Of a stretch of 64,000 nucleotides of DNA, positions 1-64,000 are shown in pieces (within the stretch, counting starts at the first letter, position 1; every line of letters starts with the position of its first letter). The notes under the pieces were generated by a model. That model searched no databases. It was not told the DNA's origin and saw nothing but the letters and a program-made list of their open reading frames with translations. Position numbers and translations under genes: made by a program. The stretch lies in NCBI GenBank assembly GCA_001548435.1, contig AP017308.1, positions 3,357,030 through 3,421,029 on the forward strand. Direction: 5' to 3'. The DNA is from Leptolyngbya sp. NIES-3755 (lineage in GTDB: Bacteria > Cyanobacteriota > Cyanobacteriia > Leptolyngbyales > Leptolyngbyaceae).

Positions 1-203
1 AGACTGGTCATCTGGTTGCCAAACGTCAACTCTCGCAGCCTTAGTAAATAAGCATCTCTTTGCCCAATACTGAGGGCTGCAAGCTCTGAAGTCGTTTGTT
101 CTGGACAAGCCATCGACAGCATTGTTATTGCTCGATCGAGAAAATGCTGTCGCTGTCCCAGTTCCCAAACTTGAATAATTTGCTGTGCGGAAAGCGATCG
201 CAT
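1..203 (-). CDS. Baseplate-type protein of a contractile injection system (partial, N-terminal part)
   Basis: The reading frame opens with ATG at 203 on the minus strand, one base after the stop of the tail-tube gene, and stays open to the window edge, giving about 67 residues. The visible protein starts MRSLSAQQIIQVWELGQ and contains the block IGQRDAYLLRLRELTFG. From memory this matches the N-terminus of small proteins found in phage-tail-like (eCIS) loci, where the pattern WELG...DRA...L...A.LS.GQRDA.LL.LRE.TFG is followed by a Cys-rich segment. It is probably a baseplate or tail-assembly protein co-translated with the tube protein. The C-terminus lies outside the window, so the family call is tentative. 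Confidence 0.6.
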   Translation of the reverse strand, partial: MRSLSAQQIIQVWELGQRQHFLDRAITMLSMACPEQTTSELAALSIGQRDAYLLRLRELTFGNQMTS

Positions 204-204
204 C

Positions 205-741
205 TTACGGTTTAATCTCCTCTTCTGAGGGTTCATTCACATCCGTATCGCGCTCCCATCCTTCGTTCTGAAGTTGAATGCTTTGAATTGCGATCGCATT
301 TCCATTCGCATCAAGTTCCGGCAATGCTTGATACTCCGAAACCCAACAGCGATAAACTTTATACGAGATTGCTTTCTGTCCCGCTTCATTAAACACATCA
401 ATAATGATGTCTTGTCGGAAGTTCTTCAATCCCATTTCTTTTGTCCGACTATCCGGGGCTGCCTGAGCATTCCGATAGTTCCAAACCCGATTCGCCCAAT
501 CCTCAAACATCGTATCGTGAGTCACGCCGCGTTCTAACGTAATCGGATCATACTTACTCTGTCCCGGTGAATGTCGCTGTGTACTGGCATCTCCCCCCTC
601 ACGATGACTGATCACCTCTGTCGATCGCTTCAATCCACCGACCTTACTCACCCCTGCAACATACTGCCCATTCACTTTCACCCGAAACTTAAAATTCTTA
701 TACGGATCAAACCGTTCCGTATTGACTGAGAACTGTGCCAT
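205..741 (-). CDS. Contractile injection system tail-tube protein (T4 gp19-like)
   Basis: About 178 residues. The protein is a tube subunit: hexameric rings stack to form the inner tube that the sheath drives through a target envelope. It shows the usual pattern for the family, with an N-terminal strand FDPYKNFKFRVKVNG, then GVSKVGGLKRSTEVISHREGG, then LERGVTHDTMFEDWANRVW, and a C-terminal half with YRCWVSEYQALPELDANGN and the ending IQLQNEGWERD. I chose ATG at 741 because a clear GGAGGA ribosome site lies six bases upstream; the open frame runs four codons further, but that would put the ribosome site inside the coding region. The sheath gene lies upstream on the same strand, separated by a 320-base gap holding a MITE-like element. 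The partial baseplate-type gene follows after one base. Confidence 0.9.
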   Translation of the reverse strand: MAQFSVNTERFDPYKNFKFRVKVNGQYVAGVSKVGGLKRSTEVISHREGGDASTQRHSPGQSKYDPITLERGVTHDTMFEDWANRVWNYRNAQAAPDSRTKEMGLKNFRQDIIIDVFNEAGQKAISYKVYRCWVSEYQALPELDANGNAIAIQSIQLQNEGWERDTDVNEPSEEEIKP

Positions 742-790
742 TGTTTCCTCCAATCATTCTGTTTAAGGCATCTCACCAATTGTCGATCGA

Positions 791-975
791 CCCATAGCAA
801 TCCGATTTGAGTTTTGAACTCTCCCAAACCCCCTAAATCCCTCTTTCTGTGGAACTTTGAGATAGAGAAATTTCTTCAATTCCAGAGCGCATCCACCTTT
901 CAAAGTCCCCCAGGATGGGGGATTTAGGGGGCACGATCAACCCTGCAATTGACGACTCATTCGGGATTGCTATAG
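791..975. mobile_element. MITE-like palindromic element between sheath and tube genes
   Basis: The outer ends are inverted repeats: CCATAGCAATCC (791-802) against GGATTGCTATAG (964-975). Inside lies a second pair, CCCCCTAAATCCC (829-841) and GGGGGATTTAGGGGG (917-931). The element is about 185 bases with no coding capacity, which fits a miniature inverted-repeat element. Similar CCCCCTAAATCCC arms are common in cyanobacterial intergenic repeats (from memory). Element type is inference; no transposase copy is in the window. Confidence 0.6.
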
Positions 976-1062
976 ATTGCAGTGCTTCAAAAGCAATCAA
1001 AAAATCACTGTGTTGCAGACATCTTGCCTGCCTCCGGATTCGATCACCTTCAAATCATCCCC

Positions 1063-2628
1063 TTAAGTCGCAATCTTTCCAGCAATTTGCTGAAACTTCA
1101 GAATGACGAACTCCGCAGGCTTCAACGGTGCATAACCCACCACGATATTTACAATCCCCAGATCAATATCATTCTGTGTCGTAGTCTCTTTATCACACTT
1201 GACAAAGTAAGCTTCTGTAGGCGAACTTCCCTGAAACGCGCCTTGTCGAAACAGGTTGTTCATAAACGCCCCAATATTCAATCGAATCTGTGACCACAGC
1301 GGCTCATCATTCGGCTCAAACACAACCCATTTTGTACCCCGATACAAGCTTTCTTCCAGAAACAACGCCAACCGCCGCACCGGAACATACTTCCACTCCG
1401 AAGCCAGTGCATCTGCGCCCTTCAATGTTCTCGCACCCCAAGCCACATTCCCATACACCGGAAATGTTCTCAAACAATTCACTCCTAACGGATTCAAAAT
1501 GCCATTCTCTTTATCGGTCATGTTATACGACAACTGACTAACACCCGATAGCACTGCATCAATCCCCGCTGGAGCTTTCCACACGCCTCGCTGAACATCC
1601 GTCCGCGCATAGATCCCCGCCATAATCCCAGAGGGCGGAAACTCTTCTAGTCGAAACTCACGCGCTGGATCAGGGAGCTTCACTCGCGGATAGTAAACCA
1701 CTGCATTCGGACTTCGCAAACCCAAACTATCCACACCACCTTGAGCATCTGAAGGCTTGTTCCAACTGGTAGGCGGATCAACTAATAACATCGATCGACG
1801 TTCTTCACAGTAAGCCATTGCGATTTTCAGCAGCGCCAACCCTCCAGGAGAGTCCTCGTTTGCCACTGCTTCATCCAGCGATCGAGGAGCAATACACAGC
1901 AAATTAAACAAATCTGCTTTTTCTAACGCGAACAATCCGGTCTGCTCGTCTGCACTTCCCAAATATTCTCCATAAGTTGGCGTTTCTCCATCGACTCCAT
2001 TCGCAAAACTAGCCTTATCCTCAGTCATTGTCGGCATTGCTGTAGGCGGTGTTGATACATTCGCTAACGCAGACTGTTGATCCACCACTTTCTTGACGTA
2101 CCGAGAAGAATCTGCTTTCCACGACACGTTCCGAAACACTTCTAGTTCAACATAAGTCGGCGGTGCATTACTATCCAAAGCGCGTTGCAGCGGAGTTGGC
2201 GCTACTCTTCGACTAATGATGAGATTAAATAAAGACCCATCTTCTCTCGCAATCGTTGGATCAACCGCACTGACAGAAGCTGCTAAACCGCTACTCCAAG
2301 CGCCTTGACTTTTTGCCGTCAGACCAATATTGGCTATGGTTGCTGTTCCTGCGAGTGCACCTTCACCAACGACCCGAATAATCAGTGCATCACTTCCACC
2401 GTTGAGGAAATATTGCTGCACCATGTACGACATTGGGCTTTTAATCCACAGCCCCCCAAATTGCCGTTCAAACTCGGCATAGCTCTGGATTCGCACCGGA
2501 GTGTTAACGGCTCCTCGAAGCGCTTGACCAATAAATGCTGTAATCGCGGTCGCAACCCCAGTTATGGTTCGGACACCGCTTGGAATTTCCTCAATATAAA
2601 CACCGGGATAAGTCGGAGTGACGGGCAT
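1063..2628 (-). CDS. Contractile injection system tail sheath protein
   Basis: The 521-residue protein is the contractile sheath subunit. The N-terminus MPVTPTYPGVYIEEIPSG is the hallmark of phage and eCIS sheaths, followed by the linker region TITGVATAITAFIGQA. The C-terminal quarter carries the conserved sheath domain: NCLRTFPVYGNVAWGARTL, then YVPVRRLALFLEESLYRGTKWVVFEPND, LWSQIRLNIGAFMNNLFRQGAFQG, and the end VGYAPLKPAEFVILKFQQIAG. The length suits cyanobacterial and Afp/PVC-like sheaths. GAGGA sits a few bases before the ATG at 2628. It is expected to be followed by the tube gene in one transcript. Cyanobacterial members include thylakoid-anchored systems, but the anchoring genes are outside the window, so the class of system cannot be decided here. 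Confidence 0.95.
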   Translation of the reverse strand: MPVTPTYPGVYIEEIPSGVRTITGVATAITAFIGQALRGAVNTPVRIQSYAEFERQFGGLWIKSPMSYMVQQYFLNGGSDALIIRVVGEGALAGTATIANIGLTAKSQGAWSSGLAASVSAVDPTIAREDGSLFNLIISRRVAPTPLQRALDSNAPPTYVELEVFRNVSWKADSSRYVKKVVDQQSALANVSTPPTAMPTMTEDKASFANGVDGETPTYGEYLGSADEQTGLFALEKADLFNLLCIAPRSLDEAVANEDSPGGLALLKIAMAYCEERRSMLLVDPPTSWNKPSDAQGGVDSLGLRSPNAVVYYPRVKLPDPAREFRLEEFPPSGIMAGIYARTDVQRGVWKAPAGIDAVLSGVSQLSYNMTDKENGILNPLGVNCLRTFPVYGNVAWGARTLKGADALASEWKYVPVRRLALFLEESLYRGTKWVVFEPNDEPLWSQIRLNIGAFMNNLFRQGAFQGSSPTEAYFVKCDKETTTQNDIDLGIVNIVVGYAPLKPAEFVILKFQQIAGKIAT

Positions 2629-3156
2629 ATTATTTCCTCATCTGGTAGCAATGCACAGAATCGAGCCGCAAACTCTCTATTCAATCGATTCAGAATCTTC
2701 TAAGAGAAACAATGTAGTGACGGGTACAAAGTCAAAAGAGTCCGCAGCAGTTGGAGCGTTAAAACAAAGACTACAAAGTAATATCGATCGCGAACGAAGT
2801 CATCTTAATAAGACACTTCAAAAATCCTTCACTTCCATTCACCCGTGATTGAATCTACAGTCTATCGGCGCAAAGTCCAATAAATAAGACTAAAAGCCAG
2901 TTGCAGCAAACTTTTCAGTCTGTTGAAACAGACTTTGTTCCGATAGCCCCGAATTCATTCAAGGGGCGACTTATGCAATGAACGACTACCTTCAAAGCAA
3001 TGAACGATTACTTCTGAAGTATTCTCTAAGACACTACGCCAGATTGTAGATGGAAAACCGCAGCAACGGAAGGATGGTATCAAAATTGTAAGAAAACAAC
3101 ATCTAATTTTATTGGTCACTACGATTGATTTGGAACGAACAAGCACCTTCCGTATG
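2629..3156. other. Gene-free stretch upstream of the sheath gene
   Basis: About 530 bases without a supported gene. It must contain the minus-strand promoter for the sheath gene. A short hairpin AGTCTG-TTGAAA-CAGACT lies at 2917-2934. Two near-identical 15-base direct repeats, GCAATGAACGA(C/T)TAC, lie at 2975 and 2997. The plus strand around 3030-3120 has a frame-broken stretch resembling a transposase zinc ribbon (see findings). A 69-codon minus frame at 2955-3164 has no recognisable features and overlaps the antiporter stop; I do not call it. Confidence 0.5.
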
Positions 3157-4752
3157 CTAATCATCTACATTAAGTAACTGTTCATCAATTGCTTTTAACC
3201 TCGATCGCACAACTTCCTCAGACAAGATCCGTTTTCTCAACGCATCATTCAGTGCATTCTTCTCTGCCAACAACAGTCGTCGTCTAACTGCATCAAACCG
3301 CGAATCTCGAATCGCAATCTCGATCGCCTTTTCCGATCGACGATTATAAAAGTCTCTCAACGATCGTTCTGCTGCTGCGACTTTAATTTGATAGCTCGAT
3401 CGTAGTTCTTCATAGACCGATTTCGGCAGCACTCCACTTTTTAACAAAGTATCCAATTCATCCTGTGCTGCTTTTGCGGTCATTAACTGCGATTGCAATC
3501 CTTCAATCCATTGCTGTGTTTCTGAAGTATGAGATAACTTCAATCTCTGAACAGCTAACGGTAGTCCAACTGCTTGACCAACTAGCGATAAAAGAACGGC
3601 TCCAAATACGATCGCAATCAATGACTCTCTCCCTGGAATGTTCGCTGGCAAACTTAACACCAATGCCATTGATAGCGACCCTTTGATATTTCCAAGAAAC
3701 AAAACGTGCTGCCACTTCAATGGAATAGGTCGATCGAATACTTTTACTAAGGCTAACAATGGATAGACTGCTAACAATCTCCCAATCTGATACGCCAACA
3801 CTGCCAGCAATACTGCGGGCAAAGTTCGTCCCAAAGTATCTAACCGAAGCTCCAACCCAATCAGCAAGAAAATAAAGGTATTCACCCCAAATCCTGCATA
3901 TTCCCAGAAACTTAGAACGGTAATGCGGCTTGATGCAGAAATACTCTGCGATCGCTCCAAATTCCCAACCATCAATCCCGCAATCACAACTGCCACCACC
4001 CCCGAAACGCTCAAAAACTGGCAAAGCTGAAAAGCACTCAACGCGATCGCAACCGTCAACAAAATGCTACTAAGCGGGTCATCTTCAGACTGTCGATACA
4101 ATCCCACACCCAAATAGCCCAGCACCAATCCAACAACAACTCCCCCCGCAATCACAAACACCAATTCACGCAGACCATCAACTACCGTAATACTTCCAGT
4201 CGCATTAAATTTCAAAATCAAACTAAAGAGAACGAGCGCAATTCCATCATTAAATAAACTTTCGCCTTCCACGATCGTAATTAACCGCGACGGAACCGCC
4301 ACCTCTTTAAACACAGCAATCACCGACACCGTATCCGTAATCGCCAAAATTACCCCAGCCAACAGCGCTGGAACCCACGGCAATGCCAACCCGAACTTTA
4401 ACCCGATCGCGGTTACTCCCACCGCAATCAGCACTCCCGGACCCGCCAGCAGCAAAATCGGCATCAACGTACTCCGCAACCGTCGAATATCCGTATTAAT
4501 CGCCGCCTCAAACAACAAAATCGGCAGAAACAAATTAATAATCAGTGCTGAATCCAGTCCAATTTTCCGAGGCAAAAATTCCGCGATCGCAACTCCCGCC
4601 AAAACTAGCCCAGTAATATACGGAACCCGCAGCCGTCTCGACAACAATGCCACGATCGTTGCCACCAGCAGCAAAATGATCAGCACCGTGACCAACTGTG
4701 CAAACTGCCCCTGATCGCCAGTCGCGATCGCCAAAACTTGCTGTGTCATCAT
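3157..4752 (-). CDS. Cation:proton antiporter, CPA1 / NhaP type
   Basis: The 531-residue inner-membrane protein exchanges Na+ (or K+) for H+ and serves in pH and salt homeostasis. About twelve hydrophobic segments occupy residues 15-410. Family motifs are present: LFLPILLFEAAINTD in the early half, AITDTVSVIAVFKE with the ion-binding Thr-Asp pair, and EGESLFNDGIALVLFSL. A charged, probably cytoplasmic C-terminal tail of about 120 residues (from LSHTSETQQW) is predicted helical, as in cyanobacterial NhaS/NhaP proteins. The start is ATG-ATG at 4752; the second Met is equally possible. It is divergent from argD with a 160-base shared promoter region. Ion specificity cannot be read from sequence. 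Confidence 0.9.
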   Translation of the reverse strand: MMTQQVLAIATGDQGQFAQLVTVLIILLLVATIVALLSRRLRVPYITGLVLAGVAIAEFLPRKIGLDSALIINLFLPILLFEAAINTDIRRLRSTLMPILLLAGPGVLIAVGVTAIGLKFGLALPWVPALLAGVILAITDTVSVIAVFKEVAVPSRLITIVEGESLFNDGIALVLFSLILKFNATGSITVVDGLRELVFVIAGGVVVGLVLGYLGVGLYRQSEDDPLSSILLTVAIALSAFQLCQFLSVSGVVAVVIAGLMVGNLERSQSISASSRITVLSFWEYAGFGVNTFIFLLIGLELRLDTLGRTLPAVLLAVLAYQIGRLLAVYPLLALVKVFDRPIPLKWQHVLFLGNIKGSLSMALVLSLPANIPGRESLIAIVFGAVLLSLVGQAVGLPLAVQRLKLSHTSETQQWIEGLQSQLMTAKAAQDELDTLLKSGVLPKSVYEELRSSYQIKVAAAERSLRDFYNRRSEKAIEIAIRDSRFDAVRRRLLLAEKNALNDALRKRILSEEVVRSRLKAIDEQLLNVDD

Positions 4753-4911
4753 TTTGTGACTGTTTCACCCCGAATCGCCTCTAAAGACCATACTGGATCT
4801 AGGCGAAATTGCGTCGTTCAGCTTTGCTGTTCCAAAATCGACGCAATCTCCCGCTCTCGAAAAACTTCCATTAAGATGTTCTTTTCCCCGCTCATTTGAG
4901 GATTAAAAGCA

Positions 4912-6165
4912 GTGAGTCCAGAAACCCTTGTAAAATCCCCCACTCCCGCCCCTTTTTCCACCGCAGAATTTGACGAATATGTGATGACCACGTATGCCCG
5001 CTTCCCGTTAACTTTAGTTCGCGGCTCTGGCTCTCGCGTGTGGGACGCCCAAGGGCGAGAATATCTGGATTTCGTCGCCGGAATCGCCACCTGCACCCTC
5101 GGTCACGCCCACCCTGCGATGATTGCCGCTGTCACCGAGCAAGCCCAAACCCTCGTCCACGTTTCCAACCTCTACTACAACGAACCCCAAGGCGAACTCG
5201 CAAAATGGCTCGTCGAGCATTCTTGTGCCGATCGCGCTTTCTTCTGTAACTCCGGAGCCGAAGCCAACGAAGCCGCCATCAAACTCGCCCGCAAATACGC
5301 CCACACCGTCCGCAACATCTCCAACCCCGTAATTATCACGGCAAATGCCAGCTTCCACGGACGAACCCTCGCAACCATCACCGCCACCGGACAGCCCAAA
5401 TACCAGCAAAACTTCAATCCTCTCGTCCCTGGCTTCCACTACGTCCCTTACAACGACATCGAAGCCTTGAAGAGTGCGATCGACACCCTCGACCAATCCG
5501 AACCTCAAGTCGCCGCCATCATGCTCGAAGGCTTACAAGGCGAAGGCGGTGTCCGTCCCGGTGATCTCGCTTACTTCCAAGCCGTCCGTCAACTCTGCGA
5601 CGAAAAAGGCATTCTCCTAATCATGGACGAAGTACAAGTCGGCATGGGACGCAGTGGCAAACTCTGGGGTTATGAAAATCTTGGCATCGAACCTGATATC
5701 TTTACCTCTGCAAAAGGTTTAGGTGGTGGTGTCCCGATCGGGGCGATGCTCTGCAAATCCCACTGCAACGTATTCGCCCCTGGAGATCACGCCAGCACCT
5801 TTGGCGGAAATCCATTCGCCTGTGCGGTCGCACTCGCAGTCTGCCACACGATCGAGCATGAAAATCTCCTCGCTCACGTCCAAACTCGTGGTGAACAACT
5901 CCGCTCCGGTCTCACCCAAATCGCCCACAAATTCCCCACGCTCATCTCAGAAGTTCGTGGTTGGGGACTGATCAACGGTCTAGAACTCAGTGCAGACAGC
6001 AACTTCACTGCCGCCGATATCGTCAAAGTCGCGATTCAAGAAGGCGTTCTACTCGTTCCAGCAGGTCCCAAAGTCGTCCGCTTTGTGCCGCCATTAATCG
6101 TCACCGCTGAAGAAATCGATCGTGCCCTTGCCGCTATTGATCGTGCTCTCACCGTTCTGAGCTAA
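4912..6165 (+). CDS. argD: Acetylornithine aminotransferase
   Basis: The 417-residue PLP enzyme converts N-acetylglutamate semialdehyde to N2-acetylornithine in arginine synthesis, in the cytosol. Class III aminotransferase motifs are clear: the PLP-binding stretch CNSGAEANEAAIKLARK, NASFHGRTLA, ILLIMDEVQVGMGRSGKLW, and the Schiff-base lysine in TSAKGLGGGVPIGAM (Lys268). STFGGNPFACAVA follows, as expected. The start is GTG at 4912 with GAGG about ten bases upstream; the next in-frame Met falls after the conserved N-terminal region begins. It is followed by rpmB after 81 bases with its own promoter, so the two need not be co-transcribed. Confidence 0.95.
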   Translation: MSPETLVKSPTPAPFSTAEFDEYVMTTYARFPLTLVRGSGSRVWDAQGREYLDFVAGIATCTLGHAHPAMIAAVTEQAQTLVHVSNLYYNEPQGELAKWLVEHSCADRAFFCNSGAEANEAAIKLARKYAHTVRNISNPVIITANASFHGRTLATITATGQPKYQQNFNPLVPGFHYVPYNDIEALKSAIDTLDQSEPQVAAIMLEGLQGEGGVRPGDLAYFQAVRQLCDEKGILLIMDEVQVGMGRSGKLWGYENLGIEPDIFTSAKGLGGGVPIGAMLCKSHCNVFAPGDHASTFGGNPFACAVALAVCHTIEHENLLAHVQTRGEQLRSGLTQIAHKFPTLISEVRGWGLINGLELSADSNFTAADIVKVAIQEGVLLVPAGPKVVRFVPPLIVTAEEIDRALAAIDRALTVLS

Positions 6166-6173
6166 CCAATTTT

Positions 6174-6201
6174 TTGCCAAAAGTCCTCGATTGCATATAA
6201 T
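6174..6201 (+). promoter_or_regulatory. Sigma-70 type promoter of rpmB
   Basis: TTGCCA (6174-6179) and a perfect TATAAT (6196-6201) are separated by 16 bases, in the gap between argD and rpmB. Transcription would begin near 6208-6210, leaving a leader of about 37 bases before the ATG. Confidence 0.75.
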
Positions 6202-6246
6202 AGAGGACTGTGACGAATCCTACTCTAAAGAATCGGAGATCAACTC

Positions 6247-6483
6247 ATGGCACGTCGATGTCAACTCACTGGCAAAAAAGCCAATAACGCGATGGCAGTG
6301 TCCCACTCGCACCGCCGCACCAAGAAACTCCAGGAAGTCAACCTCCAAGTCAAGCGCATTTGGTGGGAAGGCGGCAAACGCTTTGTCAAACTGCGTCTCT
6401 CCACCAAAGCAATCAAAACTTTAGAGCACAAGAGCCTCGAAGCTTTTGCAAAAGAAGCAGGCATCGATCTCAGCCGCCTCTAA
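6247..6483 (+). CDS. rpmB: Large ribosomal subunit protein bL28
   Basis: The 78-residue basic protein of the 50S subunit begins [21 protein letters not shown], the standard cyanobacterial L28 N-terminus. It continues with [28 protein letters not shown]. Length and motifs match the family over the whole protein. A GGAG ribosome site lies about ten bases upstream of the ATG. It appears to be a single-gene transcript: a strong promoter in front and an intrinsic terminator about 95 bases behind. Confidence 0.97.
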
Positions 6484-6577
6484 CTTCCGTTCACAATCTA
6501 TATAGACAGCGTTTTCACACTGCAAGAATTGATTCTCCGATCGCTTAGGTGTTTCGGCAGTGCTGTCTACACTTTAT

Positions 6578-6621
6578 AAAACTGGGGTAAGCCATCTAAC
6601 AGCTTCACCCCAGTTTTGCTT
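6578..6621 (+). terminator. Rho-independent terminator after rpmB
   Basis: AAAACTGGGGT (6578-6588) pairs with ACCCCAGTTTT (6607-6617). The stem is extended by AAGC/GCTT with one bulged C and has a nine-base loop. The T run of the right arm gives the U tract. Confidence 0.85.
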
Positions 6622-7070
6622 ATCTAAACAAAAAATTCTATCTCTGATCGTGTTCTCATCCAAGATGGGTAATATACCTGCATTACGCCTTCTCCAGTTT
6701 TTGTCGGTTCCAAACCCTCAAATTCTTGACGAAGCCGTAACTCTCCCAGAAACTCCTGAGATTCGATCGCGTCTTCCGTATCCTACCGAGTCCTTCTCTG
6801 ACTCTTCCCGATTACAAGCGCGTGTCTTCTCGGATGACTCTGCCTTCAATCGTGAAGACAGTAGAAGGAGCACCCCAGCAAAGATAGAGTTTTGATAAAC
6901 TTCAAGCGTTCTATCTTGACCATTCCACGGGCACAGATCGGACGATATCTAGGAATAGGTTTCGTCGATTTATCATTAGTTGCCCCTGCGAATGCTCCTT
7001 TGCGATCGTGAATCCCCTTCCGATCGAATTTCGCACGATCGTCACTTTTGTTTCTGCCAACTCAGCAGCT
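6622..7070. other. Leader region of the hps operon
   Basis: About 450 bases between the rpmB terminator and the start chosen for hpsA. A 111-codon plus frame across 6560-6895 starts inside the terminator stem and looks like chance. No clear -35/-10 pair stands out. It most likely contains the promoter and a long 5' leader for hpsA. Confidence 0.4.
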
Positions 7071-10000
7071 ATGTCAAATCGCAAACTCTCCATCCAGGGC
7101 TTCTTCCAAAAACTCGGAAGACTCTACCGCAAGATCACAAAATCCTTTGTTACCGGGGTTCTTCGCTACGCGCTGTTCCACCAACGTCGCGGCAAACTCT
7201 CAACCGCAGGCTTCATCTTGCCGACCACGGTTCTGCTGATTTTGGTCGTAGCGCTGACCGTCGGCGCACTCACCTTCCGGGCGCACAATCGCAACATGCA
7301 AGTCATCGGCGAAGCGCAACAGCGGGTGATCTACAACGCTGCAACCCCCGCCATCGATCGCGCTCGCTCCAAACTAGAGTTCCTGTTCGACTCTGAGAAA
7401 GACACACGCTTGCCGAGCGGTGTTCCATCACAAGACATCCTAGAAGCGATGTTGCTCAACAACGGCACAATGCCCCGGAGTAATAGCACTTTCGCTCCTC
7501 TACTTGATCCTACGACAAACACGCTTACGAAATATCCTTATACGTTCCCCGACGAAGAACGCATCGACATCAACAAAGACGGTAAACCTGACAACGCCTG
7601 GTACTACCGCACAGACACCAATGGTAACGGCAGAATCGATGGTGGGGATTCCACTGTCGTCTACTCGGTCGTGCTGAATACTCCACGTCCAACCCTTGCG
7701 AATCGCAGCAATAACACTCCAGCACAATCGATCGCCACCCAACTGATTGAGCTAGGTGAAGACTTTAAAGCGAACAATAACTTGATCAGACAAGCCCCCC
7801 TCAGTGTAGATGGTGCGTTGGGTTGTGCAACAAACATCGCTGGAGGCAATGCAGGTCCTGAAGGCTGGTTTGAAGACAAAAATTCATCTGCTATCTTGCG
7901 AAAAAACTTCCAGGTGGATGCGCTGGTCATTCCTGGTAATCCCAATGGCACAAAAGCCACACTGGAATTTACTCAAGACCGTCAACTCAATCGCGGCAAC
8001 AAATGGGGAGCATGGTTCCGCCACGATCTCGAAATTTATCCAGGACCTGCATTCAACTGGAATGGAGCCATGCACACCGAAGGCAGCTTAATCATCGGTG
8101 GCACAAGCGTTAGAGCTTACTTGATTAGTTCTACCAGTTCATGCTTGTATCCTCCGCCTTCTAATTCTGAAATTACCGTAACCAATGTGGAGGGCGCGAC
8201 TGCAACGACGAATTTGCGCGGTCTGGTGGCAGCAGGAAATGTGAAAAACGGAAATGCAAGCGCAGGGCAGCATAGCGCCGTCATCGATCTTCATGGCAGC
8301 ACCCCTGGGACTGTTAGCTTGACTCCGAACAATGACTCAAGCGCCGCTACCAATCCATTTGCAATCACGATCGATCCTGAAACTGTTCTTTTAGAAAACG
8401 GTTACACGACTGTCTCCCGAATCGGAACTGCGACAAATCCAGATCGAAACAACCGAGGTGTCAATCTGGATAATACAAATCGCGACCTTCGAGCTTTTGG
8501 TGAAAATCAGGGTCGTCCAAAACGAATCGATACCCGAGCTGCGGATGCGCCTTACGTAGATGATTTGTACCGTGCAGATGATTTGTGGGGACCTAAACCC
8601 AAGTATAAGAACGATGCTGTTCCTTCTGAAGACTTTGGTGAATCGATTCCAGCAGGCAATCGTGACCTTCTCAACAATGATGTCCCCCCCGAAGATACAG
8701 AAGCTACGGGTGTAGGCTTAGACGGCTACTGGGAGCGACGGGCACGAGTCCGAGGATTAAGACTGCTCGTGGGTCAACGTCTGGAACTCGGCAACCTCTT
8801 CACCTGGTATGCTCCAGATGTTAAGCCTAGCGCTGGTAACGGTGCAGATTATGTTGGTACGTCCTCAGCGACAACCGATCAAGATAGCTATGAGTACGAG
8901 GGCGATCCGCTCTATCCGCCAACTGTTAAACCCTATCCGACCTCTTCTGCTTCAGATCGTCTCTCTCATGTTGATCTCCAGCGTCGGACTTTGAGAGATA
9001 ACCTTTCTGCGGTTCAGAGCACAGCGATCTATCATGCGTCAGCGGATGACCAAAAAGATTATCCGATCGCGTGTCTTGCGACGACTTCGCATCCTGGTAC
9101 ACTTTGGACACTGCGACAGGCTATCACTTTCCGCCCATTTGCTTTCTCAGGAACAAATAATGCTGGAGCAATCGAGTCTACGGATTTATTAACTAATTTC
9201 TTCACGGGTACAGGGACGAATGGCTGGGAGTTTGCGCCTCCAGCGGGCACTTATACAGCCTTCGAGGAACAGATTAATGACTCCAATAGCTCTTTACGCA
9301 AGGCGCTGAGAAATCTTGCTAACTTTGCAGGTGATTACCAGGAAATTGATGGGACGATCAAGAGTGGAGCATTTCCCCCTACACCAAATGATACGGTCAT
9401 TCATCCGTATCCAGCCCTTGCAATGTGGGGAAACTACTCTAACCTGAAACGTGCGCTGAGCAACTTTGATCCTCCACTTAGCAAACGATTTAGCGATCTT
9501 AGCGTTGCAGACAAAACCTATATTCAGACCGCAGCGTGTACCCTCGGACTGTTGGCTTACAACGTCGATCGCATTCAAAAATTCGATCCCAGTGCAGTCA
9601 GCGGAACCAATGCTCCAAATGATAAAGACCTGAGGGTGGGTACTGGAGCAAATACAAGACGGTTAATGGCAAAACTGGGTCGCGACTTGTGGACGTTAAT
9701 GGATGGGGACAATACTCCAGTTCCGATTTCTGGAAGAAGAGTGAACCCAGAAGTTCTACCGAAAGAGCAACTTAGGACTTACAACTACAGTGCTGCTACA
9801 GCAATCCCTGATTTATCGCAGTACCGTCCACAAGATTATGAAAGAGTTCCTCCTGAAGCTTTCATTGCTGCATTGAGACAGTACTTGTTATCTACTGCTG
9901 GAGGCGGGCTGAAACCAGATGACTCCAACTTTATTGAGGAGATCCGATTGGCGGAGACAATCATGCTCCACCATCAAATCCGCCGCGATCGTACCTATGG

Positions 10001-12632
10001 CTTTAAACCATCCCCTAGTTTTGGTAGGTATGCTGTTTCTCCAAGAGGTACGACCAGACTCCCTGATCTTCCTATGGCAACTGCGTGTGATCCTGACCAG
10101 TTCGTTTTCACCACAGGAACACAGGGAGATGCCGAACTCGCAACGAATATGGCAGGTACTTCTGCCGAGCCTACTATCTCTAGGGCTTCAACTGTACTTA
10201 GCTCCAATAGCTTAATTGCTGCCGTTCCTCCCCCTGCTAACCCTAATGGGTACTTCGAGATCTTTCCTAGACCTAACGAGCCTAATATTAGAGATATCGG
10301 AGATGCTTTACCTCAATATCGTCTTGCACTTTCACGGCTTTGTGGTACGCTCGATGCCTCTGGAAATCAAGTGTTGCCTAAGTTTCCTGCCCTCTACTAC
10401 TTGTTTCCAGAAGTAGCCCATGACTACAACGGTGACGCATCCTTTGGCGGCTACGACCATCAACAGCCTGCCAATGAGCCTTACACTGCACCTTACGTTG
10501 CTGGCGATCCAAATCGAGACAACTATGTTGGATTAATCAACCCTCGGTTTGAACCGATCAGTGCAACACGAGCCGCAGGACGAGCAGGGTATCCAAGTCC
10601 AGTATTCTCTGCTCCATCAGATCCGACTGCTTACAACGAATTAAGCCGAAAACCCGGTTCCAATCCTGTCTTTCCGATTGCAGATCTTTCAGTTAGTAGT
10701 ATTGCGCTCACGCCTCGACCGCTAAACGAATGGCGACTTCCATATCTCAACAACCCAAGACCATACGATATAACGACTGCTGATAGAGTGTTCAGAACTG
10801 CTACTACCTCTTCAAACACACATACAGATGACAAAGCGAATTTCTCGCCTAACCTGATTCTGAAGGACGACCTCACCCCGATCGCTGTTCCATTCCTCGA
10901 TCGTGCGTTCTTTGATGGAAGACAACTCATGTTGGTTCGTACCCTAGATGTTGATTTAGGAATGCTGCGAGGCACAAGACTTGGAACCACGAATGATATT
11001 TGGCTTCCGAAGAGTGGCATTGTCTACGCATTCCGAGAAGATGCTGTTCGAGAGGATGCGATTTCGAGACCTACTTGTACCGCTTCCGTAGCAGAGTGCG
11101 AGATGAATCTGCAAAACCCAGCAAGTCCTACCGATCCGCAAGTTAAGCGTGCCAACTCTACAGAGCCACTCAGACCTGGGGAAAATGGCATCTCAACCAA
11201 AGCGATCGATCCTTATCCTGAGCCTGAGCGTCGTATTCATGGCTTCCGGCTTCGGAACGGGGTTCAACTCATGCGGAATCGCAGTTTCCAAGGAACCAGC
11301 GGTTTCATCAACGAAGCAGATAACAGCAGAGGACTATCCTTCTTTACCGATCAACCCGTCTACATCCAAGGAAACTTCAACATTCACCAAGACGGAAACG
11401 ATGACACGATGGGTACAATTTTGGAGGAATTTACAACCCCGCTAACAGACAATTACAGCAATTTCTACACTCGTACTACTCCTAACCCCGACTTCGCAAA
11501 GCTAAATCGTGATCGCTGGCGACCCTCAGAGATCTTGGCAGACAGTATCACAATCTTGTCGAATGGATTTTGCGATGGTTCGATCGCGGATACTTTCCTC
11601 CAGTACCGAGGTTCTGATGTCACACAAGGTTTAGGCGGGGCTGGGAATTATCCCGTTCCTGATGCAACTCCGCTGAATATCTCATCGATTCAGGGAGCTT
11701 CTGCTAACCGTAGTTATTATCACAATCCCGCTGAGGGTCTGTTCGATCCAGGGTGTTCTAGAACAAACTACACCTCTTTCCACAACCAGAATCGCCCTGC
11801 TAAGCAACTAGACGATACGGCTACCGGAAGACGTTGGGATTGGGTTCGAGAAAACTCTCGATACGATGCAATTGCAAACCGTCGCCCAAATGCCTCAGAT
11901 GCACTTAACTTTGGAGTTGCCACAGGTCACTGGGTAGATATCACGGCTCCAATAAAAATCTCCCGTTCTGGTCATCCCCTAGTTGTACGTCCTAGAGACA
12001 CAGGGCGCAATGAGCCTTTACCCCCCATCCCCTATAATGTTGCGCTCCGTGAGAGTACAGCGACTCCTCGCGTCTACTACAATTACGGCTCGAACATTAC
12101 CAACGGTGTGAATGCTTCATTTGGTAATAACGACAGTCGGTATGACACTCTTGTCCGAGCTTTAGGAACACGAGTCAATTCCATCATTGTGAGTGGGATT
12201 AGTCCATCTCGTCCAAATCAGGGATATGGTGGTTTGCACAATTTCCCAAGGTTTATTGAAAGCTGGAACAATTCAGTGCCTCTAAATTTCTCAGGCTCAT
12301 TCATCCAATTGAGCTACACGAACTATGCAACGGCTCCATTTGAACTTGAGAATCTAGAACCAGGAGCAAGCTCATCTTCTTCGCGACAGACTGATCCTGC
12401 TAATGAGAACATCATGTACTATGAGCCACCTCTGCGCCGTTGGGGTTACGATGTCGGTCTGCAATATAGTCCAGCAAGTCCAGCCGCCGCTCGGTTTGTG
12501 ACTGCGGGTAAAGACCGAAGTGAATACTATGCCGAACCTGCTGCAAGCGATCCTTACATTGCGAACCTGTGTGAAGCTGCGAAGTCAGCACTCAATCTAA
12601 ATACAATCTGTCCAAGGAAAGGAGGGAATTAG
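7071..12632 (+). CDS. hpsA: Hormogonium polysaccharide biosynthesis protein HpsA
   Basis: A giant protein of about 1853 residues. In Nostoc punctiforme, HpsA is needed for the polysaccharide that hormogonia secrete for gliding. The N-terminus has a basic stretch, then one membrane helix (about residues 47-68, GFILPTTVLLILVVALTVGA), then IGEAQQRVIYNAATPAIDRARSKLEFLF, the HpsA signature as I recall it. The rest is a long, Asn/Thr/Pro-rich, probably surface-exposed region with EF-hand-like Asp/Asn loops such as DINKDGKPDN and DTNGNGRIDGGD near residues 165-190. The frame opens at a GTG at 7008; I prefer ATG 7071 (MSNRKLS), which matches the family N-terminus, though neither site has a good ribosome site. 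It is the first gene of a five-gene operon with prepilin-like proteins. Confidence 0.88.
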   Translation: MSNRKLSIQGFFQKLGRLYRKITKSFVTGVLRYALFHQRRGKLSTAGFILPTTVLLILVVALTVGALTFRAHNRNMQVIGEAQQRVIYNAATPAIDRARSKLEFLFDSEKDTRLPSGVPSQDILEAMLLNNGTMPRSNSTFAPLLDPTTNTLTKYPYTFPDEERIDINKDGKPDNAWYYRTDTNGNGRIDGGDSTVVYSVVLNTPRPTLANRSNNTPAQSIATQLIELGEDFKANNNLIRQAPLSVDGALGCATNIAGGNAGPEGWFEDKNSSAILRKNFQVDALVIPGNPNGTKATLEFTQDRQLNRGNKWGAWFRHDLEIYPGPAFNWNGAMHTEGSLIIGGTSVRAYLISSTSSCLYPPPSNSEITVTNVEGATATTNLRGLVAAGNVKNGNASAGQHSAVIDLHGSTPGTVSLTPNNDSSAATNPFAITIDPETVLLENGYTTVSRIGTATNPDRNNRGVNLDNTNRDLRAFGENQGRPKRIDTRAADAPYVDDLYRADDLWGPKPKYKNDAVPSEDFGESIPAGNRDLLNNDVPPEDTEATGVGLDGYWERRARVRGLRLLVGQRLELGNLFTWYAPDVKPSAGNGADYVGTSSATTDQDSYEYEGDPLYPPTVKPYPTSSASDRLSHVDLQRRTLRDNLSAVQSTAIYHASADDQKDYPIACLATTSHPGTLWTLRQAITFRPFAFSGTNNAGAIESTDLLTNFFTGTGTNGWEFAPPAGTYTAFEEQINDSNSSLRKALRNLANFAGDYQEIDGTIKSGAFPPTPNDTVIHPYPALAMWGNYSNLKRALSNFDPPLSKRFSDLSVADKTYIQTAACTLGLLAYNVDRIQKFDPSAVSGTNAPNDKDLRVGTGANTRRLMAKLGRDLWTLMDGDNTPVPISGRRVNPEVLPKEQLRTYNYSAATAIPDLSQYRPQDYERVPPEAFIAALRQYLLSTAGGGLKPDDSNFIEEIRLAETIMLHHQIRRDRTYGFKPSPSFGRYAVSPRGTTRLPDLPMATACDPDQFVFTTGTQGDAELATNMAGTSAEPTISRASTVLSSNSLIAAVPPPANPNGYFEIFPRPNEPNIRDIGDALPQYRLALSRLCGTLDASGNQVLPKFPALYYLFPEVAHDYNGDASFGGYDHQQPANEPYTAPYVAGDPNRDNYVGLINPRFEPISATRAAGRAGYPSPVFSAPSDPTAYNELSRKPGSNPVFPIADLSVSSIALTPRPLNEWRLPYLNNPRPYDITTADRVFRTATTSSNTHTDDKANFSPNLILKDDLTPIAVPFLDRAFFDGRQLMLVRTLDVDLGMLRGTRLGTTNDIWLPKSGIVYAFREDAVREDAISRPTCTASVAECEMNLQNPASPTDPQVKRANSTEPLRPGENGISTKAIDPYPEPERRIHGFRLRNGVQLMRNRSFQGTSGFINEADNSRGLSFFTDQPVYIQGNFNIHQDGNDDTMGTILEEFTTPLTDNYSNFYTRTTPNPDFAKLNRDRWRPSEILADSITILSNGFCDGSIADTFLQYRGSDVTQGLGGAGNYPVPDATPLNISSIQGASANRSYYHNPAEGLFDPGCSRTNYTSFHNQNRPAKQLDDTATGRRWDWVRENSRYDAIANRRPNASDALNFGVATGHWVDITAPIKISRSGHPLVVRPRDTGRNEPLPPIPYNVALRESTATPRVYYNYGSNITNGVNASFGNNDSRYDTLVRALGTRVNSIIVSGISPSRPNQGYGGLHNFPRFIESWNNSVPLNFSGSFIQLSYTNYATAPFELENLEPGASSSSSRQTDPANENIMYYEPPLRRWGYDVGLQYSPASPAAARFVTAGKDRSEYYAEPAASDPYIANLCEAAKSALNLNTICPRKGGN
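12618..12625 (+). promoter_or_regulatory. Strong ribosome binding site of hpsB inside the hpsA 3' end
   Basis: AAAGGAGG lies eight bases before the hpsB ATG and within the last codons of hpsA. It favours the ATG at 12634 over the later Met at 12715 and suggests translational coupling of the two genes. Confidence 0.8.
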
Positions 12633-12633
12633 A

Positions 12634-13419
12634 ATGTCGGTTCACTGGATTAAGCAGCAGACAATTTCTTCTTTCGTGCACGATGATCGGAAAACTCGAC
12701 TGCTTCGGAGAATGACGATCGCGAAACAGTCAGACCAAGGTTTGACCCTGATTGAAGGATTAATTGCGATCGTCATCATTGCCATCACAGTTGTAAGTAT
12801 CACTCCACCGATCTTCTGGGCTGTGGCATCACGGGTACAAACACAACGGGCAGAGCAAGCTTTGAAGCTGGCACAGGGGGAAATTGATCGCGTTCGCACA
12901 CTTGTCGATCGTGGTGAAACTACTTCGCTCGATCTGCTTCCCCCTGAAGTGGCTGCGGCAACGAACGTTAGAAGTAGTGTTGCCGCTCCAAATAGTGCAG
13001 GGACTGGTGTGATATCAGCAAGAGGCGATTGTGCCTCCGCCACATTCCCTCCAACAAGCAGCGCTACCTTTGTCGGAGTTGACACAAATGCAGATTGCAA
13101 TCCCGACTATTTCCTTCAAACGTTTCGCAGTCAAGGGCTTGATCAGCTTGGAAATCCATTTACCCGTGGTGCTAATCAGACACTGTCAGGCTTTGTGATG
13201 GGGGTTCGCGTATATTCGGTTGTTGCAAGATCTGAATTAGATGCGGGACGAGGTGACACTCAAGCTGCTTCTCTACAAGGAACTAATGGATTGGGCAATC
13301 AGCGTAATCGTCCTTTGGCAGTCTTGTATTCGACGATCGTTCGCAGTAATGACAGTCAAAACCTAGAGCTTTATCGGAGACTCTGTCCAGCCACAACGAC
13401 CACGACTGGCGCTTGCTAA
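12634..13419 (+). CDS. hpsB: Hps-associated pseudopilin HpsB
   Basis: 261 residues. The N-terminus carries a class III (prepilin) signal: DQ-G36|LTLIEGLIAIVIIAI, with cleavage after Gly36 by the prepilin peptidase and the usual Glu at +5. A hydrophobic helix follows. The mature part is a soluble domain with QTQRAEQALKLAQGEIDRVRTLVDRG, a stretch typical of HpsB-like proteins. In Nostoc, hpsB-D encode pseudopilins required for export of hormogonium polysaccharide. It starts one base after hpsA and is followed by hpsC after 28 bases. The label hpsB comes from gene order and the N-terminal motif; the start has a near-perfect ribosome site. Confidence 0.8.
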   Translation: MSVHWIKQQTISSFVHDDRKTRLLRRMTIAKQSDQGLTLIEGLIAIVIIAITVVSITPPIFWAVASRVQTQRAEQALKLAQGEIDRVRTLVDRGETTSLDLLPPEVAAATNVRSSVAAPNSAGTGVISARGDCASATFPPTSSATFVGVDTNADCNPDYFLQTFRSQGLDQLGNPFTRGANQTLSGFVMGVRVYSVVARSELDAGRGDTQAASLQGTNGLGNQRNRPLAVLYSTIVRSNDSQNLELYRRLCPATTTTTGAC

Positions 13420-13447
13420 CGTTTGAACAATCTCATGCAGAAAAAAA

Positions 13448-14557
13448 ATGGTTAAGTCACTGTTGAAACGGTATCAGAAGCTTCGTTGTTCCTCCAAAGC
13501 GAGTGGTTTTACGCTATTGGAACTGCTCGTTGCGATGATCGTGGGTACACTAATTTCGGGTGGGCTGCTGTTACTGGTTGTGCAGCTTGTCGAAACTAAC
13601 TTACGTGAAGCCGCTCGAAGCGATACACAGCGAGACTTGCAGGCTGCGATCGATTATATTGCGCGGGATGTACGTGAAGCAGTTTACGTATATGATGCGA
13701 CATGTCTTCTCGATCGACCTCCCGCTCCTAACAATACAAACTGTCCCGGACTACGAAATTATCTACCAGAATCAATTACAGGAACTAGCGGTGCTGGATT
13801 CACGAATGGCGCGAATTTGACCAATGTTCCAGTATTAGCATTCTGGAGACTTGATCCACTGCCTGACCGACTGAAGCAAGCTTGTTTCAACAATCGCACT
13901 GCTTATAATCAACCACCGCCACTTCCCGCAGCAATCAATGGTGTTCCCTGCCTTTCTGGTCGGATGTATACCCTTATCGTCTATTCGTTGAATCGCGCAA
14001 CAGACGTAGCTGTGAACCGAGGTCGTGCCAGAATCATGAAATATGAACTTCCTCAATTTACTGAAAGAGTTCCACAAGGGGCTAATCCTACTGATGCAAT
14101 TGCAGGTTGGGTAGATCCCAAGGGAAGAACTGTAAACGGAAAAGAGACGGGCTTTTTGGCTTGGCCGGTTGACCGAGCTTCGCTATCTGCACCCGCGCTA
14201 GATTCATTACAGACAGTATCCAGAGGGCAAATTGCGGGAGGTAATGTTCCTCTTACGGACTTCGTAGACTGGATAGGACTGTACGATGGACAACAACCTA
14301 CGAATTTAAGTTCAGCAAATCGTGAAACGAATCTCGTCTTAACTCCAGCAAGCGCAAGCAACCTACCACGGGGGTTCTACGTCTATGTTAGAGGAGCAGA
14401 CCAAGAGAGCGGTTTCAATCAGGAGGTTGTGATTCGGATTCAAGGAGATGCAGCAGGTAGACCCGGAATTCGGGATTTTGCGCCTAATCGACCTAGAGTG
14501 CCTATTTCCTTGGAGACTCGCGTTCTCGTTCGTGGGGCGAATAATAAAAGGCAGTAA
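13448..14557 (+). CDS. hpsC: Hps-associated pseudopilin HpsC
   Basis: The 369-residue protein has a prepilin leader SKAS-G20|FTLLELLVAMIVGTLISGG, with Glu at +5. After the helix come SDTQRDLQAAIDYIARDVREAVYVYDA and a Cys/Pro-rich insertion, a layout like PilW/GspJ pseudopilins. It is larger than a typical minor pilin, as expected for HpsC. The third gene of the operon, it lies 28 bases after hpsB and is followed by the next pseudopilin after 25 bases. It probably forms part of a pilus-like pseudopilus with HpsB and HpsD. Confidence 0.8.
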   Translation: MVKSLLKRYQKLRCSSKASGFTLLELLVAMIVGTLISGGLLLLVVQLVETNLREAARSDTQRDLQAAIDYIARDVREAVYVYDATCLLDRPPAPNNTNCPGLRNYLPESITGTSGAGFTNGANLTNVPVLAFWRLDPLPDRLKQACFNNRTAYNQPPPLPAAINGVPCLSGRMYTLIVYSLNRATDVAVNRGRARIMKYELPQFTERVPQGANPTDAIAGWVDPKGRTVNGKETGFLAWPVDRASLSAPALDSLQTVSRGQIAGGNVPLTDFVDWIGLYDGQQPTNLSSANRETNLVLTPASASNLPRGFYVYVRGADQESGFNQEVVIRIQGDAAGRPGIRDFAPNRPRVPISLETRVLVRGANNKRQ

Positions 14558-14582
14558 CAGTTCAGCACTGCATCCAAAATCT

Positions 14583-15176
14583 ATGAAAAGGCAAAATTCT
14601 CTCAATTCACAAGCTACTGTAGGCGGATTCACGCTGATTGAAGTTCTTGTCACTCTGCTGCTCATCGGAATCCTGTTCGCGATCGCTGCTCCAAGATGGC
14701 TTGCATTTCTCAATCAACAGCGAGTCGGCTCGGCTCGAAGTCAAGTTGCTCAAGCAATCCGGAATGCTCAATCGGACGCGCAACGCACTAAGACTAGTCG
14801 GGCAATCGTGTTTCAGAACAACAATAATCAGCCGCGATATGCAATTGTGTCTGCCCCGAGTAATGCAGTTAACGTGTCACAAATTAATAATTGGCAACGT
14901 CTAGGAGATGGAAATATCCAACCTGGATCAATTCGGCTTTGGGGAGATCAAGGAACTGACCCCAGAAATCCAGCACCACTAATCTTCGATTCCTACGGTA
15001 GTGTTGTCACCAGCGTTCTACCAAGTCGTGAGTTGCCTTACACCATCACGATCGGAGCTACAACATCAACGGAGCCAAGACGATGCGTTGCAGTCGTAAC
15101 GCTTATCGGGGCGCTCAGAGAAGGTTCGGATGCCACAGCAACCTCACCTCAGGGCTGCCCAACACTACCTGTGTAG
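14583..15176 (+). CDS. GspH/FimT-type pseudopilin (HpsD-like)
   Basis: 197 residues from the ATG at 14583. An open frame runs back to 14448, but that would overlap hpsC by 110 bases, so I use the later Met. The N-terminus VG-G15|FTLIEVLVTLLLIGILFAIAAP shows a prepilin cleavage site and +5 Glu. VGSARSQVAQAIRNAQSDAQRTKTSRAIVFQ follows, the FimT/GspH pattern. A Cys pair near the end (RRCVAVV and SPQGCP) may form a disulfide. The position suits HpsD of Nostoc. The fifth gene of the operon is a related protein, so which of the two is the true HpsD equivalent is open. Confidence 0.78.
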   Translation: MKRQNSLNSQATVGGFTLIEVLVTLLLIGILFAIAAPRWLAFLNQQRVGSARSQVAQAIRNAQSDAQRTKTSRAIVFQNNNNQPRYAIVSAPSNAVNVSQINNWQRLGDGNIQPGSIRLWGDQGTDPRNPAPLIFDSYGSVVTSVLPSRELPYTITIGATTSTEPRRCVAVVTLIGALREGSDATATSPQGCPTLPV

Positions 15177-15259
15177 ATTTGGCGAGGTAAATACCGCGCC
15201 CTCCACACCTGAATTAGGGTAGACCAGAATAGCAGTAACAATTGTGATCAATTTCTTTC

Positions 15260-15853
15260 ATGCACGACGATCAACGTAAGGTTCAAATAGGACGATTTCG
15301 GGTCGTTCGGACTATTCTGCTTATCCTAAGTTCGAGGCAGCGGAATTTGAGTGGGGGGTTCACACTTTTAGAGGCACTCACCGCTGTTGTATTGTTGGGA
15401 ATTCTAGCTGCGATCGCCGCTCCTTCTTGGTTAGCGCTTTTGAATATGCAACGCTTAAATGCTGCAAGAAGTACAGCCGTTGGTGCTCTAAATGAAGCCA
15501 AGGCTCGTGCTAAGCAGCAGCATATTAATTATGAAGTTGGGTTTCGCCAACAAGGACAGTATGCTCAGTGGGCTGTTTATCCGGTGGGTGCAGCCCCGCT
15601 GAGGCAAAACTGGCAGAATCTGAATGAGGGCGTGAGATTGCTAGAATCGCCAGATACGACGATGGCGAAAATAAATAATGTTTACCGAGTCCAGTTTAAT
15701 GATCGGGGAGAAACCAATGGGCAGCTAGGCAAGGTGACTTTTGGCTCTGCCTCAGGCGGCGGGACGAAACGCTGTGTGATCGTGTCTAATCTCCTTGGAA
15801 CGATTCGAGAAGGAGAAAATCGACCGGGTGGACAAAGCAACTCGTGTGGATGA
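15260..15853 (+). CDS. Second GspH/FimT-type pseudopilin
   Basis: 197 residues. The leader is long and partly hydrophobic (VVRTILLILSS), followed by SG-G33|FTLLEALTAVVLLGILAAIAAPSWLALLNMQRL, a standard prepilin site with +5 Glu. The mature part matches the preceding gene in plan: LNAARSTAVGALNEAKARAKQQHINYEVGF and a Cys pair at the end (KRCVIVSNLLGTIREGENRPGGQSNSCG). The two genes therefore look like a tandem duplication. A gap of 83 bases separates them, with a small hairpin at 15181-15200. The gene ends six bases before the convergent glgB stop. Confidence 0.75.
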   Translation: MHDDQRKVQIGRFRVVRTILLILSSRQRNLSGGFTLLEALTAVVLLGILAAIAAPSWLALLNMQRLNAARSTAVGALNEAKARAKQQHINYEVGFRQQGQYAQWAVYPVGAAPLRQNWQNLNEGVRLLESPDTTMAKINNVYRVQFNDRGETNGQLGKVTFGSASGGGTKRCVIVSNLLGTIREGENRPGGQSNSCG

Positions 15854-15859
15854 ATGTTT

Positions 15860-18148
15860 TCATCGCTCCGTGTTTTGAGTTTTTTGGCGATCGAGCTTGA
15901 AAATTAGGGTGGATAACGGCGGGAGGCAAAGGTCGATCGAATATGAATGGTTGTGGTATGCCCATTCGTCTGTCCATTTACCACCGAGATTCCCCATATT
16001 GCTGCCACCGAAATCGCGGGCATCGCTGTTGAGCACTTCGGTGTAAAAGCCAGGTTCGGGAACGCCTACACGGTAATGGCTGTGAGGTTGGGGTGTGAAA
16101 TTACAGACAGCAACGATAAAATTGTCTGAGCCTTTGTCGCGGCGGATAAATGAAACTACGCTGTGGCGGTTGTCACTACAGTCAATCCATTCAAACCCTT
16201 CCTCAGCAAAATCTTGAGCGTATAGGGAGGGTTCGGTTTGGTAGAGCGAGTTTAGAACCGTGAGGAATTGCTTTAGTTTTTGGTGGGGTTCGTATTGGAG
16301 GAGATGCCAGTCGAGATCGCCCCAAACGTTCCATTCGTTCCACTGTCCGAATTCCATACTCATGAAGAGGGTCTTTTTGCCGGGGTGGGCGAACATGTAG
16401 CCGTATAAGCAGCGGAGATTAGCGAATTTTTGCCATTCGTCTCCAGGCATTTTGCCGATCATGTTGCTTTTGCCGTGAACCACTTCGTCGTGGGAGAGTG
16501 CCAACATGAAGTTTTCGCTGTGGTGATACCAGATGCTGAACGTGAGATTGTTTTGGTGGAATTGGCGGAACCAGGGGTCCATGTGGAAGTAGTCCAACAT
16601 GTCGTGCATCCAGCCCATGTTCCATTTGAGATTGAAGCCTAAGCCGCCAACGTAGGTGGGCCAGGAGACCATTGGCCAGGACGTGGATTCTTCGGCGATC
16701 GACAAAGATCCGGGAAAGTAGCTGAACACAAGATGGTTCATCTGGCGGAGAAAATCAGCCGCTTCGATGTTTTCTCGTCCGCCGTATTGGTTTGTGACCC
16801 ATTCTCCATCTTTGCGGCAGTAATCGAGGTAGAGCATGGACGCGACCGCATCGACCCGGATTCCGTCAATGTGATATTTGTCGAACCAGAATAAGGCGTT
16901 GGCAACGAGGTAGTTGCGGACTTCGTTGCGTCCATAGTTGAAGACAAGTGTGCCCCATTCTTTGTGTTCGCCTTTGCGGGGATCGGCGTGTTCGTAGAGG
17001 TGAGTGCCATCGAAGAAGGCGAGACCGTGACCATCTTTGGGGAAGTGACCGGGAACCCAGTCTACGATTACGCCAATGCCGTTGAGGTGGCATTGATCGA
17101 CGAAGTACATGAAGTCTTGGGGAGTGCCATAGCGAGAGGTGCAGGCGTAGTGACCGACGACTTGATAGCCCCACGAGCCGTCGAAGGGGTGTTCTGCGAT
17201 CGGTAAGAGTTCGATGTGGGTGTAGCCGAGTTCTTTGACGTAGGGAATTAGTTTTTCGGCGAGTTCTCGGTAGGTGAGGAAACGCGCTCCGGGTTTGAGT
17301 TCGGAGACGAGGACGGGTGGAGATGTCTCGCCGTTGGGCAGCTTGGCAGGTTCGGCAGAAGAGGCATGGAGCCAGGAACCAAGGTGGACTTCGTAGACGG
17401 AAATGGGTTGGGTTAACTGGTCGGTGTGACGGCGTTTTTCTAGCCAGTCTTGATCGTTCCAGGTGTAGTCGTTGAGATCGGTGACGATCGAGGCGGTTTT
17501 GGGGCGAACTTCTTGCTGGAAGCCGTAGGGGTCGGATTTTTCGTAGATGTGTCCGGCTTGGTTCTTGATCTCGTATTTGTAGTGGGTTCCGATGCCGAGT
17601 TCGGGGATGAAGAGTTCCCACACTCCGGTGGGTCTGCGGCGCATTTGGTGTTGTCGTCCGTCCCAAAGATTGAAATCGCCGAGAACCGAAATGTTTCGGG
17701 CGTTGGGTGCCCAGACTGCGAAATAAACGCCGGAAACGCCGTTTTGAGTGGTGAGGTGTGCGCCGAGTTTTTCGTAAATTCGATGGTGATTGCCTTCGGT
17801 GAAGAGGTGGAGATCGAAGTCAGTCAGGATCGGTGACTGGAAGGCGTAGGGATCGTAGATAACGCGATCGTGATCGCCGCGTTTGATGCGGAGTTGGTAG
17901 TTGGCGAGTTCGGGTATGTCGATCGTGCACTCGAAAAAGTGGGGGTGGTGCAGCGATCGCATGGGGTATTCGGAACGCGATTCGGGCAGGATGACGGAGA
18001 CGGCATCAGCTTCAGGTTGATAGGCTCGAACAACCCAGACTGTTTTGCCATCTTGCTCGATCGGATGCGGTCCAAGCACTTCAAAGGGGTCATGATGCTG
18101 GTTACCTACAATCCGCTCAATCTGGTCTGGGGCGATCGTCATCGACAT
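15860..18148 (-). CDS. glgB: 1,4-alpha-glucan branching enzyme
   Basis: The 762-residue GH13 enzyme introduces alpha-1,6 branches into glycogen in the cytosol. There is an N-terminal CBM48-type region ([24 protein letters not shown]), a second CBM48 domain ([21 protein letters not shown]), then the catalytic barrel. The nucleophile is in [13 protein letters not shown] (about residue 434), the acid/base Glu in AEESTSWP (about 486), and the third Asp in [11 protein letters not shown] (about 552). The C-terminal domain ends [11 protein letters not shown]-like ([13 protein letters not shown]). Length is normal for cyanobacteria. It lies convergent to the hps operon with only six bases between stops, and no glycogen genes are adjacent. 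Confidence 0.96.
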
Positions 18149-18312
18149 GAAGCTACCTACCTTAAATCGGTTGTGTTAATGAATTTAGGATCGGAACGTT
18201 AAATGTAAAGGTTCTGTAATAAACGGTAGCAAATCATTGCAAAAGTCTCAATTCTTTTATCGATGCTGCTTTTGTGCATCATAAACAGAATTGGGACATT
18301 TGACACAGTTTG

Positions 18313-18354
18313 AATAAAAGAACTCCCAACCGCACGATCGCGAATCGGGAGTTC
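18313..18354 (-). terminator. Terminator of ycf65
   Basis: On the minus strand GAACTCCC (18354-18347) pairs with GGGAGTTC (18327-18320), followed by TTTTATT. It lies just downstream of the ycf65 stop. Confidence 0.7.
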
Positions 18355-18376
18355 CGGGAGTTGAGATGGAAACAGA

Positions 18377-18676
18377 TCAGGCGCTACCCGTGAACGTCAC
18401 TTCGGGAAACTTCGATTGCGCTTCTGCCATTGGGCGATTTTTGCCCTCTTCTTGCCAGTAGTTGATCACTTCAGTGGCTTTGTTAAGAAGCTCCACTCGA
18501 TCGACTTCTGAGATCCAATGCTTTTTCTCTAACTCGGTTTTGAGTTGTTCCCAGGCATCGTTGCGGGGCCAAAAGAAATACGAGGTCAGTGGGCTAGTTC
18601 CCTTACCCACAACCTGATCCACTGCCAGCGCAACGTTCTCATCGAGCCACAGTACTTTTAGAATAAATTTCGTCAA
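18377..18676 (-). CDS. ycf65: Ycf65 / plastid-specific ribosomal protein 3 (PSRP-3)
   Basis: The 99-residue small-subunit ribosome-associated protein is found in cyanobacteria and plastids. [43 protein letters not shown] and [18 protein letters not shown] are the signature blocks. The start codon is TTG at 18676: GGAGG stands seven bases upstream, and no ATG precedes the conserved FILKVLW. It is a single-gene unit with a terminator, divergent from the HAD phosphatase gene across 70 bases. Confidence 0.9.
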
Positions 18677-18746
18677 ATCCTAACCTCCAGCGCAGTCCCA
18701 AGCTTGAAATATTACGATCAGCTATTCTACCGCACAGTTTCAGTAG

Positions 18747-19550
18747 ATGATGGAATTTGCTCAAACATTGGGGGAATGTACTGTGGTGGCTGTGGTGTTT
18801 GATATCGATGGGGTGGTGCGTGATGTGGGGGGGTCGTATCGTCGGGCGCTGGCGGATACGGTGGAGCATTTTACGGCGGGGCAGTATCGTCCTTCATCGC
18901 AGGAGATTGATGTGCTGAAGGGTGAAGGGATTTGGAATAACGATTGGGAAGCGTCGCAGGAGTTGATTTATCGGTACTTTGAGGCGCAAGGGGAAAAGCG
19001 CGATCGCTTAAATTTCGACTATTCCACAATCGTCCAGTTCTTTCAGTCGCGCTATCGGGGGACTGATCCGATTCATTGGAATGGCTACATTTGCCAAGAA
19101 CCGCTGCTGTTGGATAAGGCTTATTTAGATGGGTTGACTGAAGCGGGAATTCGATGGGGATTCTTTAGCGGGGCGACTCAGGGATCGGCTCGGTATGTCT
19201 TAGAGAAACGGTTGGGGCTAGAGGCTCCAGTGTTGATTGCGATGGAGGATGCGCCAGGGAAGCCTGATCCGACCGGATTGTTTCTGACGTTGGAACGGCT
19301 AGGGCAGGCAGAGCAAGCGGTGATTTATGTCGGGGATACGGTGGCGGATATGTATACGATCGTGAAAGCGAGAGAAGTTCAGCCAGAGCGATCGTGGATT
19401 GCGGTGGGAGTACTGCCGCCGCACGTTCAAGAAATTGAGATGCGAAAAGAAGCTTATCGAGACACGCTAAAAGCAGCGGGAGCGGCAATCGTGCTAGATA
19501 ACGTGCAGGTATTGACCCCAAAAATCGTCAAACAACTGGCAACGATTTAG
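18747..19550 (+). CDS. HAD superfamily IA hydrolase (TIGR01548-like)
   Basis: The 267-residue protein is a predicted phosphatase. Motif I is VVFDIDGVVRDVGGSYRRA (nucleophile Asp in D-I-D), motif II the FFSGATQGS region, motif III Lys in APGKPDPTG, and motif IV YVGDTVADMYTIVKA. The first D-x-D and the insert GIWNNDWEASQELIYRYF resemble the TIGR01548 group of cyanobacterial HAD proteins; substrate unknown. The ATG at 18747 gives about 15 extra residues before motif I, so a slightly later GTG start is possible. Its 5' region overlaps the ycf65 promoter region. Confidence 0.8.
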   Translation: MMEFAQTLGECTVVAVVFDIDGVVRDVGGSYRRALADTVEHFTAGQYRPSSQEIDVLKGEGIWNNDWEASQELIYRYFEAQGEKRDRLNFDYSTIVQFFQSRYRGTDPIHWNGYICQEPLLLDKAYLDGLTEAGIRWGFFSGATQGSARYVLEKRLGLEAPVLIAMEDAPGKPDPTGLFLTLERLGQAEQAVIYVGDTVADMYTIVKAREVQPERSWIAVGVLPPHVQEIEMRKEAYRDTLKAAGAAIVLDNVQVLTPKIVKQLATI

Positions 19551-19633
19551 AGTTGAATTACAAATTCTGCCTTCGATTTAACCAACTTTTTGTCTGTGGT
19601 CAGCTCGATTAACCTGTTTCTTACGAAAATCGG

Positions 19634-19806
19634 CTTTTTCGTGACGACGATCGCGTTTTTATAGGGAAAAATCTGCCTTTTCGTGACGACAAGCGCGATC
19701 TCTTCTGGGAAGACTGCCCTCTGGTAGAAAAAAGCGTTTCATTCCTTGCGTCGAATTTTGATTAATCAGGTTTCTTAAAGCTGACGTGACGACAAGCGCG
19801 ATTTTT
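19634..19806. repeat. Triplicate CGTGACGAC-type short repeat
   Basis: The gene-free 305 bases between the HAD gene and the GFA gene hold three copies of CGTGACGAC(A/G)A(G/T)CGCG, beginning near 19640, 19682 and 19785. The first two are preceded by CTTTTTC/CCTTTTC, and the last two are followed by GATC or GATTTTT. No gene is seen between them. The spacing is unequal (about 42 and 103 bases). Confidence 0.7.
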
Positions 19807-19855
19807 AGCTGATTTGCTTATCTTTTAACAAAAAACTGCGCTTTAGGAGACAGAT

Positions 19856-20305
19856 ATGCCCGCACCTTACGCAGGAGGATGTCAATGTGGACAAATTCGA
19901 TACGAGCTTCGAGCCGAACCATTAACGCTGTATGTGTGTCACTGCAAAGAGTGTCAGAAACAATCGTCTAGCGCGTTTGGAATGTCGATGAGGGTCGCAC
20001 GTGAGGCAGTTGTGATTCTACAAGGAGAACCGAAAGACTGGACTCGTGGGACGGATAGTGGGCGAAGTTTGCGGTGTTTCTTTTGTGGGGATTGTGGGAC
20101 GCGGTTGTTTCATCAGCGCGATCGCTATCCCAATGTGATGAATATCAAACCAGGAACGCTGGATGATACGTCTTGGCTTAATCCTGTCGGGCATCTTTGG
20201 ACTCGTAGTAAGCAAGCTTGGGTCAGTCTGGATGAGAATTCGCTTCAGTATGAGGGACAGCCGAGTGACTATGACAAGCTGGTTGAGCGATTTCAGAAGG
20301 AGTAG
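19856..20305 (+). CDS. GFA-family (CENP-V/GFA domain) zinc protein
   Basis: 149 residues. The domain binds zinc through Cys sets that are all visible: GGCQCGQIRYEL, VCHCKECQKQSSSAFG and FFCGDCGTRLFH. It also has the C-terminal block MNIKPGTLDD and HLWTRSKQAWV. Members are annotated as glutathione-dependent formaldehyde-activating enzyme or glutathione-S-transferase-like proteins, but most have no tested function. The start ATG follows AGGAGACAGAT. The last codons lie in the first copy of a 41-base duplication. Confidence 0.85.
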   Translation: MPAPYAGGCQCGQIRYELRAEPLTLYVCHCKECQKQSSSAFGMSMRVAREAVVILQGEPKDWTRGTDSGRSLRCFFCGDCGTRLFHQRDRYPNVMNIKPGTLDDTSWLNPVGHLWTRSKQAWVSLDENSLQYEGQPSDYDKLVERFQKE

Positions 20306-20368
20306 ATTTTTTGCGTAGATGCCTTGGGCGATTTCAGAAGGAGTAGTTTTTTCGGGTGAATGCTCTGG
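20287..20368. repeat. 41-base tandem duplication at the GFA gene 3' end
   Basis: GCGATTTCAGAAGGAGTAG occurs at 20287-20305 and again at 20328-20346. The following bases stay similar (ATTTTTTGCG.../TTTTTTCGGG..., both ending CTTGG or CTCTGG), so two 41-base units lie head to tail. The first unit carries the end of the GFA gene and its stop codon. Confidence 0.75.
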
Positions 20369-20414
20369 CGAATAGAATTCGCGGCTACACAAGCGAAACC
20401 CGCCTTCGTAGGTT
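20367..20414. repeat. Dispersed cyanobacterial intergenic repeat
   Basis: GGCGAATAGAATTCGCGGCT and the following ACACAAGCGAAACCCGCC-TTCG-TAGGTT match, from memory, a short repeat common between genes of filamentous cyanobacteria. The right part can fold as a small hairpin. No second copy is in the window. Confidence 0.45.
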
Positions 20415-20530
20415 AACAGCCAAAGCGTCCTCAGTCTCTGAAGATGGACTTTGTTTGTACCGCTTCACACTGAGGTATGAGAAACCTGAAGGATGCACAT
20501 AAGAAGTCTGGTGATTGGGGCAAGAATGAG

Positions 20531-20569
20531 CGCTCAAAAACAAACCCCGCGAGATCAAATCTCACGGGT
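20531..20569 (-). terminator. Terminator of the TPR gene
   Basis: On the minus strand ACCCGTGAGAT (20569-20559) pairs with ATCTCGCGGGGT (20555-20544) around a three-base loop, followed by TTGTTTTTGA. It lies about 30 bases beyond the TPR stop. Confidence 0.75.
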
Positions 20570-20598
20570 GGAATAGCGATCGTATTTCGATTCAAGAT

Positions 20599-21411
20599 TT
20601 AGGATTTCAGGCTGAGGAATTTTTCTAGAGCGCTGGTCATGGTGGGGGGCCAACGACGAACATCTTTCACCCAATTGAGGTCTTTGTAACGCTTATCAAG
20701 TCCAACCGCAGAGACCCATTGGCTTTCGGCTTCTCCTTGTTTGCCTTGAACCCAAAGGGCTGCGGTTAAGGCGGCTCTCATATCCGCGAATCTGGGATAC
20801 TTTCGGACTAAGTTTCTCATCGTGCGGATGGCATCCTCGGTCTGTCCAAGTTGGTATTGAGCGAGGGCGTAGTTTGCACGAGCAAAAGCGTAATCGGGGG
20901 CAGAATCAGCCGCTTTGAGGAAGTCTTTGGCAGCGAGTTCCCACTGTCCGAGTCCAGCTTCGGCATTGCCACGGTTATTGTAGGCGGCGGGATCAGTGGG
21001 ATCGAGTTCGAGAACTTTGTTGTAGTCCGCGATCGCGTCTTCCCATTTACCGAGTCCTTCTAAGGCAGTGCCACGATTGAGATAGGGATCGGGTGCGGTC
21101 GGATCGAGTTCGATCGCTTTATTGAAATCTTCGATCGCGCTTTCGAGTTTGTTTTGGCTGACTTTGGCGTTTCCGCGATTGCTCCAGAGTGCGGGGTTGT
21201 CGGGCATCAGGTTGATCAAGTCTGTCCAAGAGGTTTCGGCACTGGCAAAATCTCCCTTGTTTGTCGAATCGAAAGCTTCCTGCCGCAAACCTGACAATTG
21301 CTCGAAGAGGGTCTTGACAGAAGGCGTTTCTGAGTCAGCCCGTACTGGAGCAATGGCAACACTGAGCGCGATCGAAAGGATCAGCAGGAATTTGAACAGA
21401 ATGCGAACCAT
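20599..21411 (-). CDS. Secreted or lumenal TPR-repeat protein
   Basis: 270 residues. A signal peptide is seen at 1-25 (MVRILFKFLLILSIALSVAIAPVRA, likely cleaved after AxA). Then come tetratricopeptide repeats: ALWSNRGNAKVSQNKLESAIEDFNKAIELDP, PYLNRGTALEGLGKWEDAIADYNKVLELDP, AYNNRGNAEAGLGQWELAAKDF, and a fourth, looser unit. TPR proteins act as assembly scaffolds; in cyanobacteria some serve in photosystem assembly in the lumen or periplasm, but nothing here identifies a partner. It lies 18 bases downstream of ruvB on the same strand, so co-transcription is likely. Confidence 0.85.
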   Translation of the reverse strand: MVRILFKFLLILSIALSVAIAPVRADSETPSVKTLFEQLSGLRQEAFDSTNKGDFASAETSWTDLINLMPDNPALWSNRGNAKVSQNKLESAIEDFNKAIELDPTAPDPYLNRGTALEGLGKWEDAIADYNKVLELDPTDPAAYNNRGNAEAGLGQWELAAKDFLKAADSAPDYAFARANYALAQYQLGQTEDAIRTMRNLVRKYPRFADMRAALTAALWVQGKQGEAESQWVSAVGLDKRYKDLNWVKDVRRWPPTMTSALEKFLSLKS

Positions 21412-21429
21412 GAAACCTCTCTAGAACTT

Positions 21430-22575
21430 CTAAGACAGCAGTGCCATTTGGGTATCGGGCGGGGTGTATCCCAGATGTTTCCAAGCGGCTGCCGTGGCGA
21501 TGCGACCACGGGGAGTACGGCTAAGATACCCGATTTGCATTAAATAGGGTTCGTAAACTTCCTCGATCGTTTGGGCATCTTCTCCGGTGGAGGCGGCAAG
21601 GGTTTCGAGTCCGACGGGTCCGCCGTTGTGTCGTTCGATCATGAAGCTCAAGAGACGGCGATCGGTCCAGTCCAAACCGCAAGGATCGACGTTGAACAGT
21701 TCGAGGGCTTCGGCGGCAATTGTTCGATCGATGTCTCGAATCGTTTTAACTTCGGCGTAATCTCGGACTCGTTTCAGCAGTCGATTCGCAATCCGAGGCG
21801 TTCCACGGGAGCGGCGTGCCACTTCTTCGGCTCCATCTGTAGTAATTCTCATCTTGAGGAGAGAAGCGGTGCGGATGACGATATTTGAGAGTTCGTCGAT
21901 CTCGTAGAAGCGGAGGCGTTGGATTAACCCGAAGCGATCGCGTAACGGAGAAGTTAATGCTCCAACTCGTGTGGTTGCGCCGACTAGCGTGAACGGTGGC
22001 AATTTCATCGATTGAATCTTCGCACTCTTACCTTTTCCGAGCGGAATATCAACGCGAAAATCTTCCATTGCAGGATAAAGCAGTTCTTCCGCCACTTTCG
22101 CTAGTCGATGGATTTCGTCAATGAAAAGAAGGTCTCCAGGTTGAAGACTAATCAGCAAGCCCATAATATCGCGAGGACGTTCTAAGGCGGGAGCGCTGGC
22201 AATTTTGCACTTCACACCCATTTCTTCAGCCAGAATCAGCGACATTGTAGTTTTGCCGAGTCCTGGAGGACCGTATAGCAATAAGTGATCGAGCGGTTCT
22301 TTACGCGACTTTGCAGCGCGGATGGCAATATCGAGAACATCTTTGAGATCCTTCTGTCCGATATATTCCATCAGCGATTGCGGACGGATTTTCTCTTCTA
22401 GCTTGCTGCGTTCTTCTGGCTCCGGTTCGGGTTGAAGAATCGTCGTCTTACATGGCGCGGATTCGCCCCCGGTTTGATTTTGGTGGACATCTTGCACCAT
22501 TAGCGACAACTCGCCAGAGGATGCGTGAGATTTATCCCGATCGTTGGGCTGTTTTTTAGATGAAATGATCGCCAT
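21430..22575 (-). CDS. ruvB: Holliday junction branch migration ATPase RuvB
   Basis: The 381-residue AAA+ helicase drives branch migration with RuvA in recombinational repair. Walker A is GPPGLGKTT (residues 102-110), Walker [11 protein letters not shown], sensor [16 protein letters not shown]. The C-terminal winged helix includes [23 protein letters not shown] and [17 protein letters not shown]. An N-terminal extension of about 55 polar residues is longer than in E. coli but usual in cyanobacteria. No ribosome site is obvious before the ATG. It is divergent from the 22609 gene. Confidence 0.97.
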
Positions 22576-22608
22576 AATTTACGAGAACAGTCATCCCTAG
22601 AGGTATCT

Positions 22609-23151
22609 ATGGAGATTCCGTCTACCTTTTCCGTCTCGGATTCGATTTCGTTTGAAGGCGCGATCGAGTTCACTCAATCACTCCTATCCGAAGTCGAACG
22701 ACATCACGTATCGGAACCTGAACTTGAACGAATCATAACCGCATTAGTACAAAGTGAGAATGGCGCAAGAGGATTTTTCGTCAGTTACTTAACCGACGAT
22801 CGCGATTTTATCGATCAGATGCAGCCGACAGTAGTACAAGCCCTGCTCAAATCTGAGGGCACAGTCGGGGACTTATTGACCAAAAATCTTGTGATGTCTA
22901 CGGCGATGATTTTGACTCATACACGCAATCAGAATTCAGAACTGGCGGCGGGTTCAGCCTTAACTAGAGAGCGAACGGATGCGATTATTCGAGCGATGCG
23001 ATCGAGCCAAGTAGATGAGCATCTGAAACGAATGAAAAGCACGATCGAGCAAGGCAGCGGGGAATATCAAAAGTTTCTCGATCGCTGGAAATATGACGCG
23101 GCACAGAAAGCCGCGATGTTAGAAGCGATCAAACACGCGCTCTTAACCTGA
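22609..23151 (+). CDS. Conserved hypothetical protein (all-helical)
   Basis: The 180-residue, acidic, soluble-looking protein has no recognised domain. Long helical stretches are visible, such as FEGAIEFTQSLLSEVERHHVSEPELERIITALVQ and AIIRAMRSSQVDEHLKRMKSTIEQG. It has no signal peptide or membrane segment. GAGGT lies a few bases before the ATG. It sits between divergent ruvB and the ABC exporter genes, 34 bases before the permease, so it could be the first gene of that transcript. I do not recognise the family. Confidence 0.7.
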   Translation: MEIPSTFSVSDSISFEGAIEFTQSLLSEVERHHVSEPELERIITALVQSENGARGFFVSYLTDDRDFIDQMQPTVVQALLKSEGTVGDLLTKNLVMSTAMILTHTRNQNSELAAGSALTRERTDAIIRAMRSSQVDEHLKRMKSTIEQGSGEYQKFLDRWKYDAAQKAAMLEAIKHALLT

Positions 23152-23185
23152 TATCCTGACGAAGACTGAATCCGGCGTATTTTGA

Positions 23186-24055
23186 GTGAGAAGAGTTGTG
23201 CTGAAGCCTGTGAGAGTGACGGCGCGAAAGTTAGGAAGAGCATTGGATTGGTTGCCTGTACCACAGCATTGGCGAGTCAAACTCGATTTGCTGAAAACAT
23301 TGGTGCAGCGCGACTTAGAGGCGAAGTATAAAGGCTCAGTTTTGGGCAATGCCTGGTCAATCTTGAATCAGCTTGCACAGTTGATAGTATATACGTACTT
23401 ATTTTCGATCGTGCTTCAGGTCAAGTTGAATCTTCCTGGATTACCTGCGAACAATTTCACGTTCGGATTGTGGATGTTTGCTGGGTTAATTCCCTGGATT
23501 GCGTTCACTGCTGGGTTTAGTGGTGCGGCAACCTCAGTGATTACTCAACCGAATTTGATTAAGAAAGTCGTCTTCCCGGTCACACTGTTGCCGCTGGTTC
23601 CGATTTGTACGGCATTCGTGGAAAGTACATTTGGAATCGTGCTACTGATTGCTTTTGTCGCGTTTAGTACTCAGATTATTCATGCAACGCTGTGGTTGTT
23701 TCCGCTCGTTTGGTTGCCTCAATTATTGCTCACGGCGGGATTGGGTTACTTGGTCGCAGGATTGACTGTGTTTTTGCGCGACATTCCTCAGACGATCGCG
23801 GTTTTGTTGAATCTCTGGTTTTATGTCACCCCGATCGTGTATCCTGCCTCGTTAATCCCGGAGCAATGGCGATTTTTGGTATTTTGGCTGAATCCGATGA
23901 CGACGATCGTAGAAACCTATCGTGATCTGGCGCTCGTTGGAACGGTGCAGCATTGGCAAGAATTGGGCGTGTTGTATGGAATTTCAGTGATCGTGTTTGC
24001 GATCGGGTTTGTGGTGTATCGAAAACTGCGTCCTGCCTTTGCAGATGTCGTGTAA
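23186..24055 (+). CDS. Polysaccharide ABC transporter permease (Wzm-like, ABC-2)
   Basis: The 289-residue inner-membrane permease exports lipid-linked O-antigen or other glycans. After an N-terminal amphipathic piece comes KLDLLKTLVQRDLEAKYKGSVLGNAWSILNQL, the classic ABC-2/Wzm start, followed by about six membrane helices and a C-terminal YRKLRPAFADVV. NLWFYVTPIVYPASLIPEQWRFLVFWLNPMTTIVETYRD is the conserved C-terminal block. Start is GTG at 23186; a second GTG at 23198 is also plausible. It pairs with the ATPase gene 41 bases downstream. Confidence 0.92.
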   Translation: MRRVVLKPVRVTARKLGRALDWLPVPQHWRVKLDLLKTLVQRDLEAKYKGSVLGNAWSILNQLAQLIVYTYLFSIVLQVKLNLPGLPANNFTFGLWMFAGLIPWIAFTAGFSGAATSVITQPNLIKKVVFPVTLLPLVPICTAFVESTFGIVLLIAFVAFSTQIIHATLWLFPLVWLPQLLLTAGLGYLVAGLTVFLRDIPQTIAVLLNLWFYVTPIVYPASLIPEQWRFLVFWLNPMTTIVETYRDLALVGTVQHWQELGVLYGISVIVFAIGFVVYRKLRPAFADVV

Positions 24056-24096
24056 ACAAGGGCGCTAAGATCACGGAGTGAGTTGAAAGGAGTCCT

Positions 24097-25350
24097 ATGG
24101 GCGAGGTCGCGATTTCCCTGAAAAATGTCTCAAAGTGCTTTAAACGATATGCGCGTCCCGTCGATCGACTCAAAGAGATTCTTTTACCTGGAAAAAGTCG
24201 AGCCGAACCCTTTTGGGCGATACAAAATATTGATTTAGACATTTTTCGTGGGGAAACGATCGGCGTTGTTGGACAAAATGGAGCCGGAAAAAGCACACTT
24301 CTACAAATCATTACTCAAACGCTCACTCCGACTAGCGGAAGTGTCCTTGTAAATGGTCGCATCTCTGCATTATTGGAGTTAGGAAGCGGATTTAATCCAG
24401 AATTTACCGGGCGACAGAACGTATTTTTTAACGGTCGAATTCTAGGATTAAGTCAAGAAGAAATCGAACAGAAATACGACAGAATTGTTGAATTTGCTGA
24501 TATTGGAGACTTCATCGATCAGCCTGTTAAAACCTATTCCAGTGGCATGTTTGTGCGGTTGGCATTTGCGGTTGCGGTCAACACTGATCCGGATATTTTG
24601 ATCGTGGATGAAGCGCTCGCGGTCGGTGATGTTTACTTTCAACAAAAGTGCTTTACTCGGCTGCGAGAAATGAAAGAATCAGGAGTCACTTTGTTGTTCG
24701 TTTCTCATGATTCGAGTGCCGTTTGTAAATTGTGCGATCGCGCTGTTTTGATGGATCATGGCAAACTTATTCTAGATTCCACCCCTCGTCACGTTGTGGA
24801 TTTGTACGAAGCGAAATTGCTGCAAAAGAAAGATTATGAACCCGATCGCGTTTCGATTACAATGACCGACGAAAAATCAGTCGCAATCACTTCCACGACG
24901 GTCAAAGCCGAATATGTACGCATGATGGATCAGAGCGATTCTATTCTTCACACCGCATTTAGTGATTCTGAAATCCAATTAGCGATCGGGCTTTTATTTT
25001 TAGAAACCGCAGACGATCCCCATATCGGATTTAAAATTCGCAATCGCACCGGAGAAGTGGTATTTGAATCGAACACCCTTTGTATGGAGCAAACGATTGG
25101 AAAACTTGAAGCGGGAACCGCGATCGAAGCGCGATTTGCCTTTAAAGTGCCATTGCCGCCTGGAGATTACACGATTACGCTCGGAGTCGCCGATGGTGGA
25201 ATTGGAAAATACGAATTTCAGCGATTATTGCTGATGCTACAGGACACGATGACCTTAAAAGTATTGCCAAATCCCGATACAATTCTTTGGGCTGGAATGG
25301 TGAATCTGTCCCCCCAGTTTGAACTTCACACTTTGCACACCACATCGTAG
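24097..25350 (+). CDS. Polysaccharide ABC transporter ATP-binding protein (Wzt-like)
   Basis: 417 residues. The nucleotide-binding domain has Walker A in VGQNGAGKSTLL, ABC signature YSSGMFVRLAFA, Walker B ILIVDEALAVGD and switch His in FVSHDSSAV. The loop ISALLELGSGFNPEFTGRQN is typical of glycan exporters. Residues about 270-410 form a Wzt-C type beta-sandwich (IGFKIRNRTGEVVFESNTL, LPPGDYTITLGVADGG), which recognises the modified end of the exported glycan in characterised O-antigen systems. AAAGGAG precedes the ATG. It energises the upstream permease. The carbohydrate-binding domain and neighbouring methyltransferases suggest export linked to a terminal modification (inference). Confidence 0.93.
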   Translation: MGEVAISLKNVSKCFKRYARPVDRLKEILLPGKSRAEPFWAIQNIDLDIFRGETIGVVGQNGAGKSTLLQIITQTLTPTSGSVLVNGRISALLELGSGFNPEFTGRQNVFFNGRILGLSQEEIEQKYDRIVEFADIGDFIDQPVKTYSSGMFVRLAFAVAVNTDPDILIVDEALAVGDVYFQQKCFTRLREMKESGVTLLFVSHDSSAVCKLCDRAVLMDHGKLILDSTPRHVVDLYEAKLLQKKDYEPDRVSITMTDEKSVAITSTTVKAEYVRMMDQSDSILHTAFSDSEIQLAIGLLFLETADDPHIGFKIRNRTGEVVFESNTLCMEQTIGKLEAGTAIEARFAFKVPLPPGDYTITLGVADGGIGKYEFQRLLLMLQDTMTLKVLPNPDTILWAGMVNLSPQFELHTLHTTS

Positions 25351-25464
25351 GAAACACCTTCTGGTACGATGTTGGACAACCGATCGCTAAAATGGGGCAG
25401 AAACTTTCTACCCCGCTGAATCATCCTCTAAACTGAGCCAGATACACCACTGAGTTAAGACAGA

Positions 25465-26292
25465 ATGCCACTTCCTTCTTTGCTACTTGAGCAGGTCAAA
25501 CCGTATACGCTTTGTACTCCCGATCGACTCGAAAATCTTGTTGCCCTCTGTGAGTATCTCAACGAAAACAACATTCAGGGCGATTTTGTCGAGTGCGGGA
25601 CGTATAAAGGCGGCTCAGCAGCAATCTTGTCGAAAGGGATGGGTGAATCGCGGCATCTTTGGCTCTATGACAGCTTTGAAGGCTTGCCCCCGACCACCGA
25701 GAAAGATGGCGAAGATGCGAAGTGGTGGATCGGGGAATGTGTGGGTACGATTCCAGACCTCAAAGCGGTAATGCAGACCGTGGGAACGAGCGAAACGGCT
25801 TATACGATCGTTCCGGGTTGGTTTGAGACCTCGTTTCAGCAGACCCTTCCCGAACAAGTCGCGCTTCTACACTGCGATGCGGATTGGTACGATTCTGTGA
25901 TGCTCGTTTTAGAGACGTTTTATCCGCGAATTGCACCGGGTGGCTGTGTGATTCTGGATGATTTCGGTTACTGGGAAGGTTGCCGGGAAGCCTTTTATGA
26001 TTTTTGTCAGCGACACGGTGAAAAGCCTGTGCTGGAGCGCATTGGACCCGATCAAGCGTTTTGGTTTAAAGGTCGATCGCATAATCGAACTGCTGTTCCT
26101 CAAGTTCATCATGTCAAAGAAAAGCGGATTGAACAGTTACAAACTGAATTGGCTGAAGCCGAAACCAAAATTGAACAGTTACTTCATCAATATCAGTCAA
26201 CGGCAGATGAATTAGAGTTTGTGAAAGCGAGTCGATTCTGGCAACTGAGAGAACGTTGGTGGGCGCTAAAACAGCAGGTCGGAGGCAAATAA
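25465..26292 (+). CDS. TylF/MycF-type O-methyltransferase with coiled-coil tail
   Basis: 275 residues. The SAM-binding fold of the macrocin O-methyltransferase family is visible: GDFVECGTYKGGSAA (residues 39-53), WLYDSFEGLP (66-75), LLHCDADWYDS (134-144) with metal-site Asp138/Asp140, and VILDDFGYWEG with Asp165-Asp166. The likely substrate is a sugar hydroxyl on a glycan. From about residue 205 the chain becomes a heptad-rich coiled coil ending in SRFWQLRERWWALK (256-269). That tail is shared with the next two cluster genes and is not part of the catalytic domain. It stands 114 bases after the Wzt gene and overlaps no gene. Confidence 0.85.
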   Translation: MPLPSLLLEQVKPYTLCTPDRLENLVALCEYLNENNIQGDFVECGTYKGGSAAILSKGMGESRHLWLYDSFEGLPPTTEKDGEDAKWWIGECVGTIPDLKAVMQTVGTSETAYTIVPGWFETSFQQTLPEQVALLHCDADWYDSVMLVLETFYPRIAPGGCVILDDFGYWEGCREAFYDFCQRHGEKPVLERIGPDQAFWFKGRSHNRTAVPQVHHVKEKRIEQLQTELAEAETKIEQLLHQYQSTADELEFVKASRFWQLRERWWALKQQVGGK

Positions 26293-26293
26293 A

Positions 26294-27328
26294 ATGCTCA
26301 GCATGATGACTGAGGAGGAGCAGAAATATCTCTATCAGTTTGCTAAAGATCACTATGTAGGCGAAGGCGCGATCGTCGATCTCGGTTGTTGGTTAGGGGC
26401 TTCTACGATCGCACTGGCGAAAGGATTACAACACAGCGATCGTACTGAGGTAAGAAACAGCAAAATTCACTCATTTGATCTGTTCAAATGGGATGCAAGT
26501 ATGGATATGTTTCTGAATGATACTTCGCTCCGATTTGCATCAGGTGAGAGTTTTTTAGAGGAATATTTGAAGCAGATTGAACCCTGGAAGGATCAGGTTC
26601 AAGTGTATGAGGGAGATTTACGAGATTTTCCCTGGCAAGGTGGCGCGATCGAGTTTTTGTTTATCGACGCGATGAAATCCTGGGAGTTGACCACGAGTAT
26701 TATTCGGCAGTATTTTGGTTCGTTGATTCCGGGACGCTCGATCGTATATCACCAAGATTATTCGTTTTACGGCACGTTCTGGATTCATCTCAGCATGTAT
26801 CGACTGAGGGACTATTTTGAACCGATTTATGATGTACCGAATGCTTGGGGCTATGTGTTTCGTTTAAAGAAAGCCATTCCTGCCTCTTTGCTATCCGCAA
26901 CTTATGCACTCGAAGACTATTCTATAGATGAAATTGAGCAAGCTTTTGAAGCTGCTTATCAGATTGTTTCATTCGAGAAGAAATCTCAAATTGTGGGTGC
27001 GAAAATCTTAGTGTTGATGACGCTTAATGAGACAGAACGAGCGCGATTAGAATTAGAAAAGGCGACCGCGAATCAGTTATCAGTTGCAGACCTACAGATT
27101 CCACTCGGTTTAAGTTTCCCGTTTCTAATCATGCAACATTGCATGCAGCGAATTATTACGAGTGAGACACAGCTACATCAAAACTACCAATACTTTCAAA
27201 CAGAATTGGCTCAAGCAAGTCAAGAAATTCAATCGCTCAATGCGAAAATCTCAGCGATGGAAAGCAGCAAGTTTTGGCAACTCCGAAAACAATGGTTCAA
27301 ACTCAAGCGAAAAATGAGCTTGAACTGA
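26294..27328 (+). CDS. Class I SAM-dependent methyltransferase-like protein with coiled-coil tail
   Basis: 344 residues. YVGEGAIVDLGCWLGASTIALAKGL is the SAM-binding loop, SFDLFKWD the second acidic strand, and IEFLFIDAMKSWELT with GRSIVYHQDYSF the later strands; GxGxG is replaced by GCWLGAS. The family is like that of predicted sugar O-methyltransferases. The C-terminal third is helical and ends SKFWQLRKQWFKLK (325-338), matching the tails of its two neighbours. GGAGG lies at 26280, inside the previous gene's last codons, with one base between the genes. Met1, Met4 or Met5 could be the start. Confidence 0.72.
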   Translation: MLSMMTEEEQKYLYQFAKDHYVGEGAIVDLGCWLGASTIALAKGLQHSDRTEVRNSKIHSFDLFKWDASMDMFLNDTSLRFASGESFLEEYLKQIEPWKDQVQVYEGDLRDFPWQGGAIEFLFIDAMKSWELTTSIIRQYFGSLIPGRSIVYHQDYSFYGTFWIHLSMYRLRDYFEPIYDVPNAWGYVFRLKKAIPASLLSATYALEDYSIDEIEQAFEAAYQIVSFEKKSQIVGAKILVLMTLNETERARLELEKATANQLSVADLQIPLGLSFPFLIMQHCMQRIITSETQLHQNYQYFQTELAQASQEIQSLNAKISAMESSKFWQLRKQWFKLKRKMSLN

Positions 27329-27360
27329 GAAATCGTTTCTGAACAGTAACTCTATTTAGA

Positions 27361-28710
27361 ATGTCTGAAAGAATCTTTTGCACTGTTATTACAAAAAACT
27401 ACCTGGCGTATGCTCGAACACTCGCCGAAACATTGAGTGAGCATCACTCGGACAGTAAACTTTATGTGTTGATTGTCGATCGTATCGAGGAGTATTTCCA
27501 ACCCGAAGCGGAGCTGTTCGAGGTGATCCGATTTGAGGATTTGCCCGATCAAAAGACGATCGAACAAATGTGTTTCTACTACACTCCTTTAGAGTTGTGC
27601 TGTGCGCTTCGAGGAATGTTGCATGAATACATTGTTGAACACACCAACGCTGAAAGCTGGATTTTTCTAGATTGCGACATTATGGTTTGTAGCTCTCTAG
27701 AACCGTTGTTTGAAGCTTTATCTGAAACCTCAATTTTATTAACACCGCATTGTAGTGTTCCACTTCCTGTAAAAGATGCGGAACATGAATTAAATATCCT
27801 CATGCACGGATTAAGTAATGCTGGATTTCTCGGATTGAGAAGAACAGAACAAACTCGCGAATTTCTAGCTTGGTGGAAAGACAGATTAAAATACTATTGC
27901 TTTCTAGATTCTGCGCTTGGAGATCCGCGAGGATTGAGCGTCGATCAACGTTGGCTTAATCTTGTTTTTCTATATTTTCCTGATTTTAAGTTCGTAAAAC
28001 ATCCGGGTGCAAATATTGGTCACTGGAATTTTTATGAGCGAAAATTTCAGTATGGAGCAGAAGGCAAAATTCTTGTAAATGGGCAGCCAGTTCTCTTCCT
28101 TCACTTTAGTGGGTGGGATATTGATAACCCCGATTACGTTTCAAAGCATAGCCCACTTTATCAAGAGAAAGATACGTCGCCTTGGACAGAATTCGCAAGG
28201 AGCTATCGAGAGAAATTGTTGAAGAATGGCTATGAGGAAACAAAACAATTTCCTTACACTTTTGCGACCTTTCATGATCGAACTCCGATCACTCAAGTCA
28301 TGAGACGGGGCTATTATGACGAACTAAAACAAGGAACTGCGATCGCGAATTCACCCTTCGATCAGCCTGAGCATTTTCGTTCTAAAAGATACTCGCTGAA
28401 TTCAACTCATTTTCTACAAGAGGAAGTCCGAATTGCCTACGAGCAAGTGATCCAACTTCAGCAAGAGAAGCATCATATCTACCTCACGCTTGAACAAGCT
28501 CAAACGACTCTCGAACAAAAAGAAGCCACACTTCAGCAACTTCAAACCGCCCTTGTAGAAGTTCAACAGAATGCAGAAAAGGAGCGAACTCGATCGAGAC
28601 AAATCATCGAAACAATGGAGAACAGTATTTTTTGGAAAATGAGAGATGCTTGGTGGAGAATCAAACGAAAATTGGGTCAAGCTGAAGTGAAATTGATAGA
28701 AAAAGAATGA
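27361..28710 (+). CDS. Glycosyltransferase (GT-A fold, GT8-like) with coiled-coil tail
   Basis: 449 residues. The N-terminal domain resembles nucleotide-diphospho-sugar transferases: FCTVITKNYLAYARTLAETLSEHH, then the D-x-D metal motif in IFLDCDIMV (Asp104, Asp106), NAGFLGLRRTEQTREFLAWW, SVDQRWLNLVFLYF and NIGHWNFYERKF. The HFSGWD motif near residue 250 is typical of this group. Sugar and acceptor are unknown. A coiled coil (about 345-415) leads to SIFWKMRDAWWRIK (422-435). Its last four bases overlap the next gene's start (ATGA), so translation is coupled. Confidence 0.82.
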   Translation: MSERIFCTVITKNYLAYARTLAETLSEHHSDSKLYVLIVDRIEEYFQPEAELFEVIRFEDLPDQKTIEQMCFYYTPLELCCALRGMLHEYIVEHTNAESWIFLDCDIMVCSSLEPLFEALSETSILLTPHCSVPLPVKDAEHELNILMHGLSNAGFLGLRRTEQTREFLAWWKDRLKYYCFLDSALGDPRGLSVDQRWLNLVFLYFPDFKFVKHPGANIGHWNFYERKFQYGAEGKILVNGQPVLFLHFSGWDIDNPDYVSKHSPLYQEKDTSPWTEFARSYREKLLKNGYEETKQFPYTFATFHDRTPITQVMRRGYYDELKQGTAIANSPFDQPEHFRSKRYSLNSTHFLQEEVRIAYEQVIQLQQEKHHIYLTLEQAQTTLEQKEATLQQLQTALVEVQQNAEKERTRSRQIIETMENSIFWKMRDAWWRIKRKLGQAEVKLIEKE

Positions 28711-29138
28711 AGATGGATAACACCGAACAAACGAGAGTAAATATTGACACTTTGATTGAGAAAATCCGTCAGGAAGCTGCTAGGAAACAAACCGTCACTC
28801 GCTATCAGCCACCGACAAATTTAGATGCCGCAAATCGAATTCGATCAAACAATATTGAAGCGCTTTTAAATGCGGCTCAAACTAAATCTCAAATTAGAAC
28901 AGATTTGCCAGCAAAGTTACAGCGATTTCCTTGGACTGTGGGAGGAAGCTTCGGCAAAATTGCACTCAAACTCTACAGCTTTCTCTTCAAGGAACAAAGA
29001 GCAGTCAATTTTTCATTGATTCAAGCGAACAGAGAAACCCTATTACTGAATCAAAACCTCTTGAAGAAAGTGGCTGAATTGCAGGCAGAAATTAGTGATT
29101 TGCAGACGAGAATTGATGCGCTAGAGAATGAGGAATGA
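28707..29138 (+). CDS. Small coiled-coil protein of the glycan cluster
   Basis: 143 residues, no enzyme motif. The N-terminus NIDTLIEKIRQEAARKQ is followed by a Pro/Asn linker, then an aromatic patch RFPWTVGGSFGKIALKLYSFLFKEQ that could lie on a membrane, and a C-terminal heptad region NQNLLKKVAELQAEISDLQTRIDALENEE. It starts in an ATGA overlap with the glycosyltransferase and ends just before the next glycosyltransferase. It may tether or organise the enzymes through their coiled coils (inference). I do not recognise a named family. Confidence 0.65.
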   Translation: MKMDNTEQTRVNIDTLIEKIRQEAARKQTVTRYQPPTNLDAANRIRSNNIEALLNAAQTKSQIRTDLPAKLQRFPWTVGGSFGKIALKLYSFLFKEQRAVNFSLIQANRETLLLNQNLLKKVAELQAEISDLQTRIDALENEE

Positions 29139-29142
29139 GCGC

Positions 29143-30183
29143 ATGAGAATTGCGATCGCAACGGTTCAAGTTCCATTTATCAGAGGAGGAGCCGAAATTC
29201 TAGCGGATGGACTGCTCCGCGCCATTCAAGAAGCAGGACATTCGGCAGAACTGATTGCGATGCCGTTTCGATTTTCGCCTGTGTCAGAGATTCAGCGGAG
29301 TATGCAGCTTTGGGCATCCGAAAATTTTGAAAACCTGAATGGCTATCAATGCGATCGCGTAATTTGTCTAAAGTTTCCAGCATTCTATTTGCAGCATTCA
29401 AATAAAGTGGGCTGGATTTTGCACCAACATCGATCCGTTTACGATTTGTGGAATACCGAATTTACGACGGAATTTTCTCGAAGCGCAGAAGGCAAGCAGT
29501 TAAAGTTAGAAATTACTGAGCAAGATACAAAAGCACTGAGTACATTTCGTGGGATTTATACGATCGCGAAAAACGTCTCAAAACGATTACAGCAATTCAA
29601 TCAAATTGATTCAATCCCGCTTTATCATCCTCCAGAATTTGCAGAAGCGTTTTACACCAAACCTGCTGAACCATATATTTTCTTTCCAAGTCGTTTAGAA
29701 ACGCTGAAACGACAGGATTTACTGATTCAAGCGATGCGATTTGTACGATCGCCAATGGTCGCTTTACTCGGTGGAGAAGGGGGACAGCAACCGTATCTTG
29801 AGAGTCTGATTGAACAACACGGATTACAGCAAAAAGTTCGCTTACTTGGACGATTAACCGATACCGAAAAATTGAGCTTTTACGCACATTGCTTGGGCGT
29901 TTTCTTCGCGCCCTACAATGAAGATTATGGATATGTGACGCTTGAAGCAATGCTTTCTCGCAAACCTGTGATTACTTGCATAGATGCGGGTGAGCCAGTG
30001 GAATTTGTGGTGAACGGGCAAACAGGTTGGATTGTTGAACCAGAGCCGAAAGCGATCGCAGAAAAAATCGATCAGTTATATGACCAGCAAGCGATCGCGA
30101 AAGAAATGGGAGTCGCGGGACACGATCGTTATCACGCGCTCGATATTTCTTGGAGTAATGTGGTGCAGAAGTTGATACATTAA
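29143..30183 (+). CDS. Glycosyltransferase family 4
   Basis: About 346 residues from ATG 29143, which has GAGGA eight bases upstream; the frame opens five codons earlier inside the previous gene. GT-B fold: N-terminal MRIAIATVQVPFIRGGAEIL with the donor-domain glycine motif, then YIFFPSRLETLKRQDLLIQAM, LLGGEGGQQPYLESL, and the nucleotide-sugar binding block APYNEDYGYVTLEAMLSRKPVITCIDAGEPVEFV. This retaining GT4 adds a sugar at the cytosolic face. Its closest relative in the window is the first half of the 31269 protein, with GGAE, KxPG/FP, LHQHR.xYDL and PYNEDYG in the same order. Confidence 0.87.
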   Translation: MRIAIATVQVPFIRGGAEILADGLLRAIQEAGHSAELIAMPFRFSPVSEIQRSMQLWASENFENLNGYQCDRVICLKFPAFYLQHSNKVGWILHQHRSVYDLWNTEFTTEFSRSAEGKQLKLEITEQDTKALSTFRGIYTIAKNVSKRLQQFNQIDSIPLYHPPEFAEAFYTKPAEPYIFFPSRLETLKRQDLLIQAMRFVRSPMVALLGGEGGQQPYLESLIEQHGLQQKVRLLGRLTDTEKLSFYAHCLGVFFAPYNEDYGYVTLEAMLSRKPVITCIDAGEPVEFVVNGQTGWIVEPEPKAIAEKIDQLYDQQAIAKEMGVAGHDRYHALDISWSNVVQKLIH

Positions 30184-30292
30184 TCGAAAATGAGATCAAT
30201 CAGGCTGTAATCGATACAATGCACATGACACTCGATCGAGTAATGTGTGCAAAAGGTATTAGGATGATGAAACTTGTGTGTGGAGAGAGTCC

Positions 30293-31222
30293 ATGATTTC
30301 TCTGAAAGGTTTGCTGAACTCGTTTCGATCGAGTAGTCGAAAACAGTCTGAAGAAAGCGCAACTTCTTATATTTATCGCCCTGATGTTCCTCAAATCGAC
30401 TTTGCCGCAGGAGTCGAACATCTCAGACGCAGTGGACGATCGGTGGTTGAACATGGAGTTGAAAACACGCGCCCGGAAGCTGTCGCAAATGTGATCGAAT
30501 TAGGCAAACAAATCGGCATTGAATTCAAAGAATTCTCGATCGATGTTAACCTCTATAAACAGTATTTCAATCAGGCAGAATACGCGAAACGTTATGCAGA
30601 GTACTATCGCGGAAATCAACCTGAAAAAACGTTAGAACATTTTATTTGCTATTCATTACTGGGGCTGAATTCGGACGATGTTTTTGTCGATTTAGCCAGC
30701 GAACATTCTCCAGTTCCAGAGATTTTCGGGCGCTTATCTGGGGCGACAACTTACAGTCAAGATATTATGTACCCGGCTGGAATCGAAGGAAATCGTATCG
30801 GTGGTGATGCTTGTGCAATGCCTGTTTCCGATGGATTTATGTCAAAGGCAGCGTTAACTTGCTCGCTCGAACATTTTGAACTAGATGCAGATACTCGCTT
30901 GTTTCAAGAATTAGCAAGAGTGCTGAAACCGGGTGGAAAAATTTGCGTCGTTCCGTTTTATGTCTTCGATCGAGAAGCAGTTCAGACTGATCCAACGGTG
31001 AGCGTTCCTGCTAACGTTCCCTTTGATTCAACTGCGACGATTTACTGCGCTCCAGGTTGGGGAAATCGGCATGGACGATTCTACAGTCCTCAATCGTTTA
31101 TGCAGCGAATTATTTGCCCGGTTCAAAATCAATTTAAATTTGAGTTCTTTCACTTAAAAAATGCAGCCGAAGTTGATTCTTCAGTCTATGCTCGATTTGC
31201 TTTCACAGCGACTCGTCTTTAG
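30293..31222 (+). CDS. Class I SAM-dependent methyltransferase-like protein
   Basis: About 309 residues from ATG 30293; GGAGAG lies six bases upstream, whereas the GTG at 30278 has none. The first 100 residues are unassigned (region YKQYFNQAEYAKRYAEYYRG). The methyltransferase core follows: LNSDDVFVDLASEHSPVPEIFG in place of the usual G-x-G-x-G loop, GGDACAMPVSDGFMSKAALTCSLEHFELDADTRLFQELARVLKPGGKICVVP, the last being the typical motif of small-molecule methyltransferases. The SAM loop is atypical, so activity is not certain. Within the glycan cluster it may modify a sugar. Confidence 0.7.
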   Translation: MISLKGLLNSFRSSSRKQSEESATSYIYRPDVPQIDFAAGVEHLRRSGRSVVEHGVENTRPEAVANVIELGKQIGIEFKEFSIDVNLYKQYFNQAEYAKRYAEYYRGNQPEKTLEHFICYSLLGLNSDDVFVDLASEHSPVPEIFGRLSGATTYSQDIMYPAGIEGNRIGGDACAMPVSDGFMSKAALTCSLEHFELDADTRLFQELARVLKPGGKICVVPFYVFDREAVQTDPTVSVPANVPFDSTATIYCAPGWGNRHGRFYSPQSFMQRIICPVQNQFKFEFFHLKNAAEVDSSVYARFAFTATRL

Positions 31223-31268
31223 ATCGCCGACTGTTGTTTCCAGTTTGTGAAGACTGTTTGTAGAGAAT

Positions 31269-33644
31269 ATGCAAATTGCGATCGTTGCGCCTAGTCCTGT
31301 TCCCTTTTGTATTGGTGGAGCCGAAAAGCTTTGGTGGGGTTTACAGGAAGAAATCAATCAGAATACGCCACATCAAGCTGAGTTAATTAAGCTGCCCACT
31401 CCTGAGCGAAATTTTGCAGATTTGATTCGGAGTTATCGACAGTTTTCAGAGTTAGATCTGAACCATTTTGATTTAGTGATTTCTGGTAAATATCCAGGCT
31501 GGATGGTCGATCATCCGAATCATATTTGCTATATGTTGCATCGGTTACGGGGGCTTTACGATACTTACCACTTCACGGGTTTACCAGAGCAATTCAATAC
31601 AAATCAGACCGAAATTCAAAGACTTCAAAAGCAGTTTAAGCAGGGTAAACGCAGCAATTTGACTGAAGTTTTTGATCAGCTTGAGAAACTTCGATCGAGA
31701 CAAAAATTATCAGAGGAAGTCACGCAGCTTCCGGGTGCTTTCGCGAGAGAAATAATTCATTATTTTGACGGGATTGGGTTAGATTCTAGAGCGATTAGAA
31801 AGTATGCTGCAATCTCGCACAACGTGGCAAATCGTCAAAATTATTTCCCGCAAGGAAGCTCGATCGATGTCATTTATCCGCCTTCAAGTTTGAGACAATT
31901 CGAGCAGGGCGAAAGCGAATATTTCTTCACGATTAGTCGCTTAGACAGTGCGAAAAGAGTTCGATTACTGGTTGAGGCAATGCAATTTGTGAAATCAAAG
32001 GTGCAGCTAAAAATTGCTGGAACTGGACCGGATGAAGCACAATTGAAAGAATTAGCAGGGGAGGACGATCGCATTGAATTTCTCGGATTTGTAAACGATG
32101 AAGACGCGATTCAACTGTATGCCAATGCGATCGCAGTTCCGTATCTGCCTTATGACGAAGATTATGGTCTCGTTGTCATCGAAGCGATGATGAGTGGAAA
32201 GCCTGTTTTGACGACGATCGACTCCGGTGGACCCAATGAGTTTGTGATCAACGGCGAGACTGGATATTCTGTTTCACCTGAACCCGCTGCTTTGGCTGAA
32301 CGGCTGGATTACTTCTATCAGCATCGTGCGGAAGTGAGGCAGATGGGACTTGCAGGACGGAAACTGGTTGAAACAATTACTTGGGAAAATACGGTCGCTC
32401 GATTATTAAGTGAACCGCCAACAAAACCAATGGTAAATGGAATTCGGAAACGTCAAAAAATTACGATCGCAGTCACATTTTCAGTTTTTCCTCCTCGTGG
32501 TGGTGGACAAAGCCGAGTCTTTCATCTGTACAAGCATTTAGCGAAGTATTTCGATATCGAATTTGTCTCAATTACTGGAGTTGATCAAGTTCCTTTTGAA
32601 GGCGAAATTGCTGAGAATGTCCGCGAAATTCGGATTCCAAAATCGCCAAAACATCAGCAGCAAGAACAGGAGATTGAGAAAGAGGTTCGAGTTCCAATTA
32701 CAGATGTTGTCATGCCAGAGTTAGTTTGGTTAACTCCCGAATATCTTGAAGCATTGAAAACTTCGATCGAGTCTTCAGATATTGTGATTGCTTGCCATCC
32801 TTATTTGTATCCGGCAATTCGATCAATCACAGATAAACCACTTTGGTACGAGGCACAAGATGTCGAAATTGATTTGAAATCAAAGATTCTTCCCGATAAT
32901 TCAACCAGTCGAAAAATTCTAGATTCAATTAGAAAAGTAGAAGTCGAGTGTTGTGATGCGAGTCGATTAATCATGACTTGTTCACAGAATGATGCTGATT
33001 TGTTAAACAAGATTTACGGCATTGATCTGAAGAAAGCGATCGAAGTTCCAAATGGAGTCGATACGGAAGCGATTCAATATATTTCTCAGGAAAAGCGTCG
33101 ATCGGCAAAAATCAAACTTGGTTTAGAAAATAGTTTTACGGCTTTCTTTTTAGGCAGTTGGCATGAGCCAAACTTGAAAGCGGTTGAATCGATTTTGAAA
33201 ATGGCAGATGCGCTCCCTAATGTCCATTTCCTCGTGGTTGGAAGCGTTGGCTGGGCTTTTCAAGATAAGAAACATCCGACCAATGTAGGATTTATGGGCG
33301 AAGTCGATGAGGACACGAAATCGATCGTCTTAGAAATTGCGGATGTGGCGTTGAATCCTGTGACATTTGGTTCTGGAACAAACTTAAAGATGTTAGAGTA
33401 TTTCGCGGCAGGCATTCCGGTGATTTCGACTCCTGCGGGAATTCGAGGACTGGGTGTGGAACACGGCAAGCATTGTATCGTCGCAGAAGTGGAGCAATTT
33501 GGAGATGCGATCGACGAACTGCGATCGGAGACTTCAGAGGCACAACTGGCGCGAATCGAAGCTGCGAAAGATCTCGTTCAACGGACTTACGATTGGCGAG
33601 TCATTGCGGAGCGATTTATGAGTGCAGTGGCAGCTTTCGAGTAA
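31269..33644 (+). CDS. Two-domain glycosyltransferase (GT4-GT4 fusion)
   Basis: 791 residues with two complete GT-B units. Unit 1 (about 1-375) begins MQIAIVAPSPVPFCIGGAEKL and ends with YLPYDEDYGLVVIEAMMSGKPVLTTIDSGGPNEFVINGETG. Unit 2 (about 393-791) starts KITIAVTFSVFPPRGGGQSRVFHLYKHL and contains FLGSWHEPNLKAVESILKMADALPNVHFLVVGS and GSGTNLKMLEYFAAGIPVISTPAGIRGL. The two units differ in sequence, so this is a fusion of different GT4s, and unit 1 resembles the 29143 gene product. Such fusions can add two consecutive linkages. No internal stop or frameshift is seen. Confidence 0.88.
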   Translation: MQIAIVAPSPVPFCIGGAEKLWWGLQEEINQNTPHQAELIKLPTPERNFADLIRSYRQFSELDLNHFDLVISGKYPGWMVDHPNHICYMLHRLRGLYDTYHFTGLPEQFNTNQTEIQRLQKQFKQGKRSNLTEVFDQLEKLRSRQKLSEEVTQLPGAFAREIIHYFDGIGLDSRAIRKYAAISHNVANRQNYFPQGSSIDVIYPPSSLRQFEQGESEYFFTISRLDSAKRVRLLVEAMQFVKSKVQLKIAGTGPDEAQLKELAGEDDRIEFLGFVNDEDAIQLYANAIAVPYLPYDEDYGLVVIEAMMSGKPVLTTIDSGGPNEFVINGETGYSVSPEPAALAERLDYFYQHRAEVRQMGLAGRKLVETITWENTVARLLSEPPTKPMVNGIRKRQKITIAVTFSVFPPRGGGQSRVFHLYKHLAKYFDIEFVSITGVDQVPFEGEIAENVREIRIPKSPKHQQQEQEIEKEVRVPITDVVMPELVWLTPEYLEALKTSIESSDIVIACHPYLYPAIRSITDKPLWYEAQDVEIDLKSKILPDNSTSRKILDSIRKVEVECCDASRLIMTCSQNDADLLNKIYGIDLKKAIEVPNGVDTEAIQYISQEKRRSAKIKLGLENSFTAFFLGSWHEPNLKAVESILKMADALPNVHFLVVGSVGWAFQDKKHPTNVGFMGEVDEDTKSIVLEIADVALNPVTFGSGTNLKMLEYFAAGIPVISTPAGIRGLGVEHGKHCIVAEVEQFGDAIDELRSETSEAQLARIEAAKDLVQRTYDWRVIAERFMSAVAAFE

Positions 33645-33659
33645 ATTTCATCTGACAAA

Positions 33660-34628
33660 TTGATTGTGAAAAAAGCACTGATTACCGGACTGACTGGACA
33701 AGACGGATCGTATCTGGCAGAACTCTTGTTAGAACAGGGCTACCACGTCTTTGGATTGGTGCGGCGATCGAGTTCGGGAAATGTCGATCGGGTTCGTCAT
33801 TTATCTGGAACGGTCGAGATTTTGTCTGGTGATTTGCTCGATCAATGTTCGCTGATGGATGCGGTTTCGTATGCTCAACCCGACGAAATCTATAATTTGG
33901 CATCTCAAAGTTATGTGCCGCTTTCTTGGACGCAACCTGCTCTGACGGCAGAATATACAGCATTGGGCGTGTCGCGATTATTAGAATCAATTCGTCGCTG
34001 TAAATCTGATGCGCGATTTTACCAAGCTTCGAGTAGTGAAGTGTTCGGGCAGCCTGATGAGTCGCCTCAAACTGAACGGACTGCTTTTCGACCTCGAAAT
34101 CCTTATGGAGTGGCGAAAGCGTATGCTCATTGGATGACGATTAACTACCGGCAACAGTATGGGTTGTATAGCTGTTGCGGGGTGACTTATACGCACGAAT
34201 CTCCGCGTCGTGGAACTGAGTTTGTGTTCCGCAAAATTACTCGCGGTGCAGCGATGATCAAGATGGGATTAGCAAAGGAATTAAAGCTGGGAAATCTGGA
34301 CGCAAAACGTGATTGGTGTTATGCCAAAGATGCAGTCCGAGCGATGTGGATGATGTTGCAACAAGAGCAACCAGACGATTACATTATTGCCAGCGGTGAA
34401 ACGCATTCGGTGCGTGAATTAGTCCAGGCTGCGTTTGATTGCGTGGGTTTGAATTGGGAAGAATTTGTTTCAGTTGATCCGAGCTTTTATCGACCCGATG
34501 AAGAAGTGCAATTAGTGGGGTCGATCGACAAAATTCGCAAACAGTTGAATTGGGAACCAGAGTATTCTTTCAAACAATTGGTTGAACTCATGGTCGATCA
34601 TGATTTGAAGGAATTATCTCAATCATGA
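33660..34628 (+). CDS. GDP-mannose 4,6-dehydratase-like SDR enzyme
   Basis: 322 residues of the extended SDR family. The NAD(P) motif is TGLTGQDGSYLAELLLEQGYHVFGLVRRSS, catalytic YGVAK (Tyr/Lys) preceded by the S-S-E-V-F-G triad region SSSEVFGQPDESPQTERTAFRPRNPYG, and the C-terminal DPSFYRPDEEVQLVGS with RDWCYAKDAVRAMWMML. The closest known function is dehydration of GDP-mannose to GDP-4-keto-6-deoxymannose, a precursor of fucose, rhamnose or perosamine. No GDP-fucose synthase is in the window. Start TTG at 33660 or GTG at 33666; a cytosolic enzyme supplying sugar nucleotide to the cluster. Confidence 0.85.
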   Translation: MIVKKALITGLTGQDGSYLAELLLEQGYHVFGLVRRSSSGNVDRVRHLSGTVEILSGDLLDQCSLMDAVSYAQPDEIYNLASQSYVPLSWTQPALTAEYTALGVSRLLESIRRCKSDARFYQASSSEVFGQPDESPQTERTAFRPRNPYGVAKAYAHWMTINYRQQYGLYSCCGVTYTHESPRRGTEFVFRKITRGAAMIKMGLAKELKLGNLDAKRDWCYAKDAVRAMWMMLQQEQPDDYIIASGETHSVRELVQAAFDCVGLNWEEFVSVDPSFYRPDEEVQLVGSIDKIRKQLNWEPEYSFKQLVELMVDHDLKELSQS

Positions 34629-35740
34629 AAATCGCGATCGATGTAACGCCTTGGATGCCAAAACCTAGCGGAATTGGGCTTTACGTGTCGAATCTTATTC
34701 AAGGTTTAACCGAGTTACAGTCGCACGAATCGTTTGAGTTAGAGTTAATTTATCAGCCTGGATTAAAGAATTGGTTGAAAAGGAACCTTGCATTTCCAGA
34801 GTACTTAAGGCAGTATTCTAATTTGCATTTATTTCCGTTTCCGGTGCGAGTTTCAAATTTATTTCTTGAAGCTCCGTCGCTATTTTCTGGGCAGTTTGAG
34901 CGATTTTCTCAAAATCCTGATATTGTGCATGGAACAAATTATACGGTTTTCCCAGTTCGGAAAAGTCGTCGAGTTATGACCATTTACGATATTAGTTTCA
35001 TCAAATATCCTGAATATTCAAATTCGACTGTTAAAGCTTATACAAATCGATTAAAAAAATGTCTTGAATGGACGGATTTAGTTCTAACCATTTCACACAG
35101 TTCTAAACAAGATATCGTCGAATATTTGGGAGTTGATCCGAGTCGAATCTGTGTGACACATTTGGCAAGTCGCTATCAAGTTCGTGAAACGTCAGAATCT
35201 TCAAAGCCTTATATCTTGTTTGTGAGTACGATCGAGCCTCGAAAAAATCTCAAATCCTTAATTTCCGCATTCGAGTATCTGAAAAGAAACTATCAGATTG
35301 AACATGATCTAATTTTGATCGGGCAAAAAGGCTGGTTGTATGAGCCGATTTTTGAACAAATTGCTCGATCGGCATTTCAATCCTCAATTCGTCATCTTAG
35401 TTATCTTCCAGACGAGCAAGTTGCCCAGTTTTACCAAGAAGCGGATGTCTTTGTTTATCCCTCGCACTATGAAGGTTTTGGGATGCCTGTACTAGAAGCG
35501 ATGACTTTGGGTGCACCCGTTGTTACAAGTAATAGTTCATCGCTGCCAGAAGTTGCGGGAGATGCGGCAATTTTAGTAGACCCAAATAATATTGAACAAT
35601 TAGCGGAATCGATTTTGCGAGTGATTCGCGATCGACCCTTTCGCAATTCGCTGATTCAAAAAGGCACAGAACAGGCTAAATTGTTCTCTTGGGAAAAGAC
35701 TGCAAAAGAAACCTTAAACGCTTATCGATCGATTCTGTGA
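34625..35740 (+). CDS. Glycosyltransferase family 4
   Basis: 371 residues. N-terminal MKIAIDVTPWMPKPSGIGLYVSNLIQGL matches GT4 mannosyl/rhamnosyl transferases, and the donor domain shows YILFVSTIEPRKNLKSLISAFEYL, ADVFVYPSHYEGFGMPVLEAMTLGAPVVTSNSSSLPEVAGDAAILVDP. The E-x7-E motif (EGFGMPVLE) is intact, so it should be active. The ATG overlaps the stop of the dehydratase gene by four bases (ATGA). It is likely to consume the sugar nucleotide from that enzyme (inference from order). Confidence 0.9.
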   Translation: MKIAIDVTPWMPKPSGIGLYVSNLIQGLTELQSHESFELELIYQPGLKNWLKRNLAFPEYLRQYSNLHLFPFPVRVSNLFLEAPSLFSGQFERFSQNPDIVHGTNYTVFPVRKSRRVMTIYDISFIKYPEYSNSTVKAYTNRLKKCLEWTDLVLTISHSSKQDIVEYLGVDPSRICVTHLASRYQVRETSESSKPYILFVSTIEPRKNLKSLISAFEYLKRNYQIEHDLILIGQKGWLYEPIFEQIARSAFQSSIRHLSYLPDEQVAQFYQEADVFVYPSHYEGFGMPVLEAMTLGAPVVTSNSSSLPEVAGDAAILVDPNNIEQLAESILRVIRDRPFRNSLIQKGTEQAKLFSWEKTAKETLNAYRSIL

Positions 35741-36795
35741 TATTAGTCAATCTCGCCTTTCTAGCCTCAAAACCAACTGGGCACACAGTCTACGCAAAAA
35801 ATCTTTTGCCTGGTTTAGCTTCATTAAATCCTGTGTTGCTCACCGGACAAAGTTTTTCTGATTATCAGTGTTATAAAATTTCAGATCAATTGACTCCAGA
35901 TCAAGGCACAAAGGGACACTTTAATCGCCTGAAATGGACACAATTTAGGTTGCCTAAAATCTATAGAGAGCTTGAAAGTAATCTAATCTTCTCACCAATT
36001 CCTGAAGCTCCAATTTTTACTAAATGTCGCTATATTGTGACACTACATGATTTTATTCCGCTTAGATTTCCGCGTTTCAAATCGCCTTTAACGCAGTATT
36101 ACAGACATTATATTCCTCATGTTCTAAATCAAGCTCAGCATATTTTGTGCGACTCGGAATCAACTGCGAATGATGCGATCGCGTTCTACAAAATTCCATC
36201 CAATAAAATCACCGTCGTTCCGCTCGCCTACGACAATCAGCATTTCAAATTCCTCGATTTGCCAACCTCGAATTATTTTCTCTATGTTGGCAGACACGAT
36301 GCTTATAAAAATATTGGTCGATTGCTAACTGCCTTTTCCCAACTTCCAAATGATTATGAATTTTGGATTGCAGGTTCTCCAGATCCGCGATTTACACCGA
36401 GTCTGAAAACCCAAGCTGAAGCATTAGGAATTGTCGATCGAGTTAAATTTCTCAGTTATGTTTCTTATGCAGAATTACCAGAATTAATGAATCGAGCGAT
36501 CGCCCTTGTTTTCCCTAGTTTATGGGAAGGTTTTGGCTTACCCGTTCTCGAAGCAATGGCATGTGGAACTCCCGTCATTACCTCGAATCTTTCATCGATT
36601 CCTGAAGTTGCGGGCGATGCGACGTTATTCGTTGATCCTTACGATGAAAGTGCGATCGCAAATTCTATGAAATCGATCGTTACTAATAGCCAACTGCGCC
36701 AACAATTGAGACAAAAAGGACTCGATCGAGCTTCACAATTCAGTTGGCAAAAAACCGCATCTCAAACCGCTGAAATTCTTAAACAACACTCGTAA
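35737..36795 (+). CDS. Glycosyltransferase family 4
   Basis: About 352 residues. I use the GTG at 35737, which overlaps the previous stop (GTGA); the frame is open further back to 35689 but that lies inside the upstream gene. The N-terminus MILVNLAFLASKPTGHTVYAKNLLPGL fits a GT4 start. Donor site: YFLYVGRHDAYKNIGRLLTAFSQL, ALVFPSLWEGFGLPVLEAMACGTPVITSNLSSIPEVAGDATLFVDP, with intact EGFGLPVLE. It is the last gene of the plus-strand run and is immediately convergent with the EamA-type gene. Confidence 0.9.
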   Translation: MILVNLAFLASKPTGHTVYAKNLLPGLASLNPVLLTGQSFSDYQCYKISDQLTPDQGTKGHFNRLKWTQFRLPKIYRELESNLIFSPIPEAPIFTKCRYIVTLHDFIPLRFPRFKSPLTQYYRHYIPHVLNQAQHILCDSESTANDAIAFYKIPSNKITVVPLAYDNQHFKFLDLPTSNYFLYVGRHDAYKNIGRLLTAFSQLPNDYEFWIAGSPDPRFTPSLKTQAEALGIVDRVKFLSYVSYAELPELMNRAIALVFPSLWEGFGLPVLEAMACGTPVITSNLSSIPEVAGDATLFVDPYDESAIANSMKSIVTNSQLRQQLRQKGLDRASQFSWQKTASQTAEILKQHS

Positions 36796-37164
36796 TTATT
36801 TTTTCGCCATCAGCATTACAACGCCGCCGATAATAAATCCCACGCCAAACAATCGAATCATTGGAATCGACTCATTAAAAATAAATTTTCCCATCATCAC
36901 CGAAAAAACGTATTGCAGTGCAACCGCTGGAGCAAGCACACTCAACGGAACACGAGTCAGCAAGAGAATATAAAGTACCGCCGCTGCTCCATAACACGTC
37001 AATCCGATTACTAATTCTGGTGTTGTTGCAATTCCGATGATATGACTCACTACATTGTTCGCCGTCAATTGTCCTAATTTCAGTGCGCCTGATTTAAGGA
37101 AGAATTGACCGCTCACACCCGCGACGATCGACACCAGAAACAATGCAAATTCCGCAATAGTCAC
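36796..37164 (-). CDS. Small EamA/SMR-type four-helix membrane protein
   Basis: 122 residues with four predicted membrane helices: 5-25, 45-65, 70-88 and 98-118. EamA/SMR-like features are TRVPLSVLAPAVALQYVFSVMMGKFIFNESIPMIRLFGVGFIIGGVVMLM. The size and position at the edge of a glycan cluster suggest an ArnE/ArnF-type subunit that flips a lipid-linked sugar, but quaternary drug exporters have the same fold. It is convergent with the last glycosyltransferase, with no bases between the stops. Confidence 0.75.
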   Translation of the reverse strand: MTIAEFALFLVSIVAGVSGQFFLKSGALKLGQLTANNVVSHIIGIATTPELVIGLTCYGAAAVLYILLLTRVPLSVLAPAVALQYVFSVMMGKFIFNESIPMIRLFGVGFIIGGVVMLMAKK

Positions 37165-37260
37165 AAGAAATCCTTTTAGGTTTTATTTACTCTAGTTAAG
37201 TTTACAGCCTGCCTGAAGGTTCCCCAGGAATTTCAATCCAAGCTACATTTATTCTGAAGC

Positions 37261-37953
37261 GTGAGTAAATTCCCGATGGACTCTTCAACTCCAGTCAGAC
37301 CGACTTACACCGATGAACAGATCTCAGTTTGGTTACGCGGTTTGCTGACTCTAGCTTGGGCAGACGATGATTTCGATGAGACGGAGCAGCACCTAATTGC
37401 GTCCCTAACTGAACACGAACTCACTCAGGAGGAAATGGATCATTTATTCAAACCCGTTTCTGATGACGAATTACGATCGAGCTTCGGAGATAGCCCCGAA
37501 TGCGCCGAAAACTTTCTCCGAACTGCGGTGATGGTTGCTCTATCAGATGGGCTTTACACCTCAACCGAAGACGCAGTTTTAGAGCAGTTTTGTCAGACCT
37601 TAAATACGGGCACTGAGATTCTAGAAAATCTGCGGCTGACATTATGCGATCGACATCCCGAAACTCAGGAGTTACAACCTCACCCTGAACTGAGTTTAGA
37701 TGTCTTGAAGCCTGTGCGATCGTGGCTCGATAATACTGAAATTCACGATCCGAAAATCGCTCGATTCTTATGCAAAATGATTCCGCCTCAATGCCCGTTC
37801 GAGCGCGATATCAAGCTATTCGGGCATAAGGTCGTTCACATTCCACCACTTTGCAAATTGAATCCGCTCTATGATCAACTGGTTGGAATTCGTTTCCGAG
37901 CCTTGTCATATTTAGCGGATGACTGCGGCGAAGATGTGACTCCTTACATTTGA
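37261..37953 (+). CDS. TerB-like domain plus Mo-dependent nitrogenase C-terminal (Mo-nitro_C) domain
   Basis: 230 residues from GTG 37261 (or 225 from ATG 37276; undecided). Residues about 20-130 look like a TerB/tellurite-type helical domain: LLTLAWADDDFDETEQHLIASL with acidic residues and VALSDGLYTSTEDAVLEQF. From about 150 the text reads VRSWLDNTEIHDPKIARFLCKMIPPQCPFERDIKLFG and IPPLCKLNPLYDQLVGIRFRALSYLADDC, the Mo-nitro_C domain that is found fused to or beside nitrogenase proteins in some cyanobacteria but also alone. Despite the name, the function is unknown. The gene end overlaps the convergent dehydrogenase by ten bases. Confidence 0.75.
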   Translation: MSKFPMDSSTPVRPTYTDEQISVWLRGLLTLAWADDDFDETEQHLIASLTEHELTQEEMDHLFKPVSDDELRSSFGDSPECAENFLRTAVMVALSDGLYTSTEDAVLEQFCQTLNTGTEILENLRLTLCDRHPETQELQPHPELSLDVLKPVRSWLDNTEIHDPKIARFLCKMIPPQCPFERDIKLFGHKVVHIPPLCKLNPLYDQLVGIRFRALSYLADDCGEDVTPYI

Positions 37954-38996
37954 GGATAAATCAGAATCTTATAAGTATCGGGTGTAGGCGAAACGGCTCG
38001 ATCGACCGCTTCAGCAAGATTCGAGAGAGGAAAGCGATCGCTAATCAACGCATCAACATCAATCCGCCGCTGAAACACGATCTCCGCCGCTAATGCCTGC
38101 ACTCGATACGACGAACTATAACTGCCCATCAAATCAATCTCCCGTCGATACAACACATTCGGATTAATCGGAATTTCCATTTCATCCGGAAACTCTGCAA
38201 AGAATAGAATCTTCCCGCCTTTCCGAGTGCAATCTAACGCTTGAAAAAATGCCTTATCGCTCGGAACTGCCAACAAACTGACATCGACTCCCATCCGTTG
38301 AGTAACTGCCTGAATTTTGCTCGATAGTTCCGGGTCACGCGCATCAAAAGCGGCATCGGCTCCAACTTTCAAGGCTTTCTCGATCCGGGACGGAATTAAA
38401 TCAGTCGCGATCGCTCTCGCCCCAAAGTATTTCACCAACATCACAAACATCAGCCCGATCGGTCCCGCTCCCGTCACCAAAACGGTTTGCCCTGGCTGAA
38501 TCTGCGCTTTCTTCACCGCTTTCAAGCAGCAGTTCGTCGGCTCCACAAAACTCGCCTGCTCAAACGTCACATCGTCTGGAATCCGCATCAATCCGCCATT
38601 CCGCACAATATGACCCGGCACTTTCACATATTGGGCAAATCCGCCCCCGCTCGGCACAAATCCCGCTGTCGTCGTAATGTTCTTATACACGTCGCACATT
38701 GAGAAATTCTCATTCAAACAATACGCGCAGTGCATACAAGGAATGTGATGGAGAACGATGACACGATCGCCAATTTTCCAATTTTTAACTTCTGATCCGA
38801 CTGCCGCGATCGTGCCTGCGGTTTCATGCCCAAAAATCCGAGGCGGTTCTAATAAGGGATACTTAATCTTTTTAATATCTGACTGACACAAGCCCACGAC
38901 TTGAACCTGCACCAGCACTTCATCGGCTGCAATTTCGGGTTTTGGAACATTTTCATAGCGGAGTTGATTCACTCCGCGAAAGACTTGCGCTTTCAT
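37944..38996 (-). CDS. Zinc-dependent alcohol/polyol dehydrogenase (MDR family)
   Basis: 350 residues. The GroES-like domain carries the catalytic zinc residues (GLCQSDIKK and GHETAG) and a structural zinc lobe (CMHCAYCLNENFSMC). The Rossmann domain reads VLVTGAGPIGLMFVMLVKYFGARAIATD. These mark a sorbitol/threonine dehydrogenase-like enzyme; NAD(H) preference is suggested by the acidic residue after the second strand. Substrate cannot be assigned. It could be a sugar or polyol dehydrogenase linked to the glycan genes, but the transcript is on the other strand. Confidence 0.88.
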   Translation of the reverse strand: MKAQVFRGVNQLRYENVPKPEIAADEVLVQVQVVGLCQSDIKKIKYPLLEPPRIFGHETAGTIAAVGSEVKNWKIGDRVIVLHHIPCMHCAYCLNENFSMCDVYKNITTTAGFVPSGGGFAQYVKVPGHIVRNGGLMRIPDDVTFEQASFVEPTNCCLKAVKKAQIQPGQTVLVTGAGPIGLMFVMLVKYFGARAIATDLIPSRIEKALKVGADAAFDARDPELSSKIQAVTQRMGVDVSLLAVPSDKAFFQALDCTRKGGKILFFAEFPDEMEIPINPNVLYRREIDLMGSYSSSYRVQALAAEIVFQRRIDVDALISDRFPLSNLAEAVDRAVSPTPDTYKILIYPQM

Positions 38997-39047
38997 AATC
39001 GATTCGTTAAAGGATTCGATCGAGACTTTATCACTAATAGCTATCGT

Positions 39048-39419
39048 TTACGCCAGCGTTCCGATCGTAACAGCACCCCCTTCAACCGCCTCAATTTCAA
39101 GCTTAAAACCGTACAGCAAACTCATTCCCACAAGCGGTTCTGCTTCGGAAGCCACTACATCAATAATTTGGTTCTGACCATTCCAAATGACAGCCCCCTT
39201 GTAGACTTCAAAAACAACTTCGTTTCCGTCGCCCAACGTTCCAAAGTCGCGAAAATGCCAAGGCAAGCCCAAATCTGCAATAACGGAAAGGGGTAGAGAT
39301 AAAAAGCTGGTAAATCCTGTATCAATCACCGCATCAACAGCAATTTTGGGTGATCCAATGCGACCTACTGCAACTTTGATGATTGCTTCACAATTCGGGT
39401 TAACCACGCCGTACATCAT
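39048..39419 (-). CDS. Clan AA retropepsin-like aspartic protease
   Basis: 123 residues. The active-site motif VDAVIDTGFTSFLSLP (D-T-G) sits in a short beta-rich domain, with the second half GLPWHFRDFGTLGDGNEVVFEVYKG and LVGMSLLYGFKLEIE. One catalytic half means it would work as a homodimer. ATG at 39419 overlaps the stop of the upstream gene (ATGA), and a second Met follows directly. A longer open frame begins at 39485 but would lie inside the upstream gene. It forms a two-gene unit with the 39416-39691 gene. Confidence 0.8.
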   Translation of the reverse strand: MMYGVVNPNCEAIIKVAVGRIGSPKIAVDAVIDTGFTSFLSLPLSVIADLGLPWHFRDFGTLGDGNEVVFEVYKGAVIWNGQNQIIDVVASEAEPLVGMSLLYGFKLEIEAVEGGAVTIGTLA

Positions 39420-39691
39420 ACAGAGTTCCTTAGACTTCGACTGCCGATACGGAAGACTGCTCGGTGCCCAATCCGAATCACCCAAGGTTGAGCATCAGGT
39501 TCACGCTCATACAGTCGATCGACTGCCAGCATTGTTGTATCAGCGAGTTCAAAAGCGCCTGTTTCAATGTCGATCGCGACAATTCTGCCATGATTTCCTG
39601 CTTCGACCTGCGATCGCACCTGAGTTTCATAAATCTCATTTCCCCGTCGAGCAAATTCCTCTTTGCTGTAGCGGGGTTGTCGAACGGTCAT
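39416..39691 (-). CDS. Conserved small protein paired with the aspartic protease
   Basis: 91 residues, start ATG at 39691 in a TTGAAACGAGG-type leader. It begins MTVRQPRYSKEEFARRGNEIYE and contains IVAIDIETGAFELADTTMLAVDRL and PDAQPWVIRIGHRAVFRIG. From memory this protein is repeatedly encoded next to a clan AA protease in cyanobacteria; no domain name comes to mind. The four-base overlap with the protease suggests the two act together, perhaps as protease and substrate or regulator (inference). Confidence 0.72.
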   Translation of the reverse strand: MTVRQPRYSKEEFARRGNEIYETQVRSQVEAGNHGRIVAIDIETGAFELADTTMLAVDRLYEREPDAQPWVIRIGHRAVFRIGSRSLRNSV

Positions 39692-39757
39692 CAGCTTAGC
39701 CTCGTTTCAATGATTGCCTTCCATTTTAGCTTGAGCGATCGAGACTCTATCACCAAT

Positions 39758-39976
39758 TCACGCTGCACTGACGACGCGATGAGGTTCAGGTAGAGGTTTC
39801 CCGCTTTCTTGATAATCCTCAATCAACATCTCAAGCACTTCTTGTCCGTGTCTCGCTGCCTCTTCATAAGTTTCGCCATGCGTCACGAAATGCTGAGAGG
39901 GAAATTCAGGCAGATGTACTAGGTAGAGACGGTCTTCTTCTGACCACTGAATGACCATGCTGTATTGAGATTTCAT
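39758..39976 (-). CDS. HicB-like antitoxin (orphan)
   Basis: 72 residues from the ATG at 39976 with GGGAGA two bases upstream; the frame opens earlier at 40072 but without a ribosome site. The protein reads MKSQYSMVIQWSEEDRLYLVHLPEFPSQHFVTHGETYEEAARHGQEVLEMLIEDYQESGKPLPEP, the HicB/UPF0150 pattern. No HicA-like toxin gene lies on either side, so this is either an orphan antitoxin or a stand-alone HicB-fold regulator. Confidence 0.8.
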   Translation of the reverse strand: MKSQYSMVIQWSEEDRLYLVHLPEFPSQHFVTHGETYEEAARHGQEVLEMLIEDYQESGKPLPEPHRVVSAA

Positions 39977-40036
39977 TCTCCCAAGTCCTCTAGAACGTGA
40001 TAAGAGTAAAATACTGATGTACTGATTTATTAATGT

Positions 40037-40660
40037 ATGACTGAAAGCTATTACATCTCGATTTCGTTGCACAGTCGCCTATATCAACGCCTATGCACAG
40101 AGCCAGTAATTTATCAACTCTTTGCGGGATCTTATCACTCTCGGTTTAGGCTTATTGATGAGAACGAACCTGAAACAATTGAGGAAGCACTTGAATACTG
40201 GACAGAAACCTATCCGAATCTTTTTCACACTGAAACCAAAACCCGACGCATTATCGAGAATTTTCAGGTAGAAATTGAGAATGCTTCGCTTAGAACGGCT
40301 TATCTTGAGCAAATTGAACCGCGAATTGCAGAGGCACTATCTCAGGAATTAAGACAACGCCAAAGTGAAGATATTGAAGTAGTACGAAAACTTCTATATG
40401 GCGATCGCTATTTCGAGGTTCACGGACAGCGTGAGTTTAAACTTGTTCCCCTCCCGACTGTTCAGGCAGGAGCAAAAATGCTGATGCAGATGGAGCCTCA
40501 AGATTTATTTGAAATTGATAGCGATTGGACGATCGAGAAAAGCCTTAATAAAAGAGATGAGTCTATGGAAGAATGCTGTGCAAGATTTTTCTCTTATTGG
40601 AAAGATCTGTACCTTGACGCAGCAGAGCAAGAAAACGTAATACTGATCGCAAGTACCTGA
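40037..40660 (+). CDS. Unknown protein, tandem paralogue A
   Basis: 207 residues, acidic, no signal or membrane segment. The shared pattern with the next gene is clear in several places: YYISISLHSRLYQRLC against YYFAIAPQNRLYQQLC, an acidic middle with a PxLFxTExxxRRIIENFQ motif against PDAFPTKDQAVKIVQRFQ, and VQAGAKMLMQMEPQDLFEI against VQAGATLLRDIPPEILFNI. The end WKDLYLDAAEQENVILIAS matches WNLYLQAAEAQNEVLTVIS. The pair are therefore paralogues. No known domain recognised. Confidence 0.72.
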   Translation: MTESYYISISLHSRLYQRLCTEPVIYQLFAGSYHSRFRLIDENEPETIEEALEYWTETYPNLFHTETKTRRIIENFQVEIENASLRTAYLEQIEPRIAEALSQELRQRQSEDIEVVRKLLYGDRYFEVHGQREFKLVPLPTVQAGAKMLMQMEPQDLFEIDSDWTIEKSLNKRDESMEECCARFFSYWKDLYLDAAEQENVILIAST

Positions 40661-40681
40661 GAAAAAATCAAATAATGACTT

Positions 40682-41374
40682 ATGAGCCATTCAATCTACT
40701 ACTTTGCGATCGCGCCTCAGAACCGCCTTTACCAGCAGTTATGTGAAGATAAAGCAACTTATATTCTCCTAGCACGAGCGATTTGCCAGTATGACTTTGA
40801 GATTTTCAATTGCATTGAGAACAATAACGATCCTGCTGATCTTGAGGGGATTGATAATGTACTCGAACCTCTAATTGAAGAATTTCCAGATGCTTTTCCT
40901 ACTAAAGACCAAGCAGTCAAAATTGTTCAAAGATTTCAAACAGACGTGAAAAACTATTCAATTGATACTGCTCGGTTGTCTAGTCACCTTTATCCTGAAA
41001 TTGAAAGACGATTAATCGAAATACTAAGCTCATCATCAGATAAAGATTCCGAGTTGATTTCTCAACTAATCTGGAGCCAAAATCTGCTTGATCCACATGG
41101 AATTTATCCTAGTAATGTTCATCAAATTCATCAAATTTCTTCCCCAGTAGTTCAAGCAGGTGCAACGCTACTTCGAGATATTCCCCCAGAAATTCTATTC
41201 AACATCTCTGAATATTTGCCTACAGGCGACGAGGCAGAAGATTCTATCCGTCGAAGAGAGTTCTACATCAATGCAAATTGGGATGATGACGATGTAGATG
41301 AATATCAAAAATGGTGGAACCTGTATCTTCAAGCAGCAGAAGCACAAAACGAAGTTTTAACTGTAATTTCATAG
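40682..41374 (+). CDS. Unknown protein, tandem paralogue B
   Basis: 230 residues, 21 bases after paralogue A on the same strand, so the two are probably one transcript. It shares the Y-Y-x-A-P...R-L-Y-Q-x-L-C start, the VQAGAxLL region and the C-terminal Y-L-x-A-A-E-x-Q-N with A, and carries an extra acidic stretch DDDDVDEYQKWW. No enzyme motif, signal peptide or membrane helix is visible. The base composition is AT-rich compared with the flanks, which hints at a laterally acquired cassette. Confidence 0.72.
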   Translation: MSHSIYYFAIAPQNRLYQQLCEDKATYILLARAICQYDFEIFNCIENNNDPADLEGIDNVLEPLIEEFPDAFPTKDQAVKIVQRFQTDVKNYSIDTARLSSHLYPEIERRLIEILSSSSDKDSELISQLIWSQNLLDPHGIYPSNVHQIHQISSPVVQAGATLLRDIPPEILFNISEYLPTGDEAEDSIRRREFYINANWDDDDVDEYQKWWNLYLQAAEAQNEVLTVIS

Positions 41375-41414
41375 AAAGAACTGCAAAAATAAGATAGCGT
41401 TTGAGGCAAGAATA

Positions 41415-41888
41415 ATGCTTTCTTCTATTCTGACTGCTTACTTGTTTGGAGCATTTTTAATATCATTAATTATCTTCATACATTGGTGCTTCGACCGAAT
41501 CTATGTCACCCTATATTTCCATCACATCGACTATCTTAAATGTATTTCTGACTTTATTAGAGAAGACCTCTTTTCTCTAGATTTCTTTCAACGGTTCTTT
41601 CTTTTGTGTTTCATTGCTTTACCTCTCATATTAGAAACAGGTATCTCTCTTTTCTTCATAGTTCTAGTAGATACATACTTAAGAAAGCTGTCTATTATCG
41701 ATATTTTCGCGATAGTTTCTATCCCGTCTTTGATGTTGTTACTAAGCCGATTGCCAGCGATGTCTGAAAAGATGTTTTATCTTCAAGGTGCGATCGTAGT
41801 CGATGAAGATATTGAAGTGACACCTATATTTACTTGCTTTCTCGCAATCGGACTAATTGCTGGATTTCTGACAGCTAAATATTTCTAG
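41415..41888 (+). CDS. Unknown integral membrane protein
   Basis: 157 residues, AT-rich coding. Four hydrophobic segments can be drawn: about residues 4-25, 62-85, 90-110 and 140-155, with a polar loop KCISDFIREDLFSLDFF between the first two. It has no family motif I recognise. It follows paralogue B by 40 bases in the same direction, with GAGG nine bases before the ATG. It may belong functionally to the paralogue pair. Confidence 0.65.
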   Translation: MLSSILTAYLFGAFLISLIIFIHWCFDRIYVTLYFHHIDYLKCISDFIREDLFSLDFFQRFFLLCFIALPLILETGISLFFIVLVDTYLRKLSIIDIFAIVSIPSLMLLLSRLPAMSEKMFYLQGAIVVDEDIEVTPIFTCFLAIGLIAGFLTAKYF

Positions 41889-41918
41889 AAAGCATTGCTC
41901 AAATCTCCTTTTACTAGG

Positions 41919-43709
41919 ATGATTGAAAAGATTTTTAGCTCAGAACGATCGATGCGAAAACTAATCGCAGATGTACTGGTTGTAGGAGGCGGAACCGGAG
42001 GAACAGCCGCAGCAATCCAAGCTGCAAGGCGGGGAGCCAAAACGATTTTAGTCAGCGAATTTTCCTGGTTAGGCGGAATGCTCACCAGTGCAGGTGTCAC
42101 CGCTCCCGATGGCAACGAACTCGCAGCCTTTCAAACCGGACTCTGGGGCGCGTTTTTACGAGAATTAGAGCAGCGACAGCCCGATGGATTGGATCACGCT
42201 TGGGTAAGTTTTTTCACATATGAAGCGCGAATCGGAGCCGAAATTTTTGCCGATTGGGTGAAAGCTTTACCAAATTTAGAGTGGATTCAAGGCGAAATTC
42301 CAGAGAAGGTGTTGAGAGAGAGAGAGAGCATTCTCTCGGTCGAATTCCAATCGGTCAAAATCGAGGCAAAAATCACGATCGATGCCACCGAACTCGGCGA
42401 TCTGCTCGAACTCGGAAACATCCCGTATCGCTGGGGCTGGGAACTACAATCCGAATTCAATGAACTGAGTGCCCCGATCGAACACAACGAACTGACCCGA
42501 ACCTATCCCGTTCAAGCGCCCACCTGGGTCGTCGTCCTGCGCGATTTTGGAAATGCGATCGCTCCCGAAATTCCCAAGCCCCCAAATTACGACCCTACCA
42601 AATTCGAGCAGGCTTGGACAAAATACGGAGCCGAAGCCTTTCTTAATTACGGACGCTTACCCGGAAACCGCTTCATGATCAATTGGCCCATTTCCGGCAA
42701 CGATTACGGTGAAGGCGTAGACCGTTTACTCAATCTAAAAACCCGCGCCCAATTCCACCAAGAAGCCAAAGATTATTCTCTCGGCTTTGCCCATTTCATT
42801 CAATCGCAACTCGGAACCCGTTACGGGCTTGCAGAAGACACCTTCCCGATAGGCGCGATCGCACTTCACCCGTACTATCGAGAAAGTCGCCGCCTCATCG
42901 GAATCACAACTGTACGTGAACAAGACTTGCTACCAAAAGGACGAGTCGCCCCGTTACCATTCCGAGTTGAAGCGATCGGGTGCGAATACGCCAAAAATTT
43001 CTGTCAATCGATCGCGATCGGCAATTACGCGAACGATCACCATTATCCAAGCGGCGATATTCCCCTCAAACCCAAATCGACTCGCTGGGGTGGACGCTGG
43101 ACAGGCACACCGTTCACGATTCCTTATTCTTCTCTCGTACCAAGGACGATCGACAATTTCCTAGTTTGTGAAAAAAATATCTCGGTCACGCACATGGCAA
43201 ATGGCGCAACCCGTTTACAGCCTGTCGTTTTAGGGATTGGACAAGCCGCAGGAATGGCAGCCGCTCTTTGCATCGAGCAAAACTGTCAGCCACGAGATCT
43301 TGATGTGCGATCGCTCCAACTCGCCCTCGTCACTGATGCGATCGCTCCCGCCGCAATTTTCCCTCTGTACAATTTGTCACCTTCGCACCCGGAATGGCAG
43401 CACTGGCAACGCTACTATATTAATCATCCAGAAAGCTATCCTAACAGCGGTGAATGTCCCGCCAAATCTTGGATTCAGCCTCCGAGCAAAGCAGCACAGC
43501 CCTTCAGCGGAATTTTTGAGCGAAAAGCAGTACAAGAGTATACCTTGAGATCGATCGACGATTCACAGCAAATTTGGTCGATCGTCACCGTAGAAGCCGC
43601 GATCGATGCCCAACTCCAGAAAATCCAGTCCGGACAACTACTGAGCGGACTCGGTAAATATAATCGATCGGGAAATTGGATTTTAGTAGAAGCCCTGAGT
43701 GCCGAATAA
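41919..43709 (+). CDS. FAD-dependent oxidoreductase (xanthan-lyase-like/FAD_oxidored)
   Basis: About 596 residues from ATG 41919. The Rossmann FAD-binding motif is DVLVVGGGTGGTAAAIQAARRGAKTILVSE; the frame also begins at TTG 41895 and ATG 41952, so the exact start is uncertain. Further blocks include SWLGGMLTSAGVTAPDGNE, IDATELGDLLELG and a second dinucleotide-binding part NGATRLQPVVLGIGQAAGMAAALC. The family is often annotated 'xanthan lyase' after weak similarity, with no firm function. It is separate from the glycan island and its substrate is unknown. Confidence 0.83.
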   Translation: MIEKIFSSERSMRKLIADVLVVGGGTGGTAAAIQAARRGAKTILVSEFSWLGGMLTSAGVTAPDGNELAAFQTGLWGAFLRELEQRQPDGLDHAWVSFFTYEARIGAEIFADWVKALPNLEWIQGEIPEKVLRERESILSVEFQSVKIEAKITIDATELGDLLELGNIPYRWGWELQSEFNELSAPIEHNELTRTYPVQAPTWVVVLRDFGNAIAPEIPKPPNYDPTKFEQAWTKYGAEAFLNYGRLPGNRFMINWPISGNDYGEGVDRLLNLKTRAQFHQEAKDYSLGFAHFIQSQLGTRYGLAEDTFPIGAIALHPYYRESRRLIGITTVREQDLLPKGRVAPLPFRVEAIGCEYAKNFCQSIAIGNYANDHHYPSGDIPLKPKSTRWGGRWTGTPFTIPYSSLVPRTIDNFLVCEKNISVTHMANGATRLQPVVLGIGQAAGMAAALCIEQNCQPRDLDVRSLQLALVTDAIAPAAIFPLYNLSPSHPEWQHWQRYYINHPESYPNSGECPAKSWIQPPSKAAQPFSGIFERKAVQEYTLRSIDDSQQIWSIVTVEAAIDAQLQKIQSGQLLSGLGKYNRSGNWILVEALSAE

Positions 43710-43730
43710 AAACACCAACATAGAATATTT

Positions 43731-43809
43731 GTCAAGTAGGTATGACTACCGAATTTGACTTAATCCATTGATTTCGTCCTGATCTAACCCCCAAAGCGCG
43801 TAAAGGGGT
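43731..43809 (+). promoter_or_regulatory. Palindromes in the patX upstream region
   Basis: Two inverted repeats lie between the oxidoreductase and patX: nested GTCAA (43731-43735)/TTGAC (43755-43759) enclosing GGTA/TACC, and ACCCC (43787-43791)/GGGGT (43805-43809) with a 13-base spacer. The second includes TCTAACCCC, which recalls one half of the published HetR-binding site near hetP. I did not see a DIF-type TCCGGA box. Regulatory use is a guess. Confidence 0.35.
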
Positions 43810-43834
43810 ATATCACACTGAGGACGTACTATTT

Positions 43835-44023
43835 ATGCGCGCTCAAACTTTGGTTGCACTCTTTAGCTGGCTCATCGGAGCAGTTGCTATCGGTTCCTAC
43901 GCCACCGAGCGTTTCTCCCCCGCCGCTCAGTTAAACGCTTCTGAATCCGTTCCACAAGTTCTTGCCCACCGGGGAAGCGGACGCATCGAAACCCAATGGG
44001 AATACATGACCGTTCCAATGTAA
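43835..44023 (+). CDS. patX: PatX-like RGSGR peptide precursor
   Basis: 62 residues. A hydrophobic N-terminal segment (about 5-22, LVALFSWLIGAVAIGSYA) is followed by a short linker and then H45-RGSGR (46-50), then a 12-residue tail. RGSGR is the PatS/HetN-type signal pentapeptide that binds HetR and inhibits differentiation; HRGSGR with an exported-type N-terminus and a neighbouring hetR is the published hallmark of PatX in filamentous cyanobacteria. The gene stands 336 bases before hetR on the same strand, with a terminator between. Known PatX proteins have few or no residues after the pentapeptide; this one has twelve, so processing is needed (inference). Confidence 0.8.
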   Translation: MRAQTLVALFSWLIGAVAIGSYATERFSPAAQLNASESVPQVLAHRGSGRIETQWEYMTVPM

Positions 44024-44051
44024 CTTTCGTTCTAAACACGAGCTTCTCCCA

Positions 44052-44092
44052 ACGGAGGTCACTGTTCTAGAAGGCTGACCTCCGTTTCTCAA
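44052..44092 (+). terminator. Terminator after patX
   Basis: ACGGAGGTCA (44052-44061) pairs with TGACCTCCGT (44076-44085), followed by TTCTCAATTTT. It lies 29 bases after the patX stop and separates it from hetR. Confidence 0.8.
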
Positions 44093-45258
<1,166 letters not shown>

Positions 45259-45259
<1 letters not shown>

Positions 45260-45306
45260 CTCTTTCACATTACGCAATTTAAACTTTTGCAACTGTCTGA
45301 AAGAGT
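45259..45306 (+). other. Stem-loop immediately after hetR
   Basis: ACTCTTTCA (45259-45267) and TGAAAGAGT (45298-45306) are perfect complements, with GCAA/TTGC (45274-45277, 45287-45290) nested inside. No T run follows, so it may stabilise the transcript rather than terminate it. Confidence 0.55.
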
Positions 45307-45411
45307 GTAACAACCTCGCAGAGTAAACTAGGCAATGATTCTGAGAACAGACGGTTTTACGATCGTGGACTTTTCAGGACTAAACAGATGATGCCAAATC
45401 ATAAGCACTAA

Positions 45412-45675
<264 letters not shown>

Positions 45676-45723
45676 GCAAAACTTCATACAGCAATCATTT
45701 TCATTTATGTGGGTTCAAAGTAT

Positions 45724-45747
45724 GGGGGCAAATTGCCCTCTTTTTTT
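45724..45747 (+). terminator. Terminator after psaC
   Basis: GGGGGCAA (45724-45731) pairs with TTGCCCTC (45733-45740), one G-T wobble, and is followed by seven T residues. Confidence 0.8.
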
Positions 45748-45749
45748 GT

Positions 45750-46526
45750 CTAAATCCAGCTTGAGAAGTCTTGAGAAAATTGGGAGAGAGAGAGTAAGTG
45801 AATACGATCGCTCTTTTCCCCCTCGTGCCGCTCCGATTCTGTGTTGTATCCCCAATCTGCCAAGAATAATTCCACGTTCGTCAAAGTTTCCTGTTTCTCT
45901 ACAGCCTCTAACGTTTTCATCCGATCTTCGACAAACCAAATCGAAGCCGTTTCGCCGTAAGTCTGTTTCAATTCGCTCAAAATCTGCGGCTTCGGGCGTT
46001 TCGACTCTTTGCCATAAACCTGGTCATCTTTCAGTTCAATTCCTTGTTTTTGCAGCAGTTGTTTGATGAATCGACCTTCTTTGGTGCTGATAATAAAGAA
46101 GTCAGTTGAACTGCTCAGAATTGATCGCAGTTGATCGAGAATTCCTGGATAAAATTCGTGTTCTGCTAACCAGCTTTCTAAATCGGTCGCAATCTCGCGA
46201 TCGCGAATCGAGTCGACGATCGTGCTAATTTCCAACGGCTTCAATTCATCCGCTGAAACAATCTGAGTCGCGATCGTAATCCAGTCCTGAAAAATCCTCT
46301 CTTCCTCGATTCCCGATACGATCGCCCGAATCAAAACAGGCATTTCCCACCCGGTTTCTACTACCGGACGCAATCGATAAAACGCAGGCGCGAACTTTCC
46401 ATCCGGAGCCGCTTCAACCTGCCAAATTTGAGCGTAAGCCTTCCAAGCCGTCTGAAAGTATTCCTTCAGCCCATCACAAATTACACCATCAAAATCGAGC
46501 GCCAGAACGCGAGGAGTCACAGACAT
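45750..46526 (-). CDS. HAD family hydrolase
   Basis: 258 residues from the ATG at 46526 (MSVTPRVLALDFDGVICDG); the frame runs back to 46553 but without support. Motif I is LALDFDGVICDG, motif II FFIISTKEGRF, motif III around the KRPKP lysine, and motif IV SIWFVEDRMKTLEAVE. A cap domain of about 120 residues lies after motif I. It is a predicted phosphatase; cyanobacterial orthologues are annotated only as HAD hydrolase. It lies 36 bases downstream of the DUF502 gene and convergent to psaC. Confidence 0.82.
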   Translation of the reverse strand: MSVTPRVLALDFDGVICDGLKEYFQTAWKAYAQIWQVEAAPDGKFAPAFYRLRPVVETGWEMPVLIRAIVSGIEEERIFQDWITIATQIVSADELKPLEISTIVDSIRDREIATDLESWLAEHEFYPGILDQLRSILSSSTDFFIISTKEGRFIKQLLQKQGIELKDDQVYGKESKRPKPQILSELKQTYGETASIWFVEDRMKTLEAVEKQETLTNVELFLADWGYNTESERHEGEKSDRIHLLSLSQFSQDFSSWI

Positions 46527-46562
46527 TTTCGTTGAGGATAGACACCTCCTCAAAGTAGCGTA

Positions 46563-47267
46563 TTATTCGTCCGCGATCGCTAACGGCGGCTTCGTACTGC
46601 TCGTGGCAATCACGTTCATCGCGTCCGGGCTGACGATTCCACCCGAAATAATCACCTTGAACGCATCCTCGATCGGCATCGATAAGTTAATCACATCCGC
46701 TTCAGGCACAACTGCATACCAGCCCGTAGTTGGATTTGGAGTCGTGGGAATAAAGACGCTCAGCATATCGTGACTGAAATTCGATTGCACTTCCGCCCCG
46801 ATCGCACCTGTGACAAACCCAAGGGACCAAACTCCTTTGCGGGGATATTCAACCAAAACGACTCGACGGAACTTGCCACTCGAATCGCGGAGAACGGTTT
46901 CTAGAAGCTGCTTTAGCGTTTTGTAAATCGCGCCTGCTAACGGAATCGCTTGCAAGACTTGTTCGCCCACATCCAGCAGCCAGCGTCCTGCAATATTCCG
47001 CGCCATCAGTCCAATGAAAAGAATACTGAACAGCGGAACCGCCAAGCCGACTAGAAAATTCAGCAGGTTCACCAAGAGCGGATTTAAGCCGTCGAACGGA
47101 TTCACCTGTTTCGGAACACGGGTGAGGAAATTAATTACCCAATTCGCGATCGTATAGGTCAGCCAGATCGTCGTCGCTAAGGGAATGACAACGAGCAAAC
47201 CAGCGATCAGGTCATTCTTCAGGTCTTGTTTGAGACGATGGATCACAGGCACTCTACTCTCCTTCAT
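46563..47267 (-). CDS. DUF502 family membrane protein
   Basis: 234 residues. Two membrane helices (about 18-40 and 63-85) separated by a short loop PKQVNPFDGLNPL, then a soluble C-terminal part with the DUF502 signature LEYPRKGVWSLGFVTG-type (VVLVEYPRKGVWSLGFVTG) and VFIPTTPNPTTGWYAVVPEADVI. Function is unknown; the family is widespread in bacteria. It shares the strand and spacing (36 bases) of the HAD gene. Confidence 0.9.
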   Translation of the reverse strand: MKESRVPVIHRLKQDLKNDLIAGLLVVIPLATTIWLTYTIANWVINFLTRVPKQVNPFDGLNPLLVNLLNFLVGLAVPLFSILFIGLMARNIAGRWLLDVGEQVLQAIPLAGAIYKTLKQLLETVLRDSSGKFRRVVLVEYPRKGVWSLGFVTGAIGAEVQSNFSHDMLSVFIPTTPNPTTGWYAVVPEADVINLSMPIEDAFKVIISGGIVSPDAMNVIATSSTKPPLAIADE

Positions 47268-47447
47268 CTGATGCCATCACGATAGCTTGCGGGGATTAAA
47301 ACCAAACATTGATTTGATCCTGCAAGTCATATTCCTATTTTTAAAGCTTGTAAAGAAATGTTGCAAGTTTACTGGATTTCTAAGCTGTCAGATTTCCTAA
47401 TTTAACCATTGATCCCCGATCGACTATATCCGCATACAGTTAGTATC

Positions 47448-48305
47448 TTATTTTACATTTTGCAGGGATTCAACGGGTTTGGGTGCTTCGATAGGCAGAT
47501 TTTTGAGTTCCCAAACCTTGAGCAGAATTAGATACTCGTAAAATGCCTGTAACATACACCAGGTAAAACCGGGATAACCATCGAGTATGCCACCGAGCAG
47601 GAAATACATATAAAGAAATCGAATCAATGGGCGAAACGGTAAGCGAAGAGAAAGATCTTTTAGAGCGCGTCTCCGTTCAACTTCCGATCGACCCAAAAAG
47701 AGCGCTTTCCAGTCCAACTGTCCGAATTCAAGTTGGCGCAATGTCTCGATCGCTTCATTGGTCGAATATCGATTGTGCTTATCAATCCAGCGACTAAAGC
47801 CTTTCCCAGATGTGTAATGCGGATAAGTCTCTTTCAAAAATCCGGTCGTTCCTTCCACGACTTCCCGTTCTGTATGTCCGTAATCGGTGAACCAAACTTT
47901 CTCACGCTGAAACAGTCGCAATTGATAGCGCGGATATTGAGTACTGCGGCGAATCCATTTGCCCATGAACATGACACGTTCAGCCACATAGTATCCAACG
48001 TGCTCAGCGGTCTCGATCGTATCCAAACATTCCTGGAAAAGCTCCGGAGTCATTCGCTCATCAGCTTCGAGAATGTACACCCAATCGTATTTCACCGGAA
48101 TCGATCGCAGCATCCAAGTTCGCTGTTTTCCGTGGCTCTCGAATTTGTGCTGAACCGTTCTAACCGGATACGCCTCAGCGATCGACAGGGTGCGATCGTC
48201 ACTAAAAGAATCCACCACAATCACATCATCCGACAACAACGCCGATTCAACACAAGCCGCAATTTCGGTTTCTTCATTGTGCGTCAGGATGAAAATAGAA
48301 AACAT
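47448..48305 (-). CDS. Glycosyltransferase family 2 (WaaE/KdtX-like)
   Basis: 285 residues from ATG 48305. FSIFILTHNEETEIAACVESALLSDDVIVVDSFSDDRTLSIAE is the GT2 nucleotide-sugar site, and VYILEADERMTPEL contains the D-x-D-like ADE metal motif. The second half holds basic membrane-proximal segments (HYTSGKGFSRWIDKHNRYST and LRFLYMYFLLGGILDGYPG). The closest known relatives add glucose to lipopolysaccharide core. It lies downstream of the HpsJ-like gene; a terminator hairpin ends five bases before its ATG, so expression may depend on read-through. Confidence 0.85.
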   Translation of the reverse strand: MFSIFILTHNEETEIAACVESALLSDDVIVVDSFSDDRTLSIAEAYPVRTVQHKFESHGKQRTWMLRSIPVKYDWVYILEADERMTPELFQECLDTIETAEHVGYYVAERVMFMGKWIRRSTQYPRYQLRLFQREKVWFTDYGHTEREVVEGTTGFLKETYPHYTSGKGFSRWIDKHNRYSTNEAIETLRQLEFGQLDWKALFLGRSEVERRRALKDLSLRLPFRPLIRFLYMYFLLGGILDGYPGFTWCMLQAFYEYLILLKVWELKNLPIEAPKPVESLQNVK

Positions 48306-48360
48306 AAAAAAATAAAGTGGGCGAAAGGGGTCAATTTCTATTTCTCCCCGTTTGCCCACT
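48306..48360 (-). terminator. Intrinsic terminator between hpsJ-like gene and GT2
   Basis: On the minus strand AGTGGGCAAACGGGG (48360-48346) pairs with CCCCTTTCGCCCACT (48330-48316) with two mismatches, then TTATTTTTTT runs directly into the ATG at 48305. Confidence 0.75.
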
Positions 48361-48384
48361 TCATCTTTCAGATGTTCGGCTAAT

Positions 48385-49203
48385 TTAACGCATTACAGGC
48401 TTGCGTTTGCCGCCCAAAGCACCCATTTCTTTCAAACCTATCCAACCGATAATGAAATAACCGAGTGAGAGCAAGAGGCTACTAATACCGACGCGCACTC
48501 CAGTCTTCCAAAATTCGCTGCGGGCTTGTCCTTCTGCTCTCGTGCGCTCTTCACGAATCTTCGTCAATTCTGCATTACGGAATTCTTTTGCACGATCGGC
48601 AACCGAATTCGGATTTGCCTTCAACGCTTGCAGTTCTTTCTGAGCGCGTCTAGCTTGTTCAAGCTGATCACCTTTCAATTGACCACTCGCGATCGCATCA
48701 TCAATCTTCTTTAATTCAACTTCTAACTGCCTCGCTTGATTCGGATCACGCAGGGCAGCGGAAATTTGTGCCTCACGTTGCTGCACTTCAGTATTCAATC
48801 GAGTTTCCGTCGTTCTTGCCTGTTGATCAATCCGCTCCAACGCTTGGTCAGACAATTGGCGCGTATTATTCAGATGCAGCGGGAAAACAACGAGATAAAT
48901 CAATCCAAGGAGCAGCGATAGGAGCAGCGCCCAGAAACGGAACGTTCCGAACGGCTTACCACGATCGCCCAGTGCTAACGTTCCACTTTCGATAAACGAG
49001 CCAGCTAACAAAAAGCCGAGTCCAACCATTGGAATAATGCCGCGATCGACAATTTGCGTGACGGCATTCGCGAACCAAGCTTTATCCGAAAAATTGGGCG
49101 GAATCAAAACCGAAGTGTAGTCTATCAGTGCTGACAGGATCAAAATCGTGCCAACGAGTCGGAGGACGAAGGGGGCTGCGGAAAAAGAGTTCGTTGCTTT
49201 CAT
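48385..49203 (-). CDS. HpsJ-like membrane protein
   Basis: 272 residues. A hydrophobic N-terminal part with three helices (about 14-33, 55-75, 88-108) contains RLVGTILILSALIDYTSVLIPPNFSDKAWFANAVTQIVDRGIIPMVGLGFLLAG, which matches the HpsJ family as I recall it. A long charged helix (about 120-225, REAQISAALRDPNQARQLEVELKKIDDAIASG) follows, and a fourth helix GISSLLLSLGYFIIGWIG closes the protein. HpsJ belongs to the hormogonium polysaccharide locus of Nostoc punctiforme, with no known biochemical role. Here it is 33 kb away from hpsA-D. Confidence 0.72.
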   Translation of the reverse strand: MKATNSFSAAPFVLRLVGTILILSALIDYTSVLIPPNFSDKAWFANAVTQIVDRGIIPMVGLGFLLAGSFIESGTLALGDRGKPFGTFRFWALLLSLLLGLIYLVVFPLHLNNTRQLSDQALERIDQQARTTETRLNTEVQQREAQISAALRDPNQARQLEVELKKIDDAIASGQLKGDQLEQARRAQKELQALKANPNSVADRAKEFRNAELTKIREERTRAEGQARSEFWKTGVRVGISSLLLSLGYFIIGWIGLKEMGALGGKRKPVMR

Positions 49204-49534
49204 CAGACGTTTACAGTTCTAACGGTGGTCTACGGCATTGCAAATGGTTCAAATCTAATCGGGCAATTGAAACATTCGCGCAAATTTTCTAGGGTTCAAC
49301 GTAAAGTAGCTTTAGAAACTCAGTCATTTTACATGGCTTATCAGACGATTCAAGCGCAGGAACACCGAAGAAAATTCGAGTGATTCAAAGAACGAATGGA
49401 AATTGAATTTGAAACTGTATGCCGCATGTAGAGGGTAACATTGCTGCGCTTATAAATTACAAGGTTTTTTACTTGAAACATTGGGCGACTTGGCTTTATG
49501 TTGTCGATTAATTGATTTAGTTCCCATCTTCAAA
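49204..49534. other. Gene-free stretch between hpsJ-like gene and propeller gene
   Basis: 331 bases. It contains the divergent promoters of the two flanking genes. I see no hairpin, repeat or coding frame longer than 16 codons from an ATG (a short one begins at 49333). Confidence 0.4.
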
Positions 49535-50320
49535 ATGATTCAAGTCTCAGTCATTGCTTCCAAGCTAAATATCTATACACTCCAAAGTGTGGCGGTCAGT
49601 AAAGATAACGTAATTGTGCCGATGTTAGATGGGCAACTGCTGAAGTTTACACCAGATGGAAAAAATAAGTCGATCGTCAATTTAGTTCAATCTGAATTCG
49701 GTGTCCCGTTCGGAATTGTGGAGCAAGAACAAGACCTGATTGTGACGGTCTCTGGCTATTTACCACAACATTATTTATTGAGAGTGAAACCGGATGGAAA
49801 GGTTGAAACGATCGCAGATTTAACACAGCGCAGTGGATTTTACGGAGCGCCATTCGGTGTCACCGTTGACCAAGGAGATTATATTGTGACGCTTGCAAAT
49901 GATGTCGTAGAGTCAACGAGCGAACTAATCCGAGTGAGCCGAGATGGAAAGATTAGCCCGATCGCAAATTTAACTAAATTTGGAAATCCGTTTGGACTCG
50001 TCGTTCAGAATCAATCGATCGTCGTCGCCCAATCTTACGGTCAATTAGTCCGAGTCGAAAAAGGAGAAGCAAACGCGATCGTAGATCTCAAAGCTCAAGG
50101 ATTCGGCATTCCGTTTGATGTGACGATTTGGCGCGATCGCTTAACGGCAACGACGAATTCTGGGCTAGTCGTGCAAGTGGATGAAAACGGGAAAGTGACT
50201 ACGATCGCAGATTTAGCCAAAGCCAAATATCAAATTCCATCAGGCATCGCCAACTTAGGCAAGGATTTGATCGTGACCACGAATGGCGGCTTTCTTTTGA
50301 GAATTTCTGGATCGGTCTAA
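49535..50320 (+). CDS. Beta-propeller (NHL/SMP-30-like) protein
   Basis: 261 residues from ATG 49535; the frame runs back to 49481, where no ribosome site is seen. It consists of repeats of about 45 residues carrying a [FY]GxPFG[IV] motif: FGVPFGIVEQEQDLIVTVSG, YGAPFGVTVDQGDYIVTLAN, FGNPFGLVVQNQSIVVAQS, FGIPFDVTIWRDRLTATT, and a degenerate last one. LIRVxxDGK and IADLT segments join them. No signal peptide or enzyme residues are clear. The stop overlaps the convergent vapC by four bases. Confidence 0.75.
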   Translation: MIQVSVIASKLNIYTLQSVAVSKDNVIVPMLDGQLLKFTPDGKNKSIVNLVQSEFGVPFGIVEQEQDLIVTVSGYLPQHYLLRVKPDGKVETIADLTQRSGFYGAPFGVTVDQGDYIVTLANDVVESTSELIRVSRDGKISPIANLTKFGNPFGLVVQNQSIVVAQSYGQLVRVEKGEANAIVDLKAQGFGIPFDVTIWRDRLTATTNSGLVVQVDENGKVTTIADLAKAKYQIPSGIANLGKDLIVTTNGGFLLRISGSV

Positions 50321-50748
50321 GGAACCTCAACTAGATTCGCGATCGTACTCTCCAAGCGTTCAAAGTGTTTTGGATTCAGTGTTAATAGGACCTCTGCGCT
50401 ACTCTTGATTGCAGCTTGAGCAATCAGGGCATCAAAAATTCCGCCCCCTGGTAAGTTCAACGCAACCATTCGAGAAATCGCGGATCGATAATCCTGCACC
50501 TCAAGCGAGACAACCTCAAACGATCGCAGGTTTTCATTGAGGAGTGTTTGAGCTAGGTCAGGATTAATTCGAGGACGAACAGGTAAGCGCGTCACGACTG
50601 AATAGATTTCTGCTAGTGAATGAGTTGAAAGAATGCCTTGAATTCTCTGCGTCTTTGCTCGATCAAGCCAATCTGTACAAGCCTGATGGCGATTGTGACT
50701 CGCAACAAAAGCAGCGACGATCACCGAACTGTCAAATAAAACTCTCAC
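50317..50748 (-). CDS. vapC: VapC-type PIN-domain toxin
   Basis: 143 residues from the GTG at 50748, which lies within the last codons of the antitoxin gene, 17 bases before its end; an open frame runs further up to 50790, inside vapB. PIN acidic residues are in VLFDSSVIVAAF, LAEIYSVVTRL and GGGIFDALIA. VapC toxins are RNases that cut specific tRNAs or rRNA when the antitoxin is lost. It shares the module with vapB and is co-translated with it. Confidence 0.85.
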   Translation of the reverse strand: MRVLFDSSVIVAAFVASHNRHQACTDWLDRAKTQRIQGILSTHSLAEIYSVVTRLPVRPRINPDLAQTLLNENLRSFEVVSLEVQDYRSAISRMVALNLPGGGIFDALIAQAAIKSSAEVLLTLNPKHFERLESTIANLVEVP

Positions 50749-51010
50749 CCTGTATTTGCTTCTGAATCCGCTCCTCACGCAAATCATCAATAAACTGATT
50801 TAGATCAAAATCGCCTGGCAGTTCTGCCTCAGCGACTAAAACACTCTTCTCGTAGTAGGTTCTTGGAACTTCAGCACTCGATTCGTCAATTTGGCGATCG
50901 AGCCGATTCACCTTTTCGGCGATCGCATCGACAATAAATTGCTCTGGGTCAATGCCCTGTAAATCTGCCCATTTCTTGACTTGCTTCTGAATTTGAGGCG
51001 GAAGATTCAT
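50732..51010 (-). CDS. vapB: VapB-type antitoxin
   Basis: 92 residues. N-terminal LPPQIQKQVKKWADLQGIDPEQFIVDAIAEKV looks like a ribbon-helix-helix DNA-binding part and the C-terminal LPGDFDLNQFIDDLREERIQKQIQGESF like the toxin-binding tail. It precedes and overlaps vapC, the usual order. An inverted repeat for autoregulation was not found. The antitoxin class is judged from context. Confidence 0.75.
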   Translation of the reverse strand: MNLPPQIQKQVKKWADLQGIDPEQFIVDAIAEKVNRLDRQIDESSAEVPRTYYEKSVLVAEAELPGDFDLNQFIDDLREERIQKQIQGESFI

Positions 51011-51183
51011 TGTGGTTCACCTCTAGATGGCTAGATACCAGTATGTCTGGGGATTAGGAATTCGGCTACGGTACGCTCACTCCACCTGATCCAAATCGTA
51101 TATCTGTTACAAATCACAGCAAAGTGGCAAGACTAGGGGTACTAGATTCCCCTGTTTCCAAGCTGCGAAGGAGTGACGATCGT

Positions 51184-52089
51184 ATGGAATATTCAGTTCC
51201 AGAGCTAGAACCTATCAGCCGACAATTTATGAGCCTCGATCGACCCAAGAAAACGAAGATGCTCGTGGTCGATGATGAACCCGACAATCTCGATCTGCTG
51301 TATCGAACATTTCGCCGCGATTTCCACGTTCTAAAAGCGGAAAGTGGAGTTCATGCGCTGCAATTACTCGCGGAAGAAGGCGAAGTAGCAGTTATTATCT
51401 CTGACCAACGAATGCCCGAAATGAAGGGCACAGAATTCCTCAGCCGCACCGTTCCCAAGTTCCCAGACACGATGCGGATCATTCTGACGGGATTCACTGA
51501 TGTCGAAGATTTAGTCGAGGCGATTAATTCTGGACAAGTTTATAAATATATTACGAAGCCTTGGGACCCGAACGAACTTAAAGCGGTCGTGCAACGGGCA
51601 GCCGAAACTTACGAACTCCTGAAACAGCGAACCGAAGAACTGCGTCGATCGCAATCTCAAACCGCTTTACTTTCGACGATCGTTGCCGTTGCTCAAAATG
51701 CGACTACGCTCGAAAGTACTTTAGATCCGATCGCGGTCGCCTTCGCTCAAAGCTTTTTTGCCGATCGCTCTGTGATCCAAATCCTTGAAAACACCTCATT
51801 TACCGCTTTCGGCAGTCATGGAACTAGCAACGATTTAGATTTAGCCAAATCTGAGACTGTGAAAACAGCGATCGACTCTCAGAAGATGCAAATCGTCACC
51901 GAGTCCGACAATTCAGAATTTGGTGCACATCTAATCGTCCCGGTGACGCTGCGGGGACAAGTTCTCGCCGTTCTTTCCCTGCAATGGAAACAGCCTCAAA
52001 GCCTGAGAGAAGACGAGCTTTTATTACTTCATCTCTCGGCTCAACAAGTGGCACTGGCGTTAACTTGCACACGCTCGATCGCGGTTTAG
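51184..52089 (+). CDS. Response regulator with REC and GAF domains
   Basis: 302 residues from ATG 51184, with AAGGAG about ten bases upstream; the frame opens at GTG 51124. The receiver domain runs from about residue 24 (MLVVDDEPDNLDLLYRTFRR) with phosphoacceptor Asp74 in IISDQRMPEMKG and Lys in YITKPWDPNELK. A helical linker (ETYELLKQRTEELRRSQ) leads to a GAF-type domain (about 165-295). REC domains of this type usually head phosphodiesterase or phosphatase outputs; here the output is a GAF domain alone. No kinase gene is adjacent. Confidence 0.85.
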   Translation: MEYSVPELEPISRQFMSLDRPKKTKMLVVDDEPDNLDLLYRTFRRDFHVLKAESGVHALQLLAEEGEVAVIISDQRMPEMKGTEFLSRTVPKFPDTMRIILTGFTDVEDLVEAINSGQVYKYITKPWDPNELKAVVQRAAETYELLKQRTEELRRSQSQTALLSTIVAVAQNATTLESTLDPIAVAFAQSFFADRSVIQILENTSFTAFGSHGTSNDLDLAKSETVKTAIDSQKMQIVTESDNSEFGAHLIVPVTLRGQVLAVLSLQWKQPQSLREDELLLLHLSAQQVALALTCTRSIAV

Positions 52090-52191
52090 TTCCCATTAGA
52101 TGAAAGTCTTCTCTAAAATTGCCCGTCCCAAGTGAACCTCCTGAAACTTAGAATTTTAGAGAGAACAGTTTTAGAGAAGCGCTCATCATAA

Positions 52192-52884
52192 ATGAATTCT
52201 GATCATATTCAAGCGTTATTCGATCGCATTGCCCCGGTCTACGATGAACTTAACAACGGTCTGAGCTTCGGACAGCACCGCGTTTGGAAGCGAATGACCG
52301 TCAAGTGGAGCGGCGCAAAACCGGGAGATATCTCCCTCGATTTATGTTGCGGCAGTGGCGATATTGCCCAAATGCTGGCAGAAAAAGTGGGCAGAACCGG
52401 AGAAGTGTACGGAGTCGATTTTTCTGCGGCTCAATTGGAAGTGGCAAAGGAGCGCAGTGAACGCCGCTGTATCAAACCTCCGATTCATTGGATTAAATCT
52501 GATGTCCTAGACTTGCCCTTTTCAGATCATTATTTCGACTCTGCCACGATGGGATATGGCTTACGAAACGTAGTCGATATTCTTGGCAGCTTAAAAGAAA
52601 TTCACCGCGTTCTTAAACCGAGAGCAAAAGCCGCAATTCTGGATATGCACCGTCCAGAGAGTGAATTTGTTCGCTCTTTTCAGCAGTGGTATCTCGATGA
52701 AGTTGTTGTGCCAACGGCTCAGCGATTCGGTTTTACTGAAGAATACGCCTATATTGCGCCGAGTCTCGACAAATTTCCCACAGGCGAAGAGCAAATTCGA
52801 CTTGCAGATCAAGCAGGTTTTGTCACTGCCACCCATTACCCGATCGCGGGCGGTACGATGGGAGTATTAGTCGTTACAAAATAA
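52192..52884 (+). CDS. menG: Menaquinone/phylloquinone methyltransferase
   Basis: The 230-residue SAM-dependent C-methyltransferase belongs to the UbiE/MenG family. In cyanobacteria it carries out the last methylation of phylloquinone, the photosystem I cofactor. Motifs: FDRIAPVYDELNNGLSFGQHRVWKR, SAM loop LDLCCGSGDIAQ (about residue 49), MGYGLRNVVDILGSLKEIHRVLKP. The family signature GxGLRNV is complete. It lies 108 bases after the response regulator and 38 before DUF445; a separate unit is likely. Confidence 0.93.
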   Translation: MNSDHIQALFDRIAPVYDELNNGLSFGQHRVWKRMTVKWSGAKPGDISLDLCCGSGDIAQMLAEKVGRTGEVYGVDFSAAQLEVAKERSERRCIKPPIHWIKSDVLDLPFSDHYFDSATMGYGLRNVVDILGSLKEIHRVLKPRAKAAILDMHRPESEFVRSFQQWYLDEVVVPTAQRFGFTEEYAYIAPSLDKFPTGEEQIRLADQAGFVTATHYPIAGGTMGVLVVTK

Positions 52885-52922
52885 CGCGATCGTTCTTTTC
52901 ACCCTTCATTTCTTGAACCCCT

Positions 52923-54152
52923 GTGGATCTCTCGACGCTCTGGCTTTTTGTTGGTCCTCCTGTGGTTGGTGGAGTCATTGGCTACTTCACCAACGATATT
53001 GCAATTAAGATGCTGTTCCGTCCGTATCGAACGCTCTATATTGGCAGGCGGCGTGTTCCGTTTACGCCTGGTTTGATTCCTCGAAATCAAGAGCGATTAG
53101 CCAAGCGAATTTCTGACACGATTATGGGGTCTTTGTTGACTCCAGAAGAGTTACAGAACTTAGCGCGAAGACTGCTACAAACAGAGCGAGTTCAGGCGGC
53201 AATTCTTTGGTTGTTGCAATTATCGATCGAGCAAATCCAAGAAAGCAAAGAGCAAAAAACCGCTAAGATTTTAGGCAATATTTTAAAGGATTTATTTGGG
53301 CAATCTTTACCGCGATTGCTTAAAGTGTTAGCGCGTCAAGAAGAATTTTTAGAGGATCAATTGAATCACATTTTTGATCAAGTGATTCTAGAGTTTCAGC
53401 TTACCGAAGATCAAGCAGAAAAGCTCTCAGAGTGGCTAATTCAAATCGTGATTCCGCCAGATGTTTTACGTCAAACATTAGTAGATTTTTTGACCGATCG
53501 AAATATTCAAGTAATTGATGAGGGCTTCCGAGAAAAGACTAGCGGCACTTACTGGGTCGTCGCGAATCTATTCGGAGTTCGCAATACTTTAACTCGCTTA
53601 AGAACGTTCTGTTTAGATGAAAAAGAAGCAAGTAATTCTGTCCTATCAGAGCTTCTATTCTCACTGGGTGTAAAACAGCGATTTAAGGAATGGCTACAAA
53701 ACGTCTCATTGCAAAATCTCCCTGTTTCGACCGTGAGGCAACTTCGCAAAACGATGCGAGATAGTGTCCGTCATTACCTCCAAGATCGAGGCTCTGAAGT
53801 TTTACAAGGACTGAGCGCTTCTGTCGATTGGGAAAATGTTGCTTCGATCGTGCTAAATCGTCTACAGAATTCGGAGGCTGTCAACTCTTCTCTAGAACTC
53901 GTGAGTGAGGAATTAGCGCTAATTTTGGAGCGTTATCTTGAGAAAGACTTAGAGAATATTGTTGCTCAAGCAATTCCAATTCTGAATATTGATCAAGTAA
54001 TTATCGATCGAGTAAAAGCCACGTCTCCCGCAGATTTAGAAGGTGCAATTAATGGAATCGTTCGGAGTGAATTACAAGCGATCGTAAATCTCGGCGGAAT
54101 TCTAGGCTTCTTCATCGGTGCGCTTCAATCTGCTTCACTCCTGATTCGTTAA
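52923..54152 (+). CDS. DUF445 family membrane protein
   Basis: 409 residues. N-terminal helix [28 protein letters not shown] carries the G-Y-x-T-N-x-x-A-I-K-M-L-F signature of DUF445, followed by [33 protein letters not shown] long helical middle (about 80-370) separates it from a C-terminal membrane segment [18 protein letters not shown]. Start GTG at 52923. The protein family is widely conserved with unknown function, in some cases linked to envelope. Its 3' end overlaps the convergent helicase by 18 bases. Confidence 0.9.
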
Positions 54153-55352
54153 GCGATCGGGAACCGTCAAAATATCTTCGATGAATTCTACGCTTTCGCT
54201 TCTCTCTTCATAAACGAGAACGAGGTGATCTTTTGCACGAGTCATCGCAGTATATAGCCCTGCTTTTTCCTCAAATTCATCAGAGGTTTCAACTCCAACA
54301 ATAATTACGGCATCGAATTCGATACCTTTGACAGCGTTCCATGAGTCAACGAGTACATTTGGTCGATCGACAATTCTTCGATCTCGTTCTTGCGATCGCA
54401 TTGGTGCATGATGTGAGATTCCCAATCGAAACAGTTCTTTGCTGATTTGGATTTTCAACTGATTCGGATTCTTCGGATGAAGCAGAATACCAATTGAAGA
54501 ATCTGAATGACTTTCGAGCGCAAGTTTGACTTGATTGGCAATCTCGATCGCCATTTGATCAGAATTAACCTGTACCAAAATTGGAGAAATTCCAGAACTA
54601 CGAGAAGCTTTCTTTTTAGGTTCGATTAATTTGTCGATCGCTGGACTATTTTCGCGCTTTTCAACCTTGATTTCTGCTTGTTCTAAACTCGGTTGAATGA
54701 ATTTCCAAGCAAGCTCTAAGATTTCAGGAGCATTTCGGTAATTCAGATCAAAAATCTGCGATCGTCCAACAACATCAATTCCCAACTTTGCCCAACTCCA
54801 ACCGCTTTTTCTTCGATGCGACTGCCCGTAAACGGATTGAGTATTGTCGTACACGAAGAAAAGAGAATTTGTTTCTCGATCAAGAACCTTCAACAAAGCC
54901 TGAAACCACTCATCATGAAAATCTTGAGCTTCATCGATCAAAATTGCCTGATGATTCAGAGTAGATTGATGTGCAGATTCAACTAGCTTCTGTCTTGATT
55001 CTTTTTCCTGGTCGAACTCATAAGAATACTTGAAATGTTGAAATGCCCAACGATGAAACGTACTGCATTCAACTTGCAAATCATTTTGGTTTAAATTCGC
55101 TTCAATCCAGCCTTGCATAAAGCGATTGTAGGAGAGAACGAGAATACGATCGAACTTCTCTTCTACTAGCCGTTTCACTCGCTGTTGCAGCACCAAAGAT
55201 TTACCAGATCCTGCGACTCCACGAATCAACGAATGCCCTCTCAAATTGAAGTTCTTTGCCTGACTTTGCGTTTCATCCAATTGAGAGTAGATTAGCCGCT
55301 GATGAATGGTTTTCTGGAAATCGATCCACTGCATTATGGTTTTCTCAGACAC
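54135..55352 (-). CDS. UvrD/Rep-like superfamily 1 helicase
   Basis: 405 residues. Walker A is [16 protein letters not shown], Walker [20 protein letters not shown], then [14 protein letters not shown] and near the end [15 protein letters not shown] and [17 protein letters not shown], the SF1 motifs V and VI. The protein lacks the large accessory domains of full UvrD and resembles the short 'ATP-binding domain-containing' SF1 proteins found singly in many bacteria. Met at 55334 is an alternative start. DNA or RNA substrate unknown. Confidence 0.85.
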
Positions 55353-55390
55353 AATGCTGAGAGAGTGCCCAATAAATCCTCGATCGTAAC

Positions 55391-56482
55391 TTATTCTTCC
55401 TTTTCCTCGTTTTCCATCAGCTTATCGATGTCCAGTTTCCGAAGAGATTGCTGCTGATTTTTGCGAGACTCGCGGCGATATCTTTTGAGATCCAACCTTG
55501 GCTCGTATTGTGTCCCTTTGCCTTTTGTTTTGAGCTTCAAAGCTTCGTCCGGATCGGATTGCTGATTTAATTGGGTTTCATAAGCGATCGCATCTTCCAA
55601 GAAATCTAAATAATGCTCATATCGCTCCCAATCTCCTCGCACAATACACCCAGGTTCATCCCGATGCAAGCAATCACTAAATTGACAATTTCCTTCAGCT
55701 AATTTCCGTCGCATTTCTGGAAAATACTGCATTAATTCATGCGGCAGACAATACAAATCTGGCTGATTAAATCCTGGTGTATCTGCTAACAATCCGCCTG
55801 TTGGAAGCTCAAATAATTCAACATGTCGAGTTGTATGTCGCCCTTTTTCTAATTTTCCAGAAACAGTATTAACTCGCAGATCAATACTAGGAATCAATTG
55901 ATTAATTAAGCTCGATTTTCCAACGCCAGAGGGACCAGATGCAACAGTAATTTTCTGATTCAAATATTGTTTTAATTCAAGTATTCCTAATTGCTGACGC
56001 ACACTAATGAAAATCGGATGATAGCCCCATTCACCTAATCGATTCTTCCAATGTTCTTGGTCATCAATTGAAACTAAATCGCTTTTACTCAAAGCCAAAC
56101 AAACAGATACGCCTGTCGATTCAGCTTTGACCAAAAATCGACTCAATTGATAAGGCTCGATCGATGGAGATGCCAGAGCAAACACAAGCAAAATCTGATC
56201 AACATTCGCGATCGGTGGACGATCTAACTCAGATCGCCGCGAAAACACCTGTGAAATCGCACCCCGATCGCCGTTCCAATCTGGTTCTTCGACCAAAACG
56301 CGATCGCCAACCATGACCCGCTGCCCAATTTTTTTCAGCCGAGTCCGCCGAGTACAAAGCAGCATCGGTTTTGGCAAATCCTCATCCTGAAGTTTCACCT
56401 GATAAAAATTTGCCTGAACTGCCAAAACAGTGCCCGTGATTTGTCGCGGTTGGTCTGCTTCCAAAATCTTGTCGGAACTCAT
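55391..56482 (-). CDS. rsgA: Ribosome small-subunit biogenesis GTPase RsgA
   Basis: 363 residues from ATG 56482. The frame extends 40 codons upstream over the tusA gene, which I reject as a start. OB-fold N-terminus (TGTVLAVQANFYQVKL), circularly permuted GTPase with G4 LSKSDLV, G1 GPSGVGKSSLINQL and G3 DTPGFNQPDL, and C-terminal zinc site with CQFSDCLHRDEPGC. RsgA assists late maturation of the 30S subunit. It follows tusA on the same strand with seven bases between. Confidence 0.95.
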   Translation of the reverse strand: MSSDKILEADQPRQITGTVLAVQANFYQVKLQDEDLPKPMLLCTRRTRLKKIGQRVMVGDRVLVEEPDWNGDRGAISQVFSRRSELDRPPIANVDQILLVFALASPSIEPYQLSRFLVKAESTGVSVCLALSKSDLVSIDDQEHWKNRLGEWGYHPIFISVRQQLGILELKQYLNQKITVASGPSGVGKSSLINQLIPSIDLRVNTVSGKLEKGRHTTRHVELFELPTGGLLADTPGFNQPDLYCLPHELMQYFPEMRRKLAEGNCQFSDCLHRDEPGCIVRGDWERYEHYLDFLEDAIAYETQLNQQSDPDEALKLKTKGKGTQYEPRLDLKRYRRESRKNQQQSLRKLDIDKLMENEEKEE

Positions 56483-56489
56483 GGGAAGG

Positions 56490-56729
56490 TTAACGGCGAA
56501 TTTTGACCGCAAAAAAGCTCGATCGATCTTCGATACTCTCGATCTTATAACCTTCCATTGTGAGGCTGTCAGGAACTTGCTCGATCGGCTCTCCCGGATC
56601 AAGCCACACTTCCAACAACGATCCAGGAGTCATCTGCTCTAACCGTAATTTGGTGCGAACAAAATTAATCGGGCAAGGTGTCCCGCGCAAATCCATCTGC
56701 ACATCTGAAGTTTCTGCTGCCTGACTCAT
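56490..56729 (-). CDS. TusA-family sulfurtransferase
   Basis: 79 residues, TusA fold. The active Cys is C19 in [18 protein letters not shown]; the second Pro of the usual C-P-x-P is Asn here, which I recall as common in cyanobacterial members. In E. coli TusA passes sulfur for tRNA 2-thiouridine; the cyanobacterial protein may differ. ATG at 56729 overlaps the dnaJ stop by four bases (ATGA), so translation is coupled to dnaJ. Confidence 0.88.
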
Positions 56730-57856
56730 CCGCCAAAAATCTTCCCGATAAAGCCTTCTACGCCACCTTTGCCGATCCGATCGCCTCGAATCTTCGCGAG
56801 TTTCTCCAACAATTCCCGCTCTTCTTGGCTAATCCGCGACGGAATATCCACCGACACAGTAATCAAATGATCACCACGGCTCACCGGATTTCCAAGCTTC
56901 GGAACGCCCTTGTTTTCCAGTGTTAGAACCGTTCCCGGTTGCGTCCCTGCCGGAATCATCAACTCTTCTTCACCATCAACGGTTTTAACCTCAATTCGAG
57001 ATCCCAAAATTGCCTGAAGATAGCTCACTTTTATTTCTGACAGAACGTTAATTCCGTCACGTTGGAAGTCGGCATCATCATTGATGAAGAGATAAACATA
57101 CAAATCGCCCGAAGGACCGCTTCGTTGTCCAGCATCTCCTTCACCGGACACTCTCAACCGAGTTCCATTATCAACCCCTGCCGGAATTGTAATCTTGAGC
57201 TTTTTCGTTTCCTGCCTCTGTCCGTTTCCGCCGCAGACTTCACATTTCTCTTCAATCATCTGACCCGTACCATTACAGGTCGGACAAACTGAAACCTGAG
57301 TAAAACTGCCAAACGGAGTGCGAGTTGCTCGACGCACTTGACCCGATCCAGAACAAGTTGTGCAAGTCCGTGGACGAGTTCCCGGTTTTGCTCCGCTACC
57401 CGTACAATTCGTACAAGTTTCTAAATGGCTGATGCGAATTTCTTTTTCGCCACCAAATACCGCTTCCCGAAAATCGAGCTTCAGATCCAATCGCAGATCG
57501 TCGCCTCGAACTGGACCACCCCGCCGTCGAGTTTGTCCCCCTGCTGCGCCACCAAATCCACTAAAGAAGCTCTCAAAAATATCCGCAATGCCGCCCATAT
57601 CGCCGAAGTCCTGATAGCCGCCTGCGCCTGCCGCAGAGCCGACTCCAGCTTCACCAAAACGATCGTATCTCGCTCGCATCTCTGGATCAGAAATCACCTC
57701 ATAAGCGCGGTTAATTTCTTTAAATCGTTCTTCAGCACCCGGCTCTTTATTAACATCAGGGTGATATTTTCGGGCAAGGCGGCGAAAGGCTTGCTTGACT
57801 TCTTCCTTGTCTGCTTCACGCGAAACGCCAAGAATTTCGTAGTAATCACGAGCCAT
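56726..57856 (-). CDS. dnaJ: Chaperone protein DnaJ
   Basis: The 376-residue type I J-protein delivers unfolded proteins to DnaK and stimulates its ATPase. J domain at 1-70 with HPD at 32-34 (YHPDVN), Gly-rich linker (about 72-110), zinc-finger region with four repeats ([42 protein letters not shown]) and the C-terminal beta domains. Each feature is complete. It follows dnaK after 90 bases with a hairpin between. Confidence 0.97.
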
Positions 57857-57896
57857 AGGGGTAGAGATTCAGGGGTAAGGGGGCTGAACTAAAGGA

Positions 57897-57943
57897 GGCG
57901 TAGGGTAACGATCTAGACTCCCTATATTACTACCCTACACGCC
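57897..57943 (-). other. Stem-loop between dnaK and dnaJ
   Basis: GGCGTAGGGTA (57897-57907) against TACCCTACACGCC (57931-57943), with two bulged bases. It has no U run on the minus strand, so it is more likely an mRNA processing or partial terminator hairpin that lowers dnaJ relative to dnaK. Confidence 0.5.
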
Positions 57944-57946
57944 CAA

Positions 57947-59896
57947 CTAATCGACTGCCTCGTAATCAGCGGTCATGGTTGCATCTGTCTCGAAAGCAAA
58001 CGCGCTCATATCTACCGAGACGGTATCATCTTCAAAATTAATACCAGAATCGGGGTTCGGTTCAAAGGTGGAATTCCCGAACGGTTGGGCATTCTCATAG
58101 ACTGCCGAGCCAACGGTGTACAACAATTGCTGCAATCCATCAAGATGCGATCGCACTTCATCGATACTAACCTTTGGATCAGCGATCGCGCTTCTCAGTT
58201 GGGCAATTTTTTCATTCGCCTGCGTTTTGAGTGAATCAGCGATCGCCATTCCATTCTCTTTCAGCGTCGTTTCATAGCTGTGGAATAGACTATCCGCTTG
58301 ATTCTTCAGTTCGACCAATTGCATCCGGCGACTGTCTTCTTCAGCGAACATTTCCGATTCTTGCCGCATCCGCTCGATTTCACTGTTGCTCAAGCCGCCT
58401 GTATTCGAGATTTCAACACTTTGAGCGCGTCCCGTTCCCTTATCACGGGCTGCAACTTTCAGAATTCCATTAGCATCGATTTCAAATGCCACTTCGATTT
58501 GAGGAACGCCTCTAGGTGCTGGCGGAATTCCAGTGAGTTGGAATTTACCCAAGCTCTTATTGTCTCTCGCCATTGCTCGTTCGCCTTGTAGAACATGAAT
58601 TTCTACTGAGGTCTGACCATCGGTTGCGGTTGAAAACACCTGAGTTTTGCTGCTGGGAATCGTGGTATTCCGATCGATAATTCGCGTAAATACTTCCCCT
58701 AGCGTTTCGATCCCCAAAGAAAGCGGTGTCACATCAAGCAGCAACAAATCTTTCACTTCACCGCCCAGTACTCCAGCCTGAATCGCTGCACCAAGCGCAA
58801 CAGCTTCATCCGGGTTCACAGAGCGATCGGGAGCTTTGCCGTTAAAAAATTTCTTCAGCGCATCTTGAACGGCTGGAATTCGAGTCGAGCCACCGACTAA
58901 AAGAATGCGATTGATATCTTCAGTGGTCAAATTCGCGTCTTTTAACGCCTGTTCCATTGGATCGATCGTGGCTTGAATCAATTGACTCGCCAACTCTTCA
59001 AACTTGGCACGAGTTAATTCAATCTCTAAATGTTTGGGTCCCGTTTCATCTGCGGTAATGAACGGCAAATTGATCGAAGTGCTAAGCGTTCCAGAAAGCT
59101 CAATTTTTGCCTTCTCCGCCGCTTCTCTCAACCGTTGAAGCGCCATTTTATCCTGGGTCAAGTCGATGCCTTCTTGCTGGCGGAAAATGTCATTCAACCA
59201 ATCGACAATGCAAGCATCAAAATCATCGCCACCCAGATGGTTATTCCCGGAGGTGGCTTTCACTTCAAATACGCCATCGCCCAACTGAAGAATCGAGACA
59301 TCAAACGTTCCGCCGCCAAGGTCAAACACCAAAACGCACTGATCCTGGTCTTGTTTCTCCAGACCGTAAGCCAGCGCTGCCGCAGTCGGCTCATTGATGA
59401 TCCTCAGAACTTCGAGACCAGCGATCGTGCCTGCATCTTTAGTCGCCTGCCGTTGAGCGTCACTAAAATAAGCCGGAACCGTAATCACAGCTTGAGTAAC
59501 GCTTTCACCTAAATAATTCTCTGCATCCTGCTTCAATTTTTGCAGGATCATCGCGCTAATTTCTTGTGGCGTGTGGTTCCGACCGCGAATTTGAACATCT
59601 ACCGTGTCGTCTTTTCCTTTGACACAGTTATAAGGAACCCGCGATCGCTCGATCTGCGTATCTTCCCATCGTCTTCCAATAAAACGCTTAATACTAAAAA
59701 CCGTATTTTCAGCGTTGGTGACAGCCTGCCGTTTTGCTAACTGACCGACTAAGCGATCGCCCGTCTTTCCAAATCCCACCATACTCGGCGTGGTTCTTCC
59801 ACCTTCCGAATTGGTGATCACAACGGGCTGACCGCCCTCCAACACTGCTACACAACTGTTGGTAGTTCCTAAGTCGATGCCGATGACTTTTCCCAT
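57947..59896 (-). CDS. dnaK: Chaperone protein DnaK (Hsp70)
   Basis: 649 residues from the ATG at 59896 ([15 protein letters not shown]); the frame starts five codons earlier without support. Phosphate-1 motif [13 protein letters not shown], connect-1 and [14 protein letters not shown], and adenosine motif [14 protein letters not shown] are complete. Linker [20 protein letters not shown] and lid follow. The C-terminus is acidic ([14 protein letters not shown]). Cyanobacteria have several DnaK; position with grpE and dnaJ fits the main stress-responsive copy. A palindrome stands in front of it. Confidence 0.96.
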
Positions 59897-59948
59897 ATCT
59901 AGCGCTGCCAAAAGTACGCGAGGTGAACGCAGAACGATAATGTTCCTA

Positions 59949-59987
59949 GTTAGTTCTCCGTACAGTACGGATATATCTGAACTAACT
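59949..59987 (-). promoter_or_regulatory. Nested palindrome upstream of dnaK
   Basis: AGTTAGTTC (59949-59957) and GAACTAACT (59979-59987) enclose TCCGTAC-A-GTACGGA (59957-59971). The whole lies 53 bases before the dnaK start. It does not match CIRCE (TTAGCACTC-N9-GAGTGCTAA). It could be an operator for an unknown repressor. Confidence 0.5.
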
Positions 59988-60079
59988 TTACGGATGATTC
60001 CCTATTTCAGAGTTTTCTTAACGTTGCGTTCACAAACGAGCAAAACTCGCTTATCTCCGTACTTTCACAGAGCGAGTGA

Positions 60080-60754
60080 CTAACCTTCGCTCGCTGATCC
60101 ATCTTCTGGGGGTGCTGCAACCTTTACCATCGCATGACGAAGAACTTTGTCATCCAGCATGTAGCCGCGCATCAATTCTTCCACGACAGATCCCTCTGGA
60201 TATTCGCTCGTCGGTTCGCGCATCACGGCTTCGTGCAGATTCGGGTCAAATTCCTTGCCTTGCGCCTTCATCGGTGCGACCCCAACTTTCTTTAAGCGAT
60301 CGACCATATCTTTATAAACGCCCTGATAGCTCTTGTGGATAGCCGACTCACCTTCGGTTTGCGGCTTGATCTGAGATCGCGCTCGTTCAAAGTTGTCCAC
60401 AACCGGAAGCAACTCTTTCACGGTATTGCACTTAATTTGGGTTTCTAGTTCTTCCCGCTCTCTTTGAGTCCGGCGACGGAAGTTCTCGAAATCGGCGGCA
60501 ATTCGCATGTACTGATTATTCAGTTCTTCGGTCTGTTTTTTCAGACCTTCGATTTCTCGTTCTTTGGCGGCATAGTTCGATCGAAGTTCCATAAACGCCG
60601 CTTCATAATCCGTCGTATCCTCCTCAGTCGAAGTTTCCGTCACAACTTCTGTCTCTACAGCCTCACTCGTCGGCTCAGACGGAGGAGGAGTTTCAGAAGA
60701 TTCACTGACGGGTGCTTGAACTTCTTCAGGCTGCTGATTTTGTTCGTCGATCAT
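60080..60754 (-). CDS. grpE: Nucleotide exchange factor GrpE
   Basis: 224 residues. A low-complexity acidic N-terminus (Glu/Pro/Thr-rich, about 1-55) precedes a long coiled coil (FMELRSNYAAKEREIEGLKKQTEELNNQYMRIAADFENFRRR) and the beta domain with VLRHAMVKVAAPP at the end. It releases ADP from DnaK. Upstream of dnaK on the same strand, with 183 bases between; dnaK probably has its own promoter as well. It is divergent from pilB. Confidence 0.93.
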   Translation of the reverse strand: MIDEQNQQPEEVQAPVSESSETPPPSEPTSEAVETEVVTETSTEEDTTDYEAAFMELRSNYAAKEREIEGLKKQTEELNNQYMRIAADFENFRRRTQREREELETQIKCNTVKELLPVVDNFERARSQIKPQTEGESAIHKSYQGVYKDMVDRLKKVGVAPMKAQGKEFDPNLHEAVMREPTSEYPEGSVVEELMRGYMLDDKVLRHAMVKVAAPPEDGSASEG

Positions 60755-60836
60755 TGTGCGCTAATTCCCCTGTATAGAACGTTGGCTTAAGGCAAGCCTC
60801 TTCCATCCTAGCGAATGGGCTATCGGATGCCGCACC

Positions 60837-60851
60837 GCTTAACCGTTAAGC
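60837..60851. promoter_or_regulatory. Perfect palindrome between grpE and pilB
   Basis: GCTTAAC-C-GTTAAGC, 7-base arms with a single-base centre, lies in the 200-base divergent promoter region, 83 bases from grpE and 104 from pilB. A transcription factor could act on either gene; no regulator is recognised. Confidence 0.4.
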
Positions 60852-60954
60852 ATCATATCGCACTGATTTGGGTTTGACCGCTTGAGTTCAACTTTAAGCG
60901 TTCTTCAAAAAACATTTTGGGAATCATCAATAAGGTGATCTTCGTTCATCCGTT

Positions 60955-62955
60955 ATGACAAATTCTTCTTCTCAGCGGCGTGCGCTTGTCGTTCAAAACA
61001 ATTTTTCGCCGTTCGGTAATAAATTAATCCAATCTGGCTACGTCAATAACGAGCAGATGCAGCAAGCCCTGATCGAATGTCGCAAGTCAGGAAGACCACT
61101 CACGGCAGTTCTAGAGTCGATGACGGGTCAGCAATTGTCCCCAGATCTGATTCGCCAATACAAGAAGCAGCAACTGTTTGAGTTGAAGATTCTCTACGGA
61201 GTTGAATCGCTAGATCCTGAACTAAATCAAGTTTCCTCGGCACAAATCGGTCAACTCATTGGAGATCTGATTCCGATCGAGCTTTGTCGTCGCTACAACT
61301 TAATTCCATTATCTCAAAACGAGGGCAATCCGCCATCTCTCCTTGTGGCAATGGTTGATCCGGACAACCTTGCGGCTCAAGACGAATTAAATCGAATTCT
61401 GCGTCCGAAAGGGTTGGGACTTCAGCGATTGGTAATTACGATCGACGATTACCAGCGCATTATGTCCACTTATATGGATGCACGTCTGGAGCAAGAGAAA
61501 CAACTCGAAGCCCAATCTAGAGTGGATGTTCGCTCTGATCTTGAAGGCTTAGAAGGAATTGCGGAACTTCAAGACGACGACAGCGCGGAAATGGATTTGG
61601 ATGCGTCGGCTGATGCTGAAGCGGCTCCAATTATTGCGCTGGTCAACAAAGTTCTGATTAAAGCGCTTCAAATGGCGGTGTCTGACATTCACATCGAGCC
61701 ACAAGAAGAATCGCTTCGCATCCGATTCCGTAAGGACGGTGTACTCCGAGAAGCATTTGAGCCATTCCCCAAGAAAATTATTCCGGCAGTTGTAGCGCGT
61801 TTCAAAATTATTGCTCAACTGGACATCGCAGAACGTCGCCAACCTCAAGACGGTCGGATTCGCCGAATCTATGACGGTCGGAAAGTGGATTTTCGGGTGA
61901 ATACGCTACCTAGTCGTTATGGTGAAAAAGTCGTACTTCGGATTCTTGATAACTCTGCAACCCAACTCGGTTTAGATAAGCTGATCGGTGACGACACTTC
62001 ACTCAAAATCGTTCAAGAAATGGTGAAGCGTCCTTTCGGTCTCATTCTCGTTACAGGTCCGACTGGTTCAGGTAAAACGACCACACTTTATTCTGCACTG
62101 GCTGAACGGAACGATCCTGGAGTCAATATCAGCACAGCGGAAGACCCGATCGAGTATTCACTCCCTGGGATTACCCAAGTCCAGGTAATCCGCGAAAAAG
62201 GAATGGACTTTGCCGCAATTCTGAGAGCGTTCCTCCGTCAAGATCCTGACGTAATTCTGGTGGGTGAGACACGAGATAAAGAAACGGCGAAAACTGCGAT
62301 CGAGGCAGCATTAACTGGTCACTTGGTTTTGACAACTTTGCACACGAATGATGCGGCGGGAGCGATCGCTCGACTCGATGAAATGGGCGTTGAACCCTTC
62401 ATGGTTTCAGGTGCTTTACTCGGTGTCGTCGCTCAGCGTCTTGTCCGAAAAGTCTGTGACGAGTGCCGAATTCCTTACACTCCAAGCCCTGCTGAACTTT
62501 CCCGCTTCGGTTTGACGGGTTCCGGTGATGCTCAATTAACGCTCTACAAGGCGAACACCCTTACCGGGCACGAAATTCAAGAGGCACGGGAACGAAACCA
62601 ACTTTGCCAGAAGTGTAATGGCGTTGGCTATAAAGGGCGACTGGGCGTTTACGAAGTCATGCGAGTAACGGAATCACTCCAAACGCTGATTACCGAAGGC
62701 GCACCGACCGAGCGAATCAAAGAAGTCGCGGTTGAAGAAGGAATGCAAACGCTCCTTGCTTACAGCTTGGATCTCGTGCGCCAAGGACTTTGCACCTTGG
62801 AAGAAATCGAGCGTGTTACCTTCACCGATACCGGACTTGAAGCAGAACTCAAAGCAAAACGAAAAAGTTCGCTCACCTGTCGGACTTGTGGCGCGGAAAT
62901 GCAGCAAGACTGGCTCGATTGCCACTACTGCACCACGCCCCGTTTCCAAGATTAG
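60955..62955 (+). CDS. pilB: Type IV pilus assembly ATPase PilB
   Basis: 666 residues. GspE N-terminal domain (LIQSGYVNNEQMQQALIECRKSGRPL), the ATPase core with Walker A GPTGSGKTTTLYSAL (about 368-376), Walker B DVILVGETRD (about 431) and the tetracysteine site CDEC...CQKCNGVGYKGRLGVYEVM. Beyond the core is an extra C-terminal zinc-ribbon-like end, Cys642, Cys645, Cys656, Cys659. PilB is the extension motor of the pilus at the inner membrane. It stands 73 bases before pilT, the retraction motor, in one transcript. Confidence 0.96.
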   Translation: MTNSSSQRRALVVQNNFSPFGNKLIQSGYVNNEQMQQALIECRKSGRPLTAVLESMTGQQLSPDLIRQYKKQQLFELKILYGVESLDPELNQVSSAQIGQLIGDLIPIELCRRYNLIPLSQNEGNPPSLLVAMVDPDNLAAQDELNRILRPKGLGLQRLVITIDDYQRIMSTYMDARLEQEKQLEAQSRVDVRSDLEGLEGIAELQDDDSAEMDLDASADAEAAPIIALVNKVLIKALQMAVSDIHIEPQEESLRIRFRKDGVLREAFEPFPKKIIPAVVARFKIIAQLDIAERRQPQDGRIRRIYDGRKVDFRVNTLPSRYGEKVVLRILDNSATQLGLDKLIGDDTSLKIVQEMVKRPFGLILVTGPTGSGKTTTLYSALAERNDPGVNISTAEDPIEYSLPGITQVQVIREKGMDFAAILRAFLRQDPDVILVGETRDKETAKTAIEAALTGHLVLTTLHTNDAAGAIARLDEMGVEPFMVSGALLGVVAQRLVRKVCDECRIPYTPSPAELSRFGLTGSGDAQLTLYKANTLTGHEIQEARERNQLCQKCNGVGYKGRLGVYEVMRVTESLQTLITEGAPTERIKEVAVEEGMQTLLAYSLDLVRQGLCTLEEIERVTFTDTGLEAELKAKRKSSLTCRTCGAEMQQDWLDCHYCTTPRFQD

Positions 62956-63028
62956 TTTTTCTTGCTCAAGGGCAGACTAATTTTCAGCTTTCCAATCCTT
63001 TTCATCTCAGCAATCAGGAGCAGATCTT

Positions 63029-64000
63029 ATGGAAATGATGATCGAAGATTTAATGGAACAACTGATCGAAATGGGCGGCTCAGACTTGCACCTGACTGCT
63101 GGATTGCCACCTTATTTCCGAATCAGTGGACATCTTCAGCCAATCAGCGATCAAGTCCTCAGCTCAGAAGAATGTCAGCGTTTGATCTTCAGTATGCTGA
63201 ATAACACTCAGCGAAAAACCTTAGAGCAAAACTGGGAGCTTGACTGCTCTTACGGTGTTCGCGGTCTGGCGCGATTCCGGGTGAACGTTTACAAGGACCG
63301 TGGAACATACGCGGCTTGTTTACGGGCACTCAGTTCCAAAATTCCGAACTTTGAGAAGCTGAATCTTCCTGATGTGGTACGAGAAATGTCAGAAAAACCG
63401 AGAGGTTTGATTCTCGTCACAGGTCCGACTGGATCAGGAAAAACGACCACACTGGCGGCAATGATCGATTTGATTAACCGCACTCGTGCTGAGCATATTT
63501 TGACGATCGAAGACCCGATCGAGTTCGTCTATGAACCCATCAAGAGCCTCGTTCACCAACGCCAACTCGGTGAAGACACGAAGAGTTTTGCCAACGCGCT
63601 AAAAGCTGCTCTCCGTGAAGATCCAGACATTATCTTGGTTGGGGAAATGCGGGACTTAGAAACGATTTCACTCGCAATCTCTGCGGCTGAAACAGGTCAC
63701 TTAGTCTTTGGAACCCTACACACCAGTTCCGCTGCTCAAACCGTTGACCGGATGATCGATGTCTTTCCGTCCGAGCGCCAAACCCAAGTCCGAGTTCAGC
63801 TTTCAAACTCGCTCGTCGCAGTATTCAGCCAAACTCTGGTTCCTAAGAAGAATCCGAAACCTGGTGAATACGGACGAGTGATGGCGCAAGAAATCATGAT
63901 CGTGACTCCAGCGATCGCGAATCTAATCCGCGAAGGAAAGACCGCCCAAATCTACTCCGCGATTCAAACAGGCGGAAAACTCGGAATGCAAACGCTTGAG
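63029..64000 (+). CDS. pilT: Type IV pilus retraction ATPase PilT (partial)
   Basis: 324 codons are seen before the window end. AGGAG stands eight bases before the ATG at 63029. Start EMMIEDLMEQLIEMGGSDLHLTAG, Walker A GPTGSGKTTTLAAMI (from about residue 132), the Asp box ILTIEDPIEFVYE, Walker B DIILVGEMRDLETI, His box GTLHTSSAAQTVDR and the AIRNLIREGKTAQI region (here AIANLIREGKTAQI). PilT powers pilus retraction and twitching or gliding. The final 40 or so residues lie outside the window. Confidence 0.96.
   Translation, partial: MEMMIEDLMEQLIEMGGSDLHLTAGLPPYFRISGHLQPISDQVLSSEECQRLIFSMLNNTQRKTLEQNWELDCSYGVRGLARFRVNVYKDRGTYAACLRALSSKIPNFEKLNLPDVVREMSEKPRGLILVTGPTGSGKTTTLAAMIDLINRTRAEHILTIEDPIEFVYEPIKSLVHQRQLGEDTKSFANALKAALREDPDIILVGEMRDLETISLAISAAETGHLVFGTLHTSSAAQTVDRMIDVFPSERQTQVRVQLSNSLVAVFSQTLVPKKNPKPGEYGRVMAQEIMIVTPAIANLIREGKTAQIYSAIQTGGKLGMQTLE

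Follow-up and report, generated by a model that had tools for sequence, protein, structure and literature searches.

The chain terminator of the Escherichia coli O8 and O9a O-antigens, WbdD, is described in the cited excerpts as a methyltransferase (O8) or kinase-methyltransferase (O9a) that continues into a coiled coil and a C-terminal region (PMC3482155, PMC3447403, PMC11231755, PMC6286764). According to two of these accounts, as excerpted, the C-terminus keeps the protein on the membrane and also brings in the polymerase WbdA (PMC3447403, PMC11231755). In the Campylobacter glycosyltransferase PglH, a ruler helix bearing Phe and Lys/Arg residues is reported, in the section cited, to serve both membrane attachment and lipid pyrophosphate binding (PMC5792488), and in GT-B enzymes of the PimA and LpxB type a hydrophobic loop and a basic amphipathic helix are said there to provide a Trp- and basic-rich means of membrane association for glycan enzymes (PMC6286764).

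In the window, as we call the whole 64-kb stretch of DNA analysed here, three consecutive genes immediately 3' of an O-antigen-type ABC transporter encode enzymes that end in a coiled coil and a common short tail. By analogy with WbdD and PglH, docking or membrane association of this tail is plausible. Since the tail occurs on many unrelated sugar-building enzymes across cyanobacteria, it has the look of a shared address tag, one that may hold these enzymes together at the place of sugar-chain synthesis.

Three tail-bearing enzymes beside a Wzm/Wzt transporter

All features of the cluster lie on the forward strand. The transporter comprises a Wzm-like ABC-2 permease for polysaccharide export (23186-24055; Pfam ABC2_membrane, 2.1e-21) and a Wzt-like ATPase (24097-25350; ABC_tran, 8.6e-24) with a C-terminal Wzt_C domain (1e-20). 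It is followed by a TylF-type methyltransferase of 275 aa (25465-26292; TylF, 2.3e-35; Methyltransf_24, 3e-12), in which a coiled-coil spacer (26104-26229) leads into tail 1, SRFWQLRERWWALK (26230-26271; tail profile E 2.5e-9). The second gene encodes a Methyltransf_24-like methyltransferase of 344 aa (26294-27328; 1.2e-5, with a score of 26.6 bits and a cut-off of 26.3) with a coiled-coil spacer, judged by eye and from an alignment, at 27143-27265 and tail 2, SKFWQLRKQWFKLK, at 27266-27307 (E 1e-13), while the third encodes a GT8-like glycosyltransferase of 449 aa (27361-28710) whose coiled-coil spacer (28366-28620) precedes tail 3, SIFWKMRDAWWRIK (28624-28665; E 2.1e-12). The original prediction, that these proteins share a coiled coil followed by S-x-F-W-x-[LM]-R-x-x-W-[WF]-x-[LI]-K, was borne out: all three tails are in frame and match the pattern, with 10, 10 and 18 residues, respectively, after a ten-residue core. 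Further downstream, a GT4 glycosyltransferase (29128-30183; Glycos_transf_1, 2.4e-26) overlaps the end of a small open reading frame (28707-29138), and a two-module GT4 glycosyltransferase (31269-33644; two stretches of Glyco_trans_1_4) belongs to the same cluster. The three adjoining tail enzymes probably build a bacterial surface sugar; a reading as defence-system proteins was set aside, PADLOC giving no match for any of them, and NCBIfam offered no name for four window proteins.

A chance origin of the tails is excluded by several controls. The back-translated pattern has exactly three matches in the window against 0.00 in 100 shuffles, and a composition estimate, from amino-acid frequencies entered by hand, is about 4e-6 matches per proteome. 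A 30-column tail profile run against the 6.76-Mb host genome returned the same three places (E 1e-13 to 2.5e-9) and nothing else below E 1, the next match having E 1.3. In 292 genomes of the phylum, the pattern search gave 83 matches, compared with 10 for its reversed control.

The three enzymes had also been called unrelated in fold, which is right of the GT8-like enzyme. The two methyltransferases, however, are related to each other: both match Methyltransf_24, so the window alone shows two folds, not three. The GT8-like assignment itself is supported in spite of a weak Pfam score (Glyco_transf_8, 0.026). Foldseek finds glycogenin, LgtC and GlyE at E 3e-6 to 2e-5, with low TM-scores (about 0.3 by query length) for a low-confidence model, and the DxD motif, D104-x-D106, is invariant in four sequences; the protein thus has both a GT8 fold, as judged from that model, and a DxD motif.

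Structure predictions place a long helix before the tail. In the better AlphaFold2 model, that of the TylF protein (mean pLDDT 79.9), a single predicted helix spanning residues 214-272 runs straight through the tail, whereas in the low-confidence GT8-like model (mean pLDDT 58) a long helix (336-420) is followed, after a two-residue break, by the tail as a separate helix (423-448). A kink between coil and tail was accordingly dropped as a common feature, being present in the GT8-like model and absent from the TylF model. Periodicity of 3.5 residues reached p<0.05 in 59% of 255 segments upstream of tails; in the remaining 41% heptad periodicity was not significant. The tail is basic and aromatic, with a mean net charge of about +5 over 17 residues, and its hydrophobic moment as one helix is not above that of composition shuffles (mean z 0.10, 261 tails). 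The idea of a simple amphipathic helix is weakened by this result, and the tail does not look like a textbook amphipathic helix. For these sets, as for those used to assess conservation and locus, identical tail sequences were kept once, so some L249-L268 tails shared with the L095-L212 set are missing from the conservation and locus comparison.

Range and carriers of the tail in cyanobacteria

The tail profile detects the module in 33 of 42 genomes of the host's order, and the phylum-wide pattern search places it in 51 genomes, its follow-up covering all but three of the 83 places (those in G165, G050 and G038). The matches listed from a scan covering all bacteria comprise 118 stretches. Of these, 115 come from cyanobacteria and the other three (L155, L173 and L208) do not lie inside a real gene, so that among these matches the tail, in this spelling, is restricted to cyanobacteria. 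In the phylum of L155, the profile matched none of 95 genomes. Viral contigs yielded one pattern match (L213), outside any open reading frame, and a plasmid search with tail 2 as query gave one match in Nostoc and one in Deinococcus, the latter at E 7 on an ATPase and taken as chance. No tail motif was found in the literature searched.

The consensus extends over about 25 residues, I-x-A-M-E-[ST]-S-K-F-W-K-L-R-x-x-W-F-x-L-K, and ends a coiled coil on several unrelated folds. Its carriers include GT2, GT4 and GT8-like glycosyltransferases, class I methyltransferases of several families and sulfotransferases, each kind also confirmed by single checks and the GT8-like one separately. Pfam domains in 82 of 85 carriers (L050, L051 and L061 were omitted for size) were GT2 in 28, GT4-type in 26, Methyltransf_11 in 24, Sulfotransfer_3 in 11, FkbM in 5 and others, multidomain proteins being counted once per domain. 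Confinement to one enzyme family, which would have spoken against a transferable module, is excluded by these glycosyltransferase, methyltransferase and sulfotransferase carriers; the same tail sits on enzymes of different fold, and its proposed transferability is well supported. It is mostly C-terminal and sometimes internal: the 83 occurrences outside the window comprise 64 in which 8-22 residues follow the core, one in which 63 do, and 18 internal ones. Some homologues have no tail, as in the Methyltransf_24 homologue at L126:3639-5240, so it is not always needed.

The near-invariant residues are S-K-F-W-x-L-R-x-x-W, while positions 8, 9, 12, 15 and 16 vary freely. Because the search patterns fix the motif positions by construction, conservation is given for positions left free, K2 (98%) and M-2 (89%) in 83 tails; likewise, the invariant F, W and R of one alignment are there by construction, its 80 rows having been picked by motif expression. 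This speaks against the view of the tail as a membrane anchor, since generic membrane binding would not call for residues held so strictly.

Linkage to the transporter is frequent and not obligatory. A Wzm homologue occurs in 28 of 60 tail loci, about half, and in a hand-picked sample of 30 of the 51 tail-bearing genomes 21 have a close Wzm homologue, which in 20 of them lies no more than 10 kb from a tail. Homologues of Wzm, Wzt_C and TylF are found together in six relatives (L249, L250, L252, L257, L259 and L261). Across the 42 genomes, tails are present in 18 of 24 with Wzm and in 15 of 18 without a close Wzm; at this level the two do not associate, so ABC-transporter loci are not the only setting of the tail. 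Of the 18 genomes having both, 3 do not have them within 10 kb of each other. Strict dependence on Wzm is ruled out by the tails found without it.

The small coiled-coil open reading frame directly after the tail genes (28707-29138), which bears no tail itself, does exist, but the suggestion that its product is the partner of the tail was not upheld. It is found in 10 of the 42 genomes, four of them without any tail, and is missing from 27 of the 33 tail genomes; this lack of co-occurrence rejects an obligate partner. In three relatives a homologue lies within a longer protein beside a methyltransferase domain, so the small protein looks like a stand-alone copy of another module carried by enzymes. 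It shares a short V-D-x-L-M motif with the front of GT4 proteins from L249 (498 aa) and L250 (497 aa); an origin as the split-off front of the next GT4 was nevertheless discarded, BLAST giving no match to those two proteins and the true homologues preceding methyltransferase domains.

Candidate roles of coil and tail

We consider it somewhat probable that the tail serves the cell-surface glycan enzymes of cyanobacteria as a transferable targeting module, in which a universal anchor to the membrane or lipid carrier is joined to an oligomerising coil, much as in the WbdD C-terminus. The partner would be the same for all loci, whether the membrane itself, a lipid-phosphate carrier or a conserved protein, and with one common partner any enzyme that gained the tail would join the assembly site. 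Applied to the window, this would have the two methyltransferases and the GT8-like enzyme working on the glycan, or capping it, ahead of its recognition by Wzt_C and export by Wzm/Wzt. Locus-specific docking codes gave no signal: at variable positions, tails of unrelated enzymes are 41.5% identical within a locus and 41.6% between loci (p 0.51).

The tail might instead cap the coiled coil and zip tails together, forming mixed enzyme oligomers and one complex without membrane contact. A helical wheel drawn by hand puts F3, L6, W10, L13 and L17 along one heptad stripe, with W4, R7, F11 and K14 lining an aromatic-basic ridge that could give inter-helix cation-pi contacts; the continuous helix of the TylF model, the two or more tails in 19 of 60 loci and the L074 protein with two tails 50 residues apart point the same way. 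Yet 37 of the 56 loci with any tail by pattern have a single one, tails occur internally between domains, a net charge near +5 within 17 residues makes close homotypic packing less likely and the GT8-like model breaks before the tail, all of which makes such a zipper rather unlikely. That S-K-F-W-x-L-R-x-x-W is held across different folds resembles recognition and, with the strong gene linkage to Wzm, would suit a short linear motif docking to one conserved receptor protein, for which Wzm/Wzt, the initiating phosphoglycosyltransferase and some other phylum-wide factor are candidates. This we regard as distinctly improbable, given that 15 of the 33 tail genomes in the family have no close Wzm and that no receptor gene emerged from the candidates examined, Wzm and the 28707 protein, the latter not co-occurring with the tail.

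Least credible, and very improbable indeed, is a purely historical linker, with coil and tail as recombination-prone spacer DNA spread by the shuffling of glycan genes and of weak structural role. Tails that lie N-terminally or internally, apparently through gene fusion (in L084:5839-6987, for instance, the tail precedes the methyltransferase), and the tail-less L126 homologue would fit, but near-invariant residues retained phylum-wide beside freely varying positions argue for selection, not drift. The targeting module may also be cast more boldly, as one phylum-wide address tag in which a single conserved receptor or the polyprenyl-phosphate carrier reads S-K-F-W-K-L-R-x-x-W-F and recruits glycosyltransferases, methyltransferases and sulfotransferases of any fold to one membrane site by tail gain, with Proteobacteria using the same scheme in another spelling; this version is conceivable, though we hold it doubtful. 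As a targeting module, the tail would help to trace, from sequence, how enzymes that lack a membrane anchor may gather round a lipid-linked glycan. It could flag cyanobacterial surface-glycan enzymes of unassigned role and could also be used to direct selected sugar-modifying enzymes to where the glycan is assembled.

Comparison with described systems

The motif [ST]-x-S-W-[RK]-[LIVM]-T-x-P-[LMV]-R, which we take to be the proteobacterial tail motif and used as a search pattern, was found after a coil-like stretch (by eye) in 15 loci. Its carriers there are methyltransferases, glycosyltransferases, sulfotransferases, a DUF1698 protein and a rhamnan synthesis F protein. In 6 of the 15 loci the carrier gene comes straight after one for an ABC transporter ATPase, a proportion that means little because the loci were chosen for varied annotation from lists of 26, 27 and 36 records. 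In an E. coli O8 locus (L289), the methyltransferase after the annotated wzm-wzt, taken to be WbdD by its position, has S-R-S-W-R-I-T-Q-P-L-R after a coil-like stretch. Compared with the cyanobacterial tail, the proteobacterial motif has Thr and Pro-Leu-Arg in place of Arg and Trp-Phe. A profile comparison that includes the coil end brings S-x-x-W-[KR]-L into register (E 0.0017; probability 15%), while a comparison restricted to the tail scores no better than column shuffles, of which 45 in 200 do as well, and homology of the two tails is suggestive only. In 57 genomes of the phylum of L155 the proteobacterial pattern occurs 3 times and its control twice, which is uninformative.

Unlike the cyanobacterial tail, the PglH helix is built into a GT-B fold and is neither a transferable C-terminal element nor preceded by a coil, and the PimA/LpxB element lies within the N-terminal catalytic domain of one fold rather than being common to several. 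The likeness to WbdD is closer: the tail genes adjoin wzm and a wzt with a Wzt_C domain, and two of the enzymes have an N-terminal methyltransferase (TylF and Methyltransf_24 matches) followed by a coiled coil, predicted as a helix in the TylF protein, although the GT8-like carrier does not fit this plan. Here, in contrast, the module is found on three successive enzymes, among them a GT8-like transferase, and the sequence signature differs; the tail ends the protein, whereas about 107 residues follow the motif in the WbdD-like protein of L289. With regard to the membrane-associated amphipathic C-terminal helix of WbdD-type terminators, the tail shows a basic, aromatic composition and a high net charge, but a hydrophobic moment no better than shuffles. 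If the targeting reading is true, the WbdD idea, described in the cited excerpts for enterobacterial O-antigens, would extend to a whole phylum and to glycosyltransferases and sulfotransferases.

A polysaccharide cluster with three tailed enzymes

ORFs and their Pfam matches mark the region as a polysaccharide cluster. A Wzm-like permease (23186-24055) and a Wzt-like ATPase with a Wzt_C domain (24097-25350) precede a TylF-type methyltransferase (25465-26292), a Methyltransf_24-like protein (26294-27328), a GT8-like transferase (27361-28710) and a small coiled-coil protein (28707-29138), whose ORF overlaps that of the next gene, for a GT4 transferase (29128-30183), by 11 bases. Beyond these lie a Methyltransf_11 protein (30278-31222), a two-module GT4 protein (31269-33644), a GDP-mannose 4,6-dehydratase (33660-34628) and two further GT4 proteins (34625-36795). 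The dehydratase, together with the GT4 genes, points to a glycan containing a deoxyhexose, for example rhamnose or fucose. Directly upstream of Wzm (21430-23151) are a RuvB gene on the minus strand and a gene whose 180-aa product matches no Pfam family; in two relatives (L249 and L261), ORFs that begin alike are found upstream of Wzm. The order Wzm, Wzt, tailed TylF, tailed GT8-like is kept in both of these and in L250 and L257.

All three enzymes after Wzt end in a coiled coil followed by S-x-F-W-x-[LM]-R-x-x-W-[WF]-x-[LI]-K (26230-26271, 27266-27307 and 28624-28665), confirming the common tail described in the original prediction: its back-translated pattern matches the window three times, as against 0.00 in shuffles, and a tail profile run on the whole host genome finds only these three places at E < 1. 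The TylF identity of the first enzyme is clear (Pfam, 2.3e-35). The second matches Methyltransf_24 barely over the cut-off, and the TylF protein matches the same family more strongly; the two therefore have a broad fold in common, and the description of the tailed enzymes as unrelated in fold fails for this pair. The third has a weak Pfam match and a D-x-D motif invariant across four sequences; a fold search with its model, which is of low confidence (pLDDT 58), brings up glycogenin, LgtC and GlyE at low TM-scores. It is called GT8-like as a putative assignment, and clusters with other GT8-like tail carriers.

Carriers and spread of the tail

Across the phylum, the pattern with position 2 left free (Ser = 1) occurs, by our count, at 83 places in 51 of 292 genomes, versus 10 for a reversed control. 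Beyond the window there are 80 such places, of which 77 were fetched, as 60 loci; the motif lies inside an ORF in 56 (the exceptions are L045, L058, L060 and L083), and 19 have at least two tails. The 83 tail occurrences in these loci comprise 64 with 8-22 residues after the core, one with 63 and 18 that are internal. Pfam domains in 82 carriers are GT2 (28), GT4-type (26), Methyltransf_11 (24), Sulfotransfer_3 (11), FkbM (5) and Methyltransf_24 (3), and carriers checked singly include GT2 (L074, L039, L053), GT4 (L040, L052), methyltransferase (L054, L071, L082, L044, L261) and sulfotransferase (L041, L086, L088) proteins. With GT8-like proteins added, the tail therefore sits on enzymes of families with GT-A, GT-B, Rossmann methyltransferase and P-loop sulfotransferase folds, which strongly supports the claim of a transferable module. 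One locus (L084) has the tail N-terminal to a Methyltransf_24 homologue, and another (L126) has such a homologue without the tail. The C-terminus of one 1042-aa protein (L074:5962-9090) bears two tails, with a spacing of 50 residues. Two small ORFs, L070:6879-7499 (206 aa) and L077:5731-6072 (113 aa), hold almost nothing besides coil and tail; their products could compete for the same binding site or act as adaptors to it, or the ORFs could be gene fragments.

A search of bacteria and archaea, one genome per species, returned at least 118 stretches. Among the matches listed, 115 are cyanobacterial, and the other three lie outside real genes (L155 falls in a 68-aa frame; L173 and L208 fall in none), as does one cyanobacterial stretch (L185), which is outside any ORF. 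The tail profile found none in 95 genomes of the phylum of L155, a set with no positive control, where a blank result carries no weight; the same profile finds 33 of the 42 genomes of the window's own order. On a Nostoc plasmid (L290:2078-8090), an ABC transporter pair and a sulfotransferase accompany a tailed glycosyltransferase, so the module occurs on plasmids too.

A Wzm homologue is present in 28 of the 60 tail loci. Among 30 genomes hand-picked from the 51 that bear tails, 21 have one close Wzm (E < 1e-90), which lies less than 10 kb from a tail in 20 (the exception is G286), where a rough estimate of chance gives ~0.2 of 21. Within the window family, 18 genomes have both Wzm and tails, within 10 kb in 15; six have Wzm only, 15 tails only and three neither. 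The linkage is therefore strong where both exist yet not exclusive, and tails also serve loci without a Wzm transporter.

Shape of the tail and its partner

Positions that the pattern leaves free are conserved in the 83 tails at K2 (98%), M-2 (89%), A-3 (80%) and K/R14 (99%), and positions 8, 9, 12, 15 and 16 are variable; 33 tails of profile-found loci retain S1 (94%), K2 (85%) and W10 (91%). Mean net charge is +5.3 across 17 residues. A helical wheel drawn by hand gives a heptad stripe (F3, L6, W10, L13, L17) and an aromatic-basic ridge (W4, R7, F11, K14). The hydrophobic moment is not higher than in composition shuffles (mean z 0.10), and thus does not support a simple amphipathic picture. 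In the AlphaFold2 model of the GT8-like protein the tail comes after a two-residue break; the TylF model has no such break.

Were docking locus-specific, the tails of different enzymes in the same locus should be alike. At the variable positions, tails of unrelated enzymes are 41.5% identical within a locus (n = 41 pairs) and 41.6% between loci (n = 3901), and label shuffling detected no locus-specific signature (p 0.51). The partner of the tails must be common to all loci, or absent. The small coiled-coil protein (28707-29138), put forward as a possible partner, occurs in 10 of the 42 family genomes, six with tails and four without, and is absent from 27 tail genomes, a distribution that does not support that role. 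Its homologues stand alone in several species and in three loci of relatives lie inside longer proteins, next to a methyltransferase domain (L278, 466 aa; L276, 507 aa; L275, 824 aa). In our reading, the protein is not a receptor dedicated to the tail but a free-standing version of a further coiled-coil module that glycan enzymes share. A GT4 protein in L249 and one in L250 have a similar short front motif, but BLAST gave no connection between them and the small protein.

A membrane or docking role of the tail is plausible. At each step we infer the mechanism: the coil would serve oligomerisation and spacing, and the tail would address a universal partner on the face of the membrane at which the lipid-linked glycan is assembled, a reading to which we give slightly better than even chances.

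Counterparts in known systems

Proteobacteria have a tail of the type S-R-S-W-R-L-T-A-P-L-R. A typed consensus of it matched 26 records from plasmids, with weak E-values of 0.2 to 10, and two retrieved examples used as queries gave 27 and 36, mostly weak too. In 15 proteobacterial loci picked for varied annotation, this tail follows a stretch that is coil-like by eye in six methyltransferases, three glycosyltransferases, four sulfotransferases, a DUF1698 protein and a rhamnan synthesis F protein; in six of the 15, its gene comes directly after an ABC transporter ATPase gene. One of the 15 is a methyltransferase (L289:1598-2875) encoded after the annotated wzm-wzt pair of an E. coli O8 locus, which lies on an IncC plasmid. 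In this protein SRSWRITQPLR follows a coil-like stretch and precedes ~107 residues; by position it is presumably WbdD of O8, the O-antigen chain terminator.

A full-text search of the literature, with most subscription journals outside its scope, found no paper on either motif. There are precedents for the proposed mechanism: the C-terminus of WbdD includes an amphipathic helix by which the enzyme is positioned at the membrane and a region that recruits the polymerase WbdA (PMC3447403, PMC11231755, PMC3482155), its coil sets chain length (PMC6286764), and an aromatic-basic helix of PglH binds membrane and lipid pyrophosphate (PMC5792488). A search by concept led to a paper on Klebsiella, which mentions that coiled-coil methyltransferase orthologues occur in cyanobacteria (PMC11231755). 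The authors of a survey of export genes across the cyanobacterial phylum state that they did not try to identify the glycosyltransferases (PMC4594306).

Profile alignment of the cyanobacterial and proteobacterial tails brings S-x-x-W-[KR]-L into register (E 0.0017). Without the coil end, however, the match does not rise above shuffled columns. A common origin is thus unproven; in architecture and setting, the two tails are similar.
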